Made by a program: the position numbers and the translations under genes. Of a DNA stretch of 64,000 nt, positions 1 to 64,000 are shown in pieces (within the stretch, counting starts at the first letter, position 1; the number at the start of each line of letters is the position of its first letter). The notes under the pieces were generated by a model. It was not told the DNA's origin, searched no databases, and saw nothing but the letters and a program-made list of their open reading frames with translations. Location of the stretch: assembly GCF_003668995.1 (NCBI RefSeq), contig NZ_CP033068.1:4340001-4404000 (forward strand). The letters are read 5' to 3'. Source of the stretch: Flavobacterium sp. 140616W15 (GTDB lineage: Bacteria; Bacteroidota; Bacteroidia; Flavobacteriales; Flavobacteriaceae).

Positions 1-244
1 GATATTATTGTGTTTCTTAACATCTGGTTTAATTTTCTTATACTAACAAAGATATAAATATCTCTATGAAATTATGAAATTTTGAAAAAATATAATTAGT
101 AAGGAGTGTGTCTTTTTTGCTTTAATACTATAACGTTTTCGTGTAAGTCATTGCGTTAAAAAGATGTATTTTAAAAAATTGGTATTAATAATACAATTCT
201 ACTTATAATTTGTGAAATTTTAAGCCCAATTTCTTTATTAGATG

Positions 245-252
245 TATATTTG
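245..252 (+). promoter_or_regulatory. -7 promoter element upstream of gdhA
   Basis: TATATTTG matches the Bacteroidota -7 consensus TAnnTTTG and lies 92 nt before the gdhA start. No clear TTG is found at the usual upstream spacing, so only the -7 half is supported. The first 326 bases of the window hold no other feature that I can recognise. Confidence 0.4.
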
Positions 253-344
253 TGGAAAATAACAAAAGAGAACTTTTATGTGAATTTTTTGTTGTTTGGT
301 TGAGTAAATAATTAAGATTAATTTATTTGATAATTTTTTATAAA

Positions 345-1688
345 ATGAAACAAAAAATAAATGAATTTATGGCTCTTGTAGAGTCAAAAAATCCAAACGA
401 ACCTGAATTCATTCAAGCAGTTAGAGAATTTGCTGAGACAGTAATTCCATTCATTGCTGAACAAAAAAAATACGATGGGAAGAATTTACTTCTTAGAATT
501 GCAGAGCCAGAACGTTCTATTATTTTTAGAGTGCCATGGGTTGACGATAAAGGAGAAATTATAGTTAATAGAGGATTTAGAATTCAGATGAATTCAGCAA
601 TCGGACCATATAAAGGTGGAATTAGATTTCACCATACAGTAAATTTATCAGTTTTAAAGTTTTTGGCTTTTGAACAAGTTTTCAAAAACAGTTTGACAAC
701 ACTTCCTATGGGAGGTGGAAAAGGTGGTGCTGATTTTGATCCTGAAGGAAAATCTGACGGTGAGATTATGCGTTTTTGTCAATCTTTTATGACTGAATTA
801 TGTCGTCATATCGGACCAGATCTAGACGTTCCTGCAGGAGATATTGGTGTAGGAGCTAGAGAAATTGGATACTTATTTGGTCAATACAAAAGAATCAAAA
901 ATGAGTTTACAGGAGTTTTAACTGGTAAAGGAATTGCTTACGGTGGTTCATTAATTAGACCAGAGGCTACTGGATACGGAGTTGTATATTTTACAGATCA
1001 AATGTTGCGTACTATTGGACATGAGATTAAAGGAAAAAGAGTTGCAATTTCAGGTTTCGGAAACGTTGCTTGGGGTGTGGCTTTGAAAATAAATGAATTA
1101 GGAGGAAAGTTGGTTACAATTTCTGGACCTGATGGATACATTTATGATGAAGAAGGAATTTCTGGAGAGAAAATCGAACATATGGTTGAAATGAGAGCTA
1201 GTGGAAATAACAGAGCAGAAATGTATGTTAAGAAATATCCAAATGCTCAATTCCATAAAGGAAAAAGCCCTTGGGAAGTAAAAGTTGATATTGCTATTCC
1301 TTGTGCTACTCAAAATGAATTAAACGAAGAAGATGCTAAGAATTTAATTGCAAATGGAGTTTTATGTGTTACAGAAGCCGCGAATATGCCATGCACACTT
1401 GAAGCAATAAAACAATTTGTAAGTAAGAAAGTTCTTTTTGCACCTGGAAAAGCAGCTAATGCTGGTGGAGTTGCTGCATCTGGATTAGAGATGACGCAAA
1501 ACTCAATTCGTTTGAACTGGACTAGTGAAGAAGTAGATCTTAGACTAAAAGATATAATGGTAGGAATTCATAACCAATGTAAGAAATACGGTGTTGGTGA
1601 AGATGGTTACGTAAATTATGTAAAAGGTGCTAATATCGCTGGATTTGTAAAAGTAGCAGACGCTATGCTTGCTCAAGGAGTAGTGTAG
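345..1688 (+). CDS. gdhA: NADP-type glutamate dehydrogenase
   Basis: Interconverts 2-oxoglutarate plus ammonia and glutamate in the cytoplasm, linking carbon and nitrogen metabolism. The N-terminal substrate domain carries the PMGGGKGGADFDP loop with the catalytic lysine, followed by GDIGVGAREIGY. The Rossmann dinucleotide fold shows SGFGNVAWG. I chose the ATG at 345, which gives 447 residues, the usual length of the hexameric bacterial enzyme. An upstream in-frame TTG at 327 would add six residues with no family support. NADP preference is inferred from the short-form family. The gene stands alone with its own terminator. Confidence 0.95.
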   Translation: MKQKINEFMALVESKNPNEPEFIQAVREFAETVIPFIAEQKKYDGKNLLLRIAEPERSIIFRVPWVDDKGEIIVNRGFRIQMNSAIGPYKGGIRFHHTVNLSVLKFLAFEQVFKNSLTTLPMGGGKGGADFDPEGKSDGEIMRFCQSFMTELCRHIGPDLDVPAGDIGVGAREIGYLFGQYKRIKNEFTGVLTGKGIAYGGSLIRPEATGYGVVYFTDQMLRTIGHEIKGKRVAISGFGNVAWGVALKINELGGKLVTISGPDGYIYDEEGISGEKIEHMVEMRASGNNRAEMYVKKYPNAQFHKGKSPWEVKVDIAIPCATQNELNEEDAKNLIANGVLCVTEAANMPCTLEAIKQFVSKKVLFAPGKAANAGGVAASGLEMTQNSIRLNWTSEEVDLRLKDIMVGIHNQCKKYGVGEDGYVNYVKGANIAGFVKVADAMLAQGVV

Positions 1689-1702
1689 TTTTTTAAATAA
1701 AT

Positions 1703-1743
1703 AAAAATGCCTCCATTCGAGTTTCGAATAGGAGGCATTTTTT
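1703..1743 (+). terminator. Rho-independent terminator after gdhA
   Basis: The stem AAAATGCCTCC pairs with GGAGGCATTTT and is followed by a T run. It lies 15 nt after the gdhA stop. Confidence 0.9.
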
Positions 1744-1755
1744 ATTTATACCATA

Positions 1756-1790
1756 TTGAAATCCAAATACTATCGTTTGTGTTATATTTG
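1756..1790 (+). promoter_or_regulatory. Probable promoter of porZ
   Basis: TTG at 1756 and TATATTTG at 1783-1790 resemble the Bacteroidota -33/-7 pair. The spacer of 24 nt is a few bases longer than usual. The -7 box ends 24 nt before the porZ ATG. Confidence 0.45.
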
Positions 1791-1814
1791 TGATACCAAC
1801 TATAGGTGTAAATA

Positions 1815-4103
1815 ATGGAAAAAAAGTTTCTTTACGTTTTGGTTTTGTTGCTAATGCAATCAGGTTTTGCACAAAATAAACTCTTATGGCAAGGGTATTT
1901 TTCTTATAATCATATTAAAGATATCTCAGATTCACCTGTAGCAATTTATGCAGCTACAGATAACGCATTGTTCTCTAAAAATACTGCGACAAATATTATT
2001 AAGACTATAAATACTGTAGATGGTCTTTCGGGACAAACAATTTCATCTTTATATCATAGTGAGTTATTTCGTAAAACACTTATTGGATATGAAAATGGAT
2101 TGATGACAGTTGTCAATGAAGCTGATGGGAGTATCTTAAAAGTGGTTGATATCATTAATAAACAACTTCCTGCTAATCTTAAAAAAATCAATCATTTTGT
2201 TGAACATGATGGGATGGTTTATGTTTCGTGTGATTTTGGAATTGTTCAGTTTAATTTAAAAACATTGCAATTTGGAGACACTTATTTTATTGGAGATAAT
2301 GGAGTGCAGATTAATGTGAGACAAGCTACAATCTATAATGGATTTATTTACGCTGCTACTAATAGTGGTATTAGGAAAGGCAGTGTTACAAATGCTAATT
2401 TAGTTGATTACAGCCAATGGGCTGTTGTTACAGGAGGTAATTGGTCAAGTATTGAAGCAAACGATACAAAACTTATTGCAATTAATACTTTGGGACGAGT
2501 TAATAGTTATGATTCAGTTTCGGGTACTTTTATTGGTTTTATATCGCTTCCATTACCAGTGAAAGATATGAGAGTTAGAAATCATAACTTGTTTATAACC
2601 ACTGCAAATACAGTTTACGTATACAATAATCAAATGGTTTTATTGCGTCAAATAAATAATAGCGATGTTGCAAAAACAAAGTTAAGTTTTACTTGTGCAA
2701 CTGCTGTAGGAGATGATATATACATTGGTACAGATGAAAATGGACTTTTTGTTTCTGCACTTTCTGGAGCATCGTTTTTTGAAAACACCATGCCAATGGG
2801 GCCATCACGAAATGATATCTTTGCTATTAATGTTACGCCAACTGTTCTTTGGGCAGTTTATGGAAATTATAATTCGTCTTATAATCCATATCCTTTAGAT
2901 AGTTATGGAATTAGTAAATTCAATACTACTGGATGGCTGAATATTCCATACGAAAAAGTGCTTCAGGCTAAATCAATGACAAGAGTTATTGTTAATCCTA
3001 ATAATGAGAATCAAGTATATGCAAGTTCGTTTTTTTCAGGATTATTGAAAATAGAAAATGATATCCCCTCAGTTTTATACAATCAATCGAATAGTGGATT
3101 GGAGACCCTTACATTTCTTGGACCTGGTTATATAGATGTTAGAATAAATGGAACTGCGTTTGATAAATTAGGGAATTTATGGGTAACCAATAGTTTGATT
3201 AGAAACGGATTGAAGGTTTTAAGAACCAATGGACAATGGCAAACTTTTCCTATCAGTACTGCACTTATTAAAGCAGAAGATACAAGCTTTGGGAGTATGG
3301 CTATTGATAAAAACAGTACAAAATGGATTGGAACAAATAAAGATGGTGTAATTGGTTTTAACGAAAGTACAAATACAGTTAAGAAAATTACACAAGGTTT
3401 AGATACAGGTAATTTGCCAACCCCAGATGCAAGAGTAGTTGCAGTAGATGCTAAAGATCAGCTTTGGATCGGTACAACAAGGGGGCTTCGTGTTTTGAGT
3501 AATGTAAATAACTTTCGTACAGAAAATCAATTAAAAGCCAATCCGATAATTATTATGGATGATGGTTTGGCTCAGGAATTACTTTATGAGCAATTTATTA
3601 CTGCAATTGTTGTTGATGGGGCTAATAATAAATGGATAGGCACCGCTGATTCTGGAGTATTTTTAGTTTCGCCAAATGGACAAGAGACAAAGTATCATTT
3701 TACTATAAATAATTCGCCTTTGCCAAGCAATCAAATTAATGACATTGGGATAAATAGTACTACAGGAGAGGTGTATATTGCAACAAATAAAGGAATGATT
3801 TCTTATAAAGGAATTGCAACCCAAGCCAATGAAAATTTGAATAATGTGTATGTATATCCAAATCCTGTACGTCCAGAGTTTTTTGGAACAGTAAAAATTG
3901 CTGGATTACTCGATAAAGCCAATATTAAAATTACTGATATCGAAGGTAATTTAGTATATGAAACAACCTCCGAAGGGGGAACAATCGAGTGGGATACAAC
4001 TGCTTTTGGAAAATACAAAGTAGCTTCTGGAGTATATATAATTATTGTTTCGGCAGAAGATGGTGGTGAAACTAAAGTAAAAAAAATAATGATTATAAGA
4101 TAA
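1815..4103 (+). CDS. porZ: Type IX secretion system protein PorZ (beta-propeller)
   Basis: This 762-residue protein has a signal peptide ending near QSGFAQ. A long series of propeller-like repeats follows, of the two-component-regulator type (WVTNSLIRNGLKVL, WIGTNKDGVIGF, WIGTTRGLRVL, WIGTADSGVFLV). It ends in a type IX C-terminal sorting domain of about 80 residues that begins VYVYPNPVRPEF and ends KVKKIMIIR. Known PorZ proteins have this architecture and a similar length; they work at the cell surface in the attachment step of type IX secretion. The position directly upstream of recO fits what I recall of other flavobacteria. Another propeller protein with a sorting domain is possible but less likely. 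Confidence 0.8.
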   Translation: MEKKFLYVLVLLLMQSGFAQNKLLWQGYFSYNHIKDISDSPVAIYAATDNALFSKNTATNIIKTINTVDGLSGQTISSLYHSELFRKTLIGYENGLMTVVNEADGSILKVVDIINKQLPANLKKINHFVEHDGMVYVSCDFGIVQFNLKTLQFGDTYFIGDNGVQINVRQATIYNGFIYAATNSGIRKGSVTNANLVDYSQWAVVTGGNWSSIEANDTKLIAINTLGRVNSYDSVSGTFIGFISLPLPVKDMRVRNHNLFITTANTVYVYNNQMVLLRQINNSDVAKTKLSFTCATAVGDDIYIGTDENGLFVSALSGASFFENTMPMGPSRNDIFAINVTPTVLWAVYGNYNSSYNPYPLDSYGISKFNTTGWLNIPYEKVLQAKSMTRVIVNPNNENQVYASSFFSGLLKIENDIPSVLYNQSNSGLETLTFLGPGYIDVRINGTAFDKLGNLWVTNSLIRNGLKVLRTNGQWQTFPISTALIKAEDTSFGSMAIDKNSTKWIGTNKDGVIGFNESTNTVKKITQGLDTGNLPTPDARVVAVDAKDQLWIGTTRGLRVLSNVNNFRTENQLKANPIIIMDDGLAQELLYEQFITAIVVDGANNKWIGTADSGVFLVSPNGQETKYHFTINNSPLPSNQINDIGINSTTGEVYIATNKGMISYKGIATQANENLNNVYVYPNPVRPEFFGTVKIAGLLDKANIKITDIEGNLVYETTSEGGTIEWDTTAFGKYKVASGVYIIIVSAEDGGETKVKKIMIIR

Positions 4104-4181
4104 TCATTAGCATTCAGCGCGAGTATTCACTCTCAGAAATTTAAAAACTCTGAACAACTCTAAAAATCTAATTATCAAATT

Positions 4182-4895
4182 TTGCAAGTAAAAACTAAAG
4201 CAATTGTTATCTCGGCAATAAAATTTCAGGAAAAAAGCTTGATTGCTAAGTGTTTTACGCTTTCTCATGGATTGAAAACTTATTTTGTTAGAGATGCTTT
4301 TTCTACTCGAAAATCTAGCCAAAAAATCGCCTATTTTCAGCCACTAACAATTCTTGAGATTGAGGCTGTACATAAAAATAAAGGCACATTAGAAAATTTT
4401 AAAGAAATAAAAATAGGAACACCTTTTCAAACCATACATACTGATATTGTCAAAAGTACGATCGTAATGTTTGTGTCGGAGATTTTACACTATTCTATTC
4501 AAGAAGAGGAAAAAAATGAATCCCTTTTTATTTTTTTAGAAACAGCATTGTTTTGGCTTGATCAGCATGATGAAATAACCAATTTTCATTTGATTCTGAT
4601 GTTGGAAACTACTAAATATTTAGGCTTTTATCCCGATGTTTCGGATGTTGATTTGCCGTTTTTTGAAATGAATGAAGGTGTGTTTACTCTTTTTCATGGG
4701 CTGGGTGCGTTGACAAACCATGAAACAACACTGTTTAAGAAGCTTATAGAGCTAAAGTTTGATAACGATCAAAAAGTATTTCATGTCATTGAAAGACAAT
4801 TGCTTTTAAAGATTTTGATAGATTATTATAGTTTTCATTTAGATGGTTTTAAGAGGCCTAAATCACTAGAAGTTTTGAAAGAAATATTCTCTTAA
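4182..4895 (+). CDS. recO: DNA repair protein RecO
   Basis: RecO works with RecF and RecR to load RecA on single-stranded DNA at gaps. The N-terminal OB-fold region begins MQVKTKAIVISAIKFQEKS, and the length (237 residues) is normal for the family. The start is TTG at 4182: an in-frame stop at 4161 leaves no room for an upstream ATG, and the family motif VKTKAIV begins right after this codon. The rare start suggests modest expression. It follows porZ by 78 bp and may share its transcript. Confidence 0.9.
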   Translation: MQVKTKAIVISAIKFQEKSLIAKCFTLSHGLKTYFVRDAFSTRKSSQKIAYFQPLTILEIEAVHKNKGTLENFKEIKIGTPFQTIHTDIVKSTIVMFVSEILHYSIQEEEKNESLFIFLETALFWLDQHDEITNFHLILMLETTKYLGFYPDVSDVDLPFFEMNEGVFTLFHGLGALTNHETTLFKKLIELKFDNDQKVFHVIERQLLLKILIDYYSFHLDGFKRPKSLEVLKEIFS

Positions 4896-5093
4896 AAACC
4901 CATTTCTATTTTTATATATTGCGCTGTAATTTTTATAAAATATTGAGGTTTTTAATCTTCTATATTGATAAAAATTTTTCTGAAGATTGAAGTCTTGTGA
5001 TTTTTAATTTTCGGAAAAATATTTTAGTTTAAATCAATAATTATTTTTGATAAAAGCGGAATTATAAATGTATTAACAAATTTAATTAGTGAA

Positions 5094-5128
5094 TTGATGG
5101 CTAAAAAAATCAAAATTCCTTACTTTCG
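5094..5128 (+). promoter_or_regulatory. Probable promoter of ileS
   Basis: TTG at 5094 and TACTTTCG at 5121-5128 (one mismatch to TAnnTTTG) are separated by 24 nt. The -7 box ends 25 nt before the ileS ATG. Confidence 0.4.
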
Positions 5129-5153
5129 CACTTCGATTTAAGAAAAGGACAAA

Positions 5154-8100
5154 ATGAGCACAAAATTTACTGAATACAAAGGACTTGACTTACCAACTGT
5201 AGCGTCTGAAGTACTTGATTTTTGGAAGAAAGAAAATATATTTGAAAAGAGTGTAACAACTCGCGAAGGTGCTGTGCCTTTCGTATTTTTCGAAGGCCCG
5301 CCTTCGGCAAACGGATTGCCAGGAATTCACCACGTAATGGCACGTGCTATTAAAGATATTTTTTGCAGATATAAAACTCAAAAAGGATTTCAGGTAAAAC
5401 GTAAGGCTGGATGGGATACTCATGGATTACCTGTAGAATTAGGTACTGAGAAAGAATTAGGTATTACTAAAGAAGATATTGGGAAAACAATTTCTATTGA
5501 AGAATATAACGAGGCGTGTAAAAAAACCGTAATGCGTTATACAGATGTATGGAATGACTTGACCGAAAAAATGGGATATTGGGTAGATATGGAAGATCCA
5601 TATGTAACTTATAAACCAAAATATATGGAGTCTGTTTGGTGGCTTTTGAAACAAATCTACGATAAAGGATTGTTATACAAAGGATACACAATTCAGCCTT
5701 ATTCTCCAAAAGCAGGAACAGGATTGTCTTCTCACGAAGTAAATCAGCCAGGAGCTTATAGAGATGTTACAGATACTACAATTGTAGCACAGTTTAAGAC
5801 ATTGCCAGAAACGTTGCCTTCGTTTTTACAAGGTTTTGGAGATATCCACATCTTAGCATGGACGACAACACCTTGGACATTACCATCAAATACAGCTTTA
5901 ACAGTTGGGCCAAAAATCGATTATGTTTTAGTAAAAACTTTCAATCAATATACTTTTGAGCCAATCAATGTTGTTTTGGCTAAGAACTTGGTTGGAAAAC
6001 AATTTGGAAAAGGATTTTTTGTTAGTGAAAAGGATGCAGATTTTGACAATGTAAAAGAAGGTGACAAAAAACTTCCATATAAAATTTTAGCGGAAGCGAA
6101 AGGAATTGATTTAGTTGAAATCCGTTACGAACAATTATTACCTTACGTATTGCCATATCAAAATGCTGAAAATGCATTTAGAGTAATTTCAGGGGATTTT
6201 GTAACTACCGAAGACGGAACAGGAATTGTACATACCGCTCCAACTTTTGGTGCTGATGATGCTAAGGTAGCAAAAGAAGCTAAACCTGAAGTACCGCCAA
6301 TGTTGGTTCTTGACGAAACTGGAACTGCAGTTCCTTTGGTAGATTTACAAGGAAAGTTTACTTCGCATTTAGGAGAACTTGCCGGTAAATATGTGAAAAA
6401 CGAATATTATGATGCGGGTCAGGCGCCAGAGCGTTCTGTAGATGTTGAGATCGCTATTCGATTAAAAGAAGAGAATAAAGCCTTTAAGGTAGAAAAATAT
6501 GTACACAGTTATCCACACAGTTGGAGAACTGATGAGCCGTTATTATATTATCCACTAGACTCTTGGTTCATTAAAGTAACCGATGTAAAAGATAGAATGT
6601 TCGACCTGAATGAAACTATCAATTGGAAGCCTAAGTCTACTGGTGAAGGACGTTTTGGAAATTGGCTTAAAAATGCTAACGACTGGAATTTATCTCGTTC
6701 TAGATATTGGGGTATTCCGTTGCCGATTTGGAGAACAGAAGATAAAAAAGAAGAAATTCTTATTGGTTCTGTCGAAGAATTGTATAATGCGATCGAGAAA
6801 TCTATCGAAGCAGGTTTTCAAACAGAAAATCCTTTTAAAGATTTTGAAATCGGTAATATGTCTGAATCTAATTATGATTTAATCGATTTGCATAAAAATG
6901 TAGTCGATCAAATAACTTTAGTTTCGGCTTCAGGCCAGCCAATGAAACGTGAAAGCGATTTAATAGATGTTTGGTTTGATTCTGGAGCAATGCCTTATGC
7001 ACAATGGCATTATCCTTTTGAGAATAAAGATAAAATTGACGAGAATAAAGATTTTCCTGCTGATTTTATTGCAGAAGGTGTCGATCAGACTCGTGGATGG
7101 TTTTATACGCTTCATGCAATCGGAACTTTGGTTTTTGATAAAGTAGCTTATAAAAATGTGGTTTCAAATGGTTTGGTTTTAGACAAAAATGGAATAAAAA
7201 TGTCTAAGAGTAAAGGAAATACTATTGACCCGTTTAAAACCATTGCAGAATACGGTCCAGATGCCACACGATGGTATATGATTATGAATGCAAATCCTTG
7301 GGATAACTTGAAATTTGATCTTGAGGGAATTGCTGAGGTTCGTCGTAAATTCTTCGGAACATTATACAATACCTATTCATTCTTTTCGTTGTATGCAAAC
7401 ATTGATGGGTTTAAATATGCTGAGGCAGAAATCCCGTTAAACGAAAGACCAGAAATTGATCAATGGATTATTTCTGAGTTGAATTCGCTTATCAAAGAAG
7501 TTGATACTTTTTATGCCGATTATGAGCCAACAAAAGCAGCTCGTGCAATATCAGACTTTGTACAGGAGAATTTAAGTAACTGGTATGTTCGTTTGTGTCG
7601 CCGTCGTTTCTGGAAAGGGGAGTATGCGCATGATAAAATAGCGGCATATCAAACACTTTATACTTGTTTGTTGACCATAAGTAAATTAAGTGCTCCAATA
7701 GCTCCGTTCTTTATGGATAAGCTTTACAGAGACTTAACAACTTCGGCACAGTCAGAAAATTATGACAGTGTACATTTGGCAGAGTTTCCAAAATACGTTG
7801 AAAACTTTGTTAATAAAACGTTAGAGAGCAAAATGCAGAAAGCACAAACGATCTCATCACTTGTATTGTCGCTTCGTAAGAAAGAGATGATTAAGGTACG
7901 TCAACCATTGCAAAAGGTAATGATACCAGTACTTGACGATAATCAACGTAGTGAAATTGAGGCAGTTTCTGAGCTTGTGAAGGCTGAGGTTAACGTGAAA
8001 GAAATCGTTCTTTTAGATGATGCTTCAGGGGTTTTGGTAAAACAAATTAAGCCTAATTTTAAGGCATTGGGGCCACGTTTCGGAAAGGATATGGGGTTGA

Positions 8101-8555
8101 TTTCCAAAGAGATACAATCTTTTACTGCGCAACAAATCAGTCAGTTAGACAAGGAGGGTTCATTGGATATTGTTATTGCAGGAAAAAGTGTAACTTTATC
8201 ATTAGAAGATGTCGAAATAACGTCGCAAGATATCGAAGGGTGGTTGGTTGCAAATTCAAACGGAATAACAGTTGCGCTTGATATTACAATCACGGAAGAA
8301 TTGAAAAATGAGGGTATCGCAAGGGAATTGGTTAATAGAATTCAAAATATTCGTAAAGATTCTGGATTTGAAGTAACTGATAAAATAAAGGTACAAATAA
8401 AAAGAAGTGGTATATTAGAAAATGCTATTCTTAAAAATGAAGGCTATATTAAGTCTGAGACATTAACTGATAGCTTGATTTTCTTAGACGAATTAGAAAG
8501 CGGTATAGAAATTGAGTTTGATGATATTAAAACAATGATATTAATTTCAAAATAA
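5154..8555 (+). CDS. ileS: Isoleucine-tRNA ligase
   Basis: Charges tRNA-Ile in the cytoplasm. The HIGH-type ATP site appears as GIHH within GPPSANGLPGIHHVM near residue 55. The CP1 editing domain shows TTPWTLPSNTAL, and the class I KMSKS loop is in GIKMSKSKGNTIDP. The 1133 residues match the long form of the enzyme, with a C-terminal anticodon-binding and extension region. The DksA-like gene follows after 7 bp and is probably cotranscribed. Confidence 0.97.
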   Translation: MSTKFTEYKGLDLPTVASEVLDFWKKENIFEKSVTTREGAVPFVFFEGPPSANGLPGIHHVMARAIKDIFCRYKTQKGFQVKRKAGWDTHGLPVELGTEKELGITKEDIGKTISIEEYNEACKKTVMRYTDVWNDLTEKMGYWVDMEDPYVTYKPKYMESVWWLLKQIYDKGLLYKGYTIQPYSPKAGTGLSSHEVNQPGAYRDVTDTTIVAQFKTLPETLPSFLQGFGDIHILAWTTTPWTLPSNTALTVGPKIDYVLVKTFNQYTFEPINVVLAKNLVGKQFGKGFFVSEKDADFDNVKEGDKKLPYKILAEAKGIDLVEIRYEQLLPYVLPYQNAENAFRVISGDFVTTEDGTGIVHTAPTFGADDAKVAKEAKPEVPPMLVLDETGTAVPLVDLQGKFTSHLGELAGKYVKNEYYDAGQAPERSVDVEIAIRLKEENKAFKVEKYVHSYPHSWRTDEPLLYYPLDSWFIKVTDVKDRMFDLNETINWKPKSTGEGRFGNWLKNANDWNLSRSRYWGIPLPIWRTEDKKEEILIGSVEELYNAIEKSIEAGFQTENPFKDFEIGNMSESNYDLIDLHKNVVDQITLVSASGQPMKRESDLIDVWFDSGAMPYAQWHYPFENKDKIDENKDFPADFIAEGVDQTRGWFYTLHAIGTLVFDKVAYKNVVSNGLVLDKNGIKMSKSKGNTIDPFKTIAEYGPDATRWYMIMNANPWDNLKFDLEGIAEVRRKFFGTLYNTYSFFSLYANIDGFKYAEAEIPLNERPEIDQWIISELNSLIKEVDTFYADYEPTKAARAISDFVQENLSNWYVRLCRRRFWKGEYAHDKIAAYQTLYTCLLTISKLSAPIAPFFMDKLYRDLTTSAQSENYDSVHLAEFPKYVENFVNKTLESKMQKAQTISSLVLSLRKKEMIKVRQPLQKVMIPVLDDNQRSEIEAVSELVKAEVNVKEIVLLDDASGVLVKQIKPNFKALGPRFGKDMGLISKEIQSFTAQQISQLDKEGSLDIVIAGKSVTLSLEDVEITSQDIEGWLVANSNGITVALDITITEELKNEGIARELVNRIQNIRKDSGFEVTDKIKVQIKRSGILENAILKNEGYIKSETLTDSLIFLDELESGIEIEFDDIKTMILISK

Positions 8556-8562
8556 ATATAAG

Positions 8563-8943
8563 ATGGTAGATGAAATTACAAGATACTCTGACGCTGATCT
8601 AGCGGAATTTAAAGAGATCATTTTGGGTAAAATACAAAAAGCGCAAGCTGATTTAGACTTGATTAAAAGTGCTTATATGAATGATTTAAATAATGGTACA
8701 GATGATACGTCTCCAACATTTAAAGCATTCGAAGAAGGAAGCGAAACGATGTCCAAAGAAGCAAACTCACAGTTAGCTATCAGACAAGAAAAGTTTATTC
8801 GAGATTTAAAGAATGCGTTATTCCGTGTAGAGAATAAAACATACGGTGTGTGTAAAGTAACAGGAAAATTAATCGGTAAAGAAAGATTAAAAATTGTTCC
8901 TCATGCTACTATGAGTATTGAAGCTAAAAATTTGCAACGATAA
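8563..8943 (+). CDS. TraR/DksA-family regulator with degenerate zinc finger
   Basis: A 126-residue protein of the DksA/TraR type, which in other bacteria binds the RNA polymerase secondary channel and acts with ppGpp. An N-terminal coiled coil (acidic and helical, about residues 5-75) leads into the C-terminal zinc-finger position GVCKVTGKLIGKERL followed by IVPHAT. Of the four zinc-binding cysteines of classical DksA only one remains, so zinc is probably not bound. It sits 7 bp after ileS and is closed by a strong terminator. In related genomes lspA usually comes next, as I recall; here a roadblock module lies between them. Confidence 0.85.
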   Translation: MVDEITRYSDADLAEFKEIILGKIQKAQADLDLIKSAYMNDLNNGTDDTSPTFKAFEEGSETMSKEANSQLAIRQEKFIRDLKNALFRVENKTYGVCKVTGKLIGKERLKIVPHATMSIEAKNLQR

Positions 8944-8960
8944 TTTTTTAAATATAATTA

Positions 8961-8995
8961 AAAACGCTCCTACTTTAAGGAGCGTTTTTGTTTTT
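8961..8995 (+). terminator. Terminator after the ileS-dksA-like unit
   Basis: AAAACGCTCC pairs with GGAGCGTTTT across an 8-nt loop, followed by a T-rich tail. Confidence 0.9.
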
Positions 8996-9072
8996 GTAAT
9001 AATAGGGAGAAGTTAAGACTTGAAAGTTAATTTTGGCTTATCCGTAAATAGCTTAATTTAAATATTAATGGG

Positions 9073-9453
9073 CTATGCGAGATTTTTCTCTAGCTCTAAT
9101 TTGTGTTTTCTTAAAACAGCTCTTGTCATTCCTAAATTTGCTTTGGTAGAATCTGCAGCAAGGTAGATCATGAATTTTTTGTTTGGAGAAATATCGATAA
9201 TGTGAATCTGATTAGAAAGTGTAATCAAAATATCTTCAATGTCCTGGTTTAGATTTAAAGCTTTTACGGCACTCAATTTTGCTTTTACAACTTCGAGATT
9301 ATAAGCAGCAGCCAATTCAGGGTCAAAACCTGGGTCAATTGTTAAGTTTCCAAAACTTAATCCTGATTCAATTTCAGTTACAGCTACAGCTATAAATCCG
9401 TTTACGTTGGTTTTCATTTCATTTAAAAACACATTTAAGAAGTCATTGCTCAT
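9073..9453 (-). CDS. Roadblock/LC7-like protein B, copy 1
   Basis: A 126-residue soluble protein with no signal or membrane segment. The alternation of strands and helices, with GFIAVAVTEIESGLSFG near the start and NQIHIIDISPNKKFMIYLA later, fits a roadblock/LC7 (longin-like) fold. It is closely similar to the gene at 22748-23122, sharing AYNLEVVKAK and DSTKANLGMTRAVL. It lies 26 bp after its partner at 9480-9839, the same order as in the second copy. Proteins of this fold usually dimerise and act with Ras-like GTPases such as MglA, but no such GTPase is in the window. The cellular role is unknown. Confidence 0.65.
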   Translation of the reverse strand: MSNDFLNVFLNEMKTNVNGFIAVAVTEIESGLSFGNLTIDPGFDPELAAAYNLEVVKAKLSAVKALNLNQDIEDILITLSNQIHIIDISPNKKFMIYLAADSTKANLGMTRAVLRKHKLELEKNLA

Positions 9454-9479
9454 AATTTTTGGGGTTTATTGGTTATTAA

Positions 9480-9839
9480 TTATTTTAAAAGGCTGATGCT
9501 GCTAAGTTTAGTAGCCAATTCATCAATATTTCGTAAAAACAATCCAAGGTTGCTTCCGTCATTAGAGAAAACAATAACACTGTGAGAATTGTTTATTTTA
9601 TTCATTACTACGACACCACCATCGGTAGTTTTAAGGTATAATTGTTTTAAAGCTCCCTTGGCTAAGTCGGTTAGGAATTTGTCGCTCATAGATAAGATAG
9701 CATCGCTCATTGCAGCAACGCTATCACTATAATCTAAGTGCAGGGAGGTTATTAATTTCCCTTTTGCACCTGATATTAGGGCTGATGATGATTTCGTCTG
9801 AATTAAAAACTCATTTAGGATAATTGTGATTTCATTCAT
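9480..9839 (-). CDS. Roadblock/LC7-like protein A, copy 1
   Basis: A 119-residue soluble protein, first gene of a two-gene unit. Features that fit roadblock/LC7 are the ALISGAKGKLITSLHLDYSD strand pair, the helix SVAAMSDAILSMSDKF and the late strands LYLKTTDGGVVVMN and SHSVIVFSNDGSNLGL. It aligns along its length with the 109-residue protein at 22402-22731 (shared pattern VAAM..., GGLK/GALKQ, NLG/KMGLLLR), but is more diverged than the B pair. The divergent small basic gene at 10011 starts 171 bp away. I infer an A/B heterodimer. Confidence 0.65.
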   Translation of the reverse strand: MNEITIILNEFLIQTKSSSALISGAKGKLITSLHLDYSDSVAAMSDAILSMSDKFLTDLAKGALKQLYLKTTDGGVVVMNKINNSHSVIVFSNDGSNLGLFLRNIDELATKLSSISLLK

Positions 9840-10010
9840 AGTGAGGATGTTTGGGGAGTTGTTAAAAAATAATTGATTAAGCTAATTTAATTAAAAAAAT
9901 ATAACTTTTTCATGTATTATCTCGTTAATTTATTCAATAAATAATTTTTTTTGCGTATTATTGTAAGTAAATGTGAAAATCAAGTAATTTTTAATTTAAT
10001 ATGAAACGTT

Positions 10011-10235
10011 ATGGCTAAAGTATTGAAATTTAGAGATGTGAAGTCCGATGTTGATAATAGAATGAAGGATTTTGAAAAGATTAGGATTAAGTTAAATGTG
10101 GCTCGTGCAAAAAGTACTCAGAGTGAAAGTGTTAAATCCGGTGAGGTTAAAAAGGAAACCAAAGGATTGTTCGATTCAATCTCTAGCTTTTTTTATGAAG
10201 GGTCAAAACCAGTTAGATATAACGGAAGGAAATAA
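10011..10235 (+). CDS. Small basic protein next to roadblock module 1
   Basis: A 74-residue protein of unknown function, rich in lysine and arginine, with no membrane segment. The middle is a charged helix (DNRMKDFEKIRIKLNV). The C-terminal part, KGLFDSISSFF, could form a short amphipathic helix. It is transcribed divergently from the roadblock pair. A 48-residue basic protein in the same divergent position at the second pair ends in a similar KGFFKKIFS. It starts with ATG and is followed by its own terminator, which supports a real gene. Confidence 0.6.
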   Translation: MAKVLKFRDVKSDVDNRMKDFEKIRIKLNVARAKSTQSESVKSGEVKKETKGLFDSISSFFYEGSKPVRYNGRK

Positions 10236-10259
10236 AGAACATTTTGTTACGAAATAATT

Positions 10260-10285
10260 AACGCTCCCTAGGGAGCGTTTTTTTT
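10260..10285 (+). terminator. Terminator after the small basic gene
   Basis: AACGCTCCC pairs perfectly with GGGAGCGTT across a 2-nt loop, followed by seven T. Confidence 0.9.
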
Positions 10286-10296
10286 GATTTAATTGT

Positions 10297-10304
10297 TACT
10301 TTTG
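10297..10304 (+). promoter_or_regulatory. -7 promoter element of lspA
   Basis: TACTTTTG matches TAnnTTTG exactly and ends 20 nt before the lspA ATG. The upstream element would fall inside the preceding terminator and no TTG is visible at the right spacing. Confidence 0.45.
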
Positions 10305-10324
10305 CGCCAATAAAAAATTATAAA

Positions 10325-10921
10325 ATGTCACTACGAAAAGCGTATTTACTTATTTTCATTATTTTACTTATTGATCAGGTTTCTAAAATTTACATTAAAA
10401 CAAACTTTGTTTTGAGTGAAGAGGTAGAAGTCTTTAAATGGTTTAAGATTCTTTTTATTGAAAATGAAGGAATGGCTTGGGGAACAAAAATTCCAGGTGA
10501 ATACGGAAAATTGATTTTGACTGTGTTTAGGATTTTTGCAGTTTTCGGTATAGCGTATTGGCTGTACGATTCTATAAAAAAACAAAGTTCAACGTATTTA
10601 ATTGTTGCTATTTCTTTGATTATGGCTGGAGCAGCAGGGAATATTATAGATTCAGTTTTTTATGGAGTGATTTTCGATGATAGTTATAATAACTTAGCTA
10701 CATTGTTTGCTCCAGAACATTACGGAACATTGTTTCATGGTAAAGTGGTTGATATGTTATATTTTCCTATTTGGGAAGGGAATTTACCAACTTGGTTGCC
10801 AATATGGGGTGGAGAACCATTTAAATTTTTTAATGCAATTTTTAATTTTGCCGATATGGCGATTTCTACAGGAGTTGGGATTTTAATTGTCTTTAATAAA
10901 AAAGCATTTAACAAGCACTAA
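10325..10921 (+). CDS. lspA: Lipoprotein signal peptidase (signal peptidase II)
   Basis: Cleaves the signal peptide of prolipoproteins in the inner membrane. Four membrane helices are visible. Family motifs are LIDQVSK near the N-terminus, NEGMAWG, AGAAGNIIDSV, and the two catalytic aspartates in KVVDMLYFP and NFADMAIS. At 198 residues it is longer than the E. coli enzyme because of an insertion around residues 115-160, common in Bacteroidota. The window encodes several lipoprotein substrates, for example SusD. Confidence 0.93.
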   Translation: MSLRKAYLLIFIILLIDQVSKIYIKTNFVLSEEVEVFKWFKILFIENEGMAWGTKIPGEYGKLILTVFRIFAVFGIAYWLYDSIKKQSSTYLIVAISLIMAGAAGNIIDSVFYGVIFDDSYNNLATLFAPEHYGTLFHGKVVDMLYFPIWEGNLPTWLPIWGGEPFKFFNAIFNFADMAISTGVGILIVFNKKAFNKH

Positions 10922-11007
10922 CTAATTTTACTTTATAGAATTTTAGTTTTTTACAACCGAATAGTTCTCGGGATGTTTTATTTTTACAGTACGGAAAAAC
11001 TAAAAAA

Positions 11008-14000
11008 ATGCAAAGACCCTCTTTTTCTATATATGACGCATCTGCGGGCTCTGGTAAAACATATACTTTAGTTAAGGAATATCTTAAAATTATTCTTTCA
11101 GCTCCCAAAAATGATGCATATCGTAATATTCTAGCGATTACATTTACTAATAAGGCGGTGCATGAAATGAAAAGCCGTATTGTGGGCAGTTTGTCGGAAT
11201 TTGCGAAAGACGAACCATCTGGAAAAGCGACTGATTTGATGCAGGATTTAGCTCGAGAAACAGGGCTTTCGATTATTGAATTAAAAACTAAATCACAAAA
11301 TATCATTAAGCATATTATTCATAATTATGCAGCTTTTGATATTTCTACAATCGATAAATTTACACATAAGGTTATCCGTGCTTTTGCGCATGATTTAAAT
11401 TTACCGATGACTTTTGAGGTAACTCTGGATACCGAAAATTTACTTATAGAGGCAGTTGATGCCATTATCGCTCAAGCAGGTCAGGATGAAACGTTGACCA
11501 AGTTATTGATCGATTTTACGATGGAAAAAACCGATGATGATAAAAGTTGGGATGTGTCTCGTGAAATTCTTGAAACAGGAAGGTTAATCTTAAATGAGAA
11601 TAATCGAAATGAAATTACACATTTTCATGATAAATCAATTGGGGAGTTTGTTGAAATAAAAAAGAAACTAACGGTTTTATGCAAAGACCTAGAAGAGGAG
11701 AATGTTGCTTTTGCTAGAAATGCACTTTTGTTAATTGAAAAAAATGGAATTGATTTAAAATCTTTTTCGAGAGGAACATTCCCAAATCATCTAGAAAGTA
11801 TTCGAGATGGTAAATTTAATCCCAAGAATAAAACATTTCATGAGTTTGATGATATCGCAATAAATAAAACGGCCAAAGACAGAGCTTTAATAGAGAATAT
11901 CATTCCCGAATTACTTCAGATTCTGGATAAGACTTATAAGAACTTTGAGAAAAGAGATTTTTACAAAGCATTTCTTAAAAATATCACGCCACTTTCATTG
12001 TTGAATACGGTGAGTAACGAGTTGGAGAAGATTCAAAAAGAACAAAATGTTTTGTCTATTTCTGAGTTTAATGCAATTATTCATCGCGAAATTCAGAATC
12101 AGCCAGCGCCTTTTATTTATGAACGTTTGGGAGAAAGGTACCGTCATTTTTTTATTGATGAATTTCAGGATACATCCGAAATGCAATGGCAGAATTTAAT
12201 TCCGCTAATCGATAATGCGCTTTCTGGTCAGGATGATTTTGGAGTAAAAGGTACTCTAATGATTGTTGGAGATCCAAAACAATCAATTTATCGTTGGAGG
12301 GGTGGGAAAGCGGAGCAGTTTATTGAGCTGAGTAAGGATTTAAACCCATTTAATAATCCGGATAAAAAAATAACACATTTAGATACCAATTATCGTAGCT
12401 ATAGTGAGGTTATCGAATTTAATAATGGCTTTTTTAAATTAATCTCTTCGGAGTTTGAAAATACCGATTATAAAGATCTGTATGAAAATCATAGTCATCA
12501 AAAAACTAATGCTAAGAAAGGGGGATATGTAAATATTTCGTTTCTCCCAATTGTAGATAAAAGTGATCAAATTGAGGATGATGCAGTATTGGAGAAGACC
12601 GATTTATATGTTTTGGCGACTTTAAATACAATTCAAAAAGTATTGCGTGAAGGGTTTGAATATAAAGATATTGTTATTCTGACTCGAAAAAGAAGTCAGG
12701 GTATTGACGTTGCGAATTATTTAACGGAGCAAAAAATTCCTTTATTGTCTTCGGAGACATTGATGATTCAGAATGCAACAGAAGTTCGATTGGTAATTCA
12801 TTTGTTGAAATACTTGAATAATAATGCTGATTTAGAAGCAAAAGCTAATTTTTTGCACTTTTTGGCTAAGAATACAGATGTTAAAATGCCGATCCATGAT
12901 TTTATAGCAGAAGGAATGGCAGAAAGAAATGAAATTGCTTTTGAAAAATGGTTAGAAAAATTTGACGTTTCACTTTCATTTGAAAGTATTCGAAAGAAAT
13001 CACTTTATGAGGCAGTTGAGACTATTGTTTCAAAATTTGTACGCCCAGAGTATAATAATGCTTATGTACAATATTTTCTTGATATAGTTTTGGAGCGCGA
13101 TATTCGGAATCAAGCAGGTATTTCAGATTTTTTAAGTTTTTGGGATAAGAATGCAGAGAAATTCAGTATTCCTTCTCCAGAAGGGAATAATGCGGTTCGT
13201 ATCATGACTATTCATAAATCGAAAGGATTAGAGTTTCCGGTTGTTATTATGCCTTTTGCTGAAGAAGATTATAGTCGGAAACCAAAAGATAAGCTGTGGT
13301 TGAATGCAGAGGAAGAAGATTTTGGATTGCCAAAGGTGTTAATAGATAATAGTAGTGCTGTGGCAGGATTTGGAGAAGATGCTGCTGTTGTTTTTAATTT
13401 AAAGAAGCAAGAAGAATTGCTTGATAACGTAAATGTTTTGTATGTTGCATTGACTCGGGCAGAAGAGCAGTTGTATGTGATTTCTCAGGAAATAAAACCT
13501 AGAAAAGATGGTGATTTTCCTGGTAATATGGCATCTTTTTTTATAAAATATTTAATTGATTTAGGAGTTTATGATGAAAATAAATTGGAATATGAGTTTG
13601 GTAATTCGGCTAAATTGTCTTCAGGAGAGAAACACTCTTCGTCTGCCAAAACAATTCCATTAGTTTCTGAAGTTTTAAATCCTAAGAGTATTAAAATTGC
13701 CCAACGCGAAGCATTAATGTGGGGAACACATCAGCAAGAAGCTATATCATATGGGAATATAATTCATGAGATATTAGCTTTTGTAAAATATCAGTCAGAT
13801 ATAGATTTAGCAATTGTAAAAGCATTAGAAGATGGATTAATCACTTTTGAACAAAAAGATATTGTTTCGAAAACGATTCAAGAAATTGTAAATCATTCAG
13901 AAATCAGTGTTTGTTTTGAAAGGGGTAATAGAGTTTTAAATGAAGAAACTATTATTCAAAAAGAAGGAAAGATATTAAAGCCTGATAGAGTTGTTATTAC

Positions 14001-14166
14001 TCCTAAAGGAGAAGCTTATCTCTTAGATTATAAAACAGGTTCGGCTAACCCAAAATATAAACAACAAGTAGAAGAATATCAGTTTGCTATTGAAAATATG
14101 GGGTTTAAAGTGTTAAAAAAGGCATTGGTGTATATAGGAACCGATATCGATGTAGTAAATTTGTGA
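11008..14166 (+). CDS. addA: AddA/RecB-like helicase-nuclease
   Basis: A 1052-residue UvrD/Rep-type (SF1) helicase with a C-terminal RecB-type nuclease domain, for double-strand-break resection. Walker A is DASAGSGKTYTL near residue 10. Motif II is DEFQDTSEMQW and motif III GDPKQSIYRWRGG. MTIHKSKGLEFPVV is motif V-like and VLYVALTRAEEQLY motif VI. The nuclease part shows YGNIIHEI, KPDRVV and LLDYKTG followed by a QVEEYQFA helix, so the PD-(D/E)XK residues are kept. Its probable partner AddB is at 17068-19830, separated by kbl and ompA. Which of the pair is called AddA is by analogy with Firmicutes. Confidence 0.85.
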   Translation: MQRPSFSIYDASAGSGKTYTLVKEYLKIILSAPKNDAYRNILAITFTNKAVHEMKSRIVGSLSEFAKDEPSGKATDLMQDLARETGLSIIELKTKSQNIIKHIIHNYAAFDISTIDKFTHKVIRAFAHDLNLPMTFEVTLDTENLLIEAVDAIIAQAGQDETLTKLLIDFTMEKTDDDKSWDVSREILETGRLILNENNRNEITHFHDKSIGEFVEIKKKLTVLCKDLEEENVAFARNALLLIEKNGIDLKSFSRGTFPNHLESIRDGKFNPKNKTFHEFDDIAINKTAKDRALIENIIPELLQILDKTYKNFEKRDFYKAFLKNITPLSLLNTVSNELEKIQKEQNVLSISEFNAIIHREIQNQPAPFIYERLGERYRHFFIDEFQDTSEMQWQNLIPLIDNALSGQDDFGVKGTLMIVGDPKQSIYRWRGGKAEQFIELSKDLNPFNNPDKKITHLDTNYRSYSEVIEFNNGFFKLISSEFENTDYKDLYENHSHQKTNAKKGGYVNISFLPIVDKSDQIEDDAVLEKTDLYVLATLNTIQKVLREGFEYKDIVILTRKRSQGIDVANYLTEQKIPLLSSETLMIQNATEVRLVIHLLKYLNNNADLEAKANFLHFLAKNTDVKMPIHDFIAEGMAERNEIAFEKWLEKFDVSLSFESIRKKSLYEAVETIVSKFVRPEYNNAYVQYFLDIVLERDIRNQAGISDFLSFWDKNAEKFSIPSPEGNNAVRIMTIHKSKGLEFPVVIMPFAEEDYSRKPKDKLWLNAEEEDFGLPKVLIDNSSAVAGFGEDAAVVFNLKKQEELLDNVNVLYVALTRAEEQLYVISQEIKPRKDGDFPGNMASFFIKYLIDLGVYDENKLEYEFGNSAKLSSGEKHSSSAKTIPLVSEVLNPKSIKIAQREALMWGTHQQEAISYGNIIHEILAFVKYQSDIDLAIVKALEDGLITFEQKDIVSKTIQEIVNHSEISVCFERGNRVLNEETIIQKEGKILKPDRVVITPKGEAYLLDYKTGSANPKYKQQVEEYQFAIENMGFKVLKKALVYIGTDIDVVNL

Positions 14167-14236
14167 AAAAATTAGTCAGGTGTTAAGAATTAAAACTGAC
14201 TAACTTGTTAAAATTTAACATATTAAATAAGTAGAG

Positions 14237-15430
14237 ATGTACGGAAAAATTAAGGAGCATTTGCAGAATGAATTGCAAACGATTGAAGAAAACGGAATTT
14301 TTAAAAAAGAAAGAATAATAACTTCTGCTCAGGATGCTGAAATAACTATTTCTACTGGAGAGAAAGTTTTGAATTTTTGCGCTAATAATTATTTAGGATT
14401 GTCTTCACATCCAGAAGTTGTTCAGGCTGCAAAAGATGCGATGGATACGCATGGTTTCGGAATGTCATCTGTACGTTTTATATGTGGAACGCAAGATATT
14501 CATAAAACATTAGAGAAAAAGATAGCTGATTTTTATGGAACAGAGGATACGATACTATATGCTGCAGCCTTTGATGCAAATGGAGGTGTTTTTGAGCCTT
14601 TGTTGGGGGAAAATGATGCGATTATTTCGGATAGTTTAAATCATGCTTCGATAATAGATGGAGTTCGTTTGTGTAAAGCGGCTCGTTATCGTTATGAGAA
14701 TAGTAATATGGAAGATTTAGAACAGCAGCTAATAAAAGCGAATGATGCTGGAGCTCGTTTTAAATTAATTGTTACTGATGGAGTATTCTCTATGGATGGA
14801 CTTGTAGCTCCATTGGATAAAATATGCGACTTAGCAGATAAATATGATGCAATGGTTATGGTTGATGAATGCCATGCAGCTGGATTTATTGGAGCAACAG
14901 GAAAAGGAACTCTTGAGGCAAAAGGAGTAATGGGTAGAGTTGATATCATTACAGGAACTCTTGGAAAAGCTTTAGGAGGTGCTATGGGGGGGTATACTAC
15001 AGCTAAAAAAGAAATTGTAGAATTATTACGTCAGAGATCACGACCGTATTTGTTTTCAAATTCATTAGCGCCAGCAATTGTAGGAGCTTCTATTAAAGTA
15101 TTTGAGCTTCTAGAAAAAGACACAGTATTAAGAGATAGATTAGAATGGAATACGAATTACTTTAAAGAAGGCTTAAAGAAAGCTGGATTTGATATAATAG
15201 ATGGGGATTCGGCTATCGTTCCCGTTATGCTATATGACGCGAAATTATCGCAAAATATGGCAAATGAACTTTTAAAGGAGGGTATTTATGTAATAGGATT
15301 CTTCTTTCCTGTAGTTCCTAAGGAAAAAGCAAGGATAAGAGTACAATTGTCTGCGGCGCATACAAAGGACCATCTAGACAGAGCTTTAGAGGCATTTGTT
15401 AAGGTAGGTAAACTGTTAAAAGTTGTATAA
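14237..15430 (+). CDS. kbl: Glycine C-acetyltransferase (2-amino-3-ketobutyrate CoA ligase)
   Basis: A PLP enzyme of the alpha-oxoamine synthase family. With threonine dehydrogenase it converts threonine-derived 2-amino-3-ketobutyrate plus CoA to glycine and acetyl-CoA. The 397 residues match Kbl. Visible motifs are [15 protein letters not shown], the [19 protein letters not shown] stretch, DECHAAGF with the PLP-contacting Asp and His, and the PLP lysine in [13 protein letters not shown]. No threonine dehydrogenase is in the window. Confidence 0.92.
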
Positions 15431-15475
15431 TTCCCACTTTTGGCATTTCTTATTGCTTTTTTTTAACATTTCATT

Positions 15476-15505
15476 TTGTAGTTAAAAATTTACGCATTAC
15501 TTTTG
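15476..15505 (+). promoter_or_regulatory. Strong consensus promoter of ompA
   Basis: TTG at 15476-15478, a 19-nt spacer and TACTTTTG at 15498-15505 match the Bacteroidota consensus at both boxes. The start codon follows 37 nt later. A strong promoter fits an abundant outer membrane protein. Confidence 0.75.
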
Positions 15506-15542
15506 TCTATAATTAACTAAATTGTAATTAAATAAATTAAGT

Positions 15543-17003
15543 ATGAAACATCTTAACAAACTTTTAGTTGCTGTGATGATGGCGATGGGGTTAAGTTCTC
15601 ACGCACAAGACAGTAACAATCCATGGGCTATCTCTTTTGGAGTTAATGCCGTAGACACTAAAACGAGTGCTGGTGGAGGACATAACTGGGCTGATCAACA
15701 TTTTTCTCAGGCTTTCGCAGCAAAAGACAACTGGAACATTCTTCCTTCTGTATCTTATATCGGTGTATCTAGATACATTGGTGATAATTTTTCTGTAGGA
15801 TTACAAGGTTCTGTGAATAAAATTGATAGATACGTAACGTTTAATCCAGCTGCTCCTGGTCACGATTCTCGTGGTTATGTAGTTTCTAATCCTGGAGACT
15901 TAATGTATTATGGTATTGATGCTACACTTAGATATAGCTTCATGTCTTTAATTAAATCTAAAGTAATCGATCCTTCGTTAAGCGTTGGTGGAGGTTATAC
16001 TTTCTTCGGAGATAGCAGTTTTGGTACTGTTAACCCAGGAGCTGGTTTGACTTTTTGGTTCTCTGAATCAATCGGTTTATCTTTAGCTACTACTTACAAA
16101 AAATCTTTTGGAGATAGAGAAGATGCTGCTGGTATTCCAGACGCTCCATCTCATTTTCAACATTCAGCAGGTCTTACTTTCAAATTTGGAGGTAAAGATA
16201 CTGACGGAGATGGTATCTACGATAAAGATGATGCTTGTCCAGATGTTGCTGGTTTAAAACAATTCAACGGATGTCCAGATACTGACGGTGATGGTATCGT
16301 TGACGCAAGTGATGCTTGTCCAACTGAATTTGGTTTAGCTGCTTTAAATGGTTGTCCAGATAGAGATGGTGATGGTGTTGCTGATAAAGATGATGCTTGT
16401 CCAGATACATTTGGTTTAGCTGCTTTAAAAGGTTGTCCAGATACTGACGGTGATGGTGTTGCTGATAAAGATGACAAATGTCCTACTGTTGCAGGTCCTA
16501 AAGAAAACGGTGGATGTCCTTGGCCAGACGCTGATAAAGATGGTGTACTTGACAAAGATGACGATTGTCCTACTGTAGCTGGTCCAGCTAGTAACAGAGG
16601 TTGTCCAGAAGTAACTACTGCTGTATTAGATGATCTTAAAGTTCAAGCTAGAGCGGTATTCTTTGACACTGGAAAAGCTACTTTCAAAAAAGGAGATGCT
16701 ACTACTCAAGCTAGATTAGATGCTATCAAAGAAATCCTTAAAGCTTATCCAAATGCTAAATTTAGCATCGAAGGACATACTGATAGTACAGGTTCTGCTA
16801 AAATCAACAACAAATTATCTCAAGAAAGAGCTGATGCTGTAATGAATGCATTAATCGAAAGAGGTGTAAGCCCAGATAATTTAGTTGCAAAAGGATTTGG
16901 TTCATCTCAACCAGTTGCAAGTAACAAAACTGCAAAAGGTAGAGCTGAAAACAGAAGAACTGAAATCAGACACATAGGTTCTAAATACGAAGGTAAATTG
17001 TAA
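15543..17003 (+). CDS. OmpA-family outer membrane protein with calcium-type repeats
   Basis: A 486-residue outer membrane protein. It has a signal peptide (cleavage near LSSHAQD) and a beta-barrel of about 200 residues ending LTFKFGG. Next come five thrombospondin type 3-like repeats of the form DTDGDG-x-x-D-x-x-DACPD between about residues 219 and 355. The C-terminal OmpA domain binds peptidoglycan ([11 protein letters not shown], then [17 protein letters not shown] and AENRRTEI). It anchors the outer membrane to the cell wall. Codon use is rich in optimal codons compared with neighbours, in line with its strong promoter. Confidence 0.92.
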
Positions 17004-17025
17004 TTTACTTTTCTAAATAATTTTA

Positions 17026-17058
17026 AAAAGCCATTCTTAATTGAATGGCTTTTTTTAT
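17026..17058 (+). terminator. Terminator after ompA
   Basis: AAAAGCCATTC pairs with GAATGGCTTTT and is followed by more T. It ends 10 nt before the addB start codon. Confidence 0.9.
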
Positions 17059-17067
17059 TTTTATACA

Positions 17068-19830
17068 ATGACAGAAATTTACTTTTTAGATAAGATTGCA
17101 AAGGTTATAATTGAAGATTATTTAGGCAAATTGGCTGAAACTACAATTGTTCTACCAAATAAAAGGGCCAAAATTTTTCTTGTCGAAGCTTTAAAAAAAC
17201 AAATACAGAATACGGTTATCAGTCCGAAGATAATTAGTATTGAAGAATTTATTCAGGATATAGCCTCCGTACGGTCAATTGATTCAATAGAATTATTGTT
17301 CGAGTTTTATGAGGTGTACTTGTCAATTACGGAGAAAAAAAACCAACAGTCTTTTGAGTTGTTCGCTAATTGGGGGAAAACATTATTGCAGGATTTTAAT
17401 GAAATCGATAGATATTTATTAGATCCATCACACGTACTTTCTTATCTTAAGGATATTGAGGATATTAAAAAATGGGGAATAGAGGTTGAAAATAAAACTC
17501 AATTATTAGAGAATTATATAGATTTTTGGAAGTTGCTACCTAGTTATTACGAATCTTTATATACTCATTTGCTTAATAAACAAATTGGATATCAAGGATT
17601 GATTTATAGAGAAGCGGTGAATAATATAGATCATTTTACGAATTCAGTTCAGAATCAGCATTTTGTTTTTGCGGGATTTAATGCTTTAAATGCTGCGGAA
17701 GAAAAAATTATTCAGCATTTAATAGCTTCTGAGCAGGCTAAAATATATTGGGATATTGATAAAACTTTTTTAAATGATCCCTACCATGATGCAGGATTAT
17801 TTGTTAGACGTTTTAAACAAGATTGGAAATATTATAAAGCAAACCCCTTTGAATGGATATTAGATGATTTCTCTCAATCTAAAAACATACAAGTTATTGG
17901 TACGCCAAAATCAATTGGACAAGCAAAAATAACAGGAAGTATAATTGAAGAAATTATTACTAATAATCCAGGTTCATCATTAGATAAAGTAGCTGTAGTA
18001 TTAGGTGATGAAAATTTACTAGTACCACTTTTATATGCTTTACCATCTTCTGTGGGAGCTTTAAATATTACAATGGGGTATTCAAGTAAGAATAATCCAA
18101 CTCAAATTTTGATTGCAAAACTGTTTAAAATGCATACTAATGCATTGTCTAGAAATGGTGTTTCTTATGTTTTTTATTATAAAGATGTTTTAGATATCTT
18201 AACACATCCTTTGATTGAGCCATATGCCAACGTAAAAGGATTGGTGAAAAAGATAAATCAAAACAATTATACTTTTATAACTCACTCTAAAATTATTGAG
18301 CTTAATGAGAATCATTCAGATTTGTTTTTGTTGCTTTTTCAAAAGTGGGATTCCGGTTCAGTAGCAGTTTTAAACAATATTTCAAAACTCTTACTCCAGA
18401 TAAAGGAGAATCTAAGTAATGATAGTGAAGAAGATAAAATTGCGAAGACGTTCGTTTTTGCTATTTTTAAGGTAATTAATAAGTTGATTAATTACTATTC
18501 TCAGCACCAGCATATTGATAAAATAGAAACACTCTATGCTATTTATAAACAAGTTATAGAAGTGGCCGAAGTTTCGTTTGAAGGAGAGCCTTTAAACGGT
18601 TTACAGATCATGGGAGTTTTAGAGAGTCGTGTTCTGGACTTTGATACCGTAATTGTAACTTCTATGAACGAAGGTAAATTTCCAGCGGGAAAATCTATGA
18701 ACTCGTTTATTCCCTATGATGTTAAACGTGAATTGGGTTTGCCAACATTTAAAGAGAAAGATGCCATTTATACGTTTCACTTTTATCATTTATTACAGCG
18801 TGCTAAGAATATTTACTTGCTCTATAATACAGAAAGTGAAGGACTGGATGCAGGTGAGAGAAGCCGTTTTATAACGCAGCTTGAGGTCGAAAAAAAGCCA
18901 AAACACAATTTGACTCATGAAATTTATAATGCAGTTTTGCCAGAAACAGCATATGAACCAATGGTTATTCCTAAATCTGAAGCTGTAATGATACGGTTGA
19001 AAGAAATTGCAAGTGCAGGATTTTCACCATCAGCATTAACGAGTTATATTCGAAATCCGATTCAGTTTTATTTTCAGAAAATATTGCGAATTCGCGAGGT
19101 CGAAGAAGTTGAAGAGAATATTGCTTTAAATACTTTAGGGACTATTATTCATGAAACATTGAAAGCGCTTTATGACCCTTTTATTGGTAAATTTATCTCT
19201 GAGAGCGATATTTTAAATTGTTTTAAATTACTAGATAATGAAGTCTTGAAACAGTTTAAGTTAGTTTATAAAGAAGGGGAGATTAAAAAAGGGCGTAATC
19301 TTTTGGCTTTTGAAGTAGCGAAACGGAATGTTTCAAATTTTTTAAAAGTCGAACTAGAATGTATCAAAGATGGTGATGCAATTAAAATTCTTGCAATAGA
19401 AGAAACTTTTGAAAGAACATTGACACATCCAAGTTTACCTTTTCCAGTTTTAATAAAAGGAAACGTAGATAGAATTGAACAACGTAATGGAATTATCCGG
19501 ATTATTGATTATAAAACAGGTAAAGTAGATAAGGCTAATGTTATTCTTAAAAATTGGGATGGACTTATAGCCGATATAAAAAATGATAAAATTATTCAGG
19601 TTTTGGCATATGCCTTTATGTATGAAAACAATGCAAATGGATTGCCTATTGAAGCTGGAATTATCTCCTTTAAGAACTTAAAATCTGGTTTTTTACCTTT
19701 TGGATTTAAAGAAGAAAAGGACGTTAATATGATTATTAATGATGAGATAATGCATAATTATTTGGAACAAATTGTGTTGTTGCTCAATGAGATATTGGAT
19801 ATTACAATTCCTTTTGAAGAAAAAATATAA
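17068..19830 (+). CDS. addB: AddB-like PD-(D/E)XK nuclease
   Basis: A 920-residue partner for the AddA-like helicase, with an inactive-helicase-like body and a C-terminal RecB-type nuclease domain. The nuclease domain begins near FSPSALTSYIRNPIQFYF and contains LGTIIHETL, IKGNVDRIE and IRIIDYKTGKV, the H, D and D-x-K positions of this nuclease fold. I chose ATG 17068; the TTG at 17041 lies inside the ompA terminator. I do not see the four-cysteine iron-sulfur pattern of Bacillus AddB. The last 250 codons are duplicated, in decayed form, at 21160-21904. The stop overlaps the next start by one base. Confidence 0.8.
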   Translation: MTEIYFLDKIAKVIIEDYLGKLAETTIVLPNKRAKIFLVEALKKQIQNTVISPKIISIEEFIQDIASVRSIDSIELLFEFYEVYLSITEKKNQQSFELFANWGKTLLQDFNEIDRYLLDPSHVLSYLKDIEDIKKWGIEVENKTQLLENYIDFWKLLPSYYESLYTHLLNKQIGYQGLIYREAVNNIDHFTNSVQNQHFVFAGFNALNAAEEKIIQHLIASEQAKIYWDIDKTFLNDPYHDAGLFVRRFKQDWKYYKANPFEWILDDFSQSKNIQVIGTPKSIGQAKITGSIIEEIITNNPGSSLDKVAVVLGDENLLVPLLYALPSSVGALNITMGYSSKNNPTQILIAKLFKMHTNALSRNGVSYVFYYKDVLDILTHPLIEPYANVKGLVKKINQNNYTFITHSKIIELNENHSDLFLLLFQKWDSGSVAVLNNISKLLLQIKENLSNDSEEDKIAKTFVFAIFKVINKLINYYSQHQHIDKIETLYAIYKQVIEVAEVSFEGEPLNGLQIMGVLESRVLDFDTVIVTSMNEGKFPAGKSMNSFIPYDVKRELGLPTFKEKDAIYTFHFYHLLQRAKNIYLLYNTESEGLDAGERSRFITQLEVEKKPKHNLTHEIYNAVLPETAYEPMVIPKSEAVMIRLKEIASAGFSPSALTSYIRNPIQFYFQKILRIREVEEVEENIALNTLGTIIHETLKALYDPFIGKFISESDILNCFKLLDNEVLKQFKLVYKEGEIKKGRNLLAFEVAKRNVSNFLKVELECIKDGDAIKILAIEETFERTLTHPSLPFPVLIKGNVDRIEQRNGIIRIIDYKTGKVDKANVILKNWDGLIADIKNDKIIQVLAYAFMYENNANGLPIEAGIISFKNLKSGFLPFGFKEEKDVNMIINDEIMHNYLEQIVLLLNEILDITIPFEEKI

Positions 19831-20135
19831 TGAGTAAAACAATCAAGAAGTTAGGGAATGCTTTTGAATTTTTTAAAAGCACAATAGCCATTAATTTGGC
19901 AGCAAGTATTTTGCCTTTACTTTTTGGAGGGCTACTTGTTTTTAATTATTCGGTTGTGAGTTTTGGTTTTGCAATAAGCTTGGCAGTAAAAGAAAATAAT
20001 TCTAGAAACGAATATTTATTTTATTTCAATAATGGTCTTTCTAAAGGTTGGCTTTGGTTTTATTCTTGGTGTTTTAATCTATTGTTTCTAATAGTGGGTA
20101 TCTTTATTTTTAATCTAATAAGTAGATTATTTTGA
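19830..20135 (+). CDS. Small two-helix membrane protein, partner of ABC ATPase
   Basis: A 101-residue protein with two hydrophobic segments (about residues 19-52 and 74-98). It starts on the last base of the addB stop and overlaps the ABC ATPase by 4 bp, so the three genes are probably translationally coupled. I do not recognise the family. It may be the membrane partner of the ATPase, but two helices are few for a permease. Confidence 0.55.
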   Translation: MSKTIKKLGNAFEFFKSTIAINLAASILPLLFGGLLVFNYSVVSFGFAISLAVKENNSRNEYLFYFNNGLSKGWLWFYSWCFNLLFLIVGIFIFNLISRLF

Positions 20136-20803
20136 AAAGAAATGTTTTAGAAATCGATAGTGTTCAAAAGTCTTATGGTGAAAGAATAATTCTTTCGGAT
20201 GTTTATTTACAATGCGAAACAAATGATATAGTCGGGCTTTTGGGAAGAAACGGTTCAGGTAAATCTACTTTTCTTAAAATTATTTTCGGAATTACATCCG
20301 CAAATTTTAAGTTTGTTAGGATTAATGGTGTTATCAAAACAAAGACTAAAGAATTAATGAATGAAATAAGTTATTTGAGTCAGGATAATTTTATTCCAAA
20401 TATTTTTTCTGTTAAAAAAGCGATTCGGCTCTCAATTGCAAAAGAAAGAATTAATTCATTTTGTAATGACGAAATGATACAGGCAATAACCGACAAAAAG
20501 ATTGCTCATTTATCAGGAGGTGAATTACGTTATCTCGAAATAAAACTTGTATTAGAGAATTCATCAAAGTTTGTTTTACTCGATGAGCCTTATAATGGAT
20601 TATCTCCTTTGATGATTGAAAAAGTTAATCAATTAATTGTTATGAATTCCTGTAAAAAAGGAATCATAATATCCGACCATAATTACAGAAATGTAATTAG
20701 TATTTCAACAAGATTGGTTTTAATTAAAAATGGAAAACTAAATCATTTAAAAGATAAAAACGAACTCATTGAAAAAGGATATTTAAGTTCTGAAATGATT
20801 TAA
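20132..20803 (+). CDS. ABC transporter ATP-binding protein
   Basis: A 223-residue ATPase with Walker A LLGRNGSGKSTFLK near residue 40, signature LSGGELRYLEI, Walker B FVLLDEPYNGLSP and a switch histidine in IISDHNYR. The start is TTG at 20132, overlapping the upstream stop; the ATG at 20142 is out of frame. The substrate is unknown. The only membrane partner nearby is the 101-residue protein. The stop coincides with the start of the hydrolase remnant, marking the edge of a rearrangement. Confidence 0.85.
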   Translation: MKRNVLEIDSVQKSYGERIILSDVYLQCETNDIVGLLGRNGSGKSTFLKIIFGITSANFKFVRINGVIKTKTKELMNEISYLSQDNFIPNIFSVKKAIRLSIAKERINSFCNDEMIQAITDKKIAHLSGGELRYLEIKLVLENSSKFVLLDEPYNGLSPLMIEKVNQLIVMNSCKKGIIISDHNYRNVISISTRLVLIKNGKLNHLKDKNELIEKGYLSSEMI

Positions 20804-21168
20804 ATATCTTTAAAAAAATCTAACAAAACCGCAGTCAATTTTGTTTCGTTCTCGATAGAACTCATGTGTCCATCAGAGAAAGTTACAAGTGATACATTTG
20901 TATTTTCTATTTGCTGAATACTTTCTTCGTAGTTTAAAACAGGGTCTTTTTCTCTTAAAAATCAATAACATTGGGAAGAGATTTGTATGTGAAATAATTC
21001 CCTTGTCTTTTCGAATCTTCATGCCTTTTTATGAAGCAATTATTCCCTGAAGCGGAGTTTTCAAGTCTGTCCTTGTTATTTTCGCTAAATAAATTACCTA
21101 TAGCCAAACCTATAAATGCGGAATAGTTTTGTTTAACGGCTTTAATGGCACTGGTTCGATTCAGTTTT
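20802..21168 (-). pseudogene. Decayed C-terminal half of alpha/beta hydrolase
   Basis: This stretch closely follows the nucleotide sequence of the intact hydrolase gene at 23183-23986 from its stop to about position 23584. It has an inserted base after the LGEKDP-equivalent region, a deletion of roughly 35-40 bp and several point changes, and so no open frame. It runs straight into the addB remnant at a shared TTCAGTTTT-like string. It is the end of one unit of an old tandem duplication. Confidence 0.8.
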
Positions 21169-21904
21169 TTTCATAAAAATATTGCGAATCCGCGAGGTCG
21201 AAGAAGTTGAAGAGAATATTGCTTTAAATACATTAGGAACAATCATCCATGAAACCTTGAAGGCGCTTTATGTACCTTTTGTAGGCAAATTTATTTCTGA
21301 AAATGATATTTTAAATTGTTTTAAATTACTAGATAATGAAGTCTTGAAACAGTTTAAGTTAGTTTATAAAGAAGGTGAGATTAAAAAAGGGCGTAATCTT
21401 TTGGCTTTTGAAGTAGCTAAACGTAATGTTACAAATTTCTTGAAAGTTGAACTTGATAATATTAAAGAAGGTGATGAAATTAAAATTCTTGCAATAGAAG
21501 AAACCTTTGAAAGAACATTGACGCATCCAGGTTTAGCTTTTCCGGTTTTAATAAAAGGAAATGTAAATAGAATTGAACAGCGTAATTGCATTATCAGGAT
21601 TATTGATTATAAAACAGGTAAAGTAGATAAGGCTAATGTTATTCTTAAAAATTGGGATGGACTTGTAGCTGATATAAAAAATGATAAAATTATTCAGGTT
21701 TTGGCATATGCCTTGCCTATTGAAGCTGGAATTATCTCCTTTAAGAACTTAAAATCTGGTTTTTTACCTTTTGGATTTAAAGAAGAGAAAGATGTTAATT
21801 CTATTATTAATAGTGAGATAATGAGGGATTATCTGGAGCAAATAGTTTTGCTTTTGAATGAAATTCTGAATATTGAAATAACTTTTGAAGAAAAGATAGT
21901 GTAG
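21160..21904 (+). pseudogene. Truncated, inactive copy of the addB nuclease domain
   Basis: An open frame of 240 codons from 21182 that closely repeats the last 250 codons of addB. It lacks the whole N-terminal 670 residues and any normal start (the frame opens at a TTG). The nuclease residue Asp in GNVDRIE is Asn here (GNVNRIE), and nine codons are missing before LPIEAGI. The frame remains open, so a short protein could be made, but active nuclease is unlikely. Confidence 0.8.
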
Positions 21905-21964
21905 AAATACTAAAAGATTTATCAAAAGGGGCGGTTTTGATAAAAGCTTTCGTTGTAAATTATT

Positions 21965-22111
21965 TTAGCTAAATATTTTTTTGAAAAAACCTTTTTTAGC
22001 CTGTTCTTGTTTATGATCTCCCAAAGTGATCTCACCGTTTATAAAGCGAAATCTTCGGAATTTCATTAGCTTGACGTTTAAGTCAAAGCGTAATTCATCA
22101 GTTGTTTTCAT
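21965..22111 (-). CDS. Small basic protein next to roadblock module 2
   Basis: A 48-residue open frame with ATG start, beginning MKTTDELRFDLNVKLMKF. It is rich in Lys, Arg and Phe and ends KKGFFKKIFS. It is divergent from the roadblock pair at 22402, the same position as the 74-residue basic protein beside the first pair. Both are basic with a similar C-terminal KG-hydrophobic end, but overall similarity is weak. Function unknown. It is short, so chance is possible, but the repeated arrangement supports it. Confidence 0.5.
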   Translation of the reverse strand: MKTTDELRFDLNVKLMKFRRFRFINGEITLGDHKQEQAKKGFFKKIFS

Positions 22112-22371
22112 AGAACTTAATTTTTGGCAAATTTATATAAAAAACTTATATAATGATTTGGTAATGAGTTTTATCTCGAATCGTGAATTATTATTTCATT
22201 TTTTGTATTGGTATGTCATTTTTGTGAGATTATTAGTTGTTTTTATTGGTATTTGTTGGTTTAAATAATTTATTATTGCCAAAAGATTGAAGTATAAACA
22301 ATGGGTTATCAGGGTGGTATGATTAACTTTTATTTAACAAGTGTTTAGTTCACGACTCTTTTAAATTAAAA

Positions 22372-22379
22372 TAACTTTG
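22372..22379 (+). promoter_or_regulatory. -7 promoter element of roadblock module 2
   Basis: TAACTTTG matches TAnnTTTG and ends 22 nt before the ATG at 22402. No clear TTG is found upstream. Apart from this box, the 290-bp gap between the divergent genes shows nothing recognisable. Confidence 0.4.
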
Positions 22380-22401
22380 GCGCTTCAAAAAACAAAGATA
22401 T

Positions 22402-22731
22402 ATGCAAGGAAGTATTGATTTAAACACGTTGGTGACTGAAACGGGAGCCGAATCTGGATTGATTTTTAGTATAGACGGCATTTTAATTGAATCGGTTAAT
22501 CTGGAGTACGATGGTAACGTTGCGGCAATGATTGGTATGATTTTGAAAATGTGCTTGGAAATGTCGGAAGATATTAATATCGGAGGACTTAAACAGGTCA
22601 TGATTAAGAATGACGGAGGGATTGTAGTTGCAAACAAAGATCAAGATGATAATTGTATTGCTTTGCTTTCAAAAGATACTAGTAAAATGGGGCTTTTGCT
22701 TCGTAGGATGGAGACTATACATAATAACTAA
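22402..22731 (+). CDS. Roadblock/LC7-like protein A, copy 2
   Basis: A 109-residue soluble protein. Strand and helix pattern (ESGLIFSIDGILIESVNLEY, then NVAAMIGMILKMCLEM, GGLKQVMIKNDGGIVVAN, KMGLLLRRM) fits roadblock/LC7. It is the counterpart of the gene at 9480-9839. The partner B gene follows after 16 bp. No GTPase is encoded nearby. I infer regulation or scaffolding through a heterodimer, with unknown partners. Confidence 0.65.
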   Translation: MQGSIDLNTLVTETGAESGLIFSIDGILIESVNLEYDGNVAAMIGMILKMCLEMSEDINIGGLKQVMIKNDGGIVVANKDQDDNCIALLSKDTSKMGLLLRRMETIHNN

Positions 22732-22747
22732 TTTTAATATAAATACC

Positions 22748-23122
22748 ATGTCAGATTTTTTACAAAACTTTCAAAATGATTTGAAAGAAAACATTTCAGG
22801 TTTTATCGCTGTATCTGTAACAGAAGTTGAAACTGGAATGTCTTATTCTTCACTTTCTTTAGACCCAAATTTTGATCCTGAATTAGCTTCGGCTTATAAC
22901 TTAGAAGTCGTTAAAGCTAAAATGAATGCTATTAAAGCTTTAGGCTTGAACCAGAAAATCAATGACATATTAATTACTCTAACGAATCAGTTGCATATAA
23001 TAGATGTTTCTGATGACGAAAAATATTTTATTTATTTAGCAGTAGATTCAACTAAAGCTAATTTAGGTATGACAAGAGCAGTTTTGGCTAAATTTAAAAA
23101 AGATATATCTTCTAAATTATAG
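22748..23122 (+). CDS. Roadblock/LC7-like protein B, copy 2
   Basis: A 124-residue soluble protein closely similar over its full length to the product of 9073-9453. It shares SGFIAV/NGFIAV, DPELA, AYNLEVVKAK, NDILITL/EDILITL and DSTKANLGMTRAVL. I chose the ATG at 22748 because the paralogue begins at the same point; an in-frame start at 22628 would overlap gene A. Function unknown beyond the fold. Confidence 0.65.
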   Translation: MSDFLQNFQNDLKENISGFIAVSVTEVETGMSYSSLSLDPNFDPELASAYNLEVVKAKMNAIKALGLNQKINDILITLTNQLHIIDVSDDEKYFIYLAVDSTKANLGMTRAVLAKFKKDISSKL

Positions 23123-23140
23123 ATTCTATTTTTACTTATA

Positions 23141-23177
23141 AAAAAGGCTATTTCATTTTTTTTGAAATAGCCTTTTG
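23141..23177. terminator. Bidirectional terminator between roadblock module 2 and hydrolase
   Basis: AAAAGGCTATTTCA pairs with TGAAATAGCCTTTT. A and T runs on either side allow it to serve both converging units. Confidence 0.85.
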
Positions 23178-23182
23178 TTATT

Positions 23183-23986
23183 TTAAATCTTATTAAAAAA
23201 ATCTAATAAAACAGCAGTCAATTCTGTTTCGTTCTCGATAGAGCTCATATGCCCATCAGGGAAAGTTACAAGTGATACATTTGTATTTTCTATTTGTTGA
23301 ATACTTTCTTCGTAGTTTAAAACAGGGTCTTTTTCTCCTAAAATCAATAACATTGGGAAAAGATTTGTATGTAAAATAATCTCCTTATCTTTTCTGATCT
23401 TCATGCCTTCTAATGAGGCAATTATTCCTTGAAGCGGCGTTTTTAAGGCTTCTTCTTTTACGAGTTCGATGTTTGTAGCAAGCCTTTCTCGGTTGTTTTC
23501 GCTAAATAAATTACCTATAGCTAAACTTATAAAAGCTGTATAGTTTAGTTTAACGGCTTTGATGGCTCTGGTTCGGTTTAGTTTTCTTTCGGCATTATCA
23601 GGTTTAGATGTAGAATTTAATAAAACTAAACCTTGTACTTTTTCGGTATATAATTCAGCGAAAGCCAAAGCGACATAACCGCCCATAGAGTGTCCTATTA
23701 AAATAGCCTTCTCGATCTTAAGATGAGATAGGACTTCGTTTACCACATCAGCATTGTCCTCCATTGTATGAACGTAACCTCGTGGTTCTGTTTTTCCATG
23801 GCCTAATAAATCAATAGTGACAACGCGGTAATTTTTAGAGAATGCATCAACATAATGATTCCACATGGTCTTGTTTTCTAAGAAACCATGAAGCAAAACG
23901 ATGGTTGTGCCTTTTCCTGTGTCTGAATATGAGATATTGGTATTTTTGAAGAGGATATTTTTCAATGAAATAAGTTTATGTTGCAA
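23183..23986 (-). CDS. Alpha/beta hydrolase
   Basis: A 267-residue cytoplasmic hydrolase with the oxyanion motif LLHGFLENKTMW, nucleophile elbow GHSMGG near residue 100, acid in LILGEKDPVL and catalytic histidine in PDGHMSSIE. All three triad positions are present. The substrate cannot be told from sequence; esterases of this type act on small carboxyl esters or lactones. The start is a TTG at 23986, and another TTG seven codons later is an equally possible start. A decayed partial copy lies at 20802-21168. Confidence 0.85.
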   Translation of the reverse strand: MQHKLISLKNILFKNTNISYSDTGKGTTIVLLHGFLENKTMWNHYVDAFSKNYRVVTIDLLGHGKTEPRGYVHTMEDNADVVNEVLSHLKIEKAILIGHSMGGYVALAFAELYTEKVQGLVLLNSTSKPDNAERKLNRTRAIKAVKLNYTAFISLAIGNLFSENNRERLATNIELVKEEALKTPLQGIIASLEGMKIRKDKEIILHTNLFPMLLILGEKDPVLNYEESIQQIENTNVSLVTFPDGHMSSIENETELTAVLLDFFNKI

Positions 23987-24016
23987 AAATAATAGTTTGT
24001 TATGTATGTAAAAGCA

Positions 24017-24050
24017 AAACGGCTAACATTTCTGAAAGCCGTTTGTTTTT
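24017..24050 (-). terminator. Terminator after the aminopeptidase gene
   Basis: AAACGGCT pairs with AGCCGTTT across a loop of about 12 nt, with a T-rich tail on the minus strand. The same hairpin could work on the plus strand. Confidence 0.6.
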
Positions 24051-24069
24051 ATGAATAAAATGAACTGAA

Positions 24070-25362
24070 TTAAACGTTCATTAAGCTTTCTATTTCATCA
24101 GCTTCAATAGGAATATTACGCATTAAATTAAATGGCTCTCCTGTTTCCTGAATCACAACATTATCTTCTATACGAATACCGAAACCTTCAGCAGGAATGT
24201 AAATTCCAGGTTCAACTGTAAAAACCATATTGGCTTTCATAGGTTCGTGCAACAATCCGTAATCATGCGTATCTAATCCCATGTGGTGAGAAGTTCCGTG
24301 CATGAAATATTTTTTGTAGGCTGGCCAATCCGGGTTTTCGTTCTGTACATCGGCTTTGTCAATTAGTTTTAAATCTAATAATTCAGAAGTCATTATTTTT
24401 CCAACTTCTAAATGATATTGTTTCCAAAGCGTTCCAGGTGTAAGCATTTTTGTAGCTTCATCTTTTACGCGTAAAACAGCATTGTAAACTGCTTTTTGGC
24501 GAGCGGTATAGGTACCCGATACTGGAATTGTACGAGACATATCGCTAGAATAATTAGCATATTCGGCAGCAACATCCAGCAAGATTAAATCTCCAGCTTT
24601 ACATTGTTGGTTGTTTTCGATATAGTGCAGTACGTTTGCGTTATTTCCTGAAGCAATAATAGGAGTATAAGCAAAACCTTTAGAGCGATTGCGAATAAAT
24701 TCGTGAATAAGCTCCGCTTCGATTTCGTATTCAGTTACATTTGGTTTTACAAAAGATAATAATCTTCGGAAACCTTTTTCGGTGATATTACACGCTTGCT
24801 GAATCAAATCGATTTCTTCGCTTTCTTTTACCGAACGAATGCGTTGTAATATTGGGTTACTTTTGGCAACCTGATGTGCTGGATATCTTTCTTTCCACCA
24901 TTTTACAAAACGAGCTTCACGAGTTTCAGTTTCAACAGTTGCACGATAATGCTCATTAGTATTAATGTACATTGTATCGGCATAAGTCATCATTTCGTTT
25001 AAGACTTTTTCAAAATCTTGTAACCAATAAACGGTTTTGATTCCAGAAACTTCAAAGGCACGTTGTTTGGTTAGTTTTTCCCCTTCCCAAACAGCAATAT
25101 GGTCATTGGTTTCTTTTAAAAACAAAATTTCACGTTGGTTTTCATATGGTGCATCTGGGAAAAGTAATAAGATGCTTTCTTCCTGATCTACTCCGCTTAG
25201 GTAAAAAATATCTCTATGTTGAGCAAATGGTAATGTGCTATCGGCGCTAACTGGATAAATATCATTTGAATTAAAAACCGCTACACTATTAGGCTTCATT
25301 TGAGCTATGAATTTTTCGCGATTTTTTATAAAAAGAGAGTTGTTTATTTGATGATATTTCAT
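24070..25362 (-). CDS. pepP: Aminopeptidase P family protein (Xaa-Pro aminopeptidase)
   Basis: A 430-residue cytoplasmic metallopeptidase that removes an N-terminal residue before proline. The N-terminal creatinase-like domain (to about residue 170) is followed by the pita-bread catalytic domain. The five metal ligands are visible: LLDVAAEY, SSDMSRT, MHGTSHHMGLD, VEPGIYIP and IRIEDNV. TATTTTTG on the minus strand at 25391-25398 is a possible -7 box. Confidence 0.93.
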   Translation of the reverse strand: MKYHQINNSLFIKNREKFIAQMKPNSVAVFNSNDIYPVSADSTLPFAQHRDIFYLSGVDQEESILLLFPDAPYENQREILFLKETNDHIAVWEGEKLTKQRAFEVSGIKTVYWLQDFEKVLNEMMTYADTMYINTNEHYRATVETETREARFVKWWKERYPAHQVAKSNPILQRIRSVKESEEIDLIQQACNITEKGFRRLLSFVKPNVTEYEIEAELIHEFIRNRSKGFAYTPIIASGNNANVLHYIENNQQCKAGDLILLDVAAEYANYSSDMSRTIPVSGTYTARQKAVYNAVLRVKDEATKMLTPGTLWKQYHLEVGKIMTSELLDLKLIDKADVQNENPDWPAYKKYFMHGTSHHMGLDTHDYGLLHEPMKANMVFTVEPGIYIPAEGFGIRIEDNVVIQETGEPFNLMRNIPIEADEIESLMNV

Positions 25363-25502
25363 GTTAATTTGGTTTTATACTTTGAATACTCAAAAATACT
25401 AATTTTAGAAACACTAAAAAGGATTGGTTTATTAAAATTTTCTTATTTGTTTTTGGGTTTTTTCTTTTGCTTTTTCTCTCGCAGATTTGGGAGATTTAGC
25501 TG

Positions 25503-25704
25503 ATTTTTTCTTTTCGAAATCTTAGCAACATAGCAACTCAGAACCTTAGAATCTTAGAATCTTTTTAGAATGGCGTGTCCCTCCGGGTCGGGCTTTCGGC
25601 TATATCTTTTACTCCGCTATCGCTTCATAAAAGGATAACGCCTCAAATGAAATTCACTGAACTCCAATTAAAATAAAATAATGTGAAGTAATCCCTCACG
25701 CGAA
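25503..25704. repeat. Repeat-rich intergenic DNA, REP-like element
   Basis: The first part is built of short variants of CTTAGAATC and TAGCAACT in tandem. It is followed by a GC-richer element (25571-25704) that begins GGCGTGTCCCTCCGGGTCGG, has opposed ends GGCGT and ACGCC and an internal stem around ATCTTTT and AAAAGGAT. Elements of this appearance are scattered through Flavobacterium genomes as I recall them. No gene is visible between 25363 and 26015. Confidence 0.5.
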
Positions 25705-25756
25705 CTCAGTATTGTGGAAAATTGTTTGCAAAGAAAAAATGATGAATTAATTATAT

Positions 25757-25914
25757 GATTTTGATGACAGAGTTTCTTGCGAAGCAATCTCCCTTAGTAA
25801 CTCTACAATATTGTCATTTCGAGGAATGAGAAATCTTCACGAGAAACTCTGTTATTAAAATCGTCAATCTTTGTCGAGCTACTTGATAAGATTTCTCGTC
25901 CCTCGAAATGACAA
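25757..25914. repeat. Two interlocking inverted repeats (MITE-like)
   Basis: One pair has arms at 25757-25783 and 25836-25862 around GACAGAGTTTCT/AGAAACTCTGTT. The other has 27-bp arms at 25811-25837 and 25888-25914 (TTGTCATTTCGAGG with its complement), matching at 25 of 27 positions. The arms alternate, so only one of two hairpins can form at a time. No open frame is inside. It looks like a non-autonomous repeat rather than a gene. Confidence 0.7.
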
Positions 25915-25970
25915 AATTGCGTGTAAATAGGACTTCTTAGAATCTTAGTAACTCAGATTCTCCCCCGATA

Positions 25971-25991
25971 GCGCGGATTTGTAATCCGTGC
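25971..25991. repeat. REP-like palindrome
   Basis: GCGCGGATT pairs with AATCCGTGC across a 3-nt loop with one G-T pair. This short palindrome resembles the repeats served by REP-associated tyrosine transposases in Bacteroidota (from memory). No transposase is nearby. Confidence 0.45.
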
Positions 25992-26015
25992 CCGTAACAA
26001 TAATCAAATCCATAA

Positions 26016-26050
26016 AAAAACCGAAGCTTTAAAAAAAAACTTCGGTTTTT
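26016..26050 (-). terminator. Terminator after the XRE regulator
   Basis: AAACCGAAG pairs with CTTCGGTTT with long A and T runs outside. It lies 24 nt after the gene stop on the minus strand. Related hairpins occur at 28043-28065 and 30500-30530. Confidence 0.8.
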
Positions 26051-26073
26051 GTGTAAATATATTTTCGTAAAAA

Positions 26074-26481
26074 TTATTTTTGGCTTAGTAATTTTTCTAA
26101 AAGAGCAACTTTCTCTTTTTCAGCTAGAACCAATCGTTCGTAAAGTTTTTCATTTTTATCAAAAGCTTCAAGAAGTTTATCTAACGGATTAAAAGTACAG
26201 TTGTTATTTTTTATAGAAGAAGAATCATTATGATAAGTATTTCCAATAATATTAAAAACAGCTTCTTCAGAAAAGTTTTTTATCACTTCGGCAGGAACAC
26301 CCAAAGCTTCGGCAATTGCTTTTAGTTTTTCATCATCAACGCTTTCGCTTCCCTCAATAATAGAGATAGATTGTTGCGTAGTGCCAATTGCTTGTGCAAG
26401 AGCTTCTTGTTTCATGTCTCTAAGCTCTCTGATTCGGCTAATGTTTCTTCCGATATGTCTAGGTTTTGTTTCTGTGCTCAT
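26074..26481 (-). CDS. XRE-family helix-turn-helix regulator
   Basis: A 135-residue DNA-binding protein. The HTH spans about residues 10-65: GRNISRIRELRDMKQEALAQ, then the recognition helix region TTQQSISIIEGS and ALGVPAEVI. A C-terminal leucine-rich helix (residues about 98-135) could mediate dimerisation. Targets are unknown. A TATCTTTG box at 26486-26493 ends 4 nt before the ATG, which would give a leaderless or nearly leaderless transcript. A decayed copy of its 3' end lies at 28040-28205. Confidence 0.85.
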   Translation of the reverse strand: MSTETKPRHIGRNISRIRELRDMKQEALAQAIGTTQQSISIIEGSESVDDEKLKAIAEALGVPAEVIKNFSEEAVFNIIGNTYHNDSSSIKNNNCTFNPLDKLLEAFDKNEKLYERLVLAEKEKVALLEKLLSQK

Positions 26482-26551
26482 AGTTCAAAGATATTTAAAA
26501 TTCTTTTACATTTCAGTTATATTTTTGATCTTCGTTTGGAGAAAAAAGCCA

Positions 26552-27064
26552 CTAAGGTTTTATAATTTTAGGTTTCTCAATGACTACTACTTTTTTGGTG
26601 ACTCTAAATTCATTGGTAATTATTCTATCCATAGGCTCTTTGTTTTTACCTTTGGCTCCGTGTGATATATTTACTTCATCTACAATTATGCCGTCAATAT
26701 AATTAATGCCTAAGCTATCAAATCGAATAGAATACAAAGGAATGCTTTTGTAATGTTCAGCTGTAAAGGTATCGGTTGTTATTTTTTTTAAATGTTCATC
26801 CGTATAATTTATATTTTTAGTTTTCACAAAATAATAATCAATATATCTATATTTTTTTTCATTACTTAAACTAGTATCTATACTGTCTAAATCATTTTTA
26901 TAATTTATTTTTCCATTATAAAGTTCATTAAGAAATACAGTATCAGGGAAAACTATATTAATTTCATGATTAATAATTTTATTATTCCCTGCTGTCTTTT
27001 TTTCTTTATTACAAGAAATTAGTATTAAAGATATTACGATTAAAAAAAATGCTGTCTTTTTCAT
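26552..27064 (-). CDS. Hypothetical lipoprotein
   Basis: A 170-residue protein with a lipoprotein signal (MKKTAFFLIVISLILISC, lipid on Cys18). The mature part is polar and beta-rich with no recognised domain. It overlaps the upstream gene by 4 bp (ATGA), so the two are translated together and may work together at the cell envelope. Confidence 0.7.
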   Translation of the reverse strand: MKKTAFFLIVISLILISCNKEKKTAGNNKIINHEINIVFPDTVFLNELYNGKINYKNDLDSIDTSLSNEKKYRYIDYYFVKTKNINYTDEHLKKITTDTFTAEHYKSIPLYSIRFDSLGINYIDGIIVDEVNISHGAKGKNKEPMDRIITNEFRVTKKVVVIEKPKIIKP

Positions 27065-27759
27065 TGTTTATAATAATCTAGTTTCTTTTGAAGTTCACGG
27101 TTATTCGCATCTCTTTCTTGTGTAGCTTTTTTATAAGCTCTACTATTCATCTGTTCAATATTGCCTTTTTGAGAAGGTTCTACAGCTGTATCTTTTACTT
27201 TCTTTTCATGAACTTGAGAATGGTTTCCTCCAAATACATCTGTAGCACTGTAATTATATAATGACATTATAATCATTTCTGGATCAGTAGAATTTGTATT
27301 TTTAGGAGCTGATGATTGCTTGTTTGGAGCGCCATATTTTAATCGAAGTTCAAATTCTAAAAGCCAGGGAATCATCATTGATGGATTTGGAAATAATTTC
27401 CCTAATAAGTAACCTAAATCAAAAGCGGTATTTAAATCATGTCCCGGGGAAGGAATTGATCCCGAACCTCTATCATTTCTTAAATTTCCACTTCCTGCAA
27501 CGGCATCTCCACCAAAACTAAAAACTCTTATACCATCGCTTTTAACTATTCTTCCAATTAAATTTGTAACTACAATTTCACTTAACTGAGTAGCTTTAGT
27601 CCAGCTACCATCTCTATTTCCTCGATAAATTGTATTGTCATTGCTATCAAAATATAACTCTCCTTCAGTTGCACTTCTTTTGGGACCAATAGAAAAGAAA
27701 TTATCACGAGAAGAAAAAATAGAATCATAACGACTTTTAGTTTTTCTAGCTTCCAGCAT
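27061..27759 (-). CDS. Hypothetical protein, 5' end probably frameshifted
   Basis: A 232-residue protein of unknown function. The N-terminal half contains TEGELYFDSNDNTIYRG, as in tail-fibre-like or surface modules; the C-terminal end is a charged helix (residues about 200-232). No signal peptide is seen. The ATG at 27759 may not be the original start: a 26-codon frame at 27765-27845 would join this one if a T run of five had six bases, giving QERKDFLGKMLEARK. The downstream lipoprotein overlaps by 4 bp. Confidence 0.6.
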   Translation of the reverse strand: MLEARKTKSRYDSIFSSRDNFFSIGPKRSATEGELYFDSNDNTIYRGNRDGSWTKATQLSEIVVTNLIGRIVKSDGIRVFSFGGDAVAGSGNLRNDRGSGSIPSPGHDLNTAFDLGYLLGKLFPNPSMMIPWLLEFELRLKYGAPNKQSSAPKNTNSTDPEMIIMSLYNYSATDVFGGNHSQVHEKKVKDTAVEPSQKGNIEQMNSRAYKKATQERDANNRELQKKLDYYKQ

Positions 27760-27764
27760 CTTTC

Positions 27765-27845
27765 CTAAAAATCTTTTCTTTCCTGTATATCATCTTTCAT
27801 AAATTCGTTTTTATCAAATGGATTTCTTTTTGATTGTCTAAACAT
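27765..27845 (-). other. Probable displaced 5' end of the gene at 27061-27759
   Basis: ATG at 27845 opens a frame of 26 residues (MFRQSKRNPFDKNEFMKDD...) that stops at 27765. Adding one base to the homopolymer at 27767-27771 fuses it in frame to the downstream gene. It is either a real frameshift or a sequencing error. Confidence 0.5.
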
Positions 27846-28039
27846 ACTAAAAAGTGTTAGTTTGTATTAATTTAAGGATTTGTAGCTGTCATAAAGTATT
27901 CGAGCATGAGAAAATAATATTTACGATAAATATATTACAATTTTACTAATAAACACAATTGTAAGGTTTTTATGTGTGAATAAAGATAAATATTGTAAAA
28001 TTTGTAATCTATTATTTATGCTAAACTATAAGTGTAAAG

Positions 28040-28205
28040 AAGCCGAAGCTTAATAAAAACTTCGGTTTTCTATAAATATATCTTCCGTAAAATTATTTTT
28101 TCGCTCAATAACTTCTTTAAAAGAGCAACTTTTTCTTTTTCAGTAAGAACTATTCGTATAGTTTTAATACTTTATCAAACGGATTAAAAGTGCAATTTTT
28201 CTGAT
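28040..28205 (-). pseudogene. Decayed 3' end of an XRE regulator plus its terminator
   Basis: This stretch repeats the order and much of the sequence of 26018-26205: the CCGAAGC...CTTCGG terminator hairpin, then AAAAGAGCAACTTT, CTTTTTCAG and ACGGATTAAAAGT. Frameshifts and deletions break the coding frame. It is a remnant of a duplication. The remaining gap 27846-28283 holds nothing else that I recognise. Confidence 0.7.
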
Positions 28206-28283
28206 GATTATTGATTTTTATAGTAGAATTGCGTAATCTTGACAAGAAAAAATCCTTAGCGATTTGGCTTAATAAATCATAAA

Positions 28284-29636
28284 ATGCATAATTCAGTTTT
28301 TAAATTAGTTACCATTAAAGAAGTTAAAGAAATCTATCCTTTTTTGGTTGAGCGAGAAGGGTTTGATTATTTTGAGGAATGGGATGAACAGGATTTCTTT
28401 CTTGTAGCAAATCAAGATGTCGATTTTGAGGGCAACTTTTATTTAGACCTTTATGAGGATAAAGAAAAGAAATGGTTGTGCAAATTATTAAATCTACTGT
28501 TAAAAGGGATTGATACGTTAAGAATTGAAGGTGTTTTAATAAATGGAAATTTCTCTACAAACGGAACTATAATAAATGCCGAAGGAGATTATGGACCCTA
28601 CGTTTTTATTGCGGGTAATGTTAATTGCCAAAGTATGTTATTAGGTGGTTCATATGTTGAGATAAAAGGCAATGTTAGGGCTCAGGAAGTTGTGATGACT
28701 TCTTATAATCACGGTAATTTTAAATGTGACGGTGTAATTGAAGCTCCTGTATTTATAGTCGAAGATCATTATACAACATTTGCGGAGCGTAAAAACAAAC
28801 TGTTTTATTATAATGACAGAGCAGATGATTTTGATACTGAAAACGAATGTGAATACGATGAAGTTTCTGGGGAGGACATTATCTCGATAGAATTGCGAAA
28901 ACATCTTGATAATCCTTTAATAGAAACTTTTGAAGAATTAAAACGAGAATTAGAATTTGGAGAATTGATTTTAAAACAAAATAATCCTCCTGCTAAAACG
29001 TATGAATATTGGCGCGGTCGTGTTTTATCAAATTATAGAGATCTTAAATTGGTTCCGAAAGAATTTAAAACCGAGGAGCTTTGTAATCTGGCGTTAAATA
29101 TTACCTATCACGCTTTGCCATTTATTGATAAGAGTTTGATAACTTTTGAATTCTGCGATAAATTAATTGGCAAAGATGGTTTTGCAATTCAAGTTATTCC
29201 GGATGAATTTATGACTAAAGAACTTTGTTTTAAAGCCTCTGAAAATGGAACAATGTTAAGATTAATTCCAGAAGAATATTATTCTGAAGAATTGATTCTG
29301 TTAGTTTTTAAGAATGCAAAACATCAACCAGATATTAATGATGTTCCTTCGGCGTTTATTACTGAAAGTTTGCTCAAAGAATATGTAAAAATTGGAAAAG
29401 GATTATGGCTTGATAAGGCTTGTAAAGAAAATGAAATAGATAAATTATCTATTTTGAAACAAGTAATCGATTCAGGGATAGAATATTTAGATACTGTTTT
29501 TGGAAATCATTTTAGTAAAGAAATAGTTGATTATGCTTTTTCTGTATATGGTGGTAAAAACAAAGAGGAATGGAGTAAATATGTTCAAAAATACAAGATT
29601 AAATTTGAGCGTTTAGAGTTGAGTGAATATTTATAA
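28284..29636 (+). CDS. Protein of unknown function with DUF4116-like helical repeats
   Basis: A 450-residue soluble protein. Residues about 75-165 look like a short beta-helix of the polymer-forming type (LRIEGVLINGNFSTNGTIIN, VFIAGNVNCQSMLLGG). Residues about 245-350 contain helical repeats of the kind LVPKEFKTEELCNLAL and VIPDEFMTKELCFKA and LIPEEYYSEELILLVF, which resemble DUF4116. Proteins with such repeats are often found in accessory regions next to toxins, but no toxin is recognisable here. Not assigned a function. Confidence 0.65.
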   Translation: MHNSVFKLVTIKEVKEIYPFLVEREGFDYFEEWDEQDFFLVANQDVDFEGNFYLDLYEDKEKKWLCKLLNLLLKGIDTLRIEGVLINGNFSTNGTIINAEGDYGPYVFIAGNVNCQSMLLGGSYVEIKGNVRAQEVVMTSYNHGNFKCDGVIEAPVFIVEDHYTTFAERKNKLFYYNDRADDFDTENECEYDEVSGEDIISIELRKHLDNPLIETFEELKRELEFGELILKQNNPPAKTYEYWRGRVLSNYRDLKLVPKEFKTEELCNLALNITYHALPFIDKSLITFEFCDKLIGKDGFAIQVIPDEFMTKELCFKASENGTMLRLIPEEYYSEELILLVFKNAKHQPDINDVPSAFITESLLKEYVKIGKGLWLDKACKENEIDKLSILKQVIDSGIEYLDTVFGNHFSKEIVDYAFSVYGGKNKEEWSKYVQKYKIKFERLELSEYL

Positions 29637-29740
29637 ATATGTGTTTTGTCTAAGATGATTTGTTACAATTGATTGTTTTAGCTTACAGAATTTGTATTTT
29701 CGTTTGACTGAAATAAAATAATATTTCAAATAAAAATAGA

Positions 29741-30094
29741 TTGAAAAAGCATTTAAAATATCTGATTTATCTCTTTCTGGCTTTTGTCGTGATTGCAGGT
29801 GATGGTGCTTTGGAATTTCAATCAAAATCAGCCGATTATTATCAGTCTTCGCTCATTAACGAAAGCAGAGAATTAAATTTTAAAGACTCTGGTTTATACG
29901 TTTACAATCAAGTAAAATCTCTAGGGAAGACTTTCTTTTTAATTCCTTTAAGATGTGTTGGGTTTTCAGTCGTTTTTAGCTTTCAAGTCGCGATTGTTTT
30001 AGCAGAACATAAGTTTCTGTATCAAAATATAAGTTCATTTATAACTCAGTCTATTTTTATAAATGAAATAATAACTTCCAATATCCCTTATTAA
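29741..30094 (+). CDS. Hypothetical membrane or secreted protein
   Basis: A 117-residue protein with a signal-like N-terminus (KKHLKYLIYLFLAFVVIAG) and a second hydrophobic segment at about residues 65-88. The start is TTG at 29741; no ATG is available near it. The family is unknown to me. The 59-residue gene at 30190 follows in the same direction. Confidence 0.55.
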   Translation: MKKHLKYLIYLFLAFVVIAGDGALEFQSKSADYYQSSLINESRELNFKDSGLYVYNQVKSLGKTFFLIPLRCVGFSVVFSFQVAIVLAEHKFLYQNISSFITQSIFINEIITSNIPY

Positions 30095-30189
30095 AAGTTT
30101 ATACAACGCTTAGTGAATTTTTCTAGGCATTTATGCTATTCTAGGCATAATGATGATAAAAAAATGTCTAATCATTCATCATTTACAAA

Positions 30190-30369
30190 ATGTATAAACG
30201 TAATAATAAAATACGCTTAGAGCAATCTAGGCAACCAATACTTTGGATAAAAAGAAAAATAATCTTAATCATTACTGCATTCATGCTCGGAATGGCAAAC
30301 GGAATGAATGTACACGATGAAGCTCTTAAAGGGAATCAAAATTACACAGAACAACATAAAAAAGATTGA
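30190..30369 (+). CDS. Small single-span membrane protein
   Basis: A 59-residue protein with an ATG start, a basic N-terminus, one hydrophobic segment (about residues 24-40, around IILIITAFMLGMA) and a polar tail ending EQHKKD. It has no recognised family. Upstream, TCTAGGCAT occurs twice 18 bp apart (30122 and 30140), and a third partial copy lies inside the gene at 30226. These could be operator sites or chance repeats. Confidence 0.5.
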   Translation: MYKRNNKIRLEQSRQPILWIKRKIILIITAFMLGMANGMNVHDEALKGNQNYTEQHKKD

Positions 30370-30377
30370 TTTGTTGG

Positions 30378-30479
30378 TTAACCGCAAAGGGTGCAAGGTT
30401 TGTTTGTGTAATGCCTGATAAGCGCAAAGTTCGCAAAGCTTAGCGAACTTAGCGTAAAACTTTGTGCTCTTTGCGGTTA
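30378..30479. repeat. Nested palindromic repeat
   Basis: Outer arms TTAACCGCAAAG and CTTTGCGGTTA (30378-30389 and 30469-30479) enclose an inner palindrome, AAGTTCGC and GCGAACTT (30427-30434 and 30443-30450). It resembles intergenic repeats common in Flavobacterium. No open frame is present. Confidence 0.6.
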
Positions 30480-30499
30480 GATTTAAAAAAGTAATATAA

Positions 30500-30530
30500 A
30501 AAAACCGAAGCTTAAAAGACTTCGGTTTTT
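30500..30530 (-). terminator. Terminator after mvaS
   Basis: AAAACCGAAG pairs with CTTCGGTTTT, 8 nt beyond the mvaS stop on the minus strand. Confidence 0.8.
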
Positions 30531-30537
30531 GAATAAT

Positions 30538-31899
30538 TTAATCAACCCATTTATAATATCTTGCCCCAATTAAATTAGGGATTTCTTTTTCGATTCTATC
30601 TAAAACCCATTCGTTTTTAGGAGTTCGGATGCTTTGTTTTTGTTCTTTTTTGTGAAGCTTTTCATAAGTTTCAAAATCAATTTCGGTGCTTTTTTCTAAA
30701 GTCTCAAAAAGTTTGGTTTCAGTAAGAGCCGATTGCCATTCGGGCTGAATTGTTCCTTCGAAAACTTTTGATTTAGAACCGCTTCCGTAAGCAAGAAACC
30801 CAAATTTGGTTCCTGATATTTCTGTTTTGGTATCGTAAAAATGAGCCAAAGTCGATAATAGTCCCATAAAAATAGAACCTGTGTAAAGGTTACCTATTAA
30901 TGACGAAGCTAATTCTGCAGGTTGCAATTTCTCAGTTACAAATGTTTTGTATGCATCTGATTTTCCAACTTCTTTGATTTTGTTTTGATAATCAGCGGGT
31001 TCAATATTCTCTGCAATAATTTTTTCTGTACTGTCTAAAGCATAAATTTCTGATAACATTCTTCTTCCTTGAAAAGAGTAGGGAAGGTGCATGATAATGC
31101 TACTCCAAGTATTGTATAAAGTTTCTGTAGTATTCTTTAGTTTCTTGAATGAAAAGTATGCGTTGCGAGTACGATCCATATAACACTGATTAGAGTATTG
31201 TCCGTCAAAAACGGGTTGATCTTTATGAATCTCAATCTCAGATTCTAAGTTGTCAAACCAAGATTCGTTATTTTTGTTTTGTGTAATTGTTTCTTTTGAG
31301 AGGCTTCTGTATGGTTTAAAAAAGTCAAAAACACCTTTTGTACTTGTTGCCCAATTTTCATCGAAAGCAATAATTCTAGGGTTTGAAGTTACTAACATTG
31401 CTAGTGCTCCAGCCCCTTGAGTATATTCTCCAGTTGAATTTAAATCGTATTTAGCAAAATCGGTTGTAACGACAATTGCTTTTTTTGTTGGGTTTAGTTT
31501 AATAAAGTCAATGCAGTTTTGTAATGCATCAACACCTCCGATACAAGCAAAAGTAAAATCGACAACATCACATTCAGATAAAGTGTCTTCACCAAATTTT
31601 TGTTCCATTAATGCAATCAAAAAAGAACTTATAGGTTTCGAACTATCAATTGCGCTTTCGGTTCCAACGTAAATTCGACTTATTTCATTTAAGTTTATTT
31701 GGTTTTCAGTAATTAGTTTTGTTAGTGCATTTGCGCCAAAAACGACTGTATCTTGATAAGTGTCTGGGAGGGTCATTTTGATTAAACCCAAGCCTTTTTC
31801 TAATTTTTCGGGTTCGATATTTCTGGCTGTAGCCAAAATTTTTATGGGCAAATGTATGTTGGCTACATCAAAAGAAATAGCATCAATTCCTGTTTTCAT
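30538..31899 (-). CDS. mvaS: Hydroxymethylglutaryl-CoA synthase
   Basis: Condenses acetyl-CoA and acetoacetyl-CoA to HMG-CoA, the entry to the mevalonate route for isoprenoids, which many Flavobacteriaceae use. The 453 residues carry the catalytic glutamate in VGTESAIDSSKP (near residue 81), the nucleophilic cysteine in DFTFACIGG (near 119) and the histidine in MHLPYSFQGRRM, with the C-terminal FLAYGSGS loop. No other mevalonate genes are adjacent. Confidence 0.88.
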   Translation of the reverse strand: MKTGIDAISFDVANIHLPIKILATARNIEPEKLEKGLGLIKMTLPDTYQDTVVFGANALTKLITENQINLNEISRIYVGTESAIDSSKPISSFLIALMEQKFGEDTLSECDVVDFTFACIGGVDALQNCIDFIKLNPTKKAIVVTTDFAKYDLNSTGEYTQGAGALAMLVTSNPRIIAFDENWATSTKGVFDFFKPYRSLSKETITQNKNNESWFDNLESEIEIHKDQPVFDGQYSNQCYMDRTRNAYFSFKKLKNTTETLYNTWSSIIMHLPYSFQGRRMLSEIYALDSTEKIIAENIEPADYQNKIKEVGKSDAYKTFVTEKLQPAELASSLIGNLYTGSIFMGLLSTLAHFYDTKTEISGTKFGFLAYGSGSKSKVFEGTIQPEWQSALTETKLFETLEKSTEIDFETYEKLHKKEQKQSIRTPKNEWVLDRIEKEIPNLIGARYYKWVD

Positions 31900-32154
31900 T
31901 CTGGTTTTTTTGAGGCGATAAAGGTAAAATTAAGCTTTCAGACTTTGGTTATTTTAAATAGATAAAATTCGGGTTTAGGACACTTTTGAGGAAAATAAAT
32001 TAAAAAGCTGAAAAAAATAGCAATTTGGTAATTACATAAAAAGCAAGAATTATCTATACTGTAATTCTTTTCAAACTTATTTTGTTGTTTTTAAATTAAT
32101 TGCAAAGAAGTCTGCGAAAACTCTTTAAAATCATTATAAATAACAACGAAATGG

Positions 32155-32185
32155 TTGTAGTTCATTAGTATTTAAGTTATTTTTG
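32155..32185 (+). promoter_or_regulatory. Consensus promoter of sdhCAB
   Basis: TTG at 32155-32157, a 20-nt spacer and TATTTTTG at 32178-32185 match the Bacteroidota consensus. The start of sdhC follows 34 nt later. The rest of the 319-bp gap after mvaS shows no other feature. Confidence 0.7.
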
Positions 32186-32218
32186 TATAATTTTTTAAAA
32201 CAAACTACTTAAACTCTT

Positions 32219-32884
32219 ATGGCACAATCTGCACTATTGAATGCTTCCATCTTAAAGAAAGTGGCTATGGCTCTTTCGGGAATATTCTTAATCACGTTTT
32301 TAGCGCTGCATGTTTCCTTAAATTTTATTTCTATTATAAGTATAGATGTCTTTAACGAGGCTTCTCACTTTATGGGATACAATCCGCTGATTCAATATGT
32401 AATGCAACCTGTTTTGGCAATCGGTGTAATTTTCCATTTTGTAATGGGATTTGTATTGACACTTCAAAACAGCGCGGCAAGACCAATTGCATATGCAAAA
32501 TACAACGGAGCTGCTAATGCTTCATGGACTTCTAGAAATATGATTATTTCTGGAGCTGTTATTTTAGCATTTTTAGTATTGCATTTTTACGATTTTTGGT
32601 TTCCTGAAGTTACCTATAAATATATAGTAGGTACAGCACCAGATGCTACAAGGTATTATGGAGAATTAGTTCATAAATTTCATGATCCAATTCGTACAGG
32701 ATTGTACTGTATTTCTTTTGTGTTGTTAGGTTTCCACCTTTGGCACGGATTCAGTTCTTCACTTCAGTCAATGGGGATGAACAATAAGTACTCTAGATCT
32801 TTAAGTAGATTCGGTTATGGATTTGCGGTAGTAGTTCCTGCTCTTTTCGTAATAATCGCATTATTTCATCATTTCAATAATTAA
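32219..32884 (+). CDS. sdhC: Succinate dehydrogenase cytochrome b subunit
   Basis: A 221-residue membrane anchor of the b558 type with five hydrophobic helices and several helix histidines that can bind haem (in LALHVSL, GVIFHFV, LVLHFYD and FHLWHGF). It passes electrons from the SdhAB subunits to menaquinone. It is the first gene of the sdhCAB operon and is 11 bp from sdhA. Confidence 0.93.
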   Translation: MAQSALLNASILKKVAMALSGIFLITFLALHVSLNFISIISIDVFNEASHFMGYNPLIQYVMQPVLAIGVIFHFVMGFVLTLQNSAARPIAYAKYNGAANASWTSRNMIISGAVILAFLVLHFYDFWFPEVTYKYIVGTAPDATRYYGELVHKFHDPIRTGLYCISFVLLGFHLWHGFSSSLQSMGMNNKYSRSLSRFGYGFAVVVPALFVIIALFHHFNN

Positions 32885-32895
32885 TATAAATTATA

Positions 32896-34896
32896 ATGGC
32901 ATTAGATTCAAAAATTCCACACGGCCCAATTTCGGACAAATGGACAGATTATAAAGATCATATTAATTTAGTAAACCCTGCTAACAAACGTAACTTAGAT
33001 GTTATTGTTGTTGGAACTGGTTTAGCTGGAGGTTCTGCTGCGGCGACTCTTGCTGAATTAGGGTATAACGTAAAAGCTTTTTGTTTTCAAGATTCACCAC
33101 GTCGTGCGCACTCAATTGCAGCACAAGGGGGAATTAATGCAGCAAAAAACTATCAAGGAGATGGAGATTCAGTTTTCCGTTTGTTTTATGATACAGTAAA
33201 AGGGGGTGACTACCGTGCGCGTGAAGCAAACGTTCATCGTCTTGCCGAAGTTTCGGCTAATATTATCGACCAATGTGTGGCTCAAGGAGTTCCATTGGCT
33301 CGTGAATACGGTGGTTTATTAGATAACCGTTCTTTTGGAGGAACTTTGGTTTCTAGAACTTTTTATGCAAAAGGACAAACCGGACAACAATTATTATTAG
33401 GAGCATATTCTGCAATGAACCGTCAAATCGGTCGTGGAAAAATCAAAATGTACAACCGTCACGAAATGCTAGATTTAGTTATTGTAGACGGAAAAGCAAG
33501 AGGTATTATTGCTCGTAACTTAATTACAGGAGAAATCGAAAGACACTCAGCTCACGCTGTTGTTATTGGTTCAGGTGGTTACGGAAACGTATTTTTCTTA
33601 TCGACAAATGCGATGGGAAGTAATGCTACTGCAGCTTGGAAAATTCACAAAAAAGGAGCGTTTTTTGCAAATCCTTGTTACACACAAATTCACCCAACAT
33701 GTATTCCAGTTTCTGGAGATCACCAGTCAAAATTGACTTTGATGTCTGAATCTTTACGTAATGATGGTCGTATTTGGGTGCCTGCAAAATTAGAAGATGC
33801 AAAAGCTATCCGTGAAGGAAAGAAAAAACCAACAGATTTATCTGAGGAAGAAAGAGATTATTACTTAGAAAGAAGATACCCTTCATTTGGAAATTTAGTT
33901 CCTCGTGACGTTGCATCTCGTGCCGCTAAAGAGCGTTGTGATGCAGGTTTTGGAGTAAATAAAACAGGTGAGGCTGTTTACCTTGATTTTGCTGCAGCAA
34001 TACAGCGTTATGGTAAAGAACAAGCTTATGTTAAAGGTTTAGATGCTAATGATAAGAACCTGGTTATTAAATTAGGAACTGAAGTAGTTGAAAATAAATA
34101 CGGAAACTTATTCCAAATGTATTTAAAAATCGTTGACGAAAACCCATACATAACACCAATGATGATTTATCCTGCGGTTCACTATACAATGGGTGGAACT
34201 TGGGTTGATTATAATTTAATGACTACAATTCCTGGATGTTTCTCTATTGGAGAGTCTAACTTCTCTGATCACGGAGCAAACAGATTAGGAGCTTCTGCTT
34301 TAATGCAAGGTTTAGCAGATGGATATTTTGTATTACCATACACTATCGGAGATTATTTGTCACCAGATATCAAGATGGGACCTATTTCTACAGATTTACC
34401 AGAATTCGTAGAAGCTGAGAAAGCTGTAAAAGACCAAATCGAGAAATTCCTTAACAATAACGGTACACATTCTGTTGACCATTTCCATAAGAAATTAGGG
34501 AAAATTATGTGGGATAAAGTTGGTATGGCTCGTAACGCTAAAGGATTAAATGAAGCTATTGTAGAAATTGCTGCTTTACGTGAAGAATTTTACAGAGATG
34601 TAAAAGTACCAGGAAAAGCGAATGAGTTTAATCAAGAATTAGAGAAAGCGACACGTGTTGCCGATTTCTTGGAGCTAGGTGAATTGTTTGCGAAAGATGC
34701 TTTACACAGAAATGAATCTTGTGGAGGTCACTTCCGTGAAGAATACCAATCAGCAGATGGAGAAGCACAACGTGATGATGAAAACTTTGCTTATGTAGCA
34801 GCTTGGGAGTACAAAGGAAAACCTAGCGATGCAGTATTGCATAAAGAAGAATTAGTTTTCGATAATATTAAATTGGTAACTCGTAGTTATAAATAG
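32896..34896 (+). CDS. sdhA: Succinate dehydrogenase/fumarate reductase flavoprotein subunit
   Basis: A 666-residue FAD subunit that oxidises succinate on the cytoplasmic face of the membrane. The FAD fold is [14 protein letters not shown], and the flavin-linking histidine is in [11 protein letters not shown]. Active-site stretches are [19 protein letters not shown], and [20 protein letters not shown]. The length and insertions fit the Bacteroidota/epsilon-type three-subunit complex. Confidence 0.95.
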
Positions 34897-34904
34897 CAAT
34901 TAGT

Positions 34905-34980
34905 TAAAAGACAAAAGTCTCAAAGTTAAATGACTGAATGTTAATTGACTTTCGACTTTCGACTTTATGACTTTCAAACT
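34905..34980. repeat. Short repetitive spacer between sdhA and sdhB
   Basis: The 92-bp spacer contains variants of GACTTTCGACTTT and AAAGTCTCAAAGTTAAATGAC in both orientations. Such low-complexity spacers are common in Flavobacterium. It interrupts an otherwise tight operon, and the opposed AAAGTC/GACTTT units can form a weak hairpin. Confidence 0.4.
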
Positions 34981-34988
34981 AAAAAAGT

Positions 34989-35735
34989 ATGAAACTTACA
35001 TTAAAAATATGGCGTCAGAAAAACGCTGAAGATAAAGGTGGAATCGTAGATTACCCAATCGACGGTATTGAACCAGATATGTCTTTCCTTGAAATGTTAG
35101 ATGTTCTTAACGAGCAATTAATCAATAAAGGAGAAGAGCCAGTTGCATTTGATCATGATTGTCGCGAAGGAATTTGCGGAATGTGTTCATTATTTATTAA
35201 CGGAGAGGCGCATGGACCAGATAGAGGTGTAACAACTTGTCAATTGCACATGCGTATGTTTAAAGATGGAGATACGATTTTTATCGAGCCATTTAGAGCA
35301 AAGGCTTTTCCGGTAATTAAAGATTTAGTTGTTGATAGAACTTCTTTTGATAGAATTCAACACGCTGGAGGATTTATCTCTGTAAATACATCAGGAAATA
35401 CGATTGATGCAAATACAATTCCGATTAACAAACATGATGCAGATATGGCTTTTGATGCTGCTACCTGCATTGGTTGTGGAGCTTGTGTTGCAACTTGTAA
35501 AAACTCATCAGCAATGTTATTCGTTTCTGCTAAAGTGTCTCAATATGCTTTATTGCCACAAGGTCGTATCGAAGCTACGGATCGTGTTTTAAACATGGTT
35601 CACCAAATGGATGCTGAAGGTTTTGGTAACTGTACCAATACTGGAGCTTGCGAAGTAGAATGTCCTAAAGGAATTTCTCTTGAAAATATTGCACGTATGA
35701 ACCGTGAGTATTTATCAGCAAGTTTAAAAGGATAA
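34989..35735 (+). CDS. sdhB: Succinate dehydrogenase/fumarate reductase iron-sulfur subunit
   Basis: A 248-residue electron-transfer subunit. The N-terminal [2Fe-2S] domain has CREGICGMC and a later cysteine in GVTTCQLH. The C-terminal ferredoxin domain has [11 protein letters not shown] and a second cluster at [12 protein letters not shown], giving the [4Fe-4S] and [3Fe-4S] ligands. Last gene of sdhCAB, followed by a perfect terminator. Confidence 0.95.
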
Positions 35736-35764
35736 TCTGAAATAAAATTCAATTTAGTTTTTAT

Positions 35765-35800
35765 AAAAAACGCATTTGCCTTGGCAAATGCGTTTTTTTT
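35765..35800. terminator. Bidirectional terminator between sdhB and the GH20 gene
   Basis: AAAAAACGCATTTGCC pairs perfectly with GGCAAATGCGTTTTTT across a 2-nt loop, and serves both convergent genes. Confidence 0.95.
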
Positions 35801-35810
35801 GTTATACCTA

Positions 35811-38114
35811 TTATTCGTAATATAATTGAGAGGCACTTATTTCTTGTTTTTCTTTGCCTTCTTGACGGATGAAGCACTGTAAAACAGAACTTCCAGCAGC
35901 ATCGAAATAGCTGATGTTTATTTTGTGAAATCCTTTTTCGAGTTTTGCTGCTCCGAAAGCTTCATTGATCCAATGTCTTCCGTCGTTATCAACAATAAGT
36001 TGGTTGTCGATAAATAATTTGGCACCATCATCTACAATAGTAGAAAATTCATATTGTGCTGTTTCGGGAATATAGATATAGCTGTCAAACTTTAAGCCCA
36101 TATATAGATTCTCTTTTGATTTGTATTTTTTCATCTCGATTACGCCTTGATGTATTCCAGACTTAGTAAATTTTATGGTGTCTAGTTCTAGTGTTTGCTG
36201 CGCGAATTTATTTGTGTAAGAATATTTTAATCCATTTTTTGTTGGCTTAATAGTTAATGCAGGCTGGATTTCTGAATTTTTAACGGAAATTGTGGTAACA
36301 GAACTTCTTCTTCCACTTGGACTTATTTGTACTACTTTTATATTTCTAAATTCTCCTTTTGGGATGTAAATAGTAACTGGTTTTTTGTAATTACTAGCAG
36401 TTTCATCAGGGTTGTAGCCATCAATGGTATAGAAAATTTGCCCATTTTTAATAGTTGGTTGCATCTCCAGTATATATTTGGAAGCTATAACAGCAGTATC
36501 TTGAATTCCAAATGGAGTAGGGACTTTGTATAGTCTTTTCTGAGATTCTAATTTTTCTATATGATGTGGAAATCTTTTTAGCATTAAATTAGAGTAATTT
36601 TTATTCTTTGTTTCTGTCCAGGCAATTTCTGCAAATGGAAATAATCTTGGGTAAAGCATATAGTTTAGCTTAGCTGGACTTGTAACATATTCGGACCAAA
36701 TATTAGCTTGAACACCATAAATGTATTTTTGTTGCTCGATAGTTAAGCTATCTACTGGTGTGGGATTGTAATTGTACACTTCGTGAACGGTTGTTAAGCG
36801 TCCAACAGATAATGGTTCTTGTAATGAATATCCTTGATTATGGTCAAAATAAACATAATCCTCGGGTGTCATGATTACTTTGTGTTTTTCTCTTGCTGCT
36901 GCTATTCCGCCAGATTCTCCTCTCCATGACATAACTGTAGCATTAGGAGCGAGACCACCTTCTAAAATTTCATCCCATCCAAAGATTTGCCTTCCATTTG
37001 CATTAAGGTATTTCTCCATACGTTTTATGAAGTAACTTTGAAGTTCATGTTCGTTTTTTAGACCTAGTTCTTTTATTCTCTTTTGACAATTTGGACATTT
37101 TTCCCATCTTGATTTTGGGCATTCATCTCCACCAATATGGATGTATTCGCTAGGAAAAAGTGTCATTACCTCCTTCAGAACATCTTCTAAGAAAACAAAA
37201 GTCTCTTCCTTACCTGCGCAAAAAACATCTTCAAATACGCCCCAAGACTCAATTACTTTTAAGTCTGATGAGGGGAAACAGGCTAAATTTGGATAAGCAG
37301 CAACAGCAGCAGACGCATGCCCTGGCATTTCAATTTCTGGAATTACGTTTACAAAATGATCTTCAGCAAATTTTACAACTTCTTTAATTTCTTCTTGTGT
37401 ATAATATCCTCCGTATGGAATATTGTCAAAAAATCTTGGAAATCTTTCAAACTTATTTCCAACAAGTGTTTGTGCTCTTTTAGAACCAATTTCTGTGAGT
37501 TTTGGGTATTTTTTTATTTCAATTCTCCATCCTTGGTCATCAGTTAAGTGCCAATGAAAATTATTTAGTTTGTAATAGGACATTTGGGCAATGAAATCTT
37601 TTATGACTTCTGTAGAAAAAAAGTGTCGGCAAACATCTAGATGTAAACCTCTGTATTGATATCGGGGTTGATCTATAATTTCAACGGTTGGTAGTTTTAT
37701 CTGGGAATTAACGGTTGGATTATTTGGTAAGAGTTGAAGTAAACTTTGTACGGCATAAAATAAACCTTGTTCTTGACCTGTAACAAAAATCCCTTTTGGG
37801 GTAATATTTATTTTATAGGCTTCCTTGTTTGTTTTTGTTGAAGCTGGTTCTGTTGTAAATTGAACTAGAATGGCAGCTTTATTTTTTGGTGTGTTTTTGT
37901 TTATAACAGATTCAAAAATTTGAGCTGTTTTAAGTTCTTTAGGTGTGTACTTGTTGTTTTTAAAAACAATTTTTATTTGACCTTTTATAGTAATGCTATC
38001 GCCCGTTTCCTTGTAGAAATTTGGTGCTGGAATGATGGTGGAATTATTTAATGACTCTTGGGCATTTCCTAAAGAATAGCATAGTATTAAAATGAATAAG
38101 AGGTTTTTTTTCAT
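35811..38114 (-). CDS. Secreted GH20 beta-N-acetylhexosaminidase with PA14-like domain
   Basis: Removes terminal beta-linked GlcNAc from chitin oligomers or glycans. The start is taken at ATG 38114 (767 residues) because it begins a good signal peptide, MKKNLLFILILCYSLGNAQ; the ATT-rich frame upstream adds nine poor residues. Order of parts: GH20b-like domain (to about 140), catalytic barrel with HWHLTDDQGWR and the catalytic Asp-Glu pair in HIGGDECPKSRW, a chitobiase-type C-terminal domain (from about 540), and a PA14-like lectin domain (YEFSTIVDDGAKLFID...). No type IX sorting tail, so probably periplasmic. It heads the cluster with a GCAA-N5-TTGC site upstream. Confidence 0.9.
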   Translation of the reverse strand: MKKNLLFILILCYSLGNAQESLNNSTIIPAPNFYKETGDSITIKGQIKIVFKNNKYTPKELKTAQIFESVINKNTPKNKAAILVQFTTEPASTKTNKEAYKINITPKGIFVTGQEQGLFYAVQSLLQLLPNNPTVNSQIKLPTVEIIDQPRYQYRGLHLDVCRHFFSTEVIKDFIAQMSYYKLNNFHWHLTDDQGWRIEIKKYPKLTEIGSKRAQTLVGNKFERFPRFFDNIPYGGYYTQEEIKEVVKFAEDHFVNVIPEIEMPGHASAAVAAYPNLACFPSSDLKVIESWGVFEDVFCAGKEETFVFLEDVLKEVMTLFPSEYIHIGGDECPKSRWEKCPNCQKRIKELGLKNEHELQSYFIKRMEKYLNANGRQIFGWDEILEGGLAPNATVMSWRGESGGIAAAREKHKVIMTPEDYVYFDHNQGYSLQEPLSVGRLTTVHEVYNYNPTPVDSLTIEQQKYIYGVQANIWSEYVTSPAKLNYMLYPRLFPFAEIAWTETKNKNYSNLMLKRFPHHIEKLESQKRLYKVPTPFGIQDTAVIASKYILEMQPTIKNGQIFYTIDGYNPDETASNYKKPVTIYIPKGEFRNIKVVQISPSGRRSSVTTISVKNSEIQPALTIKPTKNGLKYSYTNKFAQQTLELDTIKFTKSGIHQGVIEMKKYKSKENLYMGLKFDSYIYIPETAQYEFSTIVDDGAKLFIDNQLIVDNDGRHWINEAFGAAKLEKGFHKINISYFDAAGSSVLQCFIRQEGKEKQEISASQLYYE

Positions 38115-38138
38115 GTTTGGATTTTGATTGGTTAAAAA

Positions 38139-38146
38139 CAAATTTA
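38139..38146 (-). promoter_or_regulatory. -7 promoter element of the GH20 gene
   Basis: TAAATTTG on the minus strand, 24 nt before the ATG. There is no TTG at the -33 position. The GCAA-N5-TTGC site begins 30 nt upstream, the same distance as at susC. Confidence 0.45.
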
Positions 38147-38176
38147 AAGTTTATAATGGGATTAGTTGATTTTTGT

Positions 38177-38189
38177 GCAAAAAAATTGC
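38177..38189. promoter_or_regulatory. Putative operator GCAA-N5-TTGC (GH20 side)
   Basis: GCAAAAAAATTGC, a 13-bp inverted repeat, one of six in the cluster. It lies upstream of the GH20 -7 box in the divergent region shared with the DeoR gene. Confidence 0.55.
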
Positions 38190-38265
38190 ATTGTGTGTTT
38201 TGGTATTTAATATATTGTAAATGATAATATTGTGTTGTTTTATTGTTCTATTTTTATTTTGGTTA

Positions 38266-38278
38266 GCAATATTATTGC
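38266..38278. promoter_or_regulatory. Putative operator GCAA-N5-TTGC (DeoR side)
   Basis: GCAATATTATTGC is a perfect palindrome. It covers the region 10-23 nt upstream of the deoR -7 box, where RNA polymerase binds, so occupation should repress the regulator gene. Confidence 0.6.
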
Positions 38279-38288
38279 ATTATTTGCT

Positions 38289-38296
38289 TATTTTTG
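38289..38296 (+). promoter_or_regulatory. -7 promoter element of the DeoR gene
   Basis: TATTTTTG matches TAnnTTTG and ends 19 nt before the ATG at 38316. Confidence 0.5.
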
Positions 38297-38315
38297 TTCT
38301 AATAAATAGAATCTT

Positions 38316-39089
38316 ATGAATGATAATGAATTGGTGAATTATACCAAGGAAGAAAGAAAAGCTCATATTTTAAAAGAGATTAATTTGCATACCCGAGTGA
38401 GTTTTGACACACTTTCTAATCGGTTGTTTGTTTCAGAAGATACTATACGAAGAGATATAAATGAACTTGAGTCTGAGTCATTATTGATAAAAGTAAAAGG
38501 TGGGGCTATGACAAAAGCATACCATCATTCTTCGGCATCACAAACTTATGCGGGTGAATCTAAGCAAATTATCGGAAAAAAAGCAGTTGATTTACTTCAT
38601 GACGGGATGGTTTTATTACTTGGTGGAGGAACGACTATTAGAGAGTTCATTCGATTAATTCCTAATGATTTGAATCTTACTATTTTTACTGTCACTGTTT
38701 TGTCTGCTGTTGAACTTTTGGACAAACCAAATGTTAAAGCCATTATGATTGGAGGAAGTATTTCTCCTTATAGTCAAATGTGTGTTAGTGGAGATGTATA
38801 TCATCAGTTGTCAAGTATTAAGGTTGATTTATTAATTTTAGGGACAAATGCGCTAGATGTTGAAGGTGGTTTTTCAGATTCAGATTGGGATACTGTTCAA
38901 GTTAAAAAGGCAATGATTCAATCTTCTCGAAAAACGGCTATACTTACTATATCAGAAAAATTAGATACTGTTTTAAAGATGAAAATCGCGAGTTTACCTG
39001 AGGTTGATTATGTTATAACTGAGATAAATCCGGATGATGAAAAATTAAAACTATATAAGCAGGCCGTTCCGAGTTTGATTCTAATTTAA
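38316..39089 (+). CDS. DeoR-family transcriptional regulator
   Basis: A 257-residue sugar-sensing regulator. The N-terminal winged HTH shows RKAHILKEINLHTRVSFDTL and FVSEDTIRRDINELE (residues about 14-55). The C-terminal sensor domain (DeoRC/ISOCOT fold) contains LLLGGGTTIREFIRLIP and VDLLILGTNALD. DeoR sensors usually bind a phosphorylated sugar; KDPG or KDG would fit the cluster but is inference. It is divergent from the GH20 gene, overlaps the M19 gene end by 4 bp, and is the best candidate to bind the GCAA-N5-TTGC sites. Confidence 0.88.
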   Translation: MNDNELVNYTKEERKAHILKEINLHTRVSFDTLSNRLFVSEDTIRRDINELESESLLIKVKGGAMTKAYHHSSASQTYAGESKQIIGKKAVDLLHDGMVLLLGGGTTIREFIRLIPNDLNLTIFTVTVLSAVELLDKPNVKAIMIGGSISPYSQMCVSGDVYHQLSSIKVDLLILGTNALDVEGGFSDSDWDTVQVKKAMIQSSRKTAILTISEKLDTVLKMKIASLPEVDYVITEINPDDEKLKLYKQAVPSLILI

Positions 39090-40156
39090 GACCAATTTTT
39101 CAATAAGAAGTCGATCCAGTTTTGGTGGAATATTTTTTTTAAATCTTCCTCTGTATAACCATGACTTCTAAAAATGAAAACTAGTTTTTGTAAATCGGCT
39201 ATAGTGTTTAAGTCATATGGTGTTTGCTCTGTGCCAAATGCCCCATCTAGATCTGACCCTATACCAATATGATTTGTATTTCCTGCTAGTTGACAAATGT
39301 GATCCATGTGTTTAAATACAGTTTCTAGATTGCATTGTGTGCTTAATGGAGTAGAAACACCTCTTTGCCAGTTAGGAACTAACATCCATGCATCTAAGGC
39401 TCCACCAATCACAGCTCTTCTAGAAATAAGCTCGTTGATTTGATCGTCGCTATATTGCCTGTTGTGATCTACCAAGCTTCGGCAATTATTATGGCTTGCC
39501 CAGATAGGACCATTAAAATTTTCTAATGCTTGCCAAAATGCATCATCACATAAATGAGTTGCATCAAGGATAATATTTAAGCGCTCCATTTCTTTAAGCA
39601 ATTCGATTCCGTTTGCTCCCATTTTTCCAGTTGAATCTGTCCCGTTGGCATAGCGACCCGGGCCATAATGTGCAGGTCCAATAGCTCTTAATCCATAATT
39701 ATATGCTTTTTCAACATATGAAATGTCGATAATAGAATCTGCTCCTTCTAGGCTTAGTATATATCCGATAGGTTTCTTATCATTTGGAGTCCCATCATTC
39801 CATAATTCAATTTGTTTTTGAAGAGATTTCTTATCAGTAATAGAGAACATTTCTCCTTCTTCTTCCATAGTTTTGTACCATGCAAGTTGTGCTTGAGTTT
39901 GCGCCCAAGCTTGTTGTGGAGAGTTCCATCCAGGAATTTTACTATCGGGTTTAACAAATCTTGCAATCTGAGTAGCTACAACAATACCAATGTTTCCTTT
40001 TCTTAAGTCAGGAAACGAAACGGTAGCTTTTTCTCTATCAGGTTTGTCATTCATTCCTTTTTCTAGATGGCGTAATGTGGCTACATCATTTCTTAAATCT
40101 CTGTTCCATTCCATAGCATTCATGCTTAGGTCAAGGTGTGCGTCAAATATGAACAT
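39086..40156 (-). CDS. M19-family (membrane dipeptidase-like) amidohydrolase
   Basis: A 356-residue zinc hydrolase of the renal dipeptidase family, whose members often act on amides of D-amino acids. Metal ligands are visible in FDAHLDLS (residues 5-9), LSLEGAD, DATHLCDD and ASHNNCRSL, and the closing GSDLDGAFG motif is present. No signal peptide, so cytoplasmic. It is the last gene of the minus-strand operon. In this setting I infer that it removes the acetyl group of N-acetyl-D-glucosaminic acid, an N-acetylated D-amino-acid analogue. A true dipeptidase role cannot be excluded. Confidence 0.85.
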   Translation of the reverse strand: MFIFDAHLDLSMNAMEWNRDLRNDVATLRHLEKGMNDKPDREKATVSFPDLRKGNIGIVVATQIARFVKPDSKIPGWNSPQQAWAQTQAQLAWYKTMEEEGEMFSITDKKSLQKQIELWNDGTPNDKKPIGYILSLEGADSIIDISYVEKAYNYGLRAIGPAHYGPGRYANGTDSTGKMGANGIELLKEMERLNIILDATHLCDDAFWQALENFNGPIWASHNNCRSLVDHNRQYSDDQINELISRRAVIGGALDAWMLVPNWQRGVSTPLSTQCNLETVFKHMDHICQLAGNTNHIGIGSDLDGAFGTEQTPYDLNTIADLQKLVFIFRSHGYTEEDLKKIFHQNWIDFLLKNWS

Positions 40157-40168
40157 AATGTTGTTATT

Positions 40169-41284
40169 TTAAATGTTTATTTTTCTGTTGCGAGCAAGAA
40201 CAGCCCACTGGTCGTGAATGTCTTGCTGAGAATTCACTATTTGAACAGTTTCGTAAAGAGCACAAGTCGGGCAAATGTGGTAAGGGATAGCATAGATGGT
40301 ATCGCCTAAGTTGTAGGGTTTGTTTCCTTTGTTTTCTAATACTAAGTGTTCTTCTGAATGTGATATTGGAGTTAATTTGTCGTCGTTTAAAATGGTCAGG
40401 CGTTTGTCTAATGAATTCTCTGATGCGACAGATTTATATCCAATATCTATACATAAAGTGTTTTCTGTGGGTTTAGAAATTACTGTTCCAACTAAAACCG
40501 CCGCAGGTTTGAATTTTTGTTCTGATAAATTAGTTTGATAATTTATATCCCAGAATACAAATGTACCTGGGCTACATTCGATATTTTTTTGACTACTATA
40601 AAAAGGGAATGTATTAGATCCACCTGCAACTATCTTTAGTTTGTAACTTAGTTTTTGTTCTAATATAGAAAGCTTATCGATTATTTGGTTAAATGTATCC
40701 GATGCTTCTTTTGTTCTTTGCTCAACTGTGCCTTTTAGATGACCATCATAAATGTGCAATCCAAGAAGTTCTATATTTGATAGTTTATTTATTTCATAGA
40801 TTAAATGATCCCAATTGCTTTTATAATTTACACCAGTTCTGTCCATTCCGGCATTTATATCTAGGTAAATTTTTAATGTTATATTGTTCTTTTTACCTAA
40901 TTCTGATAATTCTTTTGCAGTCTCAAGGTTATCAACAATAGTAGAGAAAATAAGATTAGGATATTTCAGTAATAAAGTGATCCAGCGTTGTTGTTTTAAT
41001 CCTGTGGGTTGATAGGCTAATAATATGTCTAAAACATTGTGAATTGCACATAATTCTGCTTCAGCAATAGTTGCACATTTAACCTTGTTTATTTGGTATG
41101 TTTTGTACAGATCGAGTACTTCTCCTAATTTATGTGTTTTTATATGTGGCCTCAATTTTTGAATATCTCCTTTTACGGATTCAATTAAATGCTCAATATT
41201 GTATCGAACACGGTCGGTATAAAGTGCTAAAAAAGGAGTGTCGATACGTGTTTTTTGATTTATTTCCCACCAATTATTTCCCAT
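40169..41284 (-). CDS. D-serine dehydratase/D-threonine aldolase-type PLP enzyme
   Basis: A 371-residue fold-type III PLP enzyme. The PLP lysine is in LRPHIKTHK (near residue 50). The C-terminal metal site reads YHICPT (His and Cys near 336 and 338). As I recall, His-x-Cys is typical of zinc D-serine dehydratase while D-threonine aldolase has His-x-Asp, so ammonia elimination is favoured. Here the likely substrate is 2-amino-2-deoxy-D-gluconate, giving 2-keto-3-deoxygluconate plus ammonia. It lies 12 bp from the M19 gene and 4 bp from the aldolase. Confidence 0.8.
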   Translation of the reverse strand: MGNNWWEINQKTRIDTPFLALYTDRVRYNIEHLIESVKGDIQKLRPHIKTHKLGEVLDLYKTYQINKVKCATIAEAELCAIHNVLDILLAYQPTGLKQQRWITLLLKYPNLIFSTIVDNLETAKELSELGKKNNITLKIYLDINAGMDRTGVNYKSNWDHLIYEINKLSNIELLGLHIYDGHLKGTVEQRTKEASDTFNQIIDKLSILEQKLSYKLKIVAGGSNTFPFYSSQKNIECSPGTFVFWDINYQTNLSEQKFKPAAVLVGTVISKPTENTLCIDIGYKSVASENSLDKRLTILNDDKLTPISHSEEHLVLENKGNKPYNLGDTIYAIPYHICPTCALYETVQIVNSQQDIHDQWAVLARNRKINI

Positions 41285-41288
41285 GTTT

Positions 41289-41936
41289 TTATTTTCTAGA
41301 TTTTTCGACTACTGTGATTAAGTTTTTAAAAGCTTCATAGGATTTGTTATAATCCAACTGAGATAAAGTTTCTTTCGAAAACAAATGAGAGCCAATACCT
41401 ACACAAACAACACCTGTTTTAAACCAAGACTTTAAATTGTTCTCTTCTAAAGTTACACCACCACTTGGCATTAGTTTTAAATTTGGAAAAGGGGCTTTTA
41501 TCGCTTTTATATAATCTGGACCTCCTACCATATCTGCAGGAAAAAGTTTTACTATTTCGGCTCCTAATTTGTTGGCCTGAATAATCTCATTTAAAGTTGA
41601 TGCTCCTGGAATCCAGTATAGATTATTTTTGAAGCAATAATTACCAATTTCAGGATCTGTATGTGGACATACTATACATTCGGCTCCTAGTTTATGGTAT
41701 GTTTCGGCATCGTTTAAAGTTAAAATGGATCCTACGGCTAACTTAATATTTAAATTATTTGTATTTCTGAAGTTTACCATTTGAGCAAAAATTTCTTTTG
41801 CATCTGGTGAACGTGCTGCAAATTCGATGATTTTAATCCCTGAATCTGAAGCGGATTTTAGTATTATTTCAGCAGTTTTAATCCCAATTTGTGTAACTAA
41901 AGGGAGTACTCCTTGCGTTTTTAAAATATCGTACAT
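41289..41936 (-). CDS. KDPG aldolase (2-keto-3-deoxy-6-phosphogluconate aldolase)
   Basis: A 215-residue class I aldolase of the KDPG/KHG family. It splits 2-keto-3-deoxy-6-phosphogluconate to pyruvate and glyceraldehyde 3-phosphate. The Schiff-base lysine is in AEIVKLFPADMVGG, the catalytic glutamate is probably in IKIIEFAAR, and the phosphate-binding end is LMPSGGVTLEEN. It sits between the PLP enzyme and the kinase, so the three steps are encoded side by side. Confidence 0.9.
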   Translation of the reverse strand: MYDILKTQGVLPLVTQIGIKTAEIILKSASDSGIKIIEFAARSPDAKEIFAQMVNFRNTNNLNIKLAVGSILTLNDAETYHKLGAECIVCPHTDPEIGNYCFKNNLYWIPGASTLNEIIQANKLGAEIVKLFPADMVGGPDYIKAIKAPFPNLKLMPSGGVTLEENNLKSWFKTGVVCVGIGSHLFSKETLSQLDYNKSYEAFKNLITVVEKSRK

Positions 41937-41950
41937 TTTGTAACTTTGTT

Positions 41951-42982
41951 TTATCTATTAATTCTATTGCTTGTGCCATTCTTGATGAAATGATTTATTT
42001 CTTCTGGTGTAGTTATGGCAAAATCCCCTGTTATACTCTGTTTTATAACGCCACAAGCTGTTGCCCAATCAATACATTCCTGTCCCGACAGGTTATTTTT
42101 AAGGCTATAGAGTAATCCTGCTGTGAAGGCATCTCCTGATCCGATTTGATCAGTTACTAAATGTATTAAATATGGTTTTGATTCATAAAATGTGTCTTTA
42201 TGTATCAACATACCTGAATATAAATGAGTCTGACCTTCTGATTTTCTGAAACTCATGGCAAGTGTATTCAGATATGGCATTTTCTCTTTTAGCAGCTCAT
42301 AAGTTTTTATAAACCGGTCTGAATCTGAATCATTTTTGTTTGTTTTAATACCGAAATATATTTCGGTTGAATCTAAATCGGCAATAGTTACGCTACTGTA
42401 ATAAAGTAATTCAGGCATAATCTCCGAAGGGTTTTTCCCATATTGCCATAGTTTAGTACGATAGTTAAAGTCGGAAGAAATTGTTATGCCTTTGCTATGA
42501 GCAGCTAATATTGCTTTTTTGCATACTAAATTAGCTTCGTTAGATACACCAGGGCTAATACCTGACCAATGAAAATGGGTAGTGTCTTCTAGTACTTTGT
42601 CCCAATTAATCTCATTTTCTTGGATTGTTGCAAAAGCCGAATTGCTACGGTCATAGATCACTTGGGATTGTCTGATTTGGTTGCCAGATTCAATGAAATA
42701 TAAACCAATTCTGTCTCCTCCATAAATGCAATTTGTAGTGTCTACTTTGTATTTATGTAGTTCGTTTAATGCGAGTTGAGATAAGTCGTTGTTGGGTAAA
42801 CGAGTAACGTAATTGGTTTTTATGCCTAATTGTGAAAGTAATACACAAACATTTGCTTCGGCTCCACCTATATGGATTTGCATTTCTTTGGCTTGTGTAA
42901 ATCGATTGCCATGAGCTACGCCCATCCGCAATAATAACTCGCCAAATGTTGTAATTTTTGTTTGTGAAGATTCCGTTTTCAT
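41951..42982 (-). CDS. kdgK: PfkB-family sugar kinase, probably 2-keto-3-deoxygluconate kinase
   Basis: A 343-residue ribokinase-family enzyme. The N-terminal motif is TTFGELLLRM and HIGGAEANVCVLLSQLG; the C-terminal catalytic motif is TDQIGSGDAFTAGLLYSL with the base Asp. The substrate is assigned from the adjacent KDPG aldolase rather than from specificity residues. It phosphorylates KDG to KDPG in the cytoplasm. RidA lies 11 bp upstream. Confidence 0.85.
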   Translation of the reverse strand: MKTESSQTKITTFGELLLRMGVAHGNRFTQAKEMQIHIGGAEANVCVLLSQLGIKTNYVTRLPNNDLSQLALNELHKYKVDTTNCIYGGDRIGLYFIESGNQIRQSQVIYDRSNSAFATIQENEINWDKVLEDTTHFHWSGISPGVSNEANLVCKKAILAAHSKGITISSDFNYRTKLWQYGKNPSEIMPELLYYSSVTIADLDSTEIYFGIKTNKNDSDSDRFIKTYELLKEKMPYLNTLAMSFRKSEGQTHLYSGMLIHKDTFYESKPYLIHLVTDQIGSGDAFTAGLLYSLKNNLSGQECIDWATACGVIKQSITGDFAITTPEEINHFIKNGTSNRINR

Positions 42983-42993
42983 TTCAAATGGAT

Positions 42994-43461
42994 TTAGTAT
43001 AATTCAAAAATAGCTTCAACCTCTACAGGGATATTATCGGGTAACGAACCCATTCCAACGGCGCTTCTTACTCCAATTCCGTTTTCTTGTCCCCATACTT
43101 CTGCAAATAATTCACTGCAACCATTGATTACATAAGGATGTCTTAAGAAATCGGAGCTACAATTAACCATTCCGAGTACTTTGATGACTCTTTTTACTGC
43201 ATTTAGGCTATCAAAATTTGTGACAATGGTAGATAACATTGTTAATCCTACTTGTCTCGCCGCAAGCTTTCCTTCTTCAATGTCCATGTCTTCTCCGATG
43301 CGACCTATAATTAATGATTTGTCATCTCTTACAGGACCATGCCCAGATAGGTATAAATATTTGCCATCTATTAAAAATGGTTTGTATATCCCAAGTGGCA
43401 TTGGAGCTGGGGGTAATGTTAAGTTAAGCGTTTCAAATTTTTCTTGTGGTAATAAATTCAT
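42994..43461 (-). CDS. RidA-family enamine/imine deaminase
   Basis: A 155-residue protein of the YjgF/RidA family. Motifs include LYLSGHGPVRDD and VKVLGMVNCSSDFLRHP, and GIGVRSAVGMGSLPDNIPVE near the end contains the conserved arginine. I chose ATG 43461; the longer frame to 43542 runs back into gntP and adds 27 residues unlike the family. RidA hydrolyses reactive enamine products of PLP dehydratases, which matches the D-serine-dehydratase-like enzyme in the same operon. Confidence 0.88.
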   Translation of the reverse strand: MNLLPQEKFETLNLTLPPAPMPLGIYKPFLIDGKYLYLSGHGPVRDDKSLIIGRIGEDMDIEEGKLAARQVGLTMLSTIVTNFDSLNAVKRVIKVLGMVNCSSDFLRHPYVINGCSELFAEVWGQENGIGVRSAVGMGSLPDNIPVEVEAIFELY

Positions 43462-43466
43462 TGTAG

Positions 43467-44786
43467 TTAGTGTATAAAAGTGTTTAATATAAAAATAAAA
43501 ATAATTCCAAGGATAGAAATAAACGATTCCATTACTGTCCATGATTTAATGGTATCTTTCATACTGGTGCCAAAGTATTCTTTGAACATCCAGAATCCAG
43601 GGTCGTTTACATGTGAGCACATAAGGCTACCTGCGCCTATTGAGAGAACTAACAAATTTGGATCTAGTCCTTGTAATTTTAGTAATGGTAATAATACGCC
43701 AGCTGTCATTAGTCCAGCGGCTGTAGCTGAGCCAACACAAATTCGGATTATGGCCGCAATTAGCCAAGCAAGTAAATAAGGGTGGATGTCTATTTTTATT
43801 AAAGAGTCAACAATGGTTTGGCTTACACCACTTACCATCATTATTTCTTTTAAACTTCCTGCTCCACCAATTATAAGTATTATTAAGGCAACGTCTTTGA
43901 TGGCTACTGCATATTCGTCCATGATTGTTCTCATGTTTTTACCAGTGCGAACGCCTAATGTATAGGTGCAAATTATTAACGAAATTAGCATAATAATACT
44001 TGGTTCGCCTATAGTTTGACATAGTAAATTAACTTGTTCATTTTTCCAGATTAATGGAAGTATTGAGGTAATTGTTAGTCCAAAAACTGGAAATAGTGAA
44101 GATGTTATGCTAGTAAAAAAACTAGGTTTTATGTCTAAATTTATAGGTTCTTCGGTTGGGACTATGGTGTTCTTATCATCAGACTTAATGTTTTTAAGTG
44201 TGTTTGAGAATAGTAAGCCCGCAATAAGAATGGTCGGAATTGAAACGATGATTCCATAAATTAAAACAAGGCCTATGTCTGCATTTAAAATATTGCTCAA
44301 CGCCATTGGCGAAGGATGAGGAGGCAGAAAGCCATGTGCTACCGAAAGAGATGCAAGCATTGGGATGGCTATGTAAACTTTGGGTAATTTAAATTGATTG
44401 GCTACAGAAAATATTAAAGGAACCAGAAGTATAAAGCCTACGCTATAAAATAAGGGAATTCCAACGATAAACCCTGTAATCATTAAGCCTAGACGAACAT
44501 ATTTTTCCCCTGTCCATTGCATTACGGTTTTTGCAATTACAGATGCTGCGCCAGAGGAAACGGTAAGTTTACCAATACAGGTACCAAAAATAATTATCAA
44601 GGAAATTGATCCAAGCATGTCGCCCAGTCCTTTTTGAACGGTTCCTGTTAATGATGTTATTGGCAGTCCTAATGCAAGGCCTGCTAATAAAGATGTTATG
44701 ATAAAGGCAATAAAGGGATTGATTTTAAACCACGTTATTTGTAATACTAAAAAAATAATGCAAGCCGAAAGAATTAATATACTCAT
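43467..44786 (-). CDS. GntP-family permease
   Basis: A 439-residue inner membrane permease with about 12 helices. GntP proteins import gluconate and related aldonic acids with protons. Family features are GLALGLPITSLTGTVQKGLG near the start, HGFLPPHPSPMALS, VGSATAAGLMTAGVLLPLL and GSLMCSHVNDPGFWMFKEYF. In this cluster the likely cargo is N-acetyl-D-glucosaminic acid. First intact gene of the operon; only 5 bp separate it from ridA. Confidence 0.9.
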   Translation of the reverse strand: MSILILSACIIFLVLQITWFKINPFIAFIITSLLAGLALGLPITSLTGTVQKGLGDMLGSISLIIIFGTCIGKLTVSSGAASVIAKTVMQWTGEKYVRLGLMITGFIVGIPLFYSVGFILLVPLIFSVANQFKLPKVYIAIPMLASLSVAHGFLPPHPSPMALSNILNADIGLVLIYGIIVSIPTILIAGLLFSNTLKNIKSDDKNTIVPTEEPINLDIKPSFFTSITSSLFPVFGLTITSILPLIWKNEQVNLLCQTIGEPSIIMLISLIICTYTLGVRTGKNMRTIMDEYAVAIKDVALIILIIGGAGSLKEIMMVSGVSQTIVDSLIKIDIHPYLLAWLIAAIIRICVGSATAAGLMTAGVLLPLLKLQGLDPNLLVLSIGAGSLMCSHVNDPGFWMFKEYFGTSMKDTIKSWTVMESFISILGIIFIFILNTFIH

Positions 44787-45036
44787 TTAGTTTATCTGTT
44801 TATTCCACCATATTTTTGTTAAAAAAGAATCGTTTCTTTGGCGTTTTATGGTTTCAGCTAAATTAGTGGAATTAACTGAATATTTGCCAGTTAGGTATTT
44901 TATGCGTCTTGGAATTGTGCCATTTGTAACTTTTCCTGGAAAATTAACAGGAGTTAATACCGGGTAGCCTATTCTTCTCCAATTTGATTAATACTTTGTT
45001 CGATAAAATGCTTTTTAATTGCAACATCATACATAT
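44787..45036 (-). pseudogene. Remnant of a second susD gene (C-terminal end)
   Basis: The minus strand encodes a typical SusD/RagB C-terminus: NWRRIGYPVLTPVNFPGK, then NGTIPRRIKYLTGKYSVN and a final FLTKIWWNK, ending at 44787, right beside the gntP start. The frame is broken by a stop just upstream of NWRRIG and the N-terminal 400 residues are absent. It differs from the intact SusD at 45569-47074, so it is a separate paralogue. Confidence 0.8.
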
Positions 45037-45144
45037 TTACTTAATATGCTATTCCTCCAATAAATGTTAAGTAAAATAACTTTTTATTATAATTTAACTT
45101 ATTTACATTGATTTAATGTTTTTTGTTGGTTTTTGATTAGCAAT

Positions 45145-45152
45145 CAAATATA
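45145..45152 (-). promoter_or_regulatory. -7 promoter element of the gntP operon
   Basis: TATATTTG on the minus strand, upstream of the susD remnant and gntP. The TTG inside the nearest GCAA-N5-TTGC site (minus strand 45177-45175) is 22 nt upstream and could act as the -33 box. Confidence 0.45.
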
Positions 45153-45173
45153 TATAATTAATTTCTACATATA

Positions 45174-45208
45174 GCAATATTTTTGCATAATTAATGCAAA
45201 AATATTGC
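45174..45208. promoter_or_regulatory. Double putative operator upstream of the gntP operon
   Basis: Two 13-bp sites, GCAATATTTTTGC (45174-45186) and GCAAAAATATTGC (45196-45208), are arranged as one large palindrome and spaced 22 bp apart, two helical turns. Flanking sequence on both sides resembles the susC control region at 50600-50740. The rest of the gap 45037-45479 has no gene. Confidence 0.65.
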
Positions 45209-45479
45209 AGTGTTTTTTATTCTCAAAAGGCGGATGTTCGTTGAGCTGGGTGGTTTTGATGAATAAATGTGATTGGGCTAAAATCAAAAATCTTTTAAGT
45301 TAGAATTAGAGAAAATACATGGAGTTGAATATTTTCTGTATTGAAAAAAGTAGGTGGTTTTGGTTAAATTGATGTTTTTAGGATAGGTTTTATATGATTA
45401 TGGGTAATTTAAATTGGTTGTTAGCAAAATGACTGTGTTGTTTTTGCGGGTTATTATTTCAAGAAAGTATTTTAAAATT

Positions 45480-45522
45480 ATAGTGCCATCCACAATTCAA
45501 AATGAATTGTGAACGGCACTAT
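45480..45522 (-). terminator. Hairpin terminator after susD
   Basis: ATAGTGCC and GGCACTAT enclose a second stem, CACAATTC with GAATTGTG. It lies 47 nt after the susD stop on the minus strand and is followed by an AT-rich tail without a long T run. It should separate susCD transcription from the gntP operon. Confidence 0.65.
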
Positions 45523-45568
45523 TTCCTTGTGGTATTGGAGGTGTGTTATTTTTTAAAAGATTTTGTTT

Positions 45569-47074
45569 TTAGTCAACATCCCACCAAACCTTAGCTAACC
45601 AGCTGTTGTTGTCATATTTTGCACTTGCTGCTAGGAAGTTTTCTTTATTACTAGTAGATTCTTCTATTGGATAAGGCATTCTTTTAGGTATTACTCCTCC
45701 AGTTTCAGAGTTAACGTTTGTTATTGGAATTAACGTTGGGAAATTGGTTCTTCTGTAATTACTATACGCTTCCATTCCGTTTAAAAACAGAGTAAGCCAC
45801 TGTTGTGTTGCAATTTCTTCTAGCTCTTTTCCAGGAGTAAGATTCTTTGTAGCTACAAAAGCTGTAACTGCATTGTCGTCGATAATACTTGCGTCTTTAA
45901 AGATAGACCATTGTCTAATTCCTGCTTCGATTCCTTTTTTGTACAAATCAGCTGTGTTTCCAGAATGTAATCCTCTAAAAGAAGCTTCTGCTAAAAGTAA
46001 CATTGTTTCTGAATAGGTGAGGTGTAAATAAGGAGCGTTGTTTGCGTATAGGTAAGGTTGAAGATTAGAAAGAATGGCTCCTCCTCCTCCAGGATGATCC
46101 CATCTGTAATTGTTTGGATTTATACCTTCGTAAACACCATTGGAGTTGGGTAGAAACCATATTTTTTTTCTAGGATCGTTACCTAATGTGTTTAGTAGGA
46201 TTGTTGTAGGATGGTCTACAAGATCTCCGGTTCCTTTTATTGCATGAGACATTCCGTTTCCATTTGTTAGTGCACCAGCAGTTTCTGATGGGGAAGAATC
46301 GTGTTTCATAAAGCAGTTGTCTTCGTTGCTGGTAAAAATCCCATTGGTAACCGCTTTTTGGATTTGCTCTTTTGCCAATGTGCTATTTACTTTTGATATT
46401 CTCATTGCACAACGCAATCTAATTGAGTTAATCAATTTTTGCCATTTAACTGCATCACCTGCGTAAAAAAGATCTCCTTTTATTGCGTCTGTCCCTGATT
46501 GCATTTGAGATTGAGCTTCGTCTAAAAGTTTAAAGAAATCAGTATAGATGTCTTCTTGATTATCATATTTTGGGTAATAAATTTTACCATAATAGCCTAA
46601 TCCTGCTTGAGAGTATGGAACATCTCCATACGTATCTGTCAAACGTTGAAAAACCATTACTTTTAATGTTTTCGCAACAGCATTTATTTTAGTGTATTCA
46701 GCTTTCCCATCTGTTCTTTCAAGTACATCTATTAGATTACGTACAATTCCGCCTCCATAATTAGAATTCCAAAGTGCGCCTTGATATTCGCTACTTGAGA
46801 TGTAGAACGAACCGTAATTAGCTACACTCCAAGAGCCACCAAGATGTTGTATAAATCCTTCACCATAGATGAGGTTGGCTCTCCATTGTTCAAACCAACC
46901 ACCCGATAGTGCAGCTTCTACTCCAGTAAGTTGTATAGAAGGATCTATGCTTACGAAGGCTTCAGGATTGGTGTTTTTGTCTCTAAAAAGTTCGTCATCG
47001 GCACAATTAATTGAGGTAAGTAGTAAAACTGCACCTAATATGTATATTGGCAATTGTGTTATATGTTTTTTCAT
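45569..47074 (-). CDS. SusD/RagB-family nutrient-binding outer membrane lipoprotein
   Basis: A 501-residue surface lipoprotein that caps the SusC transporter and binds glycans. The signal ends in LLLTSINC (lipid on Cys24). TPR-like helices and the long C-terminal part (QWLTLFLNGMEAYSNYRRTN, then GGVIPKRMPYP and AKVWWD) mark it as the SusD-like type 2 group. It follows susC by 18 bp. In this locus the ligand is inferred to be a chitin-type oligosaccharide. Confidence 0.9.
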   Translation of the reverse strand: MKKHITQLPIYILGAVLLLTSINCADDELFRDKNTNPEAFVSIDPSIQLTGVEAALSGGWFEQWRANLIYGEGFIQHLGGSWSVANYGSFYISSSEYQGALWNSNYGGGIVRNLIDVLERTDGKAEYTKINAVAKTLKVMVFQRLTDTYGDVPYSQAGLGYYGKIYYPKYDNQEDIYTDFFKLLDEAQSQMQSGTDAIKGDLFYAGDAVKWQKLINSIRLRCAMRISKVNSTLAKEQIQKAVTNGIFTSNEDNCFMKHDSSPSETAGALTNGNGMSHAIKGTGDLVDHPTTILLNTLGNDPRKKIWFLPNSNGVYEGINPNNYRWDHPGGGGAILSNLQPYLYANNAPYLHLTYSETMLLLAEASFRGLHSGNTADLYKKGIEAGIRQWSIFKDASIIDDNAVTAFVATKNLTPGKELEEIATQQWLTLFLNGMEAYSNYRRTNFPTLIPITNVNSETGGVIPKRMPYPIEESTSNKENFLAASAKYDNNSWLAKVWWDVD

Positions 47075-47092
47075 TTTGATGAAATTAGGTTG

Positions 47093-50000
47093 TTAGAAAG
47101 ATAATTGTAAGTTGAATCCATATGATCTTCTGTAAGGTAAAGAACCGTATTCAAAACCTTGTCCGTTACCACTTGTATAGGTAGATTCAGGATCTATATT
47201 TGGAACTTTTGAGTAGATAGTCCATAGGTTTCTTGCAATAACAGAAAATTTAAATTTATCGAATCCTGTTCCTTTTAACCATTTTTTTGGAAAATCATAA
47301 CCTAAAGTAACTTCTCTTAATTTTACATAAGAAGCATCATAAATAAAAGGCTCAGCAGTAGCGTTGTCGCCATATAAACTTCTCCAATAGGTTTGTGGGT
47401 TTACTGGAGTTGTGTTGTTTTCGTATCCAGTTACATTACCATTACTGTCTTTGATTTCCTTAACACCATCTACAATAAGTCCAGCTGTTGGAATTAATTG
47501 TGCTATATCTGCTGGTGTTTTTCCTGCGGCAATTTGCTCACCATACCAAGCATTGTATTCATCTCTTCCTTCTAATGTTAGGTTGGATAATCCAGTATTG
47601 GCTGCATTTGCATTGGTCATTGAATACATTTTTCCTCCAAACTTCATGTCTATGTTGGTTCTTAGACTGATTCCTTTATATGAAAATTCATTGGTAACTC
47701 CACCAATCCAGTCTGGAGCTACTCTTCCTAGGTTTTCATATGTCTGTGTTAATAAAGGATTTCCATTTGCTCCGATGATAACTTTTCCATCAGGTGATCT
47801 TTGAAATTTTCTACCATAAATTTCTGTAGAACTTTCTCCTACTTTAGCTATAATTTGAGCTCCTGCCCATCTTGCGTTAGATACTATTTGAGTATCTGTA
47901 TCGCTTGTTAATTCTAATAGTGTATTTTTGTTTTTTGCAAAGTTTAAGGTTATATCCCAATTAAAACCGTTTGGATTTCTGAATATTCCTGCTTTTAGCA
48001 AAGCTTCGATACCTTTATTCTCAACTGTTCCTGCATTTGCATTAGCACCTACGAAACCAGATGTTTGTGAAGTATTTAAAACAATTAGTTGGTCTTTTGT
48101 TTTGGTGTAATAATAGGATAAGTCTAGTTCTAAACGATTTTTGAAGAATCCTAAATCAGCTCCAACTTCATAGCTGGTTGTGAATTCGGGTTTTAGAGTG
48201 TTGTTTGGAATGATGTTATTTGCAACCGATCCAATTGGATTTCCTAATAAAGGTTTTGCTTGCATGTTGTAAGTAAGTGCTGTTGCATAAGGTGTTTCTA
48301 GTGCTTTTGCAGTTCCTGCCCATGAAGCTCTAATTTTTCCAAAATTTAGCACGCCACTATTCATGTCTAAACCTTCAGTAAAGATGAAACTTGTTGATAC
48401 AGAAGGGTAGAAAAACGAATAGTTATTGTTGTAATCAGAGCTAGAAGCAGAAGCAAGTGTTGAGTTCCAGTCATTACGGCCTGTAAAATCTAAAAATAAA
48501 TAATTTTTATAATTTGCTCTTAAATAAGAATATAAAGATCTTACTAATATTTCGTCATTGGTTTTTGGATTTAAAACACTTGATAAGAAATTAGATTGTT
48601 TGTTTTGTCCATTAATAATCATATCAGTAAGTGTACTCCCAGTAAAGATTCTTTGAGAGTTTCTTTGATTAGCACCAACTCCTAGAGAGATATTAAAATC
48701 GCCTATTGATTTTTGGGCATTTAATAACGCTTCGGTGTTATATTCTTGAAATGTAATAGTGTTGTTGATTAAAGAACCATTTTGTCTCCCTGGCCATGTT
48801 GTTCCTGCGTTTACAAAATCTGAAGATGTAAATGTGAATCGGTCAATTCCAGCTCTTCCTGTTGCGCTTAACCAATCCGTAATGGCATATGTTGCACTGA
48901 AATTGGCTATTATTCTATTTTTTTCAGTTTCGTTTTTGTTTTCATTTAATACAAAATAAGGATTTAATCGGTATGCGTCCGAGTTCCAAGGGTAATAATT
49001 TCCATTTTCGTCTTCATAGTTTTTTAACCATGCTTGATCAATATTAGGAGCTAGTGCGGCTACAGATAAACCAAGGTTGCTAGCGTCATCTCCTAAAGAA
49101 GGTCTGTTATTAGTGTCTTCTATAATGTAGCTGAATTTAGCATCTATTGTAAGTTTCTTTATCTGAGAATTTACACCCAATGTAAATGTGTTTCTTTTTA
49201 AATCACTTTTTGGTATAACATCAGTAGCGTTTAGATTAGAATAGCTTGCGCGGAAAGTTGTGTTTTCACCACCACCAGAAAGACTAAAGCTGTTATTAAC
49301 GGTAACACCAGTTCTAAAAAAATCTTTTATGTTGTTTTCTACGTGCTGATACGGTTTGTATGAACCATCAAAAATTCTTACCATAACATCTGGAGATCCA
49401 AATTTAGGTCCCCAAGCACTTGTGGTAGCATTTTGGCTATTCTTTATGTCATTGGTAAGGGGTAGTCTTCCATTTGATCCAGTACCATATTGAGTTTGGT
49501 AGTCTTCATATTTAGTACTAATCTGGTCAAAAGTTGTTGTGCTGTTCCATTCCGTTTTTAAAGAGTTTCTTTTTCCTTTTTTTGTTGTAATAACAATTAC
49601 TCCATTGGCACCACGTTCTCCGTAAAGTGCACTGGCAGCTCCTCCTTTTAGGACAGAAATGTTTTCGATGTCATCAATGTTTATGCTTGATAATCCATCT
49701 CCGTTGTCTACTCCTTCGGCATATCTTCCGGATTTAGAATCTGTAATTCCTGCTAATCCTGTGTTTCCTAGAGTAACTCCGTCTACAATGTATAGTGGTT
49801 GATTGTCGCCACTAATAGATCTGTTACCTCTTATAACAACACGTGAGCTACCGCCTATACCAGCTGTAGTTTGTGAGATGTTTACACCAGCAACTTTTCC
49901 GTATAATGATTGAGCGAGACTTAATGTTGGGTTATCGGCTAATTCTTTTCCTTTTACATCTTGAAAAGAATAACCAAGTTCTTTTTTCTCTCTTTTTATT

Positions 50001-50326
50001 CCTAAGGCTGTAACTACAACTCCAGAAAGGACTGTTGCAGCAGCTTCTTTTAGTTGTACGTCAATAGTGTTGGAATCACCTATAAGTATATTTTGAGTTT
50101 CTAGTCCGAGGAAAGAGATTGTTAGTGTTTTTCCTTTTTGCGCTTCAATAGAAAATTTTCCATCAAAGTCGGTGGTCACGCCTCTTCTTTCATCTTTTAC
50201 CGCTATTGATGCGCCTGGTAGTGTAATACCGTTAGAGTCGGTGACAGTTCCTTTTATTGTCTTTACTTGTGCTAGGGTAATTTGCACAGTAAACAAAAAC
50301 ATAATTATTAAAATTGTTTGTTTCAT
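47093..50326 (-). CDS. SusC/RagA-family TonB-dependent outer membrane transporter
   Basis: A 1077-residue importer. In order: signal peptide (ending TLAQVKT), CarboxypepD-like domain (GTVTDSNGITLPGASIAVK), TonB-dependent plug with the SusC-type stretch IRGNRSISGDNQPLYIVDGV and ISVLKGGAASALYGERGANG, and a 22-strand barrel ending in FNLQLSF. It pairs with SusD and uses TonB energy to import oligosaccharides. A GCAA-N5-TTGC double site lies upstream. Confidence 0.95.
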   Translation of the reverse strand: MKQTILIIMFLFTVQITLAQVKTIKGTVTDSNGITLPGASIAVKDERRGVTTDFDGKFSIEAQKGKTLTISFLGLETQNILIGDSNTIDVQLKEAAATVLSGVVVTALGIKREKKELGYSFQDVKGKELADNPTLSLAQSLYGKVAGVNISQTTAGIGGSSRVVIRGNRSISGDNQPLYIVDGVTLGNTGLAGITDSKSGRYAEGVDNGDGLSSINIDDIENISVLKGGAASALYGERGANGVIVITTKKGKRNSLKTEWNSTTTFDQISTKYEDYQTQYGTGSNGRLPLTNDIKNSQNATTSAWGPKFGSPDVMVRIFDGSYKPYQHVENNIKDFFRTGVTVNNSFSLSGGGENTTFRASYSNLNATDVIPKSDLKRNTFTLGVNSQIKKLTIDAKFSYIIEDTNNRPSLGDDASNLGLSVAALAPNIDQAWLKNYEDENGNYYPWNSDAYRLNPYFVLNENKNETEKNRIIANFSATYAITDWLSATGRAGIDRFTFTSSDFVNAGTTWPGRQNGSLINNTITFQEYNTEALLNAQKSIGDFNISLGVGANQRNSQRIFTGSTLTDMIINGQNKQSNFLSSVLNPKTNDEILVRSLYSYLRANYKNYLFLDFTGRNDWNSTLASASSSDYNNNYSFFYPSVSTSFIFTEGLDMNSGVLNFGKIRASWAGTAKALETPYATALTYNMQAKPLLGNPIGSVANNIIPNNTLKPEFTTSYEVGADLGFFKNRLELDLSYYYTKTKDQLIVLNTSQTSGFVGANANAGTVENKGIEALLKAGIFRNPNGFNWDITLNFAKNKNTLLELTSDTDTQIVSNARWAGAQIIAKVGESSTEIYGRKFQRSPDGKVIIGANGNPLLTQTYENLGRVAPDWIGGVTNEFSYKGISLRTNIDMKFGGKMYSMTNANAANTGLSNLTLEGRDEYNAWYGEQIAAGKTPADIAQLIPTAGLIVDGVKEIKDSNGNVTGYENNTTPVNPQTYWRSLYGDNATAEPFIYDASYVKLREVTLGYDFPKKWLKGTGFDKFKFSVIARNLWTIYSKVPNIDPESTYTSGNGQGFEYGSLPYRRSYGFNLQLSF

Positions 50327-50612
50327 TGTATGGTTTTTTTGTTAGTGTATTATAAATTATTGGTTGTTATATTCTATAATTCTACCTAATAGTATCAATG
50401 AGTTTTTGTTTGATTCTTTTTAGGGGGTCATGCTATTTGTTTTATAATAGCTTTGGTAAAAAAGATATTGTGGTAATGAGTTTGGTTAAGTGGTTATTAG
50501 ATTTTTTTGCAAGTTTTTTTGCAGAGTTCAACAAAGGGGGTGGTTTTAAAATTTTTGAGGCAGGGTAGTTTTTCTCTCATGATTTAAAGATTTTTTGGTT
50601 TTTATTAATTGC

Positions 50613-50620
50613 CAAATATA
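50613..50620 (-). promoter_or_regulatory. -7 promoter element of susC
   Basis: TATATTTG on the minus strand. There is no TTG at the -33 position; the operator pair starts 30 nt upstream. The transcript would have a leader of about 280 nt before the susC ATG (50327-50612), in which I see no gene. Confidence 0.45.
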
Positions 50621-50650
50621 TAATTAATTCTCATTGATTGAAATTTTTTT

Positions 50651-50674
50651 GCAAAAATATTGCAAAAATATTGC
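50651..50674. promoter_or_regulatory. Overlapping double putative operator upstream of susC
   Basis: Two identical 13-bp sites, GCAAAAATATTGC, at 50651-50663 and 50662-50674 share two bases, 11 bp apart (one helical turn). A further half site, GCAATATTT, follows at 50673. Position relative to the -7 box matches the GH20 promoter. Confidence 0.65.
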
Positions 50675-50808
50675 AATATTTTTTTTGATAATGTTTTTTT
50701 ATTCCCAAAATAGCGGTGTTTATTGAGTTGAGTGTTTTTTTTAAATGGCAATGTTTATATTTGGATTTGATAAAAAATAATAATTTTAAAAAGAGTATTT
50801 TTACAAAT

Positions 50809-51579
50809 ATGAAAATAGCACTAATTCAATCTGTCCTTCATTGGGAAAGTCCTGAGAGAAATCGAAATCATTTTGAACAAATAATCAATGGAATAAAAGA
50901 AGCCGTTGATTTGATAGTAATGCCAGAAATGTTTTCTACGGGATTTACTATGAATCCGTCACAGGTAGCTGAAACGATGCAAGGAAAAACTGTTTTGTGG
51001 ATGAGGTCATTAGCTAAAGCTAAAAAAACAGCAATTACTGGAAGTTTGGTAATTGAAGAGAATGGCAATTTTTATAACAGATTGTTATTTGTTTTTCCTT
51101 CGGGTGAATTGCAACATTATGATAAGCGTCATTTGTTTACCTTGGCAGGTGAGGATAAAGTATATACAAAAGGGACACGGAAATTAATCGTAGATTATCT
51201 GGGTTGGGAAATTTGTCCACTTATTTGTTATGACCTTAGGTTTCCTGTTTTTTCTAGAAATGCAGAGTCCTACGATTTAGTTTTATATGTAGCCAATTGG
51301 CCTAAAATACGCACTAATGCATGGGATACATTGCTGAAAGCACGCGCTATCGAAAACGTATGTTATTCGATAGGAGTAAATAGAGTAGGACTTGATAATC
51401 ATCAATTTGAACACAATGGACATTCGCAAGCCATCGATTTTCTAGGAGAATATTTAATTAAGCCTCAGGAAGTAGAAGGTGTTTTTATTGTTGAATTAGA
51501 CAAGGAAAAAATGAATGAGACAAGAAAAAAACTAGCCTTTTTAAATGATAAAGATAGTTTTACAATCGAAGGATTGTAA
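50809..51579 (+). CDS. Nitrilase-superfamily amidase (omega-amidase-like)
   Basis: A 256-residue carbon-nitrogen hydrolase. The catalytic triad is in IVMPEMFSTGF (Glu), YDKRHLF (Lys) and LICYDLRFPVF (Cys). Sequence features resemble the YafV/omega-amidase group, which hydrolyses 2-oxoglutaramate or 2-oxosuccinamate in metabolite repair; this assignment is from motif context only. The start is ATG 50809, since the 31 codons upstream do not look like this family and run into the susC control region. Its end is 1 bp from the end of the convergent gene. Confidence 0.88.
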   Translation: MKIALIQSVLHWESPERNRNHFEQIINGIKEAVDLIVMPEMFSTGFTMNPSQVAETMQGKTVLWMRSLAKAKKTAITGSLVIEENGNFYNRLLFVFPSGELQHYDKRHLFTLAGEDKVYTKGTRKLIVDYLGWEICPLICYDLRFPVFSRNAESYDLVLYVANWPKIRTNAWDTLLKARAIENVCYSIGVNRVGLDNHQFEHNGHSQAIDFLGEYLIKPQEVEGVFIVELDKEKMNETRKKLAFLNDKDSFTIEGL

Positions 51580-51580
51580 T

Positions 51581-53239
51581 TTATTTCTTTTTATCTGTTT
51601 TCTTTTTTTCAGGTTCAGGGGTGTAGGGAATGCTCAAGTCGAAAACTTGTTCAACATCCCAATTGGCTCGAACATCGACCTCTTTTGAGAAATAAATTAC
51701 TTCTTCGGCATACTTCTTTTCTAAGAAACTCCCGGGGTCGTATTGTTTGTTTTTATTGTCATCATAAATTGCACGAAGTGTAAATAATGTAGGTTCCAAA
51801 AGATTGAATTCTATTTTTGTAGTACCTTCAGTGTATTCGCTGGCAAGGACTTTTTCTCCCTTTTTATCGGTTAGTTCTATGATTACAGGAAAACGTTTTA
51901 CGTTTCTTAAATCAAGAGTTAGATTTCCGTAATCGGCAGTAGTTCTAGTGCTTAAATTGTATTTTAGAGTGTCGTTTGTTTTTTCATAAAAATCATTTAG
52001 TGCTCCAGGCAAAAGAGTGAATGAGTACTTTTCTGATGGTTCTTTTTTAAAGTCGAAGAATAATTTTTGGTTAAAATCATCATATTCTATTTTGTAAGGA
52101 ACAGCGATAGAATCTTTATTTATTAATTTTATTTTAGATTCATCAAAGCGTACTAAAGGAGTTGCGCTTTCTAATGTAAATCGATCTCTAAAATGTATGG
52201 TTCCGTTTTGTATTGCGCTTATATTTAAAGTGTCTTTCTTTTGATCTCTTACTTTAAAAGTGTAGTTTTTATTATAAGACCCTCTGTTTATTTCCATCGA
52301 TAATGAATCCGCTTTTAATGGTTTGTACCATATTTGTAAGGAATCTTTTTTAGGAAATTGAGTAACGATAGAAGGAATAATTTCGCCATTGTTTTTCAAT
52401 GTGATTTTTGGTCTCAAATTTTTGAAATCTTGTTTTCCGTCATATCCCACAATTAATCTGTTTCCAGAAACTTGAGCAGGTTTGTGCGTTTTTAAAGGGA
52501 GTATTTCTTTAAATAATTCCAATTCGTAAATAGTGTCATTAGGAATGGTAATAGGGTGCTTTATGAAGCCTATTTTGTCGTCTTTAGGATTGAATTTATT
52601 ATTGTTTCCTTTGTCTTTTAAAGCAACCAAAAGGTATTTCCCTGCTTTTAAATTCTCTAATCTAAATGTTTTTAAGCTGTCTAATGTATTGGTGATATAG
52701 CGTGGGTTTTCTTTGTAAACAACAGAATCCTTAAAGGTGTCGTTTATTTCGTATAGCATCACAGATACAAATGAATCTGCTTCTTTATTATAAGCATCTT
52801 TTATTTTTCCGCCTAGAGCCAAAGAATCTATATAAGTTCCTGTAGAGAAGATGTATTTAAATTGGTTGTATGGATTTCCTTCGTTATTGTCGGTAATACT
52901 TTGTCCAAAATTAAAACTATAAGTGGTGTTCGGCTGTAAAGTGTCAATTATCTTTATGTTGATAAATTTGCTTGCCGAAGTTGGAGTTATGATAGGCTCG
53001 TTTTTCATTGGTGGCGAAATTATCAATTGCTTATTTGCGTTTTTTAATTTCACATATTCATCAAAAGTTAGTTTTATAGTGTTTCCTTTAAATTCTGTAC
53101 TGAAATTTTTAGGAAAACTAGATTCTAAAACGGGGGCAAGGGTATCTTTTAATCCACCAGTTATACTTCCGCGTTTAGCGCAACTTACAAGAAATAAGGT
53201 TAATAAAAAGAAAATATATTTTGAGTTGCTTTTCAACAT
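51581..53239 (-). CDS. Lipoprotein with N-terminal Ig-like (Big_5) domain
   Basis: A 552-residue outer envelope lipoprotein. The signal MLKSNSKYIFFLLTLFLVSC begins at the chosen ATG 53239 and gives Cys20 as the lipid site. Residues about 25-130 form a bacterial Ig-like domain (LAPVLESSFPKNFS, then LTFDEYVKL and PNTTYSFNFGQSITD). The remainder is beta-rich, with a repeat-like carboxypeptidase-regulatory part (LKAGKYLLVALKDKGNNNKF). It ends in a lysine-rich tail. Such proteins are widespread single-copy genes in Flavobacteriaceae; function unknown. Confidence 0.8.
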   Translation of the reverse strand: MLKSNSKYIFFLLTLFLVSCAKRGSITGGLKDTLAPVLESSFPKNFSTEFKGNTIKLTFDEYVKLKNANKQLIISPPMKNEPIITPTSASKFINIKIIDTLQPNTTYSFNFGQSITDNNEGNPYNQFKYIFSTGTYIDSLALGGKIKDAYNKEADSFVSVMLYEINDTFKDSVVYKENPRYITNTLDSLKTFRLENLKAGKYLLVALKDKGNNNKFNPKDDKIGFIKHPITIPNDTIYELELFKEILPLKTHKPAQVSGNRLIVGYDGKQDFKNLRPKITLKNNGEIIPSIVTQFPKKDSLQIWYKPLKADSLSMEINRGSYNKNYTFKVRDQKKDTLNISAIQNGTIHFRDRFTLESATPLVRFDESKIKLINKDSIAVPYKIEYDDFNQKLFFDFKKEPSEKYSFTLLPGALNDFYEKTNDTLKYNLSTRTTADYGNLTLDLRNVKRFPVIIELTDKKGEKVLASEYTEGTTKIEFNLLEPTLFTLRAIYDDNKNKQYDPGSFLEKKYAEEVIYFSKEVDVRANWDVEQVFDLSIPYTPEPEKKKTDKKK

Positions 53240-53444
53240 AATGGGTTTGAATTTTGAATCCACAAAATAACAATTATATTTGCTTTAATTGAAACTTTTT
53301 ATCGAATTATTAGGACTTGTTATTTTATTCAAAAATATAAAGAGTTGGACCATTTTTTTATTTGTTTATAGAAAAACACAACCAAATTTTACTGATAAAA
53401 TAAAATGTATTCTTACATTTGACAGAGATATAATTTAGAATATT

Positions 53445-54449
53445 TTGAAACTTCGCATTATTTTTTGTGTTTTGTCTTTGCTATTAATTTCATGTAATAA
53501 GCAAGAAAAGCCAGTAGCTGCTTTTTATTATTGGAAGACAATCTTTAAGCTGTCTGTACAAGAAAAAGAAGCTTTGCAACAAAACGAAATCAGTAAGATT
53601 TATATTCGATATTTTGATATTGATTTACATCCAAAAACACAAGAGCCATTTCCTTTGAGCCCAATTCATTTCGAAAATAAAACAGAAAACTTAGAGGTTG
53701 TTCCTGTAATATACATCAAAAACAAAGTGATGTTAAAAAAAGAAATAGATGTTGAGGATCTGGCGAAAAAGACATTCGATTTTATAGAATTAGTAAATAA
53801 TAAAAATGGGATTTCTTGTCAGGAAATCCAAATCGATTGCGATTGGACTTTGGCCAGTAAATCGAATTATCTGAAATTCATTGAGTCTTTTAAGAAGATA
53901 TCGCATAAAAAACTCTCGGCTACGATACGATTGCATCAGGTTAAGTATTTTGAAAAAACCAAAATTCCCAATGTTGATTCAGGAGTATTGATGTATTACA
54001 ATATGGGAACAATAGCGCCTGATTCGCTAAATTCAATTTATGATAGAAGAATAGCGAAACGATACATAAAGAGCTTAAAAAAATATCCATTACCACTAGA
54101 TTTTGCGTTACCTATTTATTCATGGGCTATCCATATCCGAGACAATAAAGTAATAGGGTTGAAAAGTAAAATAGATATAAGAGAGCTGAAAAAAGATACT
54201 AATTTTGTGCAAAAGCAAAAGAATTATTTTGTTGTAAAGCATTCAAATTATAAAAAAGGATCTTTCTATAAACAAAATGACATTTTAAAAGTAGAGGCAA
54301 TATCTAAGGATGATTTGCTTGAAATGGCTTCCGACTTAGAGGAGAATACAGCTCAATATCCTAAAGAGATTATTTTTTACGACTTAGACGAATTCAATTT
54401 AATAAATTATGAAAAAAATATTTTTAAACAAGTTCTTTCTTGTTTCTAG
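53445..54449 (+). CDS. Hypothetical lipoprotein, possible glycosidase-like fold
   Basis: A 334-residue protein with a lipoprotein signal (KLRIIFCVLSLLLISC, Cys17) from a TTG start at 53445. The mature part shows alternating strands and helices with acidic motifs at strand ends (IQIDCDWTLASKSNYL, MYYNMGT, FALPIYSWAIH), suggesting a barrel like DUF3142 or glycosidases. No catalytic assignment can be made. The next gene starts 41 bp before its end, so both are probably coupled. Confidence 0.65.
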   Translation: MKLRIIFCVLSLLLISCNKQEKPVAAFYYWKTIFKLSVQEKEALQQNEISKIYIRYFDIDLHPKTQEPFPLSPIHFENKTENLEVVPVIYIKNKVMLKKEIDVEDLAKKTFDFIELVNNKNGISCQEIQIDCDWTLASKSNYLKFIESFKKISHKKLSATIRLHQVKYFEKTKIPNVDSGVLMYYNMGTIAPDSLNSIYDRRIAKRYIKSLKKYPLPLDFALPIYSWAIHIRDNKVIGLKSKIDIRELKKDTNFVQKQKNYFVVKHSNYKKGSFYKQNDILKVEAISKDDLLEMASDLEENTAQYPKEIIFYDLDEFNLINYEKNIFKQVLSCF

Positions 54450-54900
54450 TGGTGTTTTATTATTTGCTTATGGTGTAATTTATGCTTGTGGTGGTGGCGA
54501 TGATTGGGGAATGGGTTATAGTTCAAATTTTACACCAGAAACCTTTGTAGAGAAATCGTATAGACCTTTGTTTCTATCTGGGGAAGTTTTTTATGGGATT
54601 GGTTTTGATACCGAGCATAATTCTAGATTTAATAATGATATTAAATCAGATTGGAGTACTTATCTAAAAACTAAAGTTGATACTGCAACGGTAAACTATT
54701 TTTTGATAGGTGATGAAACAAATAGATATTCTTATGATAATGAGAAGGCTTCAAAATACAAGGATGAAATTACGCAACTTCATGTTTTTTTTAAGACCAA
54801 AAAAAATAATCAAGCCTCTTTAAAATGGGGTAAGAAAATGAATTTGAAAGATGATAAAATAAAGGCTTTTGTTGAATTTTTATATTTGGCACAAAAATAG
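54409..54900 (+). CDS. Unknown exported protein, N-terminal fragment
   Basis: A 163-residue frame with an N-terminal signal or anchor (FLVSSGVLLFAYGVIYACGGGDDWGM). It ends LYLAQK-stop. The frame at 54942-56762 begins where this one ends, and one extra A in the run of five at 54893-54897 joins them as ...LAQKIETVSVGENYW.... I therefore read this as the first part of one gene of about 784 residues with a frameshift, real or technical. Confidence 0.65.
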   Translation: MKKIFLNKFFLVSSGVLLFAYGVIYACGGGDDWGMGYSSNFTPETFVEKSYRPLFLSGEVFYGIGFDTEHNSRFNNDIKSDWSTYLKTKVDTATVNYFLIGDETNRYSYDNEKASKYKDEITQLHVFFKTKKNNQASLKWGKKMNLKDDKIKAFVEFLYLAQK

Positions 54901-54941
54901 AAACAGTTTCAGTTGGAGAGAACTATTGGAGCTACGAACCT

Positions 54942-56762
54942 GTGGCGACTAAAACTTTTGATGATTTTAAATTGATTCAATCTATCGAAAATGTATATAA
55001 TACTATATCAGATCCATTTTTGAAAAACAGGTATTGGTTCCTTACTATGAAAGCTTATTTTTATAGTAGTAATCAACAAAAAGCAATTACTTTTTTTAAT
55101 AAAACAGAAGCTTCAGTACCTAAAAATGTGCTGTATTATCGTGCGCTATCTTATGTGGCAGGAATAAATCATCAGCAAGGAAAATATTCGACATCTAACT
55201 ATTTATATGCACAAGTATTTGATAAATGCCCAGAAATGAGAGTCGTTACGGCTTATAGTTTTCGTCCGGAAAATGATGCTGATTGGAATAAATCCTTAGG
55301 TATGGCTAAAAATAATAAAGAAAAAGCTGCGCTTTGGGCAATTCATGGGTATTATAAAGATGAGGTGCAGGCTATTAATAAGATTTATGATTTAGAACCT
55401 AAAAGTGAGCATTTAAATTATTTACTAACGAGATTGGTTAATCAGCAGGAGCAAGGGATTAATAATTCATTTGAAATAAGTACGAATGATGATCAGCCAT
55501 CAAAAAAACAAACAGTAGCAGAAAATAAAGAAACAAATAAAAGTAAAATTGATGTAAAAGCATTCGATCTAGTTTCAAAAATTGCTACAGCAGGAAATAC
55601 AGAGAAACCTTATTTGTGGGATATTGCTTTGGGTTATTTACAGACATTAAAAAGTGATTTTGCTAAAGCAGATGCGAATTTTGCTAAAGCTGAAAAAACA
55701 ATGCCTAAAACTGAATTAGCAAACAATCAACTTAGATTGCTTCGATTTGTTAATAACATGAGTAAAATAGACAAATTGAATTCTAAGAACGAAAAAACTA
55801 TTCTTAAAGATTTAAATTGGTTGTATAAAGAGCTTCCGAAGCAACATGTGGGCGATTTTCGTTATGATAATGCTTCTAGCTGGAGCAAAATGTATTTAGC
55901 GACGCTTTATAAAGAACAGAAAAATTATGTAATGGCGGAGGTATTTACCAGTAATTCTGTTTATGGCTATTGGGGAGAGGGGAATTCTTTTTATGATGTT
56001 GAAAAGAATTTATTAGGAATGAAAGAGTTTTTATCAAAGCAAGATAAAACAGAAATAGAAAAAATAGGTGCTGGTATTTATAATTTGAATTTAAATAATA
56101 TTAATAATTTTCAGGCTGTAAAGGCGACCTATCAGAATAAAATACCCGAGGCAATAGCTTTTATGAAGCAAACTGACACATTGCAAAATGCAGTATTTTA
56201 CGGAAATCCATTTAATGGAAGTATTAAAGATTGTCATGATTGTGATCATGCTATGCCTCAGAAAAAGAAGTATTCTCAAATAGAATTCTTAACTACAATA
56301 AATGCAATGCAGGACAAATTGGCTAAAAATGAAGATGTATATACAAGCAGTTTGTTGTTAGGAAATGCATTTTATAATATTACTCATTTTGGGAATGGAA
56401 GAAGTTTTTATGAAATCTCAATTGTCGGTTATGGTTCTAGTCCATATTCATTTAGAGATTCTATGAAAAAAATGATAACAAATTGTTCATTGCCTAAAAT
56501 GTATTATCAAAAAGCGCTGGAAGCAGCTACTACAAAAGAGCAAAAAGCAAAATGTGTTTATATGTTGGCAAAATGCGAGCGAAATGAATATTATAATAAA
56601 AAGTATAATTCGGTGACAAATTGGTGGACTGCAGATCAGGATCAGATAAATTTCTTGGCATGGAATAGTTTTAAAATATTGAAAAAAGATTATTCGGATA
56701 CAAAATATTACCAGGATGTAATTGCTGAATGCGGTTATTTTAATACGTATATAAATCAGTAA
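54942..56762 (+). CDS. Unknown exported protein, C-terminal fragment
   Basis: A 606-residue frame opening at GTG 54942, without a plausible ribosome site or signal peptide of its own. It is helical with TPR-like spacing (for example AIHGYYKDEVQAINKIYDLE, KAKCVYMLAKCERNEYYNKK) and a cysteine cluster, CHDCDHAMP, near residue 428. Together with 54409-54900 it would form a full-length exported helical-repeat protein. Family unknown to me. Confidence 0.6.
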   Translation: MATKTFDDFKLIQSIENVYNTISDPFLKNRYWFLTMKAYFYSSNQQKAITFFNKTEASVPKNVLYYRALSYVAGINHQQGKYSTSNYLYAQVFDKCPEMRVVTAYSFRPENDADWNKSLGMAKNNKEKAALWAIHGYYKDEVQAINKIYDLEPKSEHLNYLLTRLVNQQEQGINNSFEISTNDDQPSKKQTVAENKETNKSKIDVKAFDLVSKIATAGNTEKPYLWDIALGYLQTLKSDFAKADANFAKAEKTMPKTELANNQLRLLRFVNNMSKIDKLNSKNEKTILKDLNWLYKELPKQHVGDFRYDNASSWSKMYLATLYKEQKNYVMAEVFTSNSVYGYWGEGNSFYDVEKNLLGMKEFLSKQDKTEIEKIGAGIYNLNLNNINNFQAVKATYQNKIPEAIAFMKQTDTLQNAVFYGNPFNGSIKDCHDCDHAMPQKKKYSQIEFLTTINAMQDKLAKNEDVYTSSLLLGNAFYNITHFGNGRSFYEISIVGYGSSPYSFRDSMKKMITNCSLPKMYYQKALEAATTKEQKAKCVYMLAKCERNEYYNKKYNSVTNWWTADQDQINFLAWNSFKILKKDYSDTKYYQDVIAECGYFNTYINQ

Positions 56763-56781
56763 GTTTAAAAACCAAATTAAG

Positions 56782-57186
56782 ATGATGAACAAAATAGAGC
56801 ACATAGGAATTGCAGTTAAAGATATAGAGGTTTCGAATCTTTTATTTGAAAAGCTTTTGGGAGTTTCTGCTTACAAGTCTGAAGCGGTGGAAAGCGAAGG
56901 GGTTATTACTTCGTTTTTTCAAACAGGACCTAATAAAATAGAACTTCTTGCGGCAACCAACCCAGATAGCCCTATCGCTAAGTTTCTTGAAAAAAAGGGA
57001 GAAGGGATTCATCATATTGCATTTGATGTTTTAGATATCGTTGCAGAGGTGGAACGCTTAAAGCATGAAGGTTTTGTGGTTTTGAATGAAGTTCCGAAGA
57101 AGGGAGCCGACAATAAACTCGTTGTTTTCTTGCATCCTAAAAGTACAAATGGTGTTTTAATAGAGTTATGTCAAGAAATTAAATAA
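56782..57186 (+). CDS. mce: Methylmalonyl-CoA epimerase
   Basis: A 134-residue VOC-fold enzyme that interconverts the two stereoisomers of methylmalonyl-CoA, between propionyl-CoA or succinyl-CoA metabolism. Metal ligands are in IEHIGIAV, the paired GIHHIAFDV, and VLIELCQ; the length is typical. The start could be either of two adjacent ATG codons (56782 or 56785). No mutase gene is in the window. Confidence 0.88.
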   Translation: MMNKIEHIGIAVKDIEVSNLLFEKLLGVSAYKSEAVESEGVITSFFQTGPNKIELLAATNPDSPIAKFLEKKGEGIHHIAFDVLDIVAEVERLKHEGFVVLNEVPKKGADNKLVVFLHPKSTNGVLIELCQEIK

Positions 57187-57330
57187 TTCTGAGCATTTAT
57201 GGGTGGAATTAGATGCTTAAAAATCAGTTAGTTTCGAATTTTCGAAAAATAATAATGAAATTAACGTAAAAATCATGTCTAAATATTTGCTACAAATGGA
57301 AAATAGTGGTAATATTGCAAACTCAAAACC

Positions 57331-57404
57331 GGTCCTATAGCTCAGCTGGTTAGAGCACCTGACTCATAATCAGGTGGTCCCTGGTTCGAGCCCAGGTGGG
57401 ACCA
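57331..57404 (+). tRNA. tRNA with anticodon CAT (Met or Ile2)
   Basis: A 74-nt cloverleaf: acceptor GGTCCTA with TGGGACC, D arm GCTCAGCTGGTTAGAGC, anticodon stem CCTGA/TCAGG with loop CTCATAA (anticodon 57365-57367), and T arm CTGGTTCGAGCCCAG. The 3' CCA is not encoded. Elongator Met and the lysidine-modified Ile2 share this anticodon, and I cannot separate them by eye. Confidence 0.92.
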
Positions 57405-57419
57405 CAGTTAATACTTAAA

Positions 57420-57450
57420 AAGCCTTTACAGCAATGTAGAGGCTTTTTTT
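57420..57450 (+). terminator. Terminator after the tRNA
   Basis: AAGCCTTTACA pairs with TGTAGAGGCTT with one G-T pair, followed by T. The next 265 bases up to the methyltransferase show no gene. Confidence 0.85.
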
Positions 57451-57715
57451 GTGGGGTAAACTCAAATTAATCAAGATATTGAGAAATAGATGGTTTTAAA
57501 ATAATCTAGGATTAGGTTCAGAAGTTGGGGATTAAGCAAAAAGATTAGATGATCTGAATAAGAAGAAATCCACTTTTCGTAGATCAATACGAAGACCTGT
57601 GAACCTGTAAAAATTATTGGTGTTGAAACGTAAAGCCAGAATATCTATTTTATTTATTTAATTCTTTATCACAAATTATTGTCATAAATTGCAGCATTAA
57701 TTTTAGAGTGGAAAA

Positions 57716-58954
57716 ATGGAGGTAATTGAAAGAATAAGTATTGATGAATTTGATGAAAAAAAATATCTATCAAAACTTGTTGGACCATTCGATAAGGCTG
57801 TATTAACCCATTACTTGCATAATTACGGAGACAACGATGTTTCAAAGCATTATGAGAAAGATGCTATGAAAGTTTTAAATAATTTTGTTCAATACAAACA
57901 AGACGAAGAGCAAGTTAAGGTGGTTGCTGAAGATGTTTTGGAACAATTACTTTTTGAAGTAAAAAATGCATCATTTCCGACTCCAAAAAAAAGTACATTT
58001 AAATTTATTGATCTTTTTGCAGGAATTGGGGGGTTTAGACTTGCTATGCAAAATGTAGGAGGTAAATGTGTTTTTACAAGTGAGTGGGAGTTAGGTGCTC
58101 AAAAAACATATAGAAAAAATTTCGGCGAAGCTCCGTTTGGAGATATTACAAATGAGCAAGTAAAAAATTACATTCCACAGGAATTTGATGTTTTGTGTGC
58201 GGGTTTTCCTTGTCAAGCGTTTTCTATTGCAGGAAATCAAAAAGGTTTTGCTGATACAAGAGGGACGTTGTTTTTTGATATCGAACAAATTGTTCTTAAA
58301 CACAGGCCGAAAGTTGTTTTTTTGGAGAATGTGAAAAATTTAGTTTCTCATGATAAAGGGAATACATTTAAAACTATTATCGATATTCTAGAAAAAAAAT
58401 TGGGCTACAAAGTTTATACAAAAATTTTGAATTCAATGACACACGCCAATGTGCCACAAAACCGTGAGAGAATCTTTATAGTTGCATTTGATCCGAATCA
58501 AGTAAAGCATTTTTCGGATTTTAAGTTTCCGTCGGAGATTAAATTAACAAAAACGATCCATGATATTTTAGAAAAAGGAAAGCAAGCAGAAAATTTGTAT
58601 TACAGCAAGGATCATGCTTATTTTCCAGAGCTTGAAAAAGCAATGACTTCAAGAGATACGGTTTATCAATGGCGTAGAGTTTATGCGAGAGAAAACAAAA
58701 GTAATGTTTGTCCAACATTAACCGCAAATATGGGTACAGGAGGGCATAATGTTCCTCTTATTAGAGATGAATTTGGAATCAGAAAACTAACGCCAAAGGA
58801 GTGTTTTTTATTTCAGGGTTATCCAGAAAATTATGTTTTGCCAAGTTTAGCAAATAGTAAGCTTTATATGCAGGCTGGAAATTCTGTAACGACAACTTTG
58901 ATAGAACGAATTAGTGATGAAATCATAAATGTTTTGATTCATTCGCAGAAATAA
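57716..58954 (+). CDS. DNA (cytosine-5) methyltransferase
   Basis: A 412-residue type II modification enzyme. Motif I is IDLFAGIGGFRLAM (near residue 98), motif IV with the catalytic cysteine is AGFPCQAFSIAG, motif VI is FLENVKNL, motif VIII QNRERIFIV, and motif X MQAGNSVTTTLI. An extra N-terminal region of about 95 residues precedes motif I. The variable target-recognition region lies between VIII and IX. It probably protects against the nuclease-like genes encoded convergently at 59105-61127. Target sequence unknown. Confidence 0.92.
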   Translation: MEVIERISIDEFDEKKYLSKLVGPFDKAVLTHYLHNYGDNDVSKHYEKDAMKVLNNFVQYKQDEEQVKVVAEDVLEQLLFEVKNASFPTPKKSTFKFIDLFAGIGGFRLAMQNVGGKCVFTSEWELGAQKTYRKNFGEAPFGDITNEQVKNYIPQEFDVLCAGFPCQAFSIAGNQKGFADTRGTLFFDIEQIVLKHRPKVVFLENVKNLVSHDKGNTFKTIIDILEKKLGYKVYTKILNSMTHANVPQNRERIFIVAFDPNQVKHFSDFKFPSEIKLTKTIHDILEKGKQAENLYYSKDHAYFPELEKAMTSRDTVYQWRRVYARENKSNVCPTLTANMGTGGHNVPLIRDEFGIRKLTPKECFLFQGYPENYVLPSLANSKLYMQAGNSVTTTLIERISDEIINVLIHSQK

Positions 58955-59021
58955 AAATTGAATAAAAAAACAGAAGACTGTGATTTAATGTGCTTCTGTG
59001 TTAATAACAATATTTATAAAG

Positions 59022-59056
59022 TAATAGCGCTTTCTTTGTTTTAAGAAAGCGCTATT
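59022..59056. terminator. Bidirectional terminator between methyltransferase and nuclease genes
   Basis: AATAGCGCTTTCTT pairs perfectly with AAGAAAGCGCTATT across a 6-nt loop, between the two convergent parts of the restriction-modification locus. Confidence 0.85.
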
Positions 59057-59104
59057 GTTTTGTTTGGATTTTAGGGAATGGGCGAGTTGTTTTTGGAGGT
59101 TTTT

Positions 59105-60313
59105 TTAAGCTAGATCTTCTTTGCTTTTTTCCATGAATTTTTCGTATTCGTCTAAAGGGGTAAAATCAATGAAGTATTCATCGCTACTTGATTTTGTAAT
59201 TTTTACACTGTCATATCCAATTTCCTTGAGCTTGTCGTAGGTTAGAATTTCCCCTTCGGCTAAGGCAAAAATTTCTCTTAAAATCCAATTAGACATGGCA
59301 TTGTTTGGGTTTGTCATTAACGCTTTACTATCTTGTTGGCAAACTTTTGCAGAAAAAACATTTCCGTTTGGAATTTTTAAATTAAAAACAGAGTCTTTAT
59401 TTGGGAAAAAATCAGGAGCGTTGTTTCTGGTCTCTGCTGGTATGGATATATATACTTCTCCAAAATCTCTGGTTCTTCCTCCTGCATTCCATTGATTCAG
59501 CTGACTTTTTAGCGGAACAATAGGCTCTTTTGAGAGTTTTTTTGCATTGGGAGAATATAGAGGTAGTATTACATAGTCTTTAAATGGTATAAGTTCATCC
59601 TGTGTAAGTTGACCAATAGAGCTGCTTATTTCATTTTTGTTGATGAATTTAGTGCTCATTTGTGAGTCAGGCTTCACTAGATCTAGTAATACACTAATGG
59701 GGTCTTTAAGTATTTCAATGTCAATTTTAATGTGCTCTTTAGGGACGACAAAGCGCTTCATTAAAACACTTTTAGATATGTTGAAATTGTATTCGTTTAA
59801 TGAATCTTTAAATTTTAAAGAAGTTTTGTTCTCTGCAATTATTTCTATTGATGCTTTGTCTATTAGATCATAAGGGATCTCGAAAATTTTTAATTCAAGT
59901 TTGTCTCTGCCTATTATGTGATAAATCCTGTTAGTTGTTTTGTAAGATCTGTCGGCAAATTTGATTCTTTCATTTCTACAGTCGGCTAGCTTGTTTGCTA
60001 AGTCCATTCCTTTTAAAAGTCTTAATTCGGTGCTAAGTGAATTAAATTCGGCAACTTTTTCTATTTTAGAATTCCCGGATAAGATGAATGTTTTAATACC
60101 AATTCCGCATCCATTTATAATTGCATCATAGGCAACATCAGCTCTGGCTAAATTCTCGGCAGCAAAGGCTTCGCAAAATGCATTTTCGGCTACCCGGTAT
60201 TGAATAAATGGCTTTTCGGAGGAGCTAAATAAATTAGAAAATGCACCAATAGCTTTTAATGAGTTGGTATATTTTTTAATATTTTGTTCAGATTGTGTTT
60301 TTAAAAATAACAT
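59105..60313 (-). CDS. Putative type II restriction endonuclease
   Basis: A 402-residue protein. The N-terminal part (residues about 40-95) has ENLARADVAYDAI followed by GIGIKTF, a D...x-K arrangement compatible with a PD-(D/E)XK nuclease. The C-terminal part (about 275-395: LNQWNAGGRTRDFGEVYISI, then VCQQDSKALMTNPNNAMSNW) resembles the DNA-recognition domain of NgoFVII/BfiI-type enzymes as I recall it. Encoded next to and convergent with the methyltransferase. The family assignment is tentative; the restriction role is mainly from context. Confidence 0.6.
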   Translation of the reverse strand: MLFLKTQSEQNIKKYTNSLKAIGAFSNLFSSSEKPFIQYRVAENAFCEAFAAENLARADVAYDAIINGCGIGIKTFILSGNSKIEKVAEFNSLSTELRLLKGMDLANKLADCRNERIKFADRSYKTTNRIYHIIGRDKLELKIFEIPYDLIDKASIEIIAENKTSLKFKDSLNEYNFNISKSVLMKRFVVPKEHIKIDIEILKDPISVLLDLVKPDSQMSTKFINKNEISSSIGQLTQDELIPFKDYVILPLYSPNAKKLSKEPIVPLKSQLNQWNAGGRTRDFGEVYISIPAETRNNAPDFFPNKDSVFNLKIPNGNVFSAKVCQQDSKALMTNPNNAMSNWILREIFALAEGEILTYDKLKEIGYDSVKITKSSSDEYFIDFTPLDEYEKFMEKSKEDLA

Positions 60314-60395
60314 TTATTTAGTTTTGAAAGTAAAGTTTCTCTTTGAGGTTTTTCTGAGTATAAGATTGGTCAAAAAAATTAAAGAAAAGGGTTTG

Positions 60396-61127
60396 TTATT
60401 CCTTTAAAGAGGAATGTAGGACTTCTATTGCTCGTAAATTCCCTGTTTGAATATAGTAATTTTCAGCATCCATCTTTGTTTTTTTATTTAAATTAGAATT
60501 TTGAGGAAGGATATATTGGTTGTTGATTATGTGCTGAATGGTTTTTATACTACAACATCCAGGGATATCATATAGCCACTGAAAGGATTGTATTTCTTTT
60601 AGGTATAATTCTTTAACAATAGGTAGAGCATTTAGCATCGATTTTATATTGGGTTTTATTCTTACTAACACAAAGAAATCATGAGTAGATGTTGCTTCTT
60701 TGTTATTGATATTTGGTAAGTATCTTCCTTGGTTGTCCCAATCTTTTGTTTCTAGAAGTAAAAGATTCGAAAAAAATGCAGCTGATTTTATGCAAATAGA
60801 TTTTTCATTCGATTTTAAATCTGTATCATCCCAAATTTCCTTACCGCTAATGCTAAAATCGGGTTCTTCAACAGGGATGCCAGCATTTTTTAAATTTTCA
60901 TAAACTATAATTTCAGCTATTTTTCCTTGAAAAGTATTCTGGAATATCTCTGTTTTGTTTCGGTTTATTACCCCTCCAGATCTGTGTTCTCGATGATATC
61001 CTAAGCCGAAAGCCATTTCATAAGCAAATTCAAAAGCTTTTGTTACTGAAGATATTGATATATTACTGCCTTCAAATTCCTTTTTTGAAGAAGTATGGTA
61101 ATTATTATTATCTTTAATAAGTTTCAT
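60396..61127 (-). CDS. Putative PD-(D/E)XK restriction nuclease component
   Basis: A 243-residue soluble protein. FQGKIAEIIVYENLKNAG, then DDTDLKSNEKSICIKSAA and LLLLETKDW give the E...D...(I)x-K order of a PD-(D/E)XK nuclease core (residues about 65-130). It lies 82 bp upstream of the other putative nuclease, same strand, and probably shares its transcript. It may be a second restriction subunit or an independent enzyme. Confidence 0.55.
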   Translation of the reverse strand: MKLIKDNNNYHTSSKKEFEGSNISISSVTKAFEFAYEMAFGLGYHREHRSGGVINRNKTEIFQNTFQGKIAEIIVYENLKNAGIPVEEPDFSISGKEIWDDTDLKSNEKSICIKSAAFFSNLLLLETKDWDNQGRYLPNINNKEATSTHDFFVLVRIKPNIKSMLNALPIVKELYLKEIQSFQWLYDIPGCCSIKTIQHIINNQYILPQNSNLNKKTKMDAENYYIQTGNLRAIEVLHSSLKE

Positions 61128-61506
61128 TATCTTTTATGTTAGGTATAAGTAGCTGTATGATTTATCTAGAGATTCGTTTTTGCTAGAGTTAGGAACCGCC
61201 AAATAGATTTTGATTCAGTGGAAAATATATTCTTGTGTTATTGATTGCTTAGAATTCATAACAATATACATCTTTTTGCATAGAGGTGAAAATAAATACC
61301 TATTTTTTGATTGTAAATTATCTATAAAGGCTGATGGGTATAAAGTTATTTACAGTTGATTTATAGTGGTTTGAAGTTTTTTTGATGGTTTTTTTTGTAA
61401 GCTTTTTTTTATTATAGGTGTTGTTGCTTTATTTAAAAAAGGTTACATTTGTTATAGATAAATTTTCCGTTTTATAGTCCCCAGTATTAAATAGTTAAAA
61501 TTTATT
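61128..61506. other. AT-rich gap without recognised feature
   Basis: These 379 bases between divergent genes must hold promoters for both sides, but I see no clear consensus box, repeat or open frame. Confidence 0.5.
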
Positions 61507-61731
61507 ATGAAGATCAACCTACAAAAGTTTTTAGTAATTGTACTGGTTTTGCTAGGTCCGGTTTATGGTCTTGCGAATACGCCCCCTCCGGCTCCACGAA
61601 GGCCTCCGCCTCCGCCGCCTGGTGATCGCGTGCCAATTGATGAAAATCTCATGGTATTGCTTATCATGGCATTATTATTTGGAATTTATATAATATATAA
61701 ACATAGGTTAAAACAAAAAACTCCAGCATAA
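61507..61731 (+). CDS. Small proline-rich membrane protein
   Basis: A 74-residue protein with a signal peptide (KFLVIVLVLLGPVYGLAN), a proline-rich stretch (PPPAPRRPPPPPPGDR, about residues 26-41) and a C-terminal membrane helix (LMVLLIMALLFGIYIIY) with a basic tail. Such small signal/Pro-rich/anchor proteins are common in Flavobacterium; function unknown. Its stop codon lies within the terminator loop. Confidence 0.65.
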   Translation: MKINLQKFLVIVLVLLGPVYGLANTPPPAPRRPPPPPPGDRVPIDENLMVLLIMALLFGIYIIYKHRLKQKTPA

Positions 61732-61748
61732 ACTGGAGTTTTCTTGTT
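61717..61748 (+). terminator. Terminator overlapping the end of the proline-rich gene
   Basis: AAAACTCCAG pairs with CTGGAGTTTT; the stop codon is in the loop. Confidence 0.75.
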
Positions 61749-61765
61749 TTAACACTGTTTCGTAT

Positions 61766-62353
61766 TTAGTTATTTTGGTATAATCTTGATACGTATTTAC
61801 CAATTACATCAAACTCTAAATTTATCTTGGTTTCAACTTTGAAATCTTTAAAATTGGTATTTTCAAATGTGTATGGGATTATTGATACGCTAAACTGATT
61901 TTTTTTAGAATTAACAACTGTCAAGCTAACTCCGTTTACAGTAATTGATCCTTTTTCGATGGTAATATTGTTTAGCTTTTCGTCATATTCGAAAGTATAG
62001 TTCCAGCTACCGTTGGCTTCCTCTATAGCAATACAGTTTCCTGTTTGGTCTACGTGACCTTGCACAATATGGCCATCAAGGCGGTCGCCTAACTTCATAC
62101 CTCTTTCAAGGTTGATGATGTCGCCAATTTTCCAATCGCCGATATTTGTTTTTTGTATGGTTTCAGCTATAGCTGTAACGGTGTAAAGGGAGTCTTGTAT
62201 ATTTACAACTGTTAAGCAAATGCCGTTGTGAGAGATACTTTGATCAATTTTAAGTTCATTTGTAATAGAAGAATCTACAGTTATGTGTAGATTATCTCTG
62301 TCTTTTCTTATTTCGACTACATTGCCAAGGGTTTCTATGATTCCTGTAAACAT
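61766..62353 (-). CDS. ribE: Riboflavin synthase alpha subunit
   Basis: Converts two molecules of lumazine to riboflavin. The 195 residues consist of the two tandem lumazine-binding halves: MFTGIIETLG, ISHNGICLTVV and GDIINLERGMKLGDRLDGH in the first, SITVNGVSLTVV and INLEFDVIGKYV in the second. No FMN riboswitch is visible upstream, where only 58 bp separate it from pdxA. Confidence 0.95.
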   Translation of the reverse strand: MFTGIIETLGNVVEIRKDRDNLHITVDSSITNELKIDQSISHNGICLTVVNIQDSLYTVTAIAETIQKTNIGDWKIGDIINLERGMKLGDRLDGHIVQGHVDQTGNCIAIEEANGSWNYTFEYDEKLNNITIEKGSITVNGVSLTVVNSKKNQFSVSIIPYTFENTNFKDFKVETKINLEFDVIGKYVSRLYQNN

Positions 62354-62370
62354 TTCTTATTTTATTTTAC

Positions 62371-62378
62371 TAAATTTG
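62371..62378 (+). promoter_or_regulatory. -7 promoter element of pdxA
   Basis: TAAATTTG matches TAnnTTTG and ends 33 nt before the pdxA ATG, within the short divergent region shared with ribE. Confidence 0.4.
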
Positions 62379-62411
62379 CACATCAAAATTAGTAATAAAT
62401 AACCTGTGGTC

Positions 62412-63461
62412 ATGATAAAAAATGCAGAAAATATAATCGTCGGAATTTCAATAGGAGATTTAAACGGTATTGGAAGCGAAGTTGTTCTTAAAACATTCGA
62501 AGATTCTCGAATGCTAGAACTATGTACCCCAGTTATTTTTGCAAATGTAAAAATACTGTCGTTTATAAAAAAGAATTTCACATCAACGGTAATGTTGCAT
62601 GGAATTGATAAGTTAGATCAGATTTTACCAGGAAAAATTAATGTTTTTAATCTTTGGAGAGAAGGGATTGATATTAATCTGGGGACTAATGATGATAAAG
62701 TAGGGGAATATGCAATAAAATCTTTTGTAGCTGCAACAAAGGCTTTAAAAGAAGGAATTGTAGATGTTTTGGTAACTGCGCCTATTAATAAGTATAATAT
62801 CCAATCAGAAACATTTAAATTTCCGGGACATACTGATTATTTGGATCAAGAATTGGAAGGTAATGCTTTAATGATGATGGTTCAAGATAATTTAAGAGTA
62901 GGTTTACTAACAGATCATATTCCGTTAAGCGAAGTAGCGTCGCATCTTACTGAAGAATTGATCGAGAGAAAAATTCAAACGATTAAAGAATCATTAATTC
63001 GTGATTTTAGTATCAATAAGCCTAAAATTGCAGTTTTAGGACTGAATCCGCATTGTGGAGATGGTGGCGTAATTGGTAAAGAAGATGATGCGATTTTAAA
63101 ACCAGCACTAAAGAAAATATTTGATAAAGGAACATTAGTTTTTGGGCCTTTTCCTGCAGATGGTTTTTTTGGAAGTAGTCAGTATGAAAAATATGATGCT
63201 ATTGTAGCAACTTATCACGATCAAGGATTGATACCTTTTAAAACATTGTCGTTTGGTAAAGGAGTTAATTATACTGCGGGTTTAAGTAAGGTAAGAACTT
63301 CGCCAGATCACGGTACAGCATATGATATTGCAGGAAAAGATATTGCAGATTACAATTCATTTAAAGAGGCTGTTTATTTAGCAATAGACATATTTCGCTC
63401 ACGTAATCAATATGAGGAGATTAGTAAAAAACCTCTTAAAATAAAAGAAAAACAGTTATAA
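62412..63461 (+). CDS. pdxA: 4-hydroxythreonine-4-phosphate dehydrogenase
   Basis: NAD-dependent step of pyridoxal phosphate biosynthesis. The 349 residues show GISIGDLNGIGSEVVLK at the N-terminus, VTAPINKYNIQ, FPGHTDYLD, GLNPHCGDGGVIG with a metal histidine, YHDQGLIPFK and RTSPDHGTAYDIAG. I chose ATG 62412 over the GTG two codons earlier because it begins directly before the family start MIKN. PLP made here would serve Kbl and the PLP enzyme at 40169. Confidence 0.94.
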   Translation: MIKNAENIIVGISIGDLNGIGSEVVLKTFEDSRMLELCTPVIFANVKILSFIKKNFTSTVMLHGIDKLDQILPGKINVFNLWREGIDINLGTNDDKVGEYAIKSFVAATKALKEGIVDVLVTAPINKYNIQSETFKFPGHTDYLDQELEGNALMMMVQDNLRVGLLTDHIPLSEVASHLTEELIERKIQTIKESLIRDFSINKPKIAVLGLNPHCGDGGVIGKEDDAILKPALKKIFDKGTLVFGPFPADGFFGSSQYEKYDAIVATYHDQGLIPFKTLSFGKGVNYTAGLSKVRTSPDHGTAYDIAGKDIADYNSFKEAVYLAIDIFRSRNQYEEISKKPLKIKEKQL

Positions 63462-63504
63462 ACAAAAAAAGGTGAATAAGATTATTAGTTTTACAATAAT
63501 TTTA

Positions 63505-63512
63505 TATCTTTG
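63505..63512 (+). promoter_or_regulatory. -7 promoter element of the YceD gene
   Basis: TATCTTTG matches TAnnTTTG, 56 nt before the ATG. The leader contains a small hairpin, TTCAGAGT with ACTCAGAA. Confidence 0.45.
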
Positions 63513-63568
63513 CACCCCGATTCAGAGTTCTGTGACTCAGAATATGAATTTGGAAAAATGATGTTGAA

Positions 63569-64000
63569 ATGAGCAAGACAAAAGAATATTTAATTCCATT
63601 TGTAGGATTAAAGTTAGGTAAACACCATTTTGAGTATCAAATAAGTAATGTGTTCTTTGAAGGCTTTGATTATGAGGAATTTCAAAATTCGGATATCAAA
63701 GTAAATGTAGTTTTAGAGAAGAAAAGCAACATGTTAGAGTTGGGTTTCAAGCACAAAGGAACTGTAAATGTACCATGTGACTTAACAAGCGAAGATTTTG
63801 ATTTGCCTTTAAAAGGTAATATGAAGTTGATAGTTCGTTTTGGAGAAGCTTTTAATAATGACAATGAAGAACTGCTTATTCTGCCTTATGGCGAATTTGA
63901 AATAGATATTGCACAATATATCTATGAAATGATTGCGCTTTCGGTACCTCTAAAAAGGATTCATCCAGGAATTAAAGATGGAAGTTTAAAAACTGAAGCT
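63569..64000 (+). CDS. YceD/DUF177 family protein (cut by the window end)
   Basis: 144 codons from ATG 63569 remain open to the window edge. It begins MSKTKEYLIPFVGLKLGKHH and has the DUF177 features LELGFKHKGTVNVPCDLTSE with the conserved Cys-Asp, and LKRIHPGI near the cut. In bacteria this gene normally precedes rpmF (ribosomal protein L32) and its product has been linked to 23S rRNA processing. The end of the gene is outside the window. Confidence 0.85.
   Translation, partial: MSKTKEYLIPFVGLKLGKHHFEYQISNVFFEGFDYEEFQNSDIKVNVVLEKKSNMLELGFKHKGTVNVPCDLTSEDFDLPLKGNMKLIVRFGEAFNNDNEELLILPYGEFEIDIAQYIYEMIALSVPLKRIHPGIKDGSLKTEA

Follow-up and report, generated by a model that had tools for sequence, protein, structure and literature searches.

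Gene content and proposed pathway

What does Flavobacterium sp. 140616W15 consume by means of a gene cluster that combines a GH20 enzyme and a SusC/SusD pair with a GntP permease, a KDG-type kinase and aldolase, a fold-III PLP enzyme and an M19 hydrolase? The cluster lies within a 64-kb stretch of DNA (hereafter the window), and coordinates are positions within it (Table 1). Families were assigned by Pfam and NCBIfam models. The named Pfam matches all exceed the Pfam cut-offs, and among the cluster proteins only GntP (TIGR00791) and SusC exceed an NCBIfam cut-off. The families that a sequence-only reading had grouped here (GH20, DeoR, SusC/SusD, GntP, RidA, PfkB, KDPG aldolase, PLP enzyme and M19) are all present as it had placed them.

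Table 1. Genes, gene remnant and operator-like sites of the cluster
Feature	Position	Strand	Evidence and remarks
GH20 beta-N-acetylhexosaminidase	35811..38114	-	Pfam 407 bits; also GH20b, Fn3-associated and PA14 domains
Strict operator-like site	38176..38190		Between GH20 and DeoR
Relaxed operator-like site	38266-38279		Near the strict GH20/DeoR site
DeoR-family regulator	38316..39089	+	DeoRC 125.7 bits; divergent from GH20
M19-family amidohydrolase	39086..40156	-	Peptidase_M19 159 bits; proposed amino-aldonate N-acyl (acetyl) hydrolase
Fold-III PLP enzyme, D-ser_dehydrat domain	40169..41284	-	Pfam; proposed glucosaminate dehydratase/deaminase
KDPG/KHG aldolase	41289..41936	-	PF01081 106 bits; PRK07114 206.7 bits, below cut-off 275
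PfkB-family kinase	41951..42982	-	PF00294 102 bits; most like KDG/KDGal kinases
Rid-family protein (RidA, PF14588)	42994..43461	-	155 aa from ATG
GntP-family permease	43467..44786	-	PF02447 443 bits; TIGR00791 456 bits; first gene of six-gene operon
Deletion scar of the cluster's usual SusCD pair	44796..45085	-	tblastn of five relatives' SusC/SusD; three-frame reading
Operator-like sites (45184 and 45195 strict)	45174..45209		Precede the lost SusC and GntP
SusD-like lipoprotein, alternative pair	45569..47074	-	PF12771 272 bits
SusC-like TonB-dependent transporter, alternative pair	47093..50326	-	TIGR04056 643 bits
Two overlapping strict operator-like sites	50650..50675		Divergent region, SusC/CN-hydrolase gene

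The operon runs GntP-RidA-KDG kinase-KDPG aldolase-PLP enzyme-M19 with intergenic gaps of 4-14 bp, and the ends of the DeoR and M19 genes overlap by 4 bp. By eye, GH20 has a signal-like N-terminus (start ATG at 38114, with the ORF extending to a TTG at 38141), and its closest PDB entry by sequence is 6q63 (527.6 bits). The N-terminus of M19 carries no signal-like sequence by eye, and the protein looks cytoplasmic. The SusC and SusD genes are adjacent and stand alongside glycan enzymes, which is the arrangement of a polysaccharide utilisation locus.

The explanation that we favour, with a probability of roughly 0.57, is that the cluster is a DeoR regulon for a beta-HexNAc oligosaccharide whose terminal unit is an N-acylated 2-amino-2-deoxy-aldonate. 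This terminal acid would most probably be GlcNAc1A, derived from chitin that other organisms have C1-oxidised. SusCD would import the oligomer, and periplasmic GH20 would release GlcNAc and GlcNAc1A, the latter entering through GntP. Cytoplasmic M19 would then strip the acetyl group from GlcNAc1A, which is an N-acyl-D-amino acid. The PLP enzyme would dehydrate and deaminate the resulting glucosaminate to KDG, aided by the Rid protein, which would hydrolyse the enamine/imine. PfkB kinase and KDPG aldolase would convert KDG to pyruvate and glyceraldehyde-3-phosphate. As a prediction from gene content, this pathway logic is well supported by the KDG-type kinase and aldolase, the dehydratase-type PLP enzyme, the cytoplasmic-looking M19, GntP, GH20 and a common promoter motif.

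None of the ten cluster proteins matches a NagA, NagB or NagK model (Pfam/NCBIfam). The earlier statement that NagA and NagB are absent is correct at the locus but does not extend to the genome, where four NagB matches above cut-off lie elsewhere. This NagB, together with the frequency of GH20 and SusCD in chitin loci, might suggest that the cluster serves plain GlcNAc or chitobiose utilisation, or that its genes are neighbours with no common function. We consider this very improbable given the lack of Nag-type matches among the cluster proteins and the presence of KDG kinase, KDPG aldolase, a D-serine-dehydratase-like enzyme and GntP, none of which is known to be employed in GlcNAc catabolism. 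Also, a distinct chitin locus is present elsewhere in the genome (L200, at 2.40-2.42 Mb); it looks broken, and neither a GntP-PLP-M19-kinase operon nor the promoter motif was seen in it.

A putative operator in the cluster promoters

The operator-like motif TGCA-W7-TGCA was derived by comparing these same cluster promoters, and thus its enrichment at the cluster is partly by construction, whereas its absence outside the cluster is not. Within the window, the strict form occurs five times, always in promoter regions of the cluster, against an expectation of 0.10, and none of 100 shuffles reaches five. Outside the window, it is absent from 457 kb of the same genome (the scan covered 521 kb of 4.94 Mb in all) and from the loci of other genera that were scanned, which total 1.15 Mb.

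Relaxed sites precede GH20 in 39 of the 52 loci from the genus, SusC/GntP in 43 and both in 30, and 235 of the 267 relaxed sites in these loci lie in the GH20 or SusC/GntP upstream regions. Some of the loci that scored zero probably did so owing to ORF starts called too early or to loci cut at an edge. sdhB is present in 50 of the 52 genus loci, and none of these 50 has a relaxed site upstream of it; there is also none in the examined stretches of the strain's own chitin locus, one NagB locus and the hexuronate locus. Ten kinase-less loci (L138-L142, L182, L183, L187-L189) have no site upstream of GH20, and so the link with the motif is weaker in those. As part of the favoured explanation, and with the same confidence as the whole, the cluster may constitute a single regulon that DeoR controls through this putative operator.

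An alternative SusCD pair

The scar between GntP and the present SusD gene joins SusC residues 3-37 (44981-45085) to the C-terminus of a SusD (44796-44987), and the SusD end matches the SusD proteins of five relatives at 70-83% (tblastn). Judging from these remnants, the strain has lost the SusCD pair that usually heads the cluster. The present SusD matches, at 90%, a SusD piece located upstream of the usual pair in one relative's locus (L105), and the present SusC matches the relatives' usual SusC at 34-36%.

Distribution of the cluster and of its core

There are 45 carriers of the PLP gene among the 299 Flavobacterium genomes searched. In all 45, GH20, DeoR, M19 and GntP are found near the PLP gene, always within eight ORFs; this part of the gene set that the sequence-only reading had proposed looking for recurs in 45/299 genomes of the genus. 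The Rid gene is an ORF in 44 carriers and is detected by tblastn in the remaining one. The kinase and aldolase are in the cluster of 33 carriers and missing from 12, and SusC is also in the cluster of 33. SusCD and the kinase occur together in 32 carriers and are both lacking in 11, with one carrier having only the former and one only the latter; on the tree, this correlation comes down to two or three changes, and a comparison of independent pairs is not significant. The cluster adjoins sdhCAB in most carriers. Because the genes stay together across the genus, the cluster is not a chance grouping.

A four-gene core, GntP-RidA-PLP-M19, occurs in other Bacteroidota loci, including one on a Parabacteroides plasmid; GH20 is missing from most of these loci and this kinase from all of them. 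GH20 is present in 1/29 and the kinase in 0/29 of the family loci from outside the genus, and both are absent (0/30 each) from the M19 loci of the phylum. This hints at an older D-amino-acid role, and it is possible that the core had, or has, such an older or broader function.

The locus L166 (M19, SusCD, aldolase and DgoK) was considered as an independent version of the cluster and rejected. Its kinase and aldolase adjoin a PQQ dehydrogenase and an MFS carrier, and thus a galactonate-type route is likelier.

The PLP and M19 enzymes

The PLP enzyme shares its fold-III domain with members of the D-serine dehydratase/D-threonine aldolase family (3anu, 4v15, 6qkb), but at low sequence similarity (51-69 bits). 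In alignments it carries an HxC motif (H336, C338) as does the D-serine dehydratase 3anu, in which this motif binds zinc, whereas the aldolases 4v15, 7dib and 6qkb carry HxD in its place. HxC is kept in 97 of 101 aligned relatives.

The M19 protein has its Pfam family and catalytic-site pattern in common with the membrane dipeptidases 3fdg, 3neh, 3id7 and 1itq, but unlike these it looks cytoplasmic, and it belongs to a separate subfamily often found near genes of D-amino-acid type. Residues H7, D9, E137, H201, H222 and D302, which we take to be metal ligands, are near-invariant across 105 aligned rows. At doubly conserved positions, genus-specific fixed differences, uncorrected for kinship, number 28/143 in GntP, 4/71 in the PLP enzyme, 3/132 in M19 and 1/61 in Rid. 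M19 is thus near-identical between Flavobacterium and other genera, and its three fixed differences are conservative; therefore, nothing singles it out as a new deacetylase. The only OngB-type match in the strain's genome is a marginal one of 67 residues (with an archaeal D-aminoacylase as query), and the lack of a full OngB-type deacetylase leaves M19 as the candidate. Similarly, there is no OngB-type match at E <= 1e-5 in 42 of the 44 other carriers. Two carriers have OngB relatives beside M19, one near full length but in pieces (G264) and one partial (G416).

Perhaps the whole is a D-amino-acid module. A DsdX-like GntP might import N-acyl-D-Ser/D-Thr or small L-D dipeptides for M19 to cleave as a dipeptidase or acylase, after which the PLP and Rid proteins would deaminate D-Ser/D-Thr, and the kinase, aldolase and GH20 would be neighbours with another job. 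The distribution of the core is consistent with this, as are the membership of M19 in a dipeptidase family and the additional action of OngC on D-Ser and D-Thr noted in PMC9537276. Nevertheless, the operon includes the kinase and aldolase in 33/45 genomes, GH20 accompanies it in 45/45 and has the same operator-like motif, and the differences in GntP and the PLP enzyme, with the above caveat on kinship, would suit a changed acid substrate. We therefore regard a module of this kind as rather unlikely.

Comparison with the ong pathway

The Pseudoalteromonas route of D-amino-acid-like logic that the sequence-only reading mentioned does exist, as the proven ong oxidative chitin pathway of Pseudoalteromonas prydzensis (PMC9537276). 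That paper places the pathway in Gammaproteobacteria and one Betaproteobacterium, and describes OngB as a GlcNAc1A deacetylase of D-aminoacylase type. A Bacteroidota version with M19 would thus be new, as had been supposed, and there is no earlier account of the pathway in Bacteroidota, or of this cluster, among the matches listed in the literature.

The ong-type loci compared were L146-L148 and a Klebsiella locus, L149. The ong and Flavobacterium clusters have in common GH20, TonB-type import, an inner-membrane symporter, an amide hydrolase, a fold-III PLP deaminase, a Rid protein, a KDG kinase and a local regulator, and some ong clusters also include KDPG aldolase. However, the proteins that fill these roles differ. 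In place of OngB there is M19, which has no BLAST similarity to it, and SusCD, GntP and DeoR stand where ong has a lone TBDR, an SSS carrier and RpiR. The PLP enzyme is in the same superfamily as OngC (24% over 225 aa, E 3e-14) but, by sequence, is unlikely to be its orthologue. GH20 matches OngA at 36% over 313 aa, the PfkB kinase matches KdgK of the ong set at 23%, and Rid (PF14588) matches the Klebsiella Rid at 29% over 68 aa (E 0.001), with OngD not among the matches listed. By BLAST, no window protein looks orthologous to any Ong protein. On the favoured reading, the cluster would correspond to the ong pathway of Proteobacteria in what it does, but with non-orthologous proteins.

More tentatively, at a little short of even odds, Flavobacterium may have assembled, independently, a second route for the use of C1-oxidised chitin. 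The M19 'dipeptidase' would serve as the GlcNAc1A deacetylase; GH20, SusCD and the KDG kinase and aldolase would have been added to an older D-amino-acid module under one DeoR operator; and bacteria without LPMOs would feed on the LPMO products of others.

Matches in Vibrio campbellii and Cupriavidus were also considered as ong clusters and set aside: L037 has only OngC/deaminase-like matches, and L041 has none by eye.

Source and identity of the sugar acid

Unlike the ong pathway, which includes an AA10 LPMO, the strain's genome has no AA10 LPMO match. The LPMO genes whose search had been proposed are above cut-off in only 1/299 Flavobacterium genomes, which does not favour production of oxidised chitin within the genus. 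There is, though, a ChiA-type chitinase in 32/45 carriers compared with 16/254 non-carriers, a difference uncorrected for kinship or genome size.

The cluster's kinase scores 346 bits with NF041633 (cut-off 700) and 191 bits with a KDG/KDGal kinase model (cut-off 440), and its model matches include bifunctional KDG/KDGal kinases. The aldolase is best matched by the KHG/KDPG model (206.7 bits, versus 99.1 bits for the phosphogalactonate model, both below cut-off). Because both enzymes fall below NCBIfam cut-offs, the exact substrates assigned to them are presumptive. The second kinase/aldolase pair in the genome sits inside a hexuronate operon, and for this reason the cluster's pair looks dedicated to the cluster's own pathway.

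One possibility is that the same chemistry acts on another sugar, such as N-acetyl-galactosaminate or -mannosaminate, or on glucosaminate that originates in bacterial glycans or in lipid A rather than in oxidised chitin. This would accord with the near lack of an LPMO source in the genus, with the bifunctional kinases among the model matches, and with the Klebsiella ong-like locus, which holds a 2-dehydro-3-deoxygalactonokinase and its aldolase and in which no GH20 was found. The association with ChiA, uncorrected as it is, and the aldolase's preference for the KHG/KDPG model argue against it, and we judge another sugar to be unlikely.

The proposal of oxidised-chitin catabolism made from the sequence alone is thus upheld in part: the operon, the motif, the conserved gene set and the HxC motif agree with it, whereas the missing AA10 LPMO, the NagB matches elsewhere in the genome, the core elsewhere mostly without GH20, the 12 carriers lacking the in-cluster kinase and aldolase, and this strain's loss of the usual SusCD pair and broken-looking chitin locus do not. 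If it is true, Flavobacterium recovers LPMO products with other enzymes and mostly without an AA10 LPMO of its own, the M19 family gains a new activity, and a conserved cluster present in 45/299 sampled genomes of the genus acquires a role. Cross-feeding on oxidised chitin would then become testable by single-gene deletions.

The F. johnsoniae chitin utilisation locus, as described in PMC5127042, is hydrolytic and includes a chitinase and NagB. It resembles the present cluster in its SusCD, GH20 and link to chitin, and has related genes in L200. That paper gives Fjoh_0674 only as another GH20 of F. johnsoniae; from its number and position, this is probably the GH20 of the cluster described here.

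Gene content and organization of the cluster

This cluster most likely encodes an amino-aldonate pathway, with N-acetylglucosaminic acid (GlcNAc1A) as the leading candidate substrate, and would be a non-orthologous counterpart of the known pathway. All of the gene families that the sequence-only reading placed in one cluster are confirmed by Pfam, and NCBIfam is concordant, with cut-offs passed by GntP and SusC only. Its assignment to amino-sugar acids stands in part: the HxC motif of the PLP enzyme, a shared promoter motif and a dedicated-looking kinase/aldolase pair favour it, and the lack of an AA10 LPMO and the occurrence of the core elsewhere, mostly without GH20 or kinase, count against it.

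The source genome is complete (4.94 Mb). The minus-strand order is GntP, RidA, PfkB kinase, KDPG aldolase, PLP enzyme and M19. Successive gaps measure 5, 11, 14, 4 and 12 bp, and with spacing this tight the six genes are in all likelihood a single operon. The DeoR gene is convergent with the operon end and divergent from GH20. SusC and SusD are located upstream of the operon, with 782 bp separating SusD from GntP.

Conservation in Flavobacterium

The PLP gene is found in 45 of 299 Flavobacterium genomes, including that of the window, and one stretch was read around it in each carrier. GH20, DeoR, M19 and GntP are present in every carrier and never more than 8 ORFs apart, and Rid is an ORF in 44 and was found by tblastn in the last. 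Kinase and aldolase occur in 33 carriers, SusC in 33 and all three together in 32, and sdhB lies inside the stretch in 43. A tree of 52 loci and two outgroups has state changes (two for the kinase, three for SusCD) that are too few for statistics. In one carrier (G428) the PLP gene is duplicated, and the extra copy lies on a separate contig (L190) with no M19 or GH20 close by.

The usual SusC/SusD pair precedes GntP in 32 of 45 genus loci, at 10-211 bp in the seven measured. The window retains a scar of it, in which SusC residues 3-37 abut the last ~63 residues of SusD. The pair that remains is a distinct one, sharing 34-36% (SusC) and 29-31% (SusD) identity with the usual pair, and import is therefore less certain in this strain than in its relatives. 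The remaining SusD is 75-90% identical to pieces immediately upstream of the usual pair in three fetched loci (L105, L111, L191), and a similar piece (same range) lies one gene further away in L195.

A shared operator-like motif

A genus-wide comparison of the promoter regions at GH20/DeoR and at SusC/GntP yielded the motif TGCA, seven A/T, TGCA. There are five strict sites in the 64-kb window versus 0.10 expected, and none of 100 shuffles reaches five. One lies between GH20 and DeoR, two precede the lost SusC and GntP, and two are in the divergent region before SusC. Beyond the window, the 457 kb of this genome that were scanned contain no strict motif, nor do loci from other genera totalling 1.15 Mb, whereas 42 of 50 further genus loci have it. 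The gene sdhB is contained in 50 of 52 genus loci, and no relaxed site lies upstream of it in any of these 50. Most simply, the local DeoR protein would jointly control GH20, SusCD and the operon through putative binding at these sites, although ten of the kinase-less loci have no site before GH20 and the link is weaker there. Of everything that ties the sugar genes to the amino-acid-like genes, this motif is the strongest.

Predicted enzyme functions

In the IPYHxC segment, the PLP enzyme matches D-serine dehydratase 3anu. The corresponding motif is HxD in the D-threonine aldolases 4v15 and 7dib and in the hydroxyaspartate aldolase 6qkb. This points to dehydration and deamination rather than aldol cleavage. 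HxC is found in 97 of 101 relatives (missing in L037, L040, L041 and L061), and OngC also has HxC near its C-terminal end (SHPC, by eye). The M19 N-terminus is not signal-like by eye, and so the enzyme should act after import by GntP. This genome also has a second kinase/aldolase pair (kinase 41% identical), flanked by genes for altronate dehydratase and glucuronate isomerase, which makes the operon's pair look dedicated. All 14 examined carriers without an in-operon kinase have such a paralogue elsewhere.

Comparison with the ong pathway

The Pseudoalteromonas pathway is described as comprising OngOT, OngA (GH20), OngIT, OngB, OngC, OngD, KdgK and OngR, and the full set is reported from Gammaproteobacteria and one Betaproteobacterium (PMC9537276). 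Against three ong-type clusters, the window GH20 is 36% identical over 313 aa, the PLP enzyme 24% over 225 aa and the kinase 23%. A Klebsiella cluster lacking GH20 matches the aldolase (29% over 172 aa) and Rid (29% over 68 aa, E 0.001). M19 and GntP have no match in these four clusters. The window proteins thus do not look like orthologues of Ong proteins, and the two routes appear to share logic but not obviously descent.

Beyond one marginal 67-residue match, there is no OngB relative in this genome, which makes M19 the likeliest deacetylase if the substrate is N-acetylated. OngB relatives are likewise absent from 42 of 44 other carriers; that of G264 is near full length, in pieces, and that of G416 is partial.

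The GntP-RidA-PLP-M19 core outside the genus

This core is more widespread than the full cluster. Among 29 non-genus family loci picked by PLP, there are 22 with M19 (one just 30% identical), 18 with GntP, 19 with Rid as an ORF plus one by tblastn, one with GH20, one with aldolase and none with kinase. Among 30 phylum loci picked by M19, the counts are PLP 15, Rid 17, GntP 5, aldolase 1, and GH20 and kinase 0. M19 is also found near genes for a class-III aminotransferase (class by Pfam in L174), a 3-hydroxyacyl-CoA dehydrogenase and a ceramidase-like protein.

When 52 genus rows were compared with up to 34 others, fixed differences at doubly conserved positions numbered 28 of 143 in GntP, 4 of 71 in PLP (P224N, R267T, L281I, H283Y), 1 of 61 in Rid and 3 of 132, all conservative, in M19. 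Read cautiously, this pattern suggests that a module of older origin acted on N-acyl-D-amino acids and that its carrier and PLP enzyme moved to a sugar acid, with M19 little changed.

Coordinates of features in the window, the source genome and fetched loci (L)
Feature	Sequence	Coordinates	Content
Deletion scar	window	44796-45085	usual SusC start joined to usual SusD end
AA10 LPMO	L202 (G152)	6488-8059	523-aa protein, LPMO_10 83 bits
Canonical chitin locus	source genome (L200)	2402001-2421000
Damaged-looking ORFs	L200	5977-10793; 11176-13307
Further GH20	source genome (L004, L006)	6981-7959	five stop codons in matched frame of first part
Another context of the M19 subfamily	L172	7262-13235	M19 beside PLP gene, ceramidase-like protein and aminotransferase-like gene (by eye)
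Same context	L167		as L172
Plasmid core	L038 (Parabacteroides distasonis)	9620-14237	GntP, DUF4833, RidA, D-TA-type PLP enzyme and M19 together; adjoining GH20/kinase absent
Core with aldolase	L048 (G095)	7640-12268	four-gene core in one run with KDPG-type aldolase (34% to window's); gluconokinase-like gene nearby (by eye)
Core with GH20	L071 (G113, another genus)	7144-11532	GH20 directly before RidA, PLP gene split over two ORFs, M19

Chitin-related genes

The window organism's genome encodes no AA10 LPMO, and the organism would need others to oxidise chitin. Only one of 299 Flavobacterium genomes (G152) has an AA10 LPMO over the cut-off, and it also carries the cluster. ChiA-type chitinases (E <= 1e-150) are found in 32 of 45 carriers versus 16 of 254 others (odds ratio 36.6, p 7e-21, with no correction for kinship or genome size).

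In the canonical chitin locus, the GH18 chitinase is represented by a 1274-aa ORF and a separate 310-aa ORF, whereas a single frame of 1619-1645 aa encodes it in each of the three nearest relatives. The GH20 of this locus is spread over two ORFs. These breaks reflect either decay or assembly error. Because the locus looks damaged, chitin use may be on its way out in this strain.
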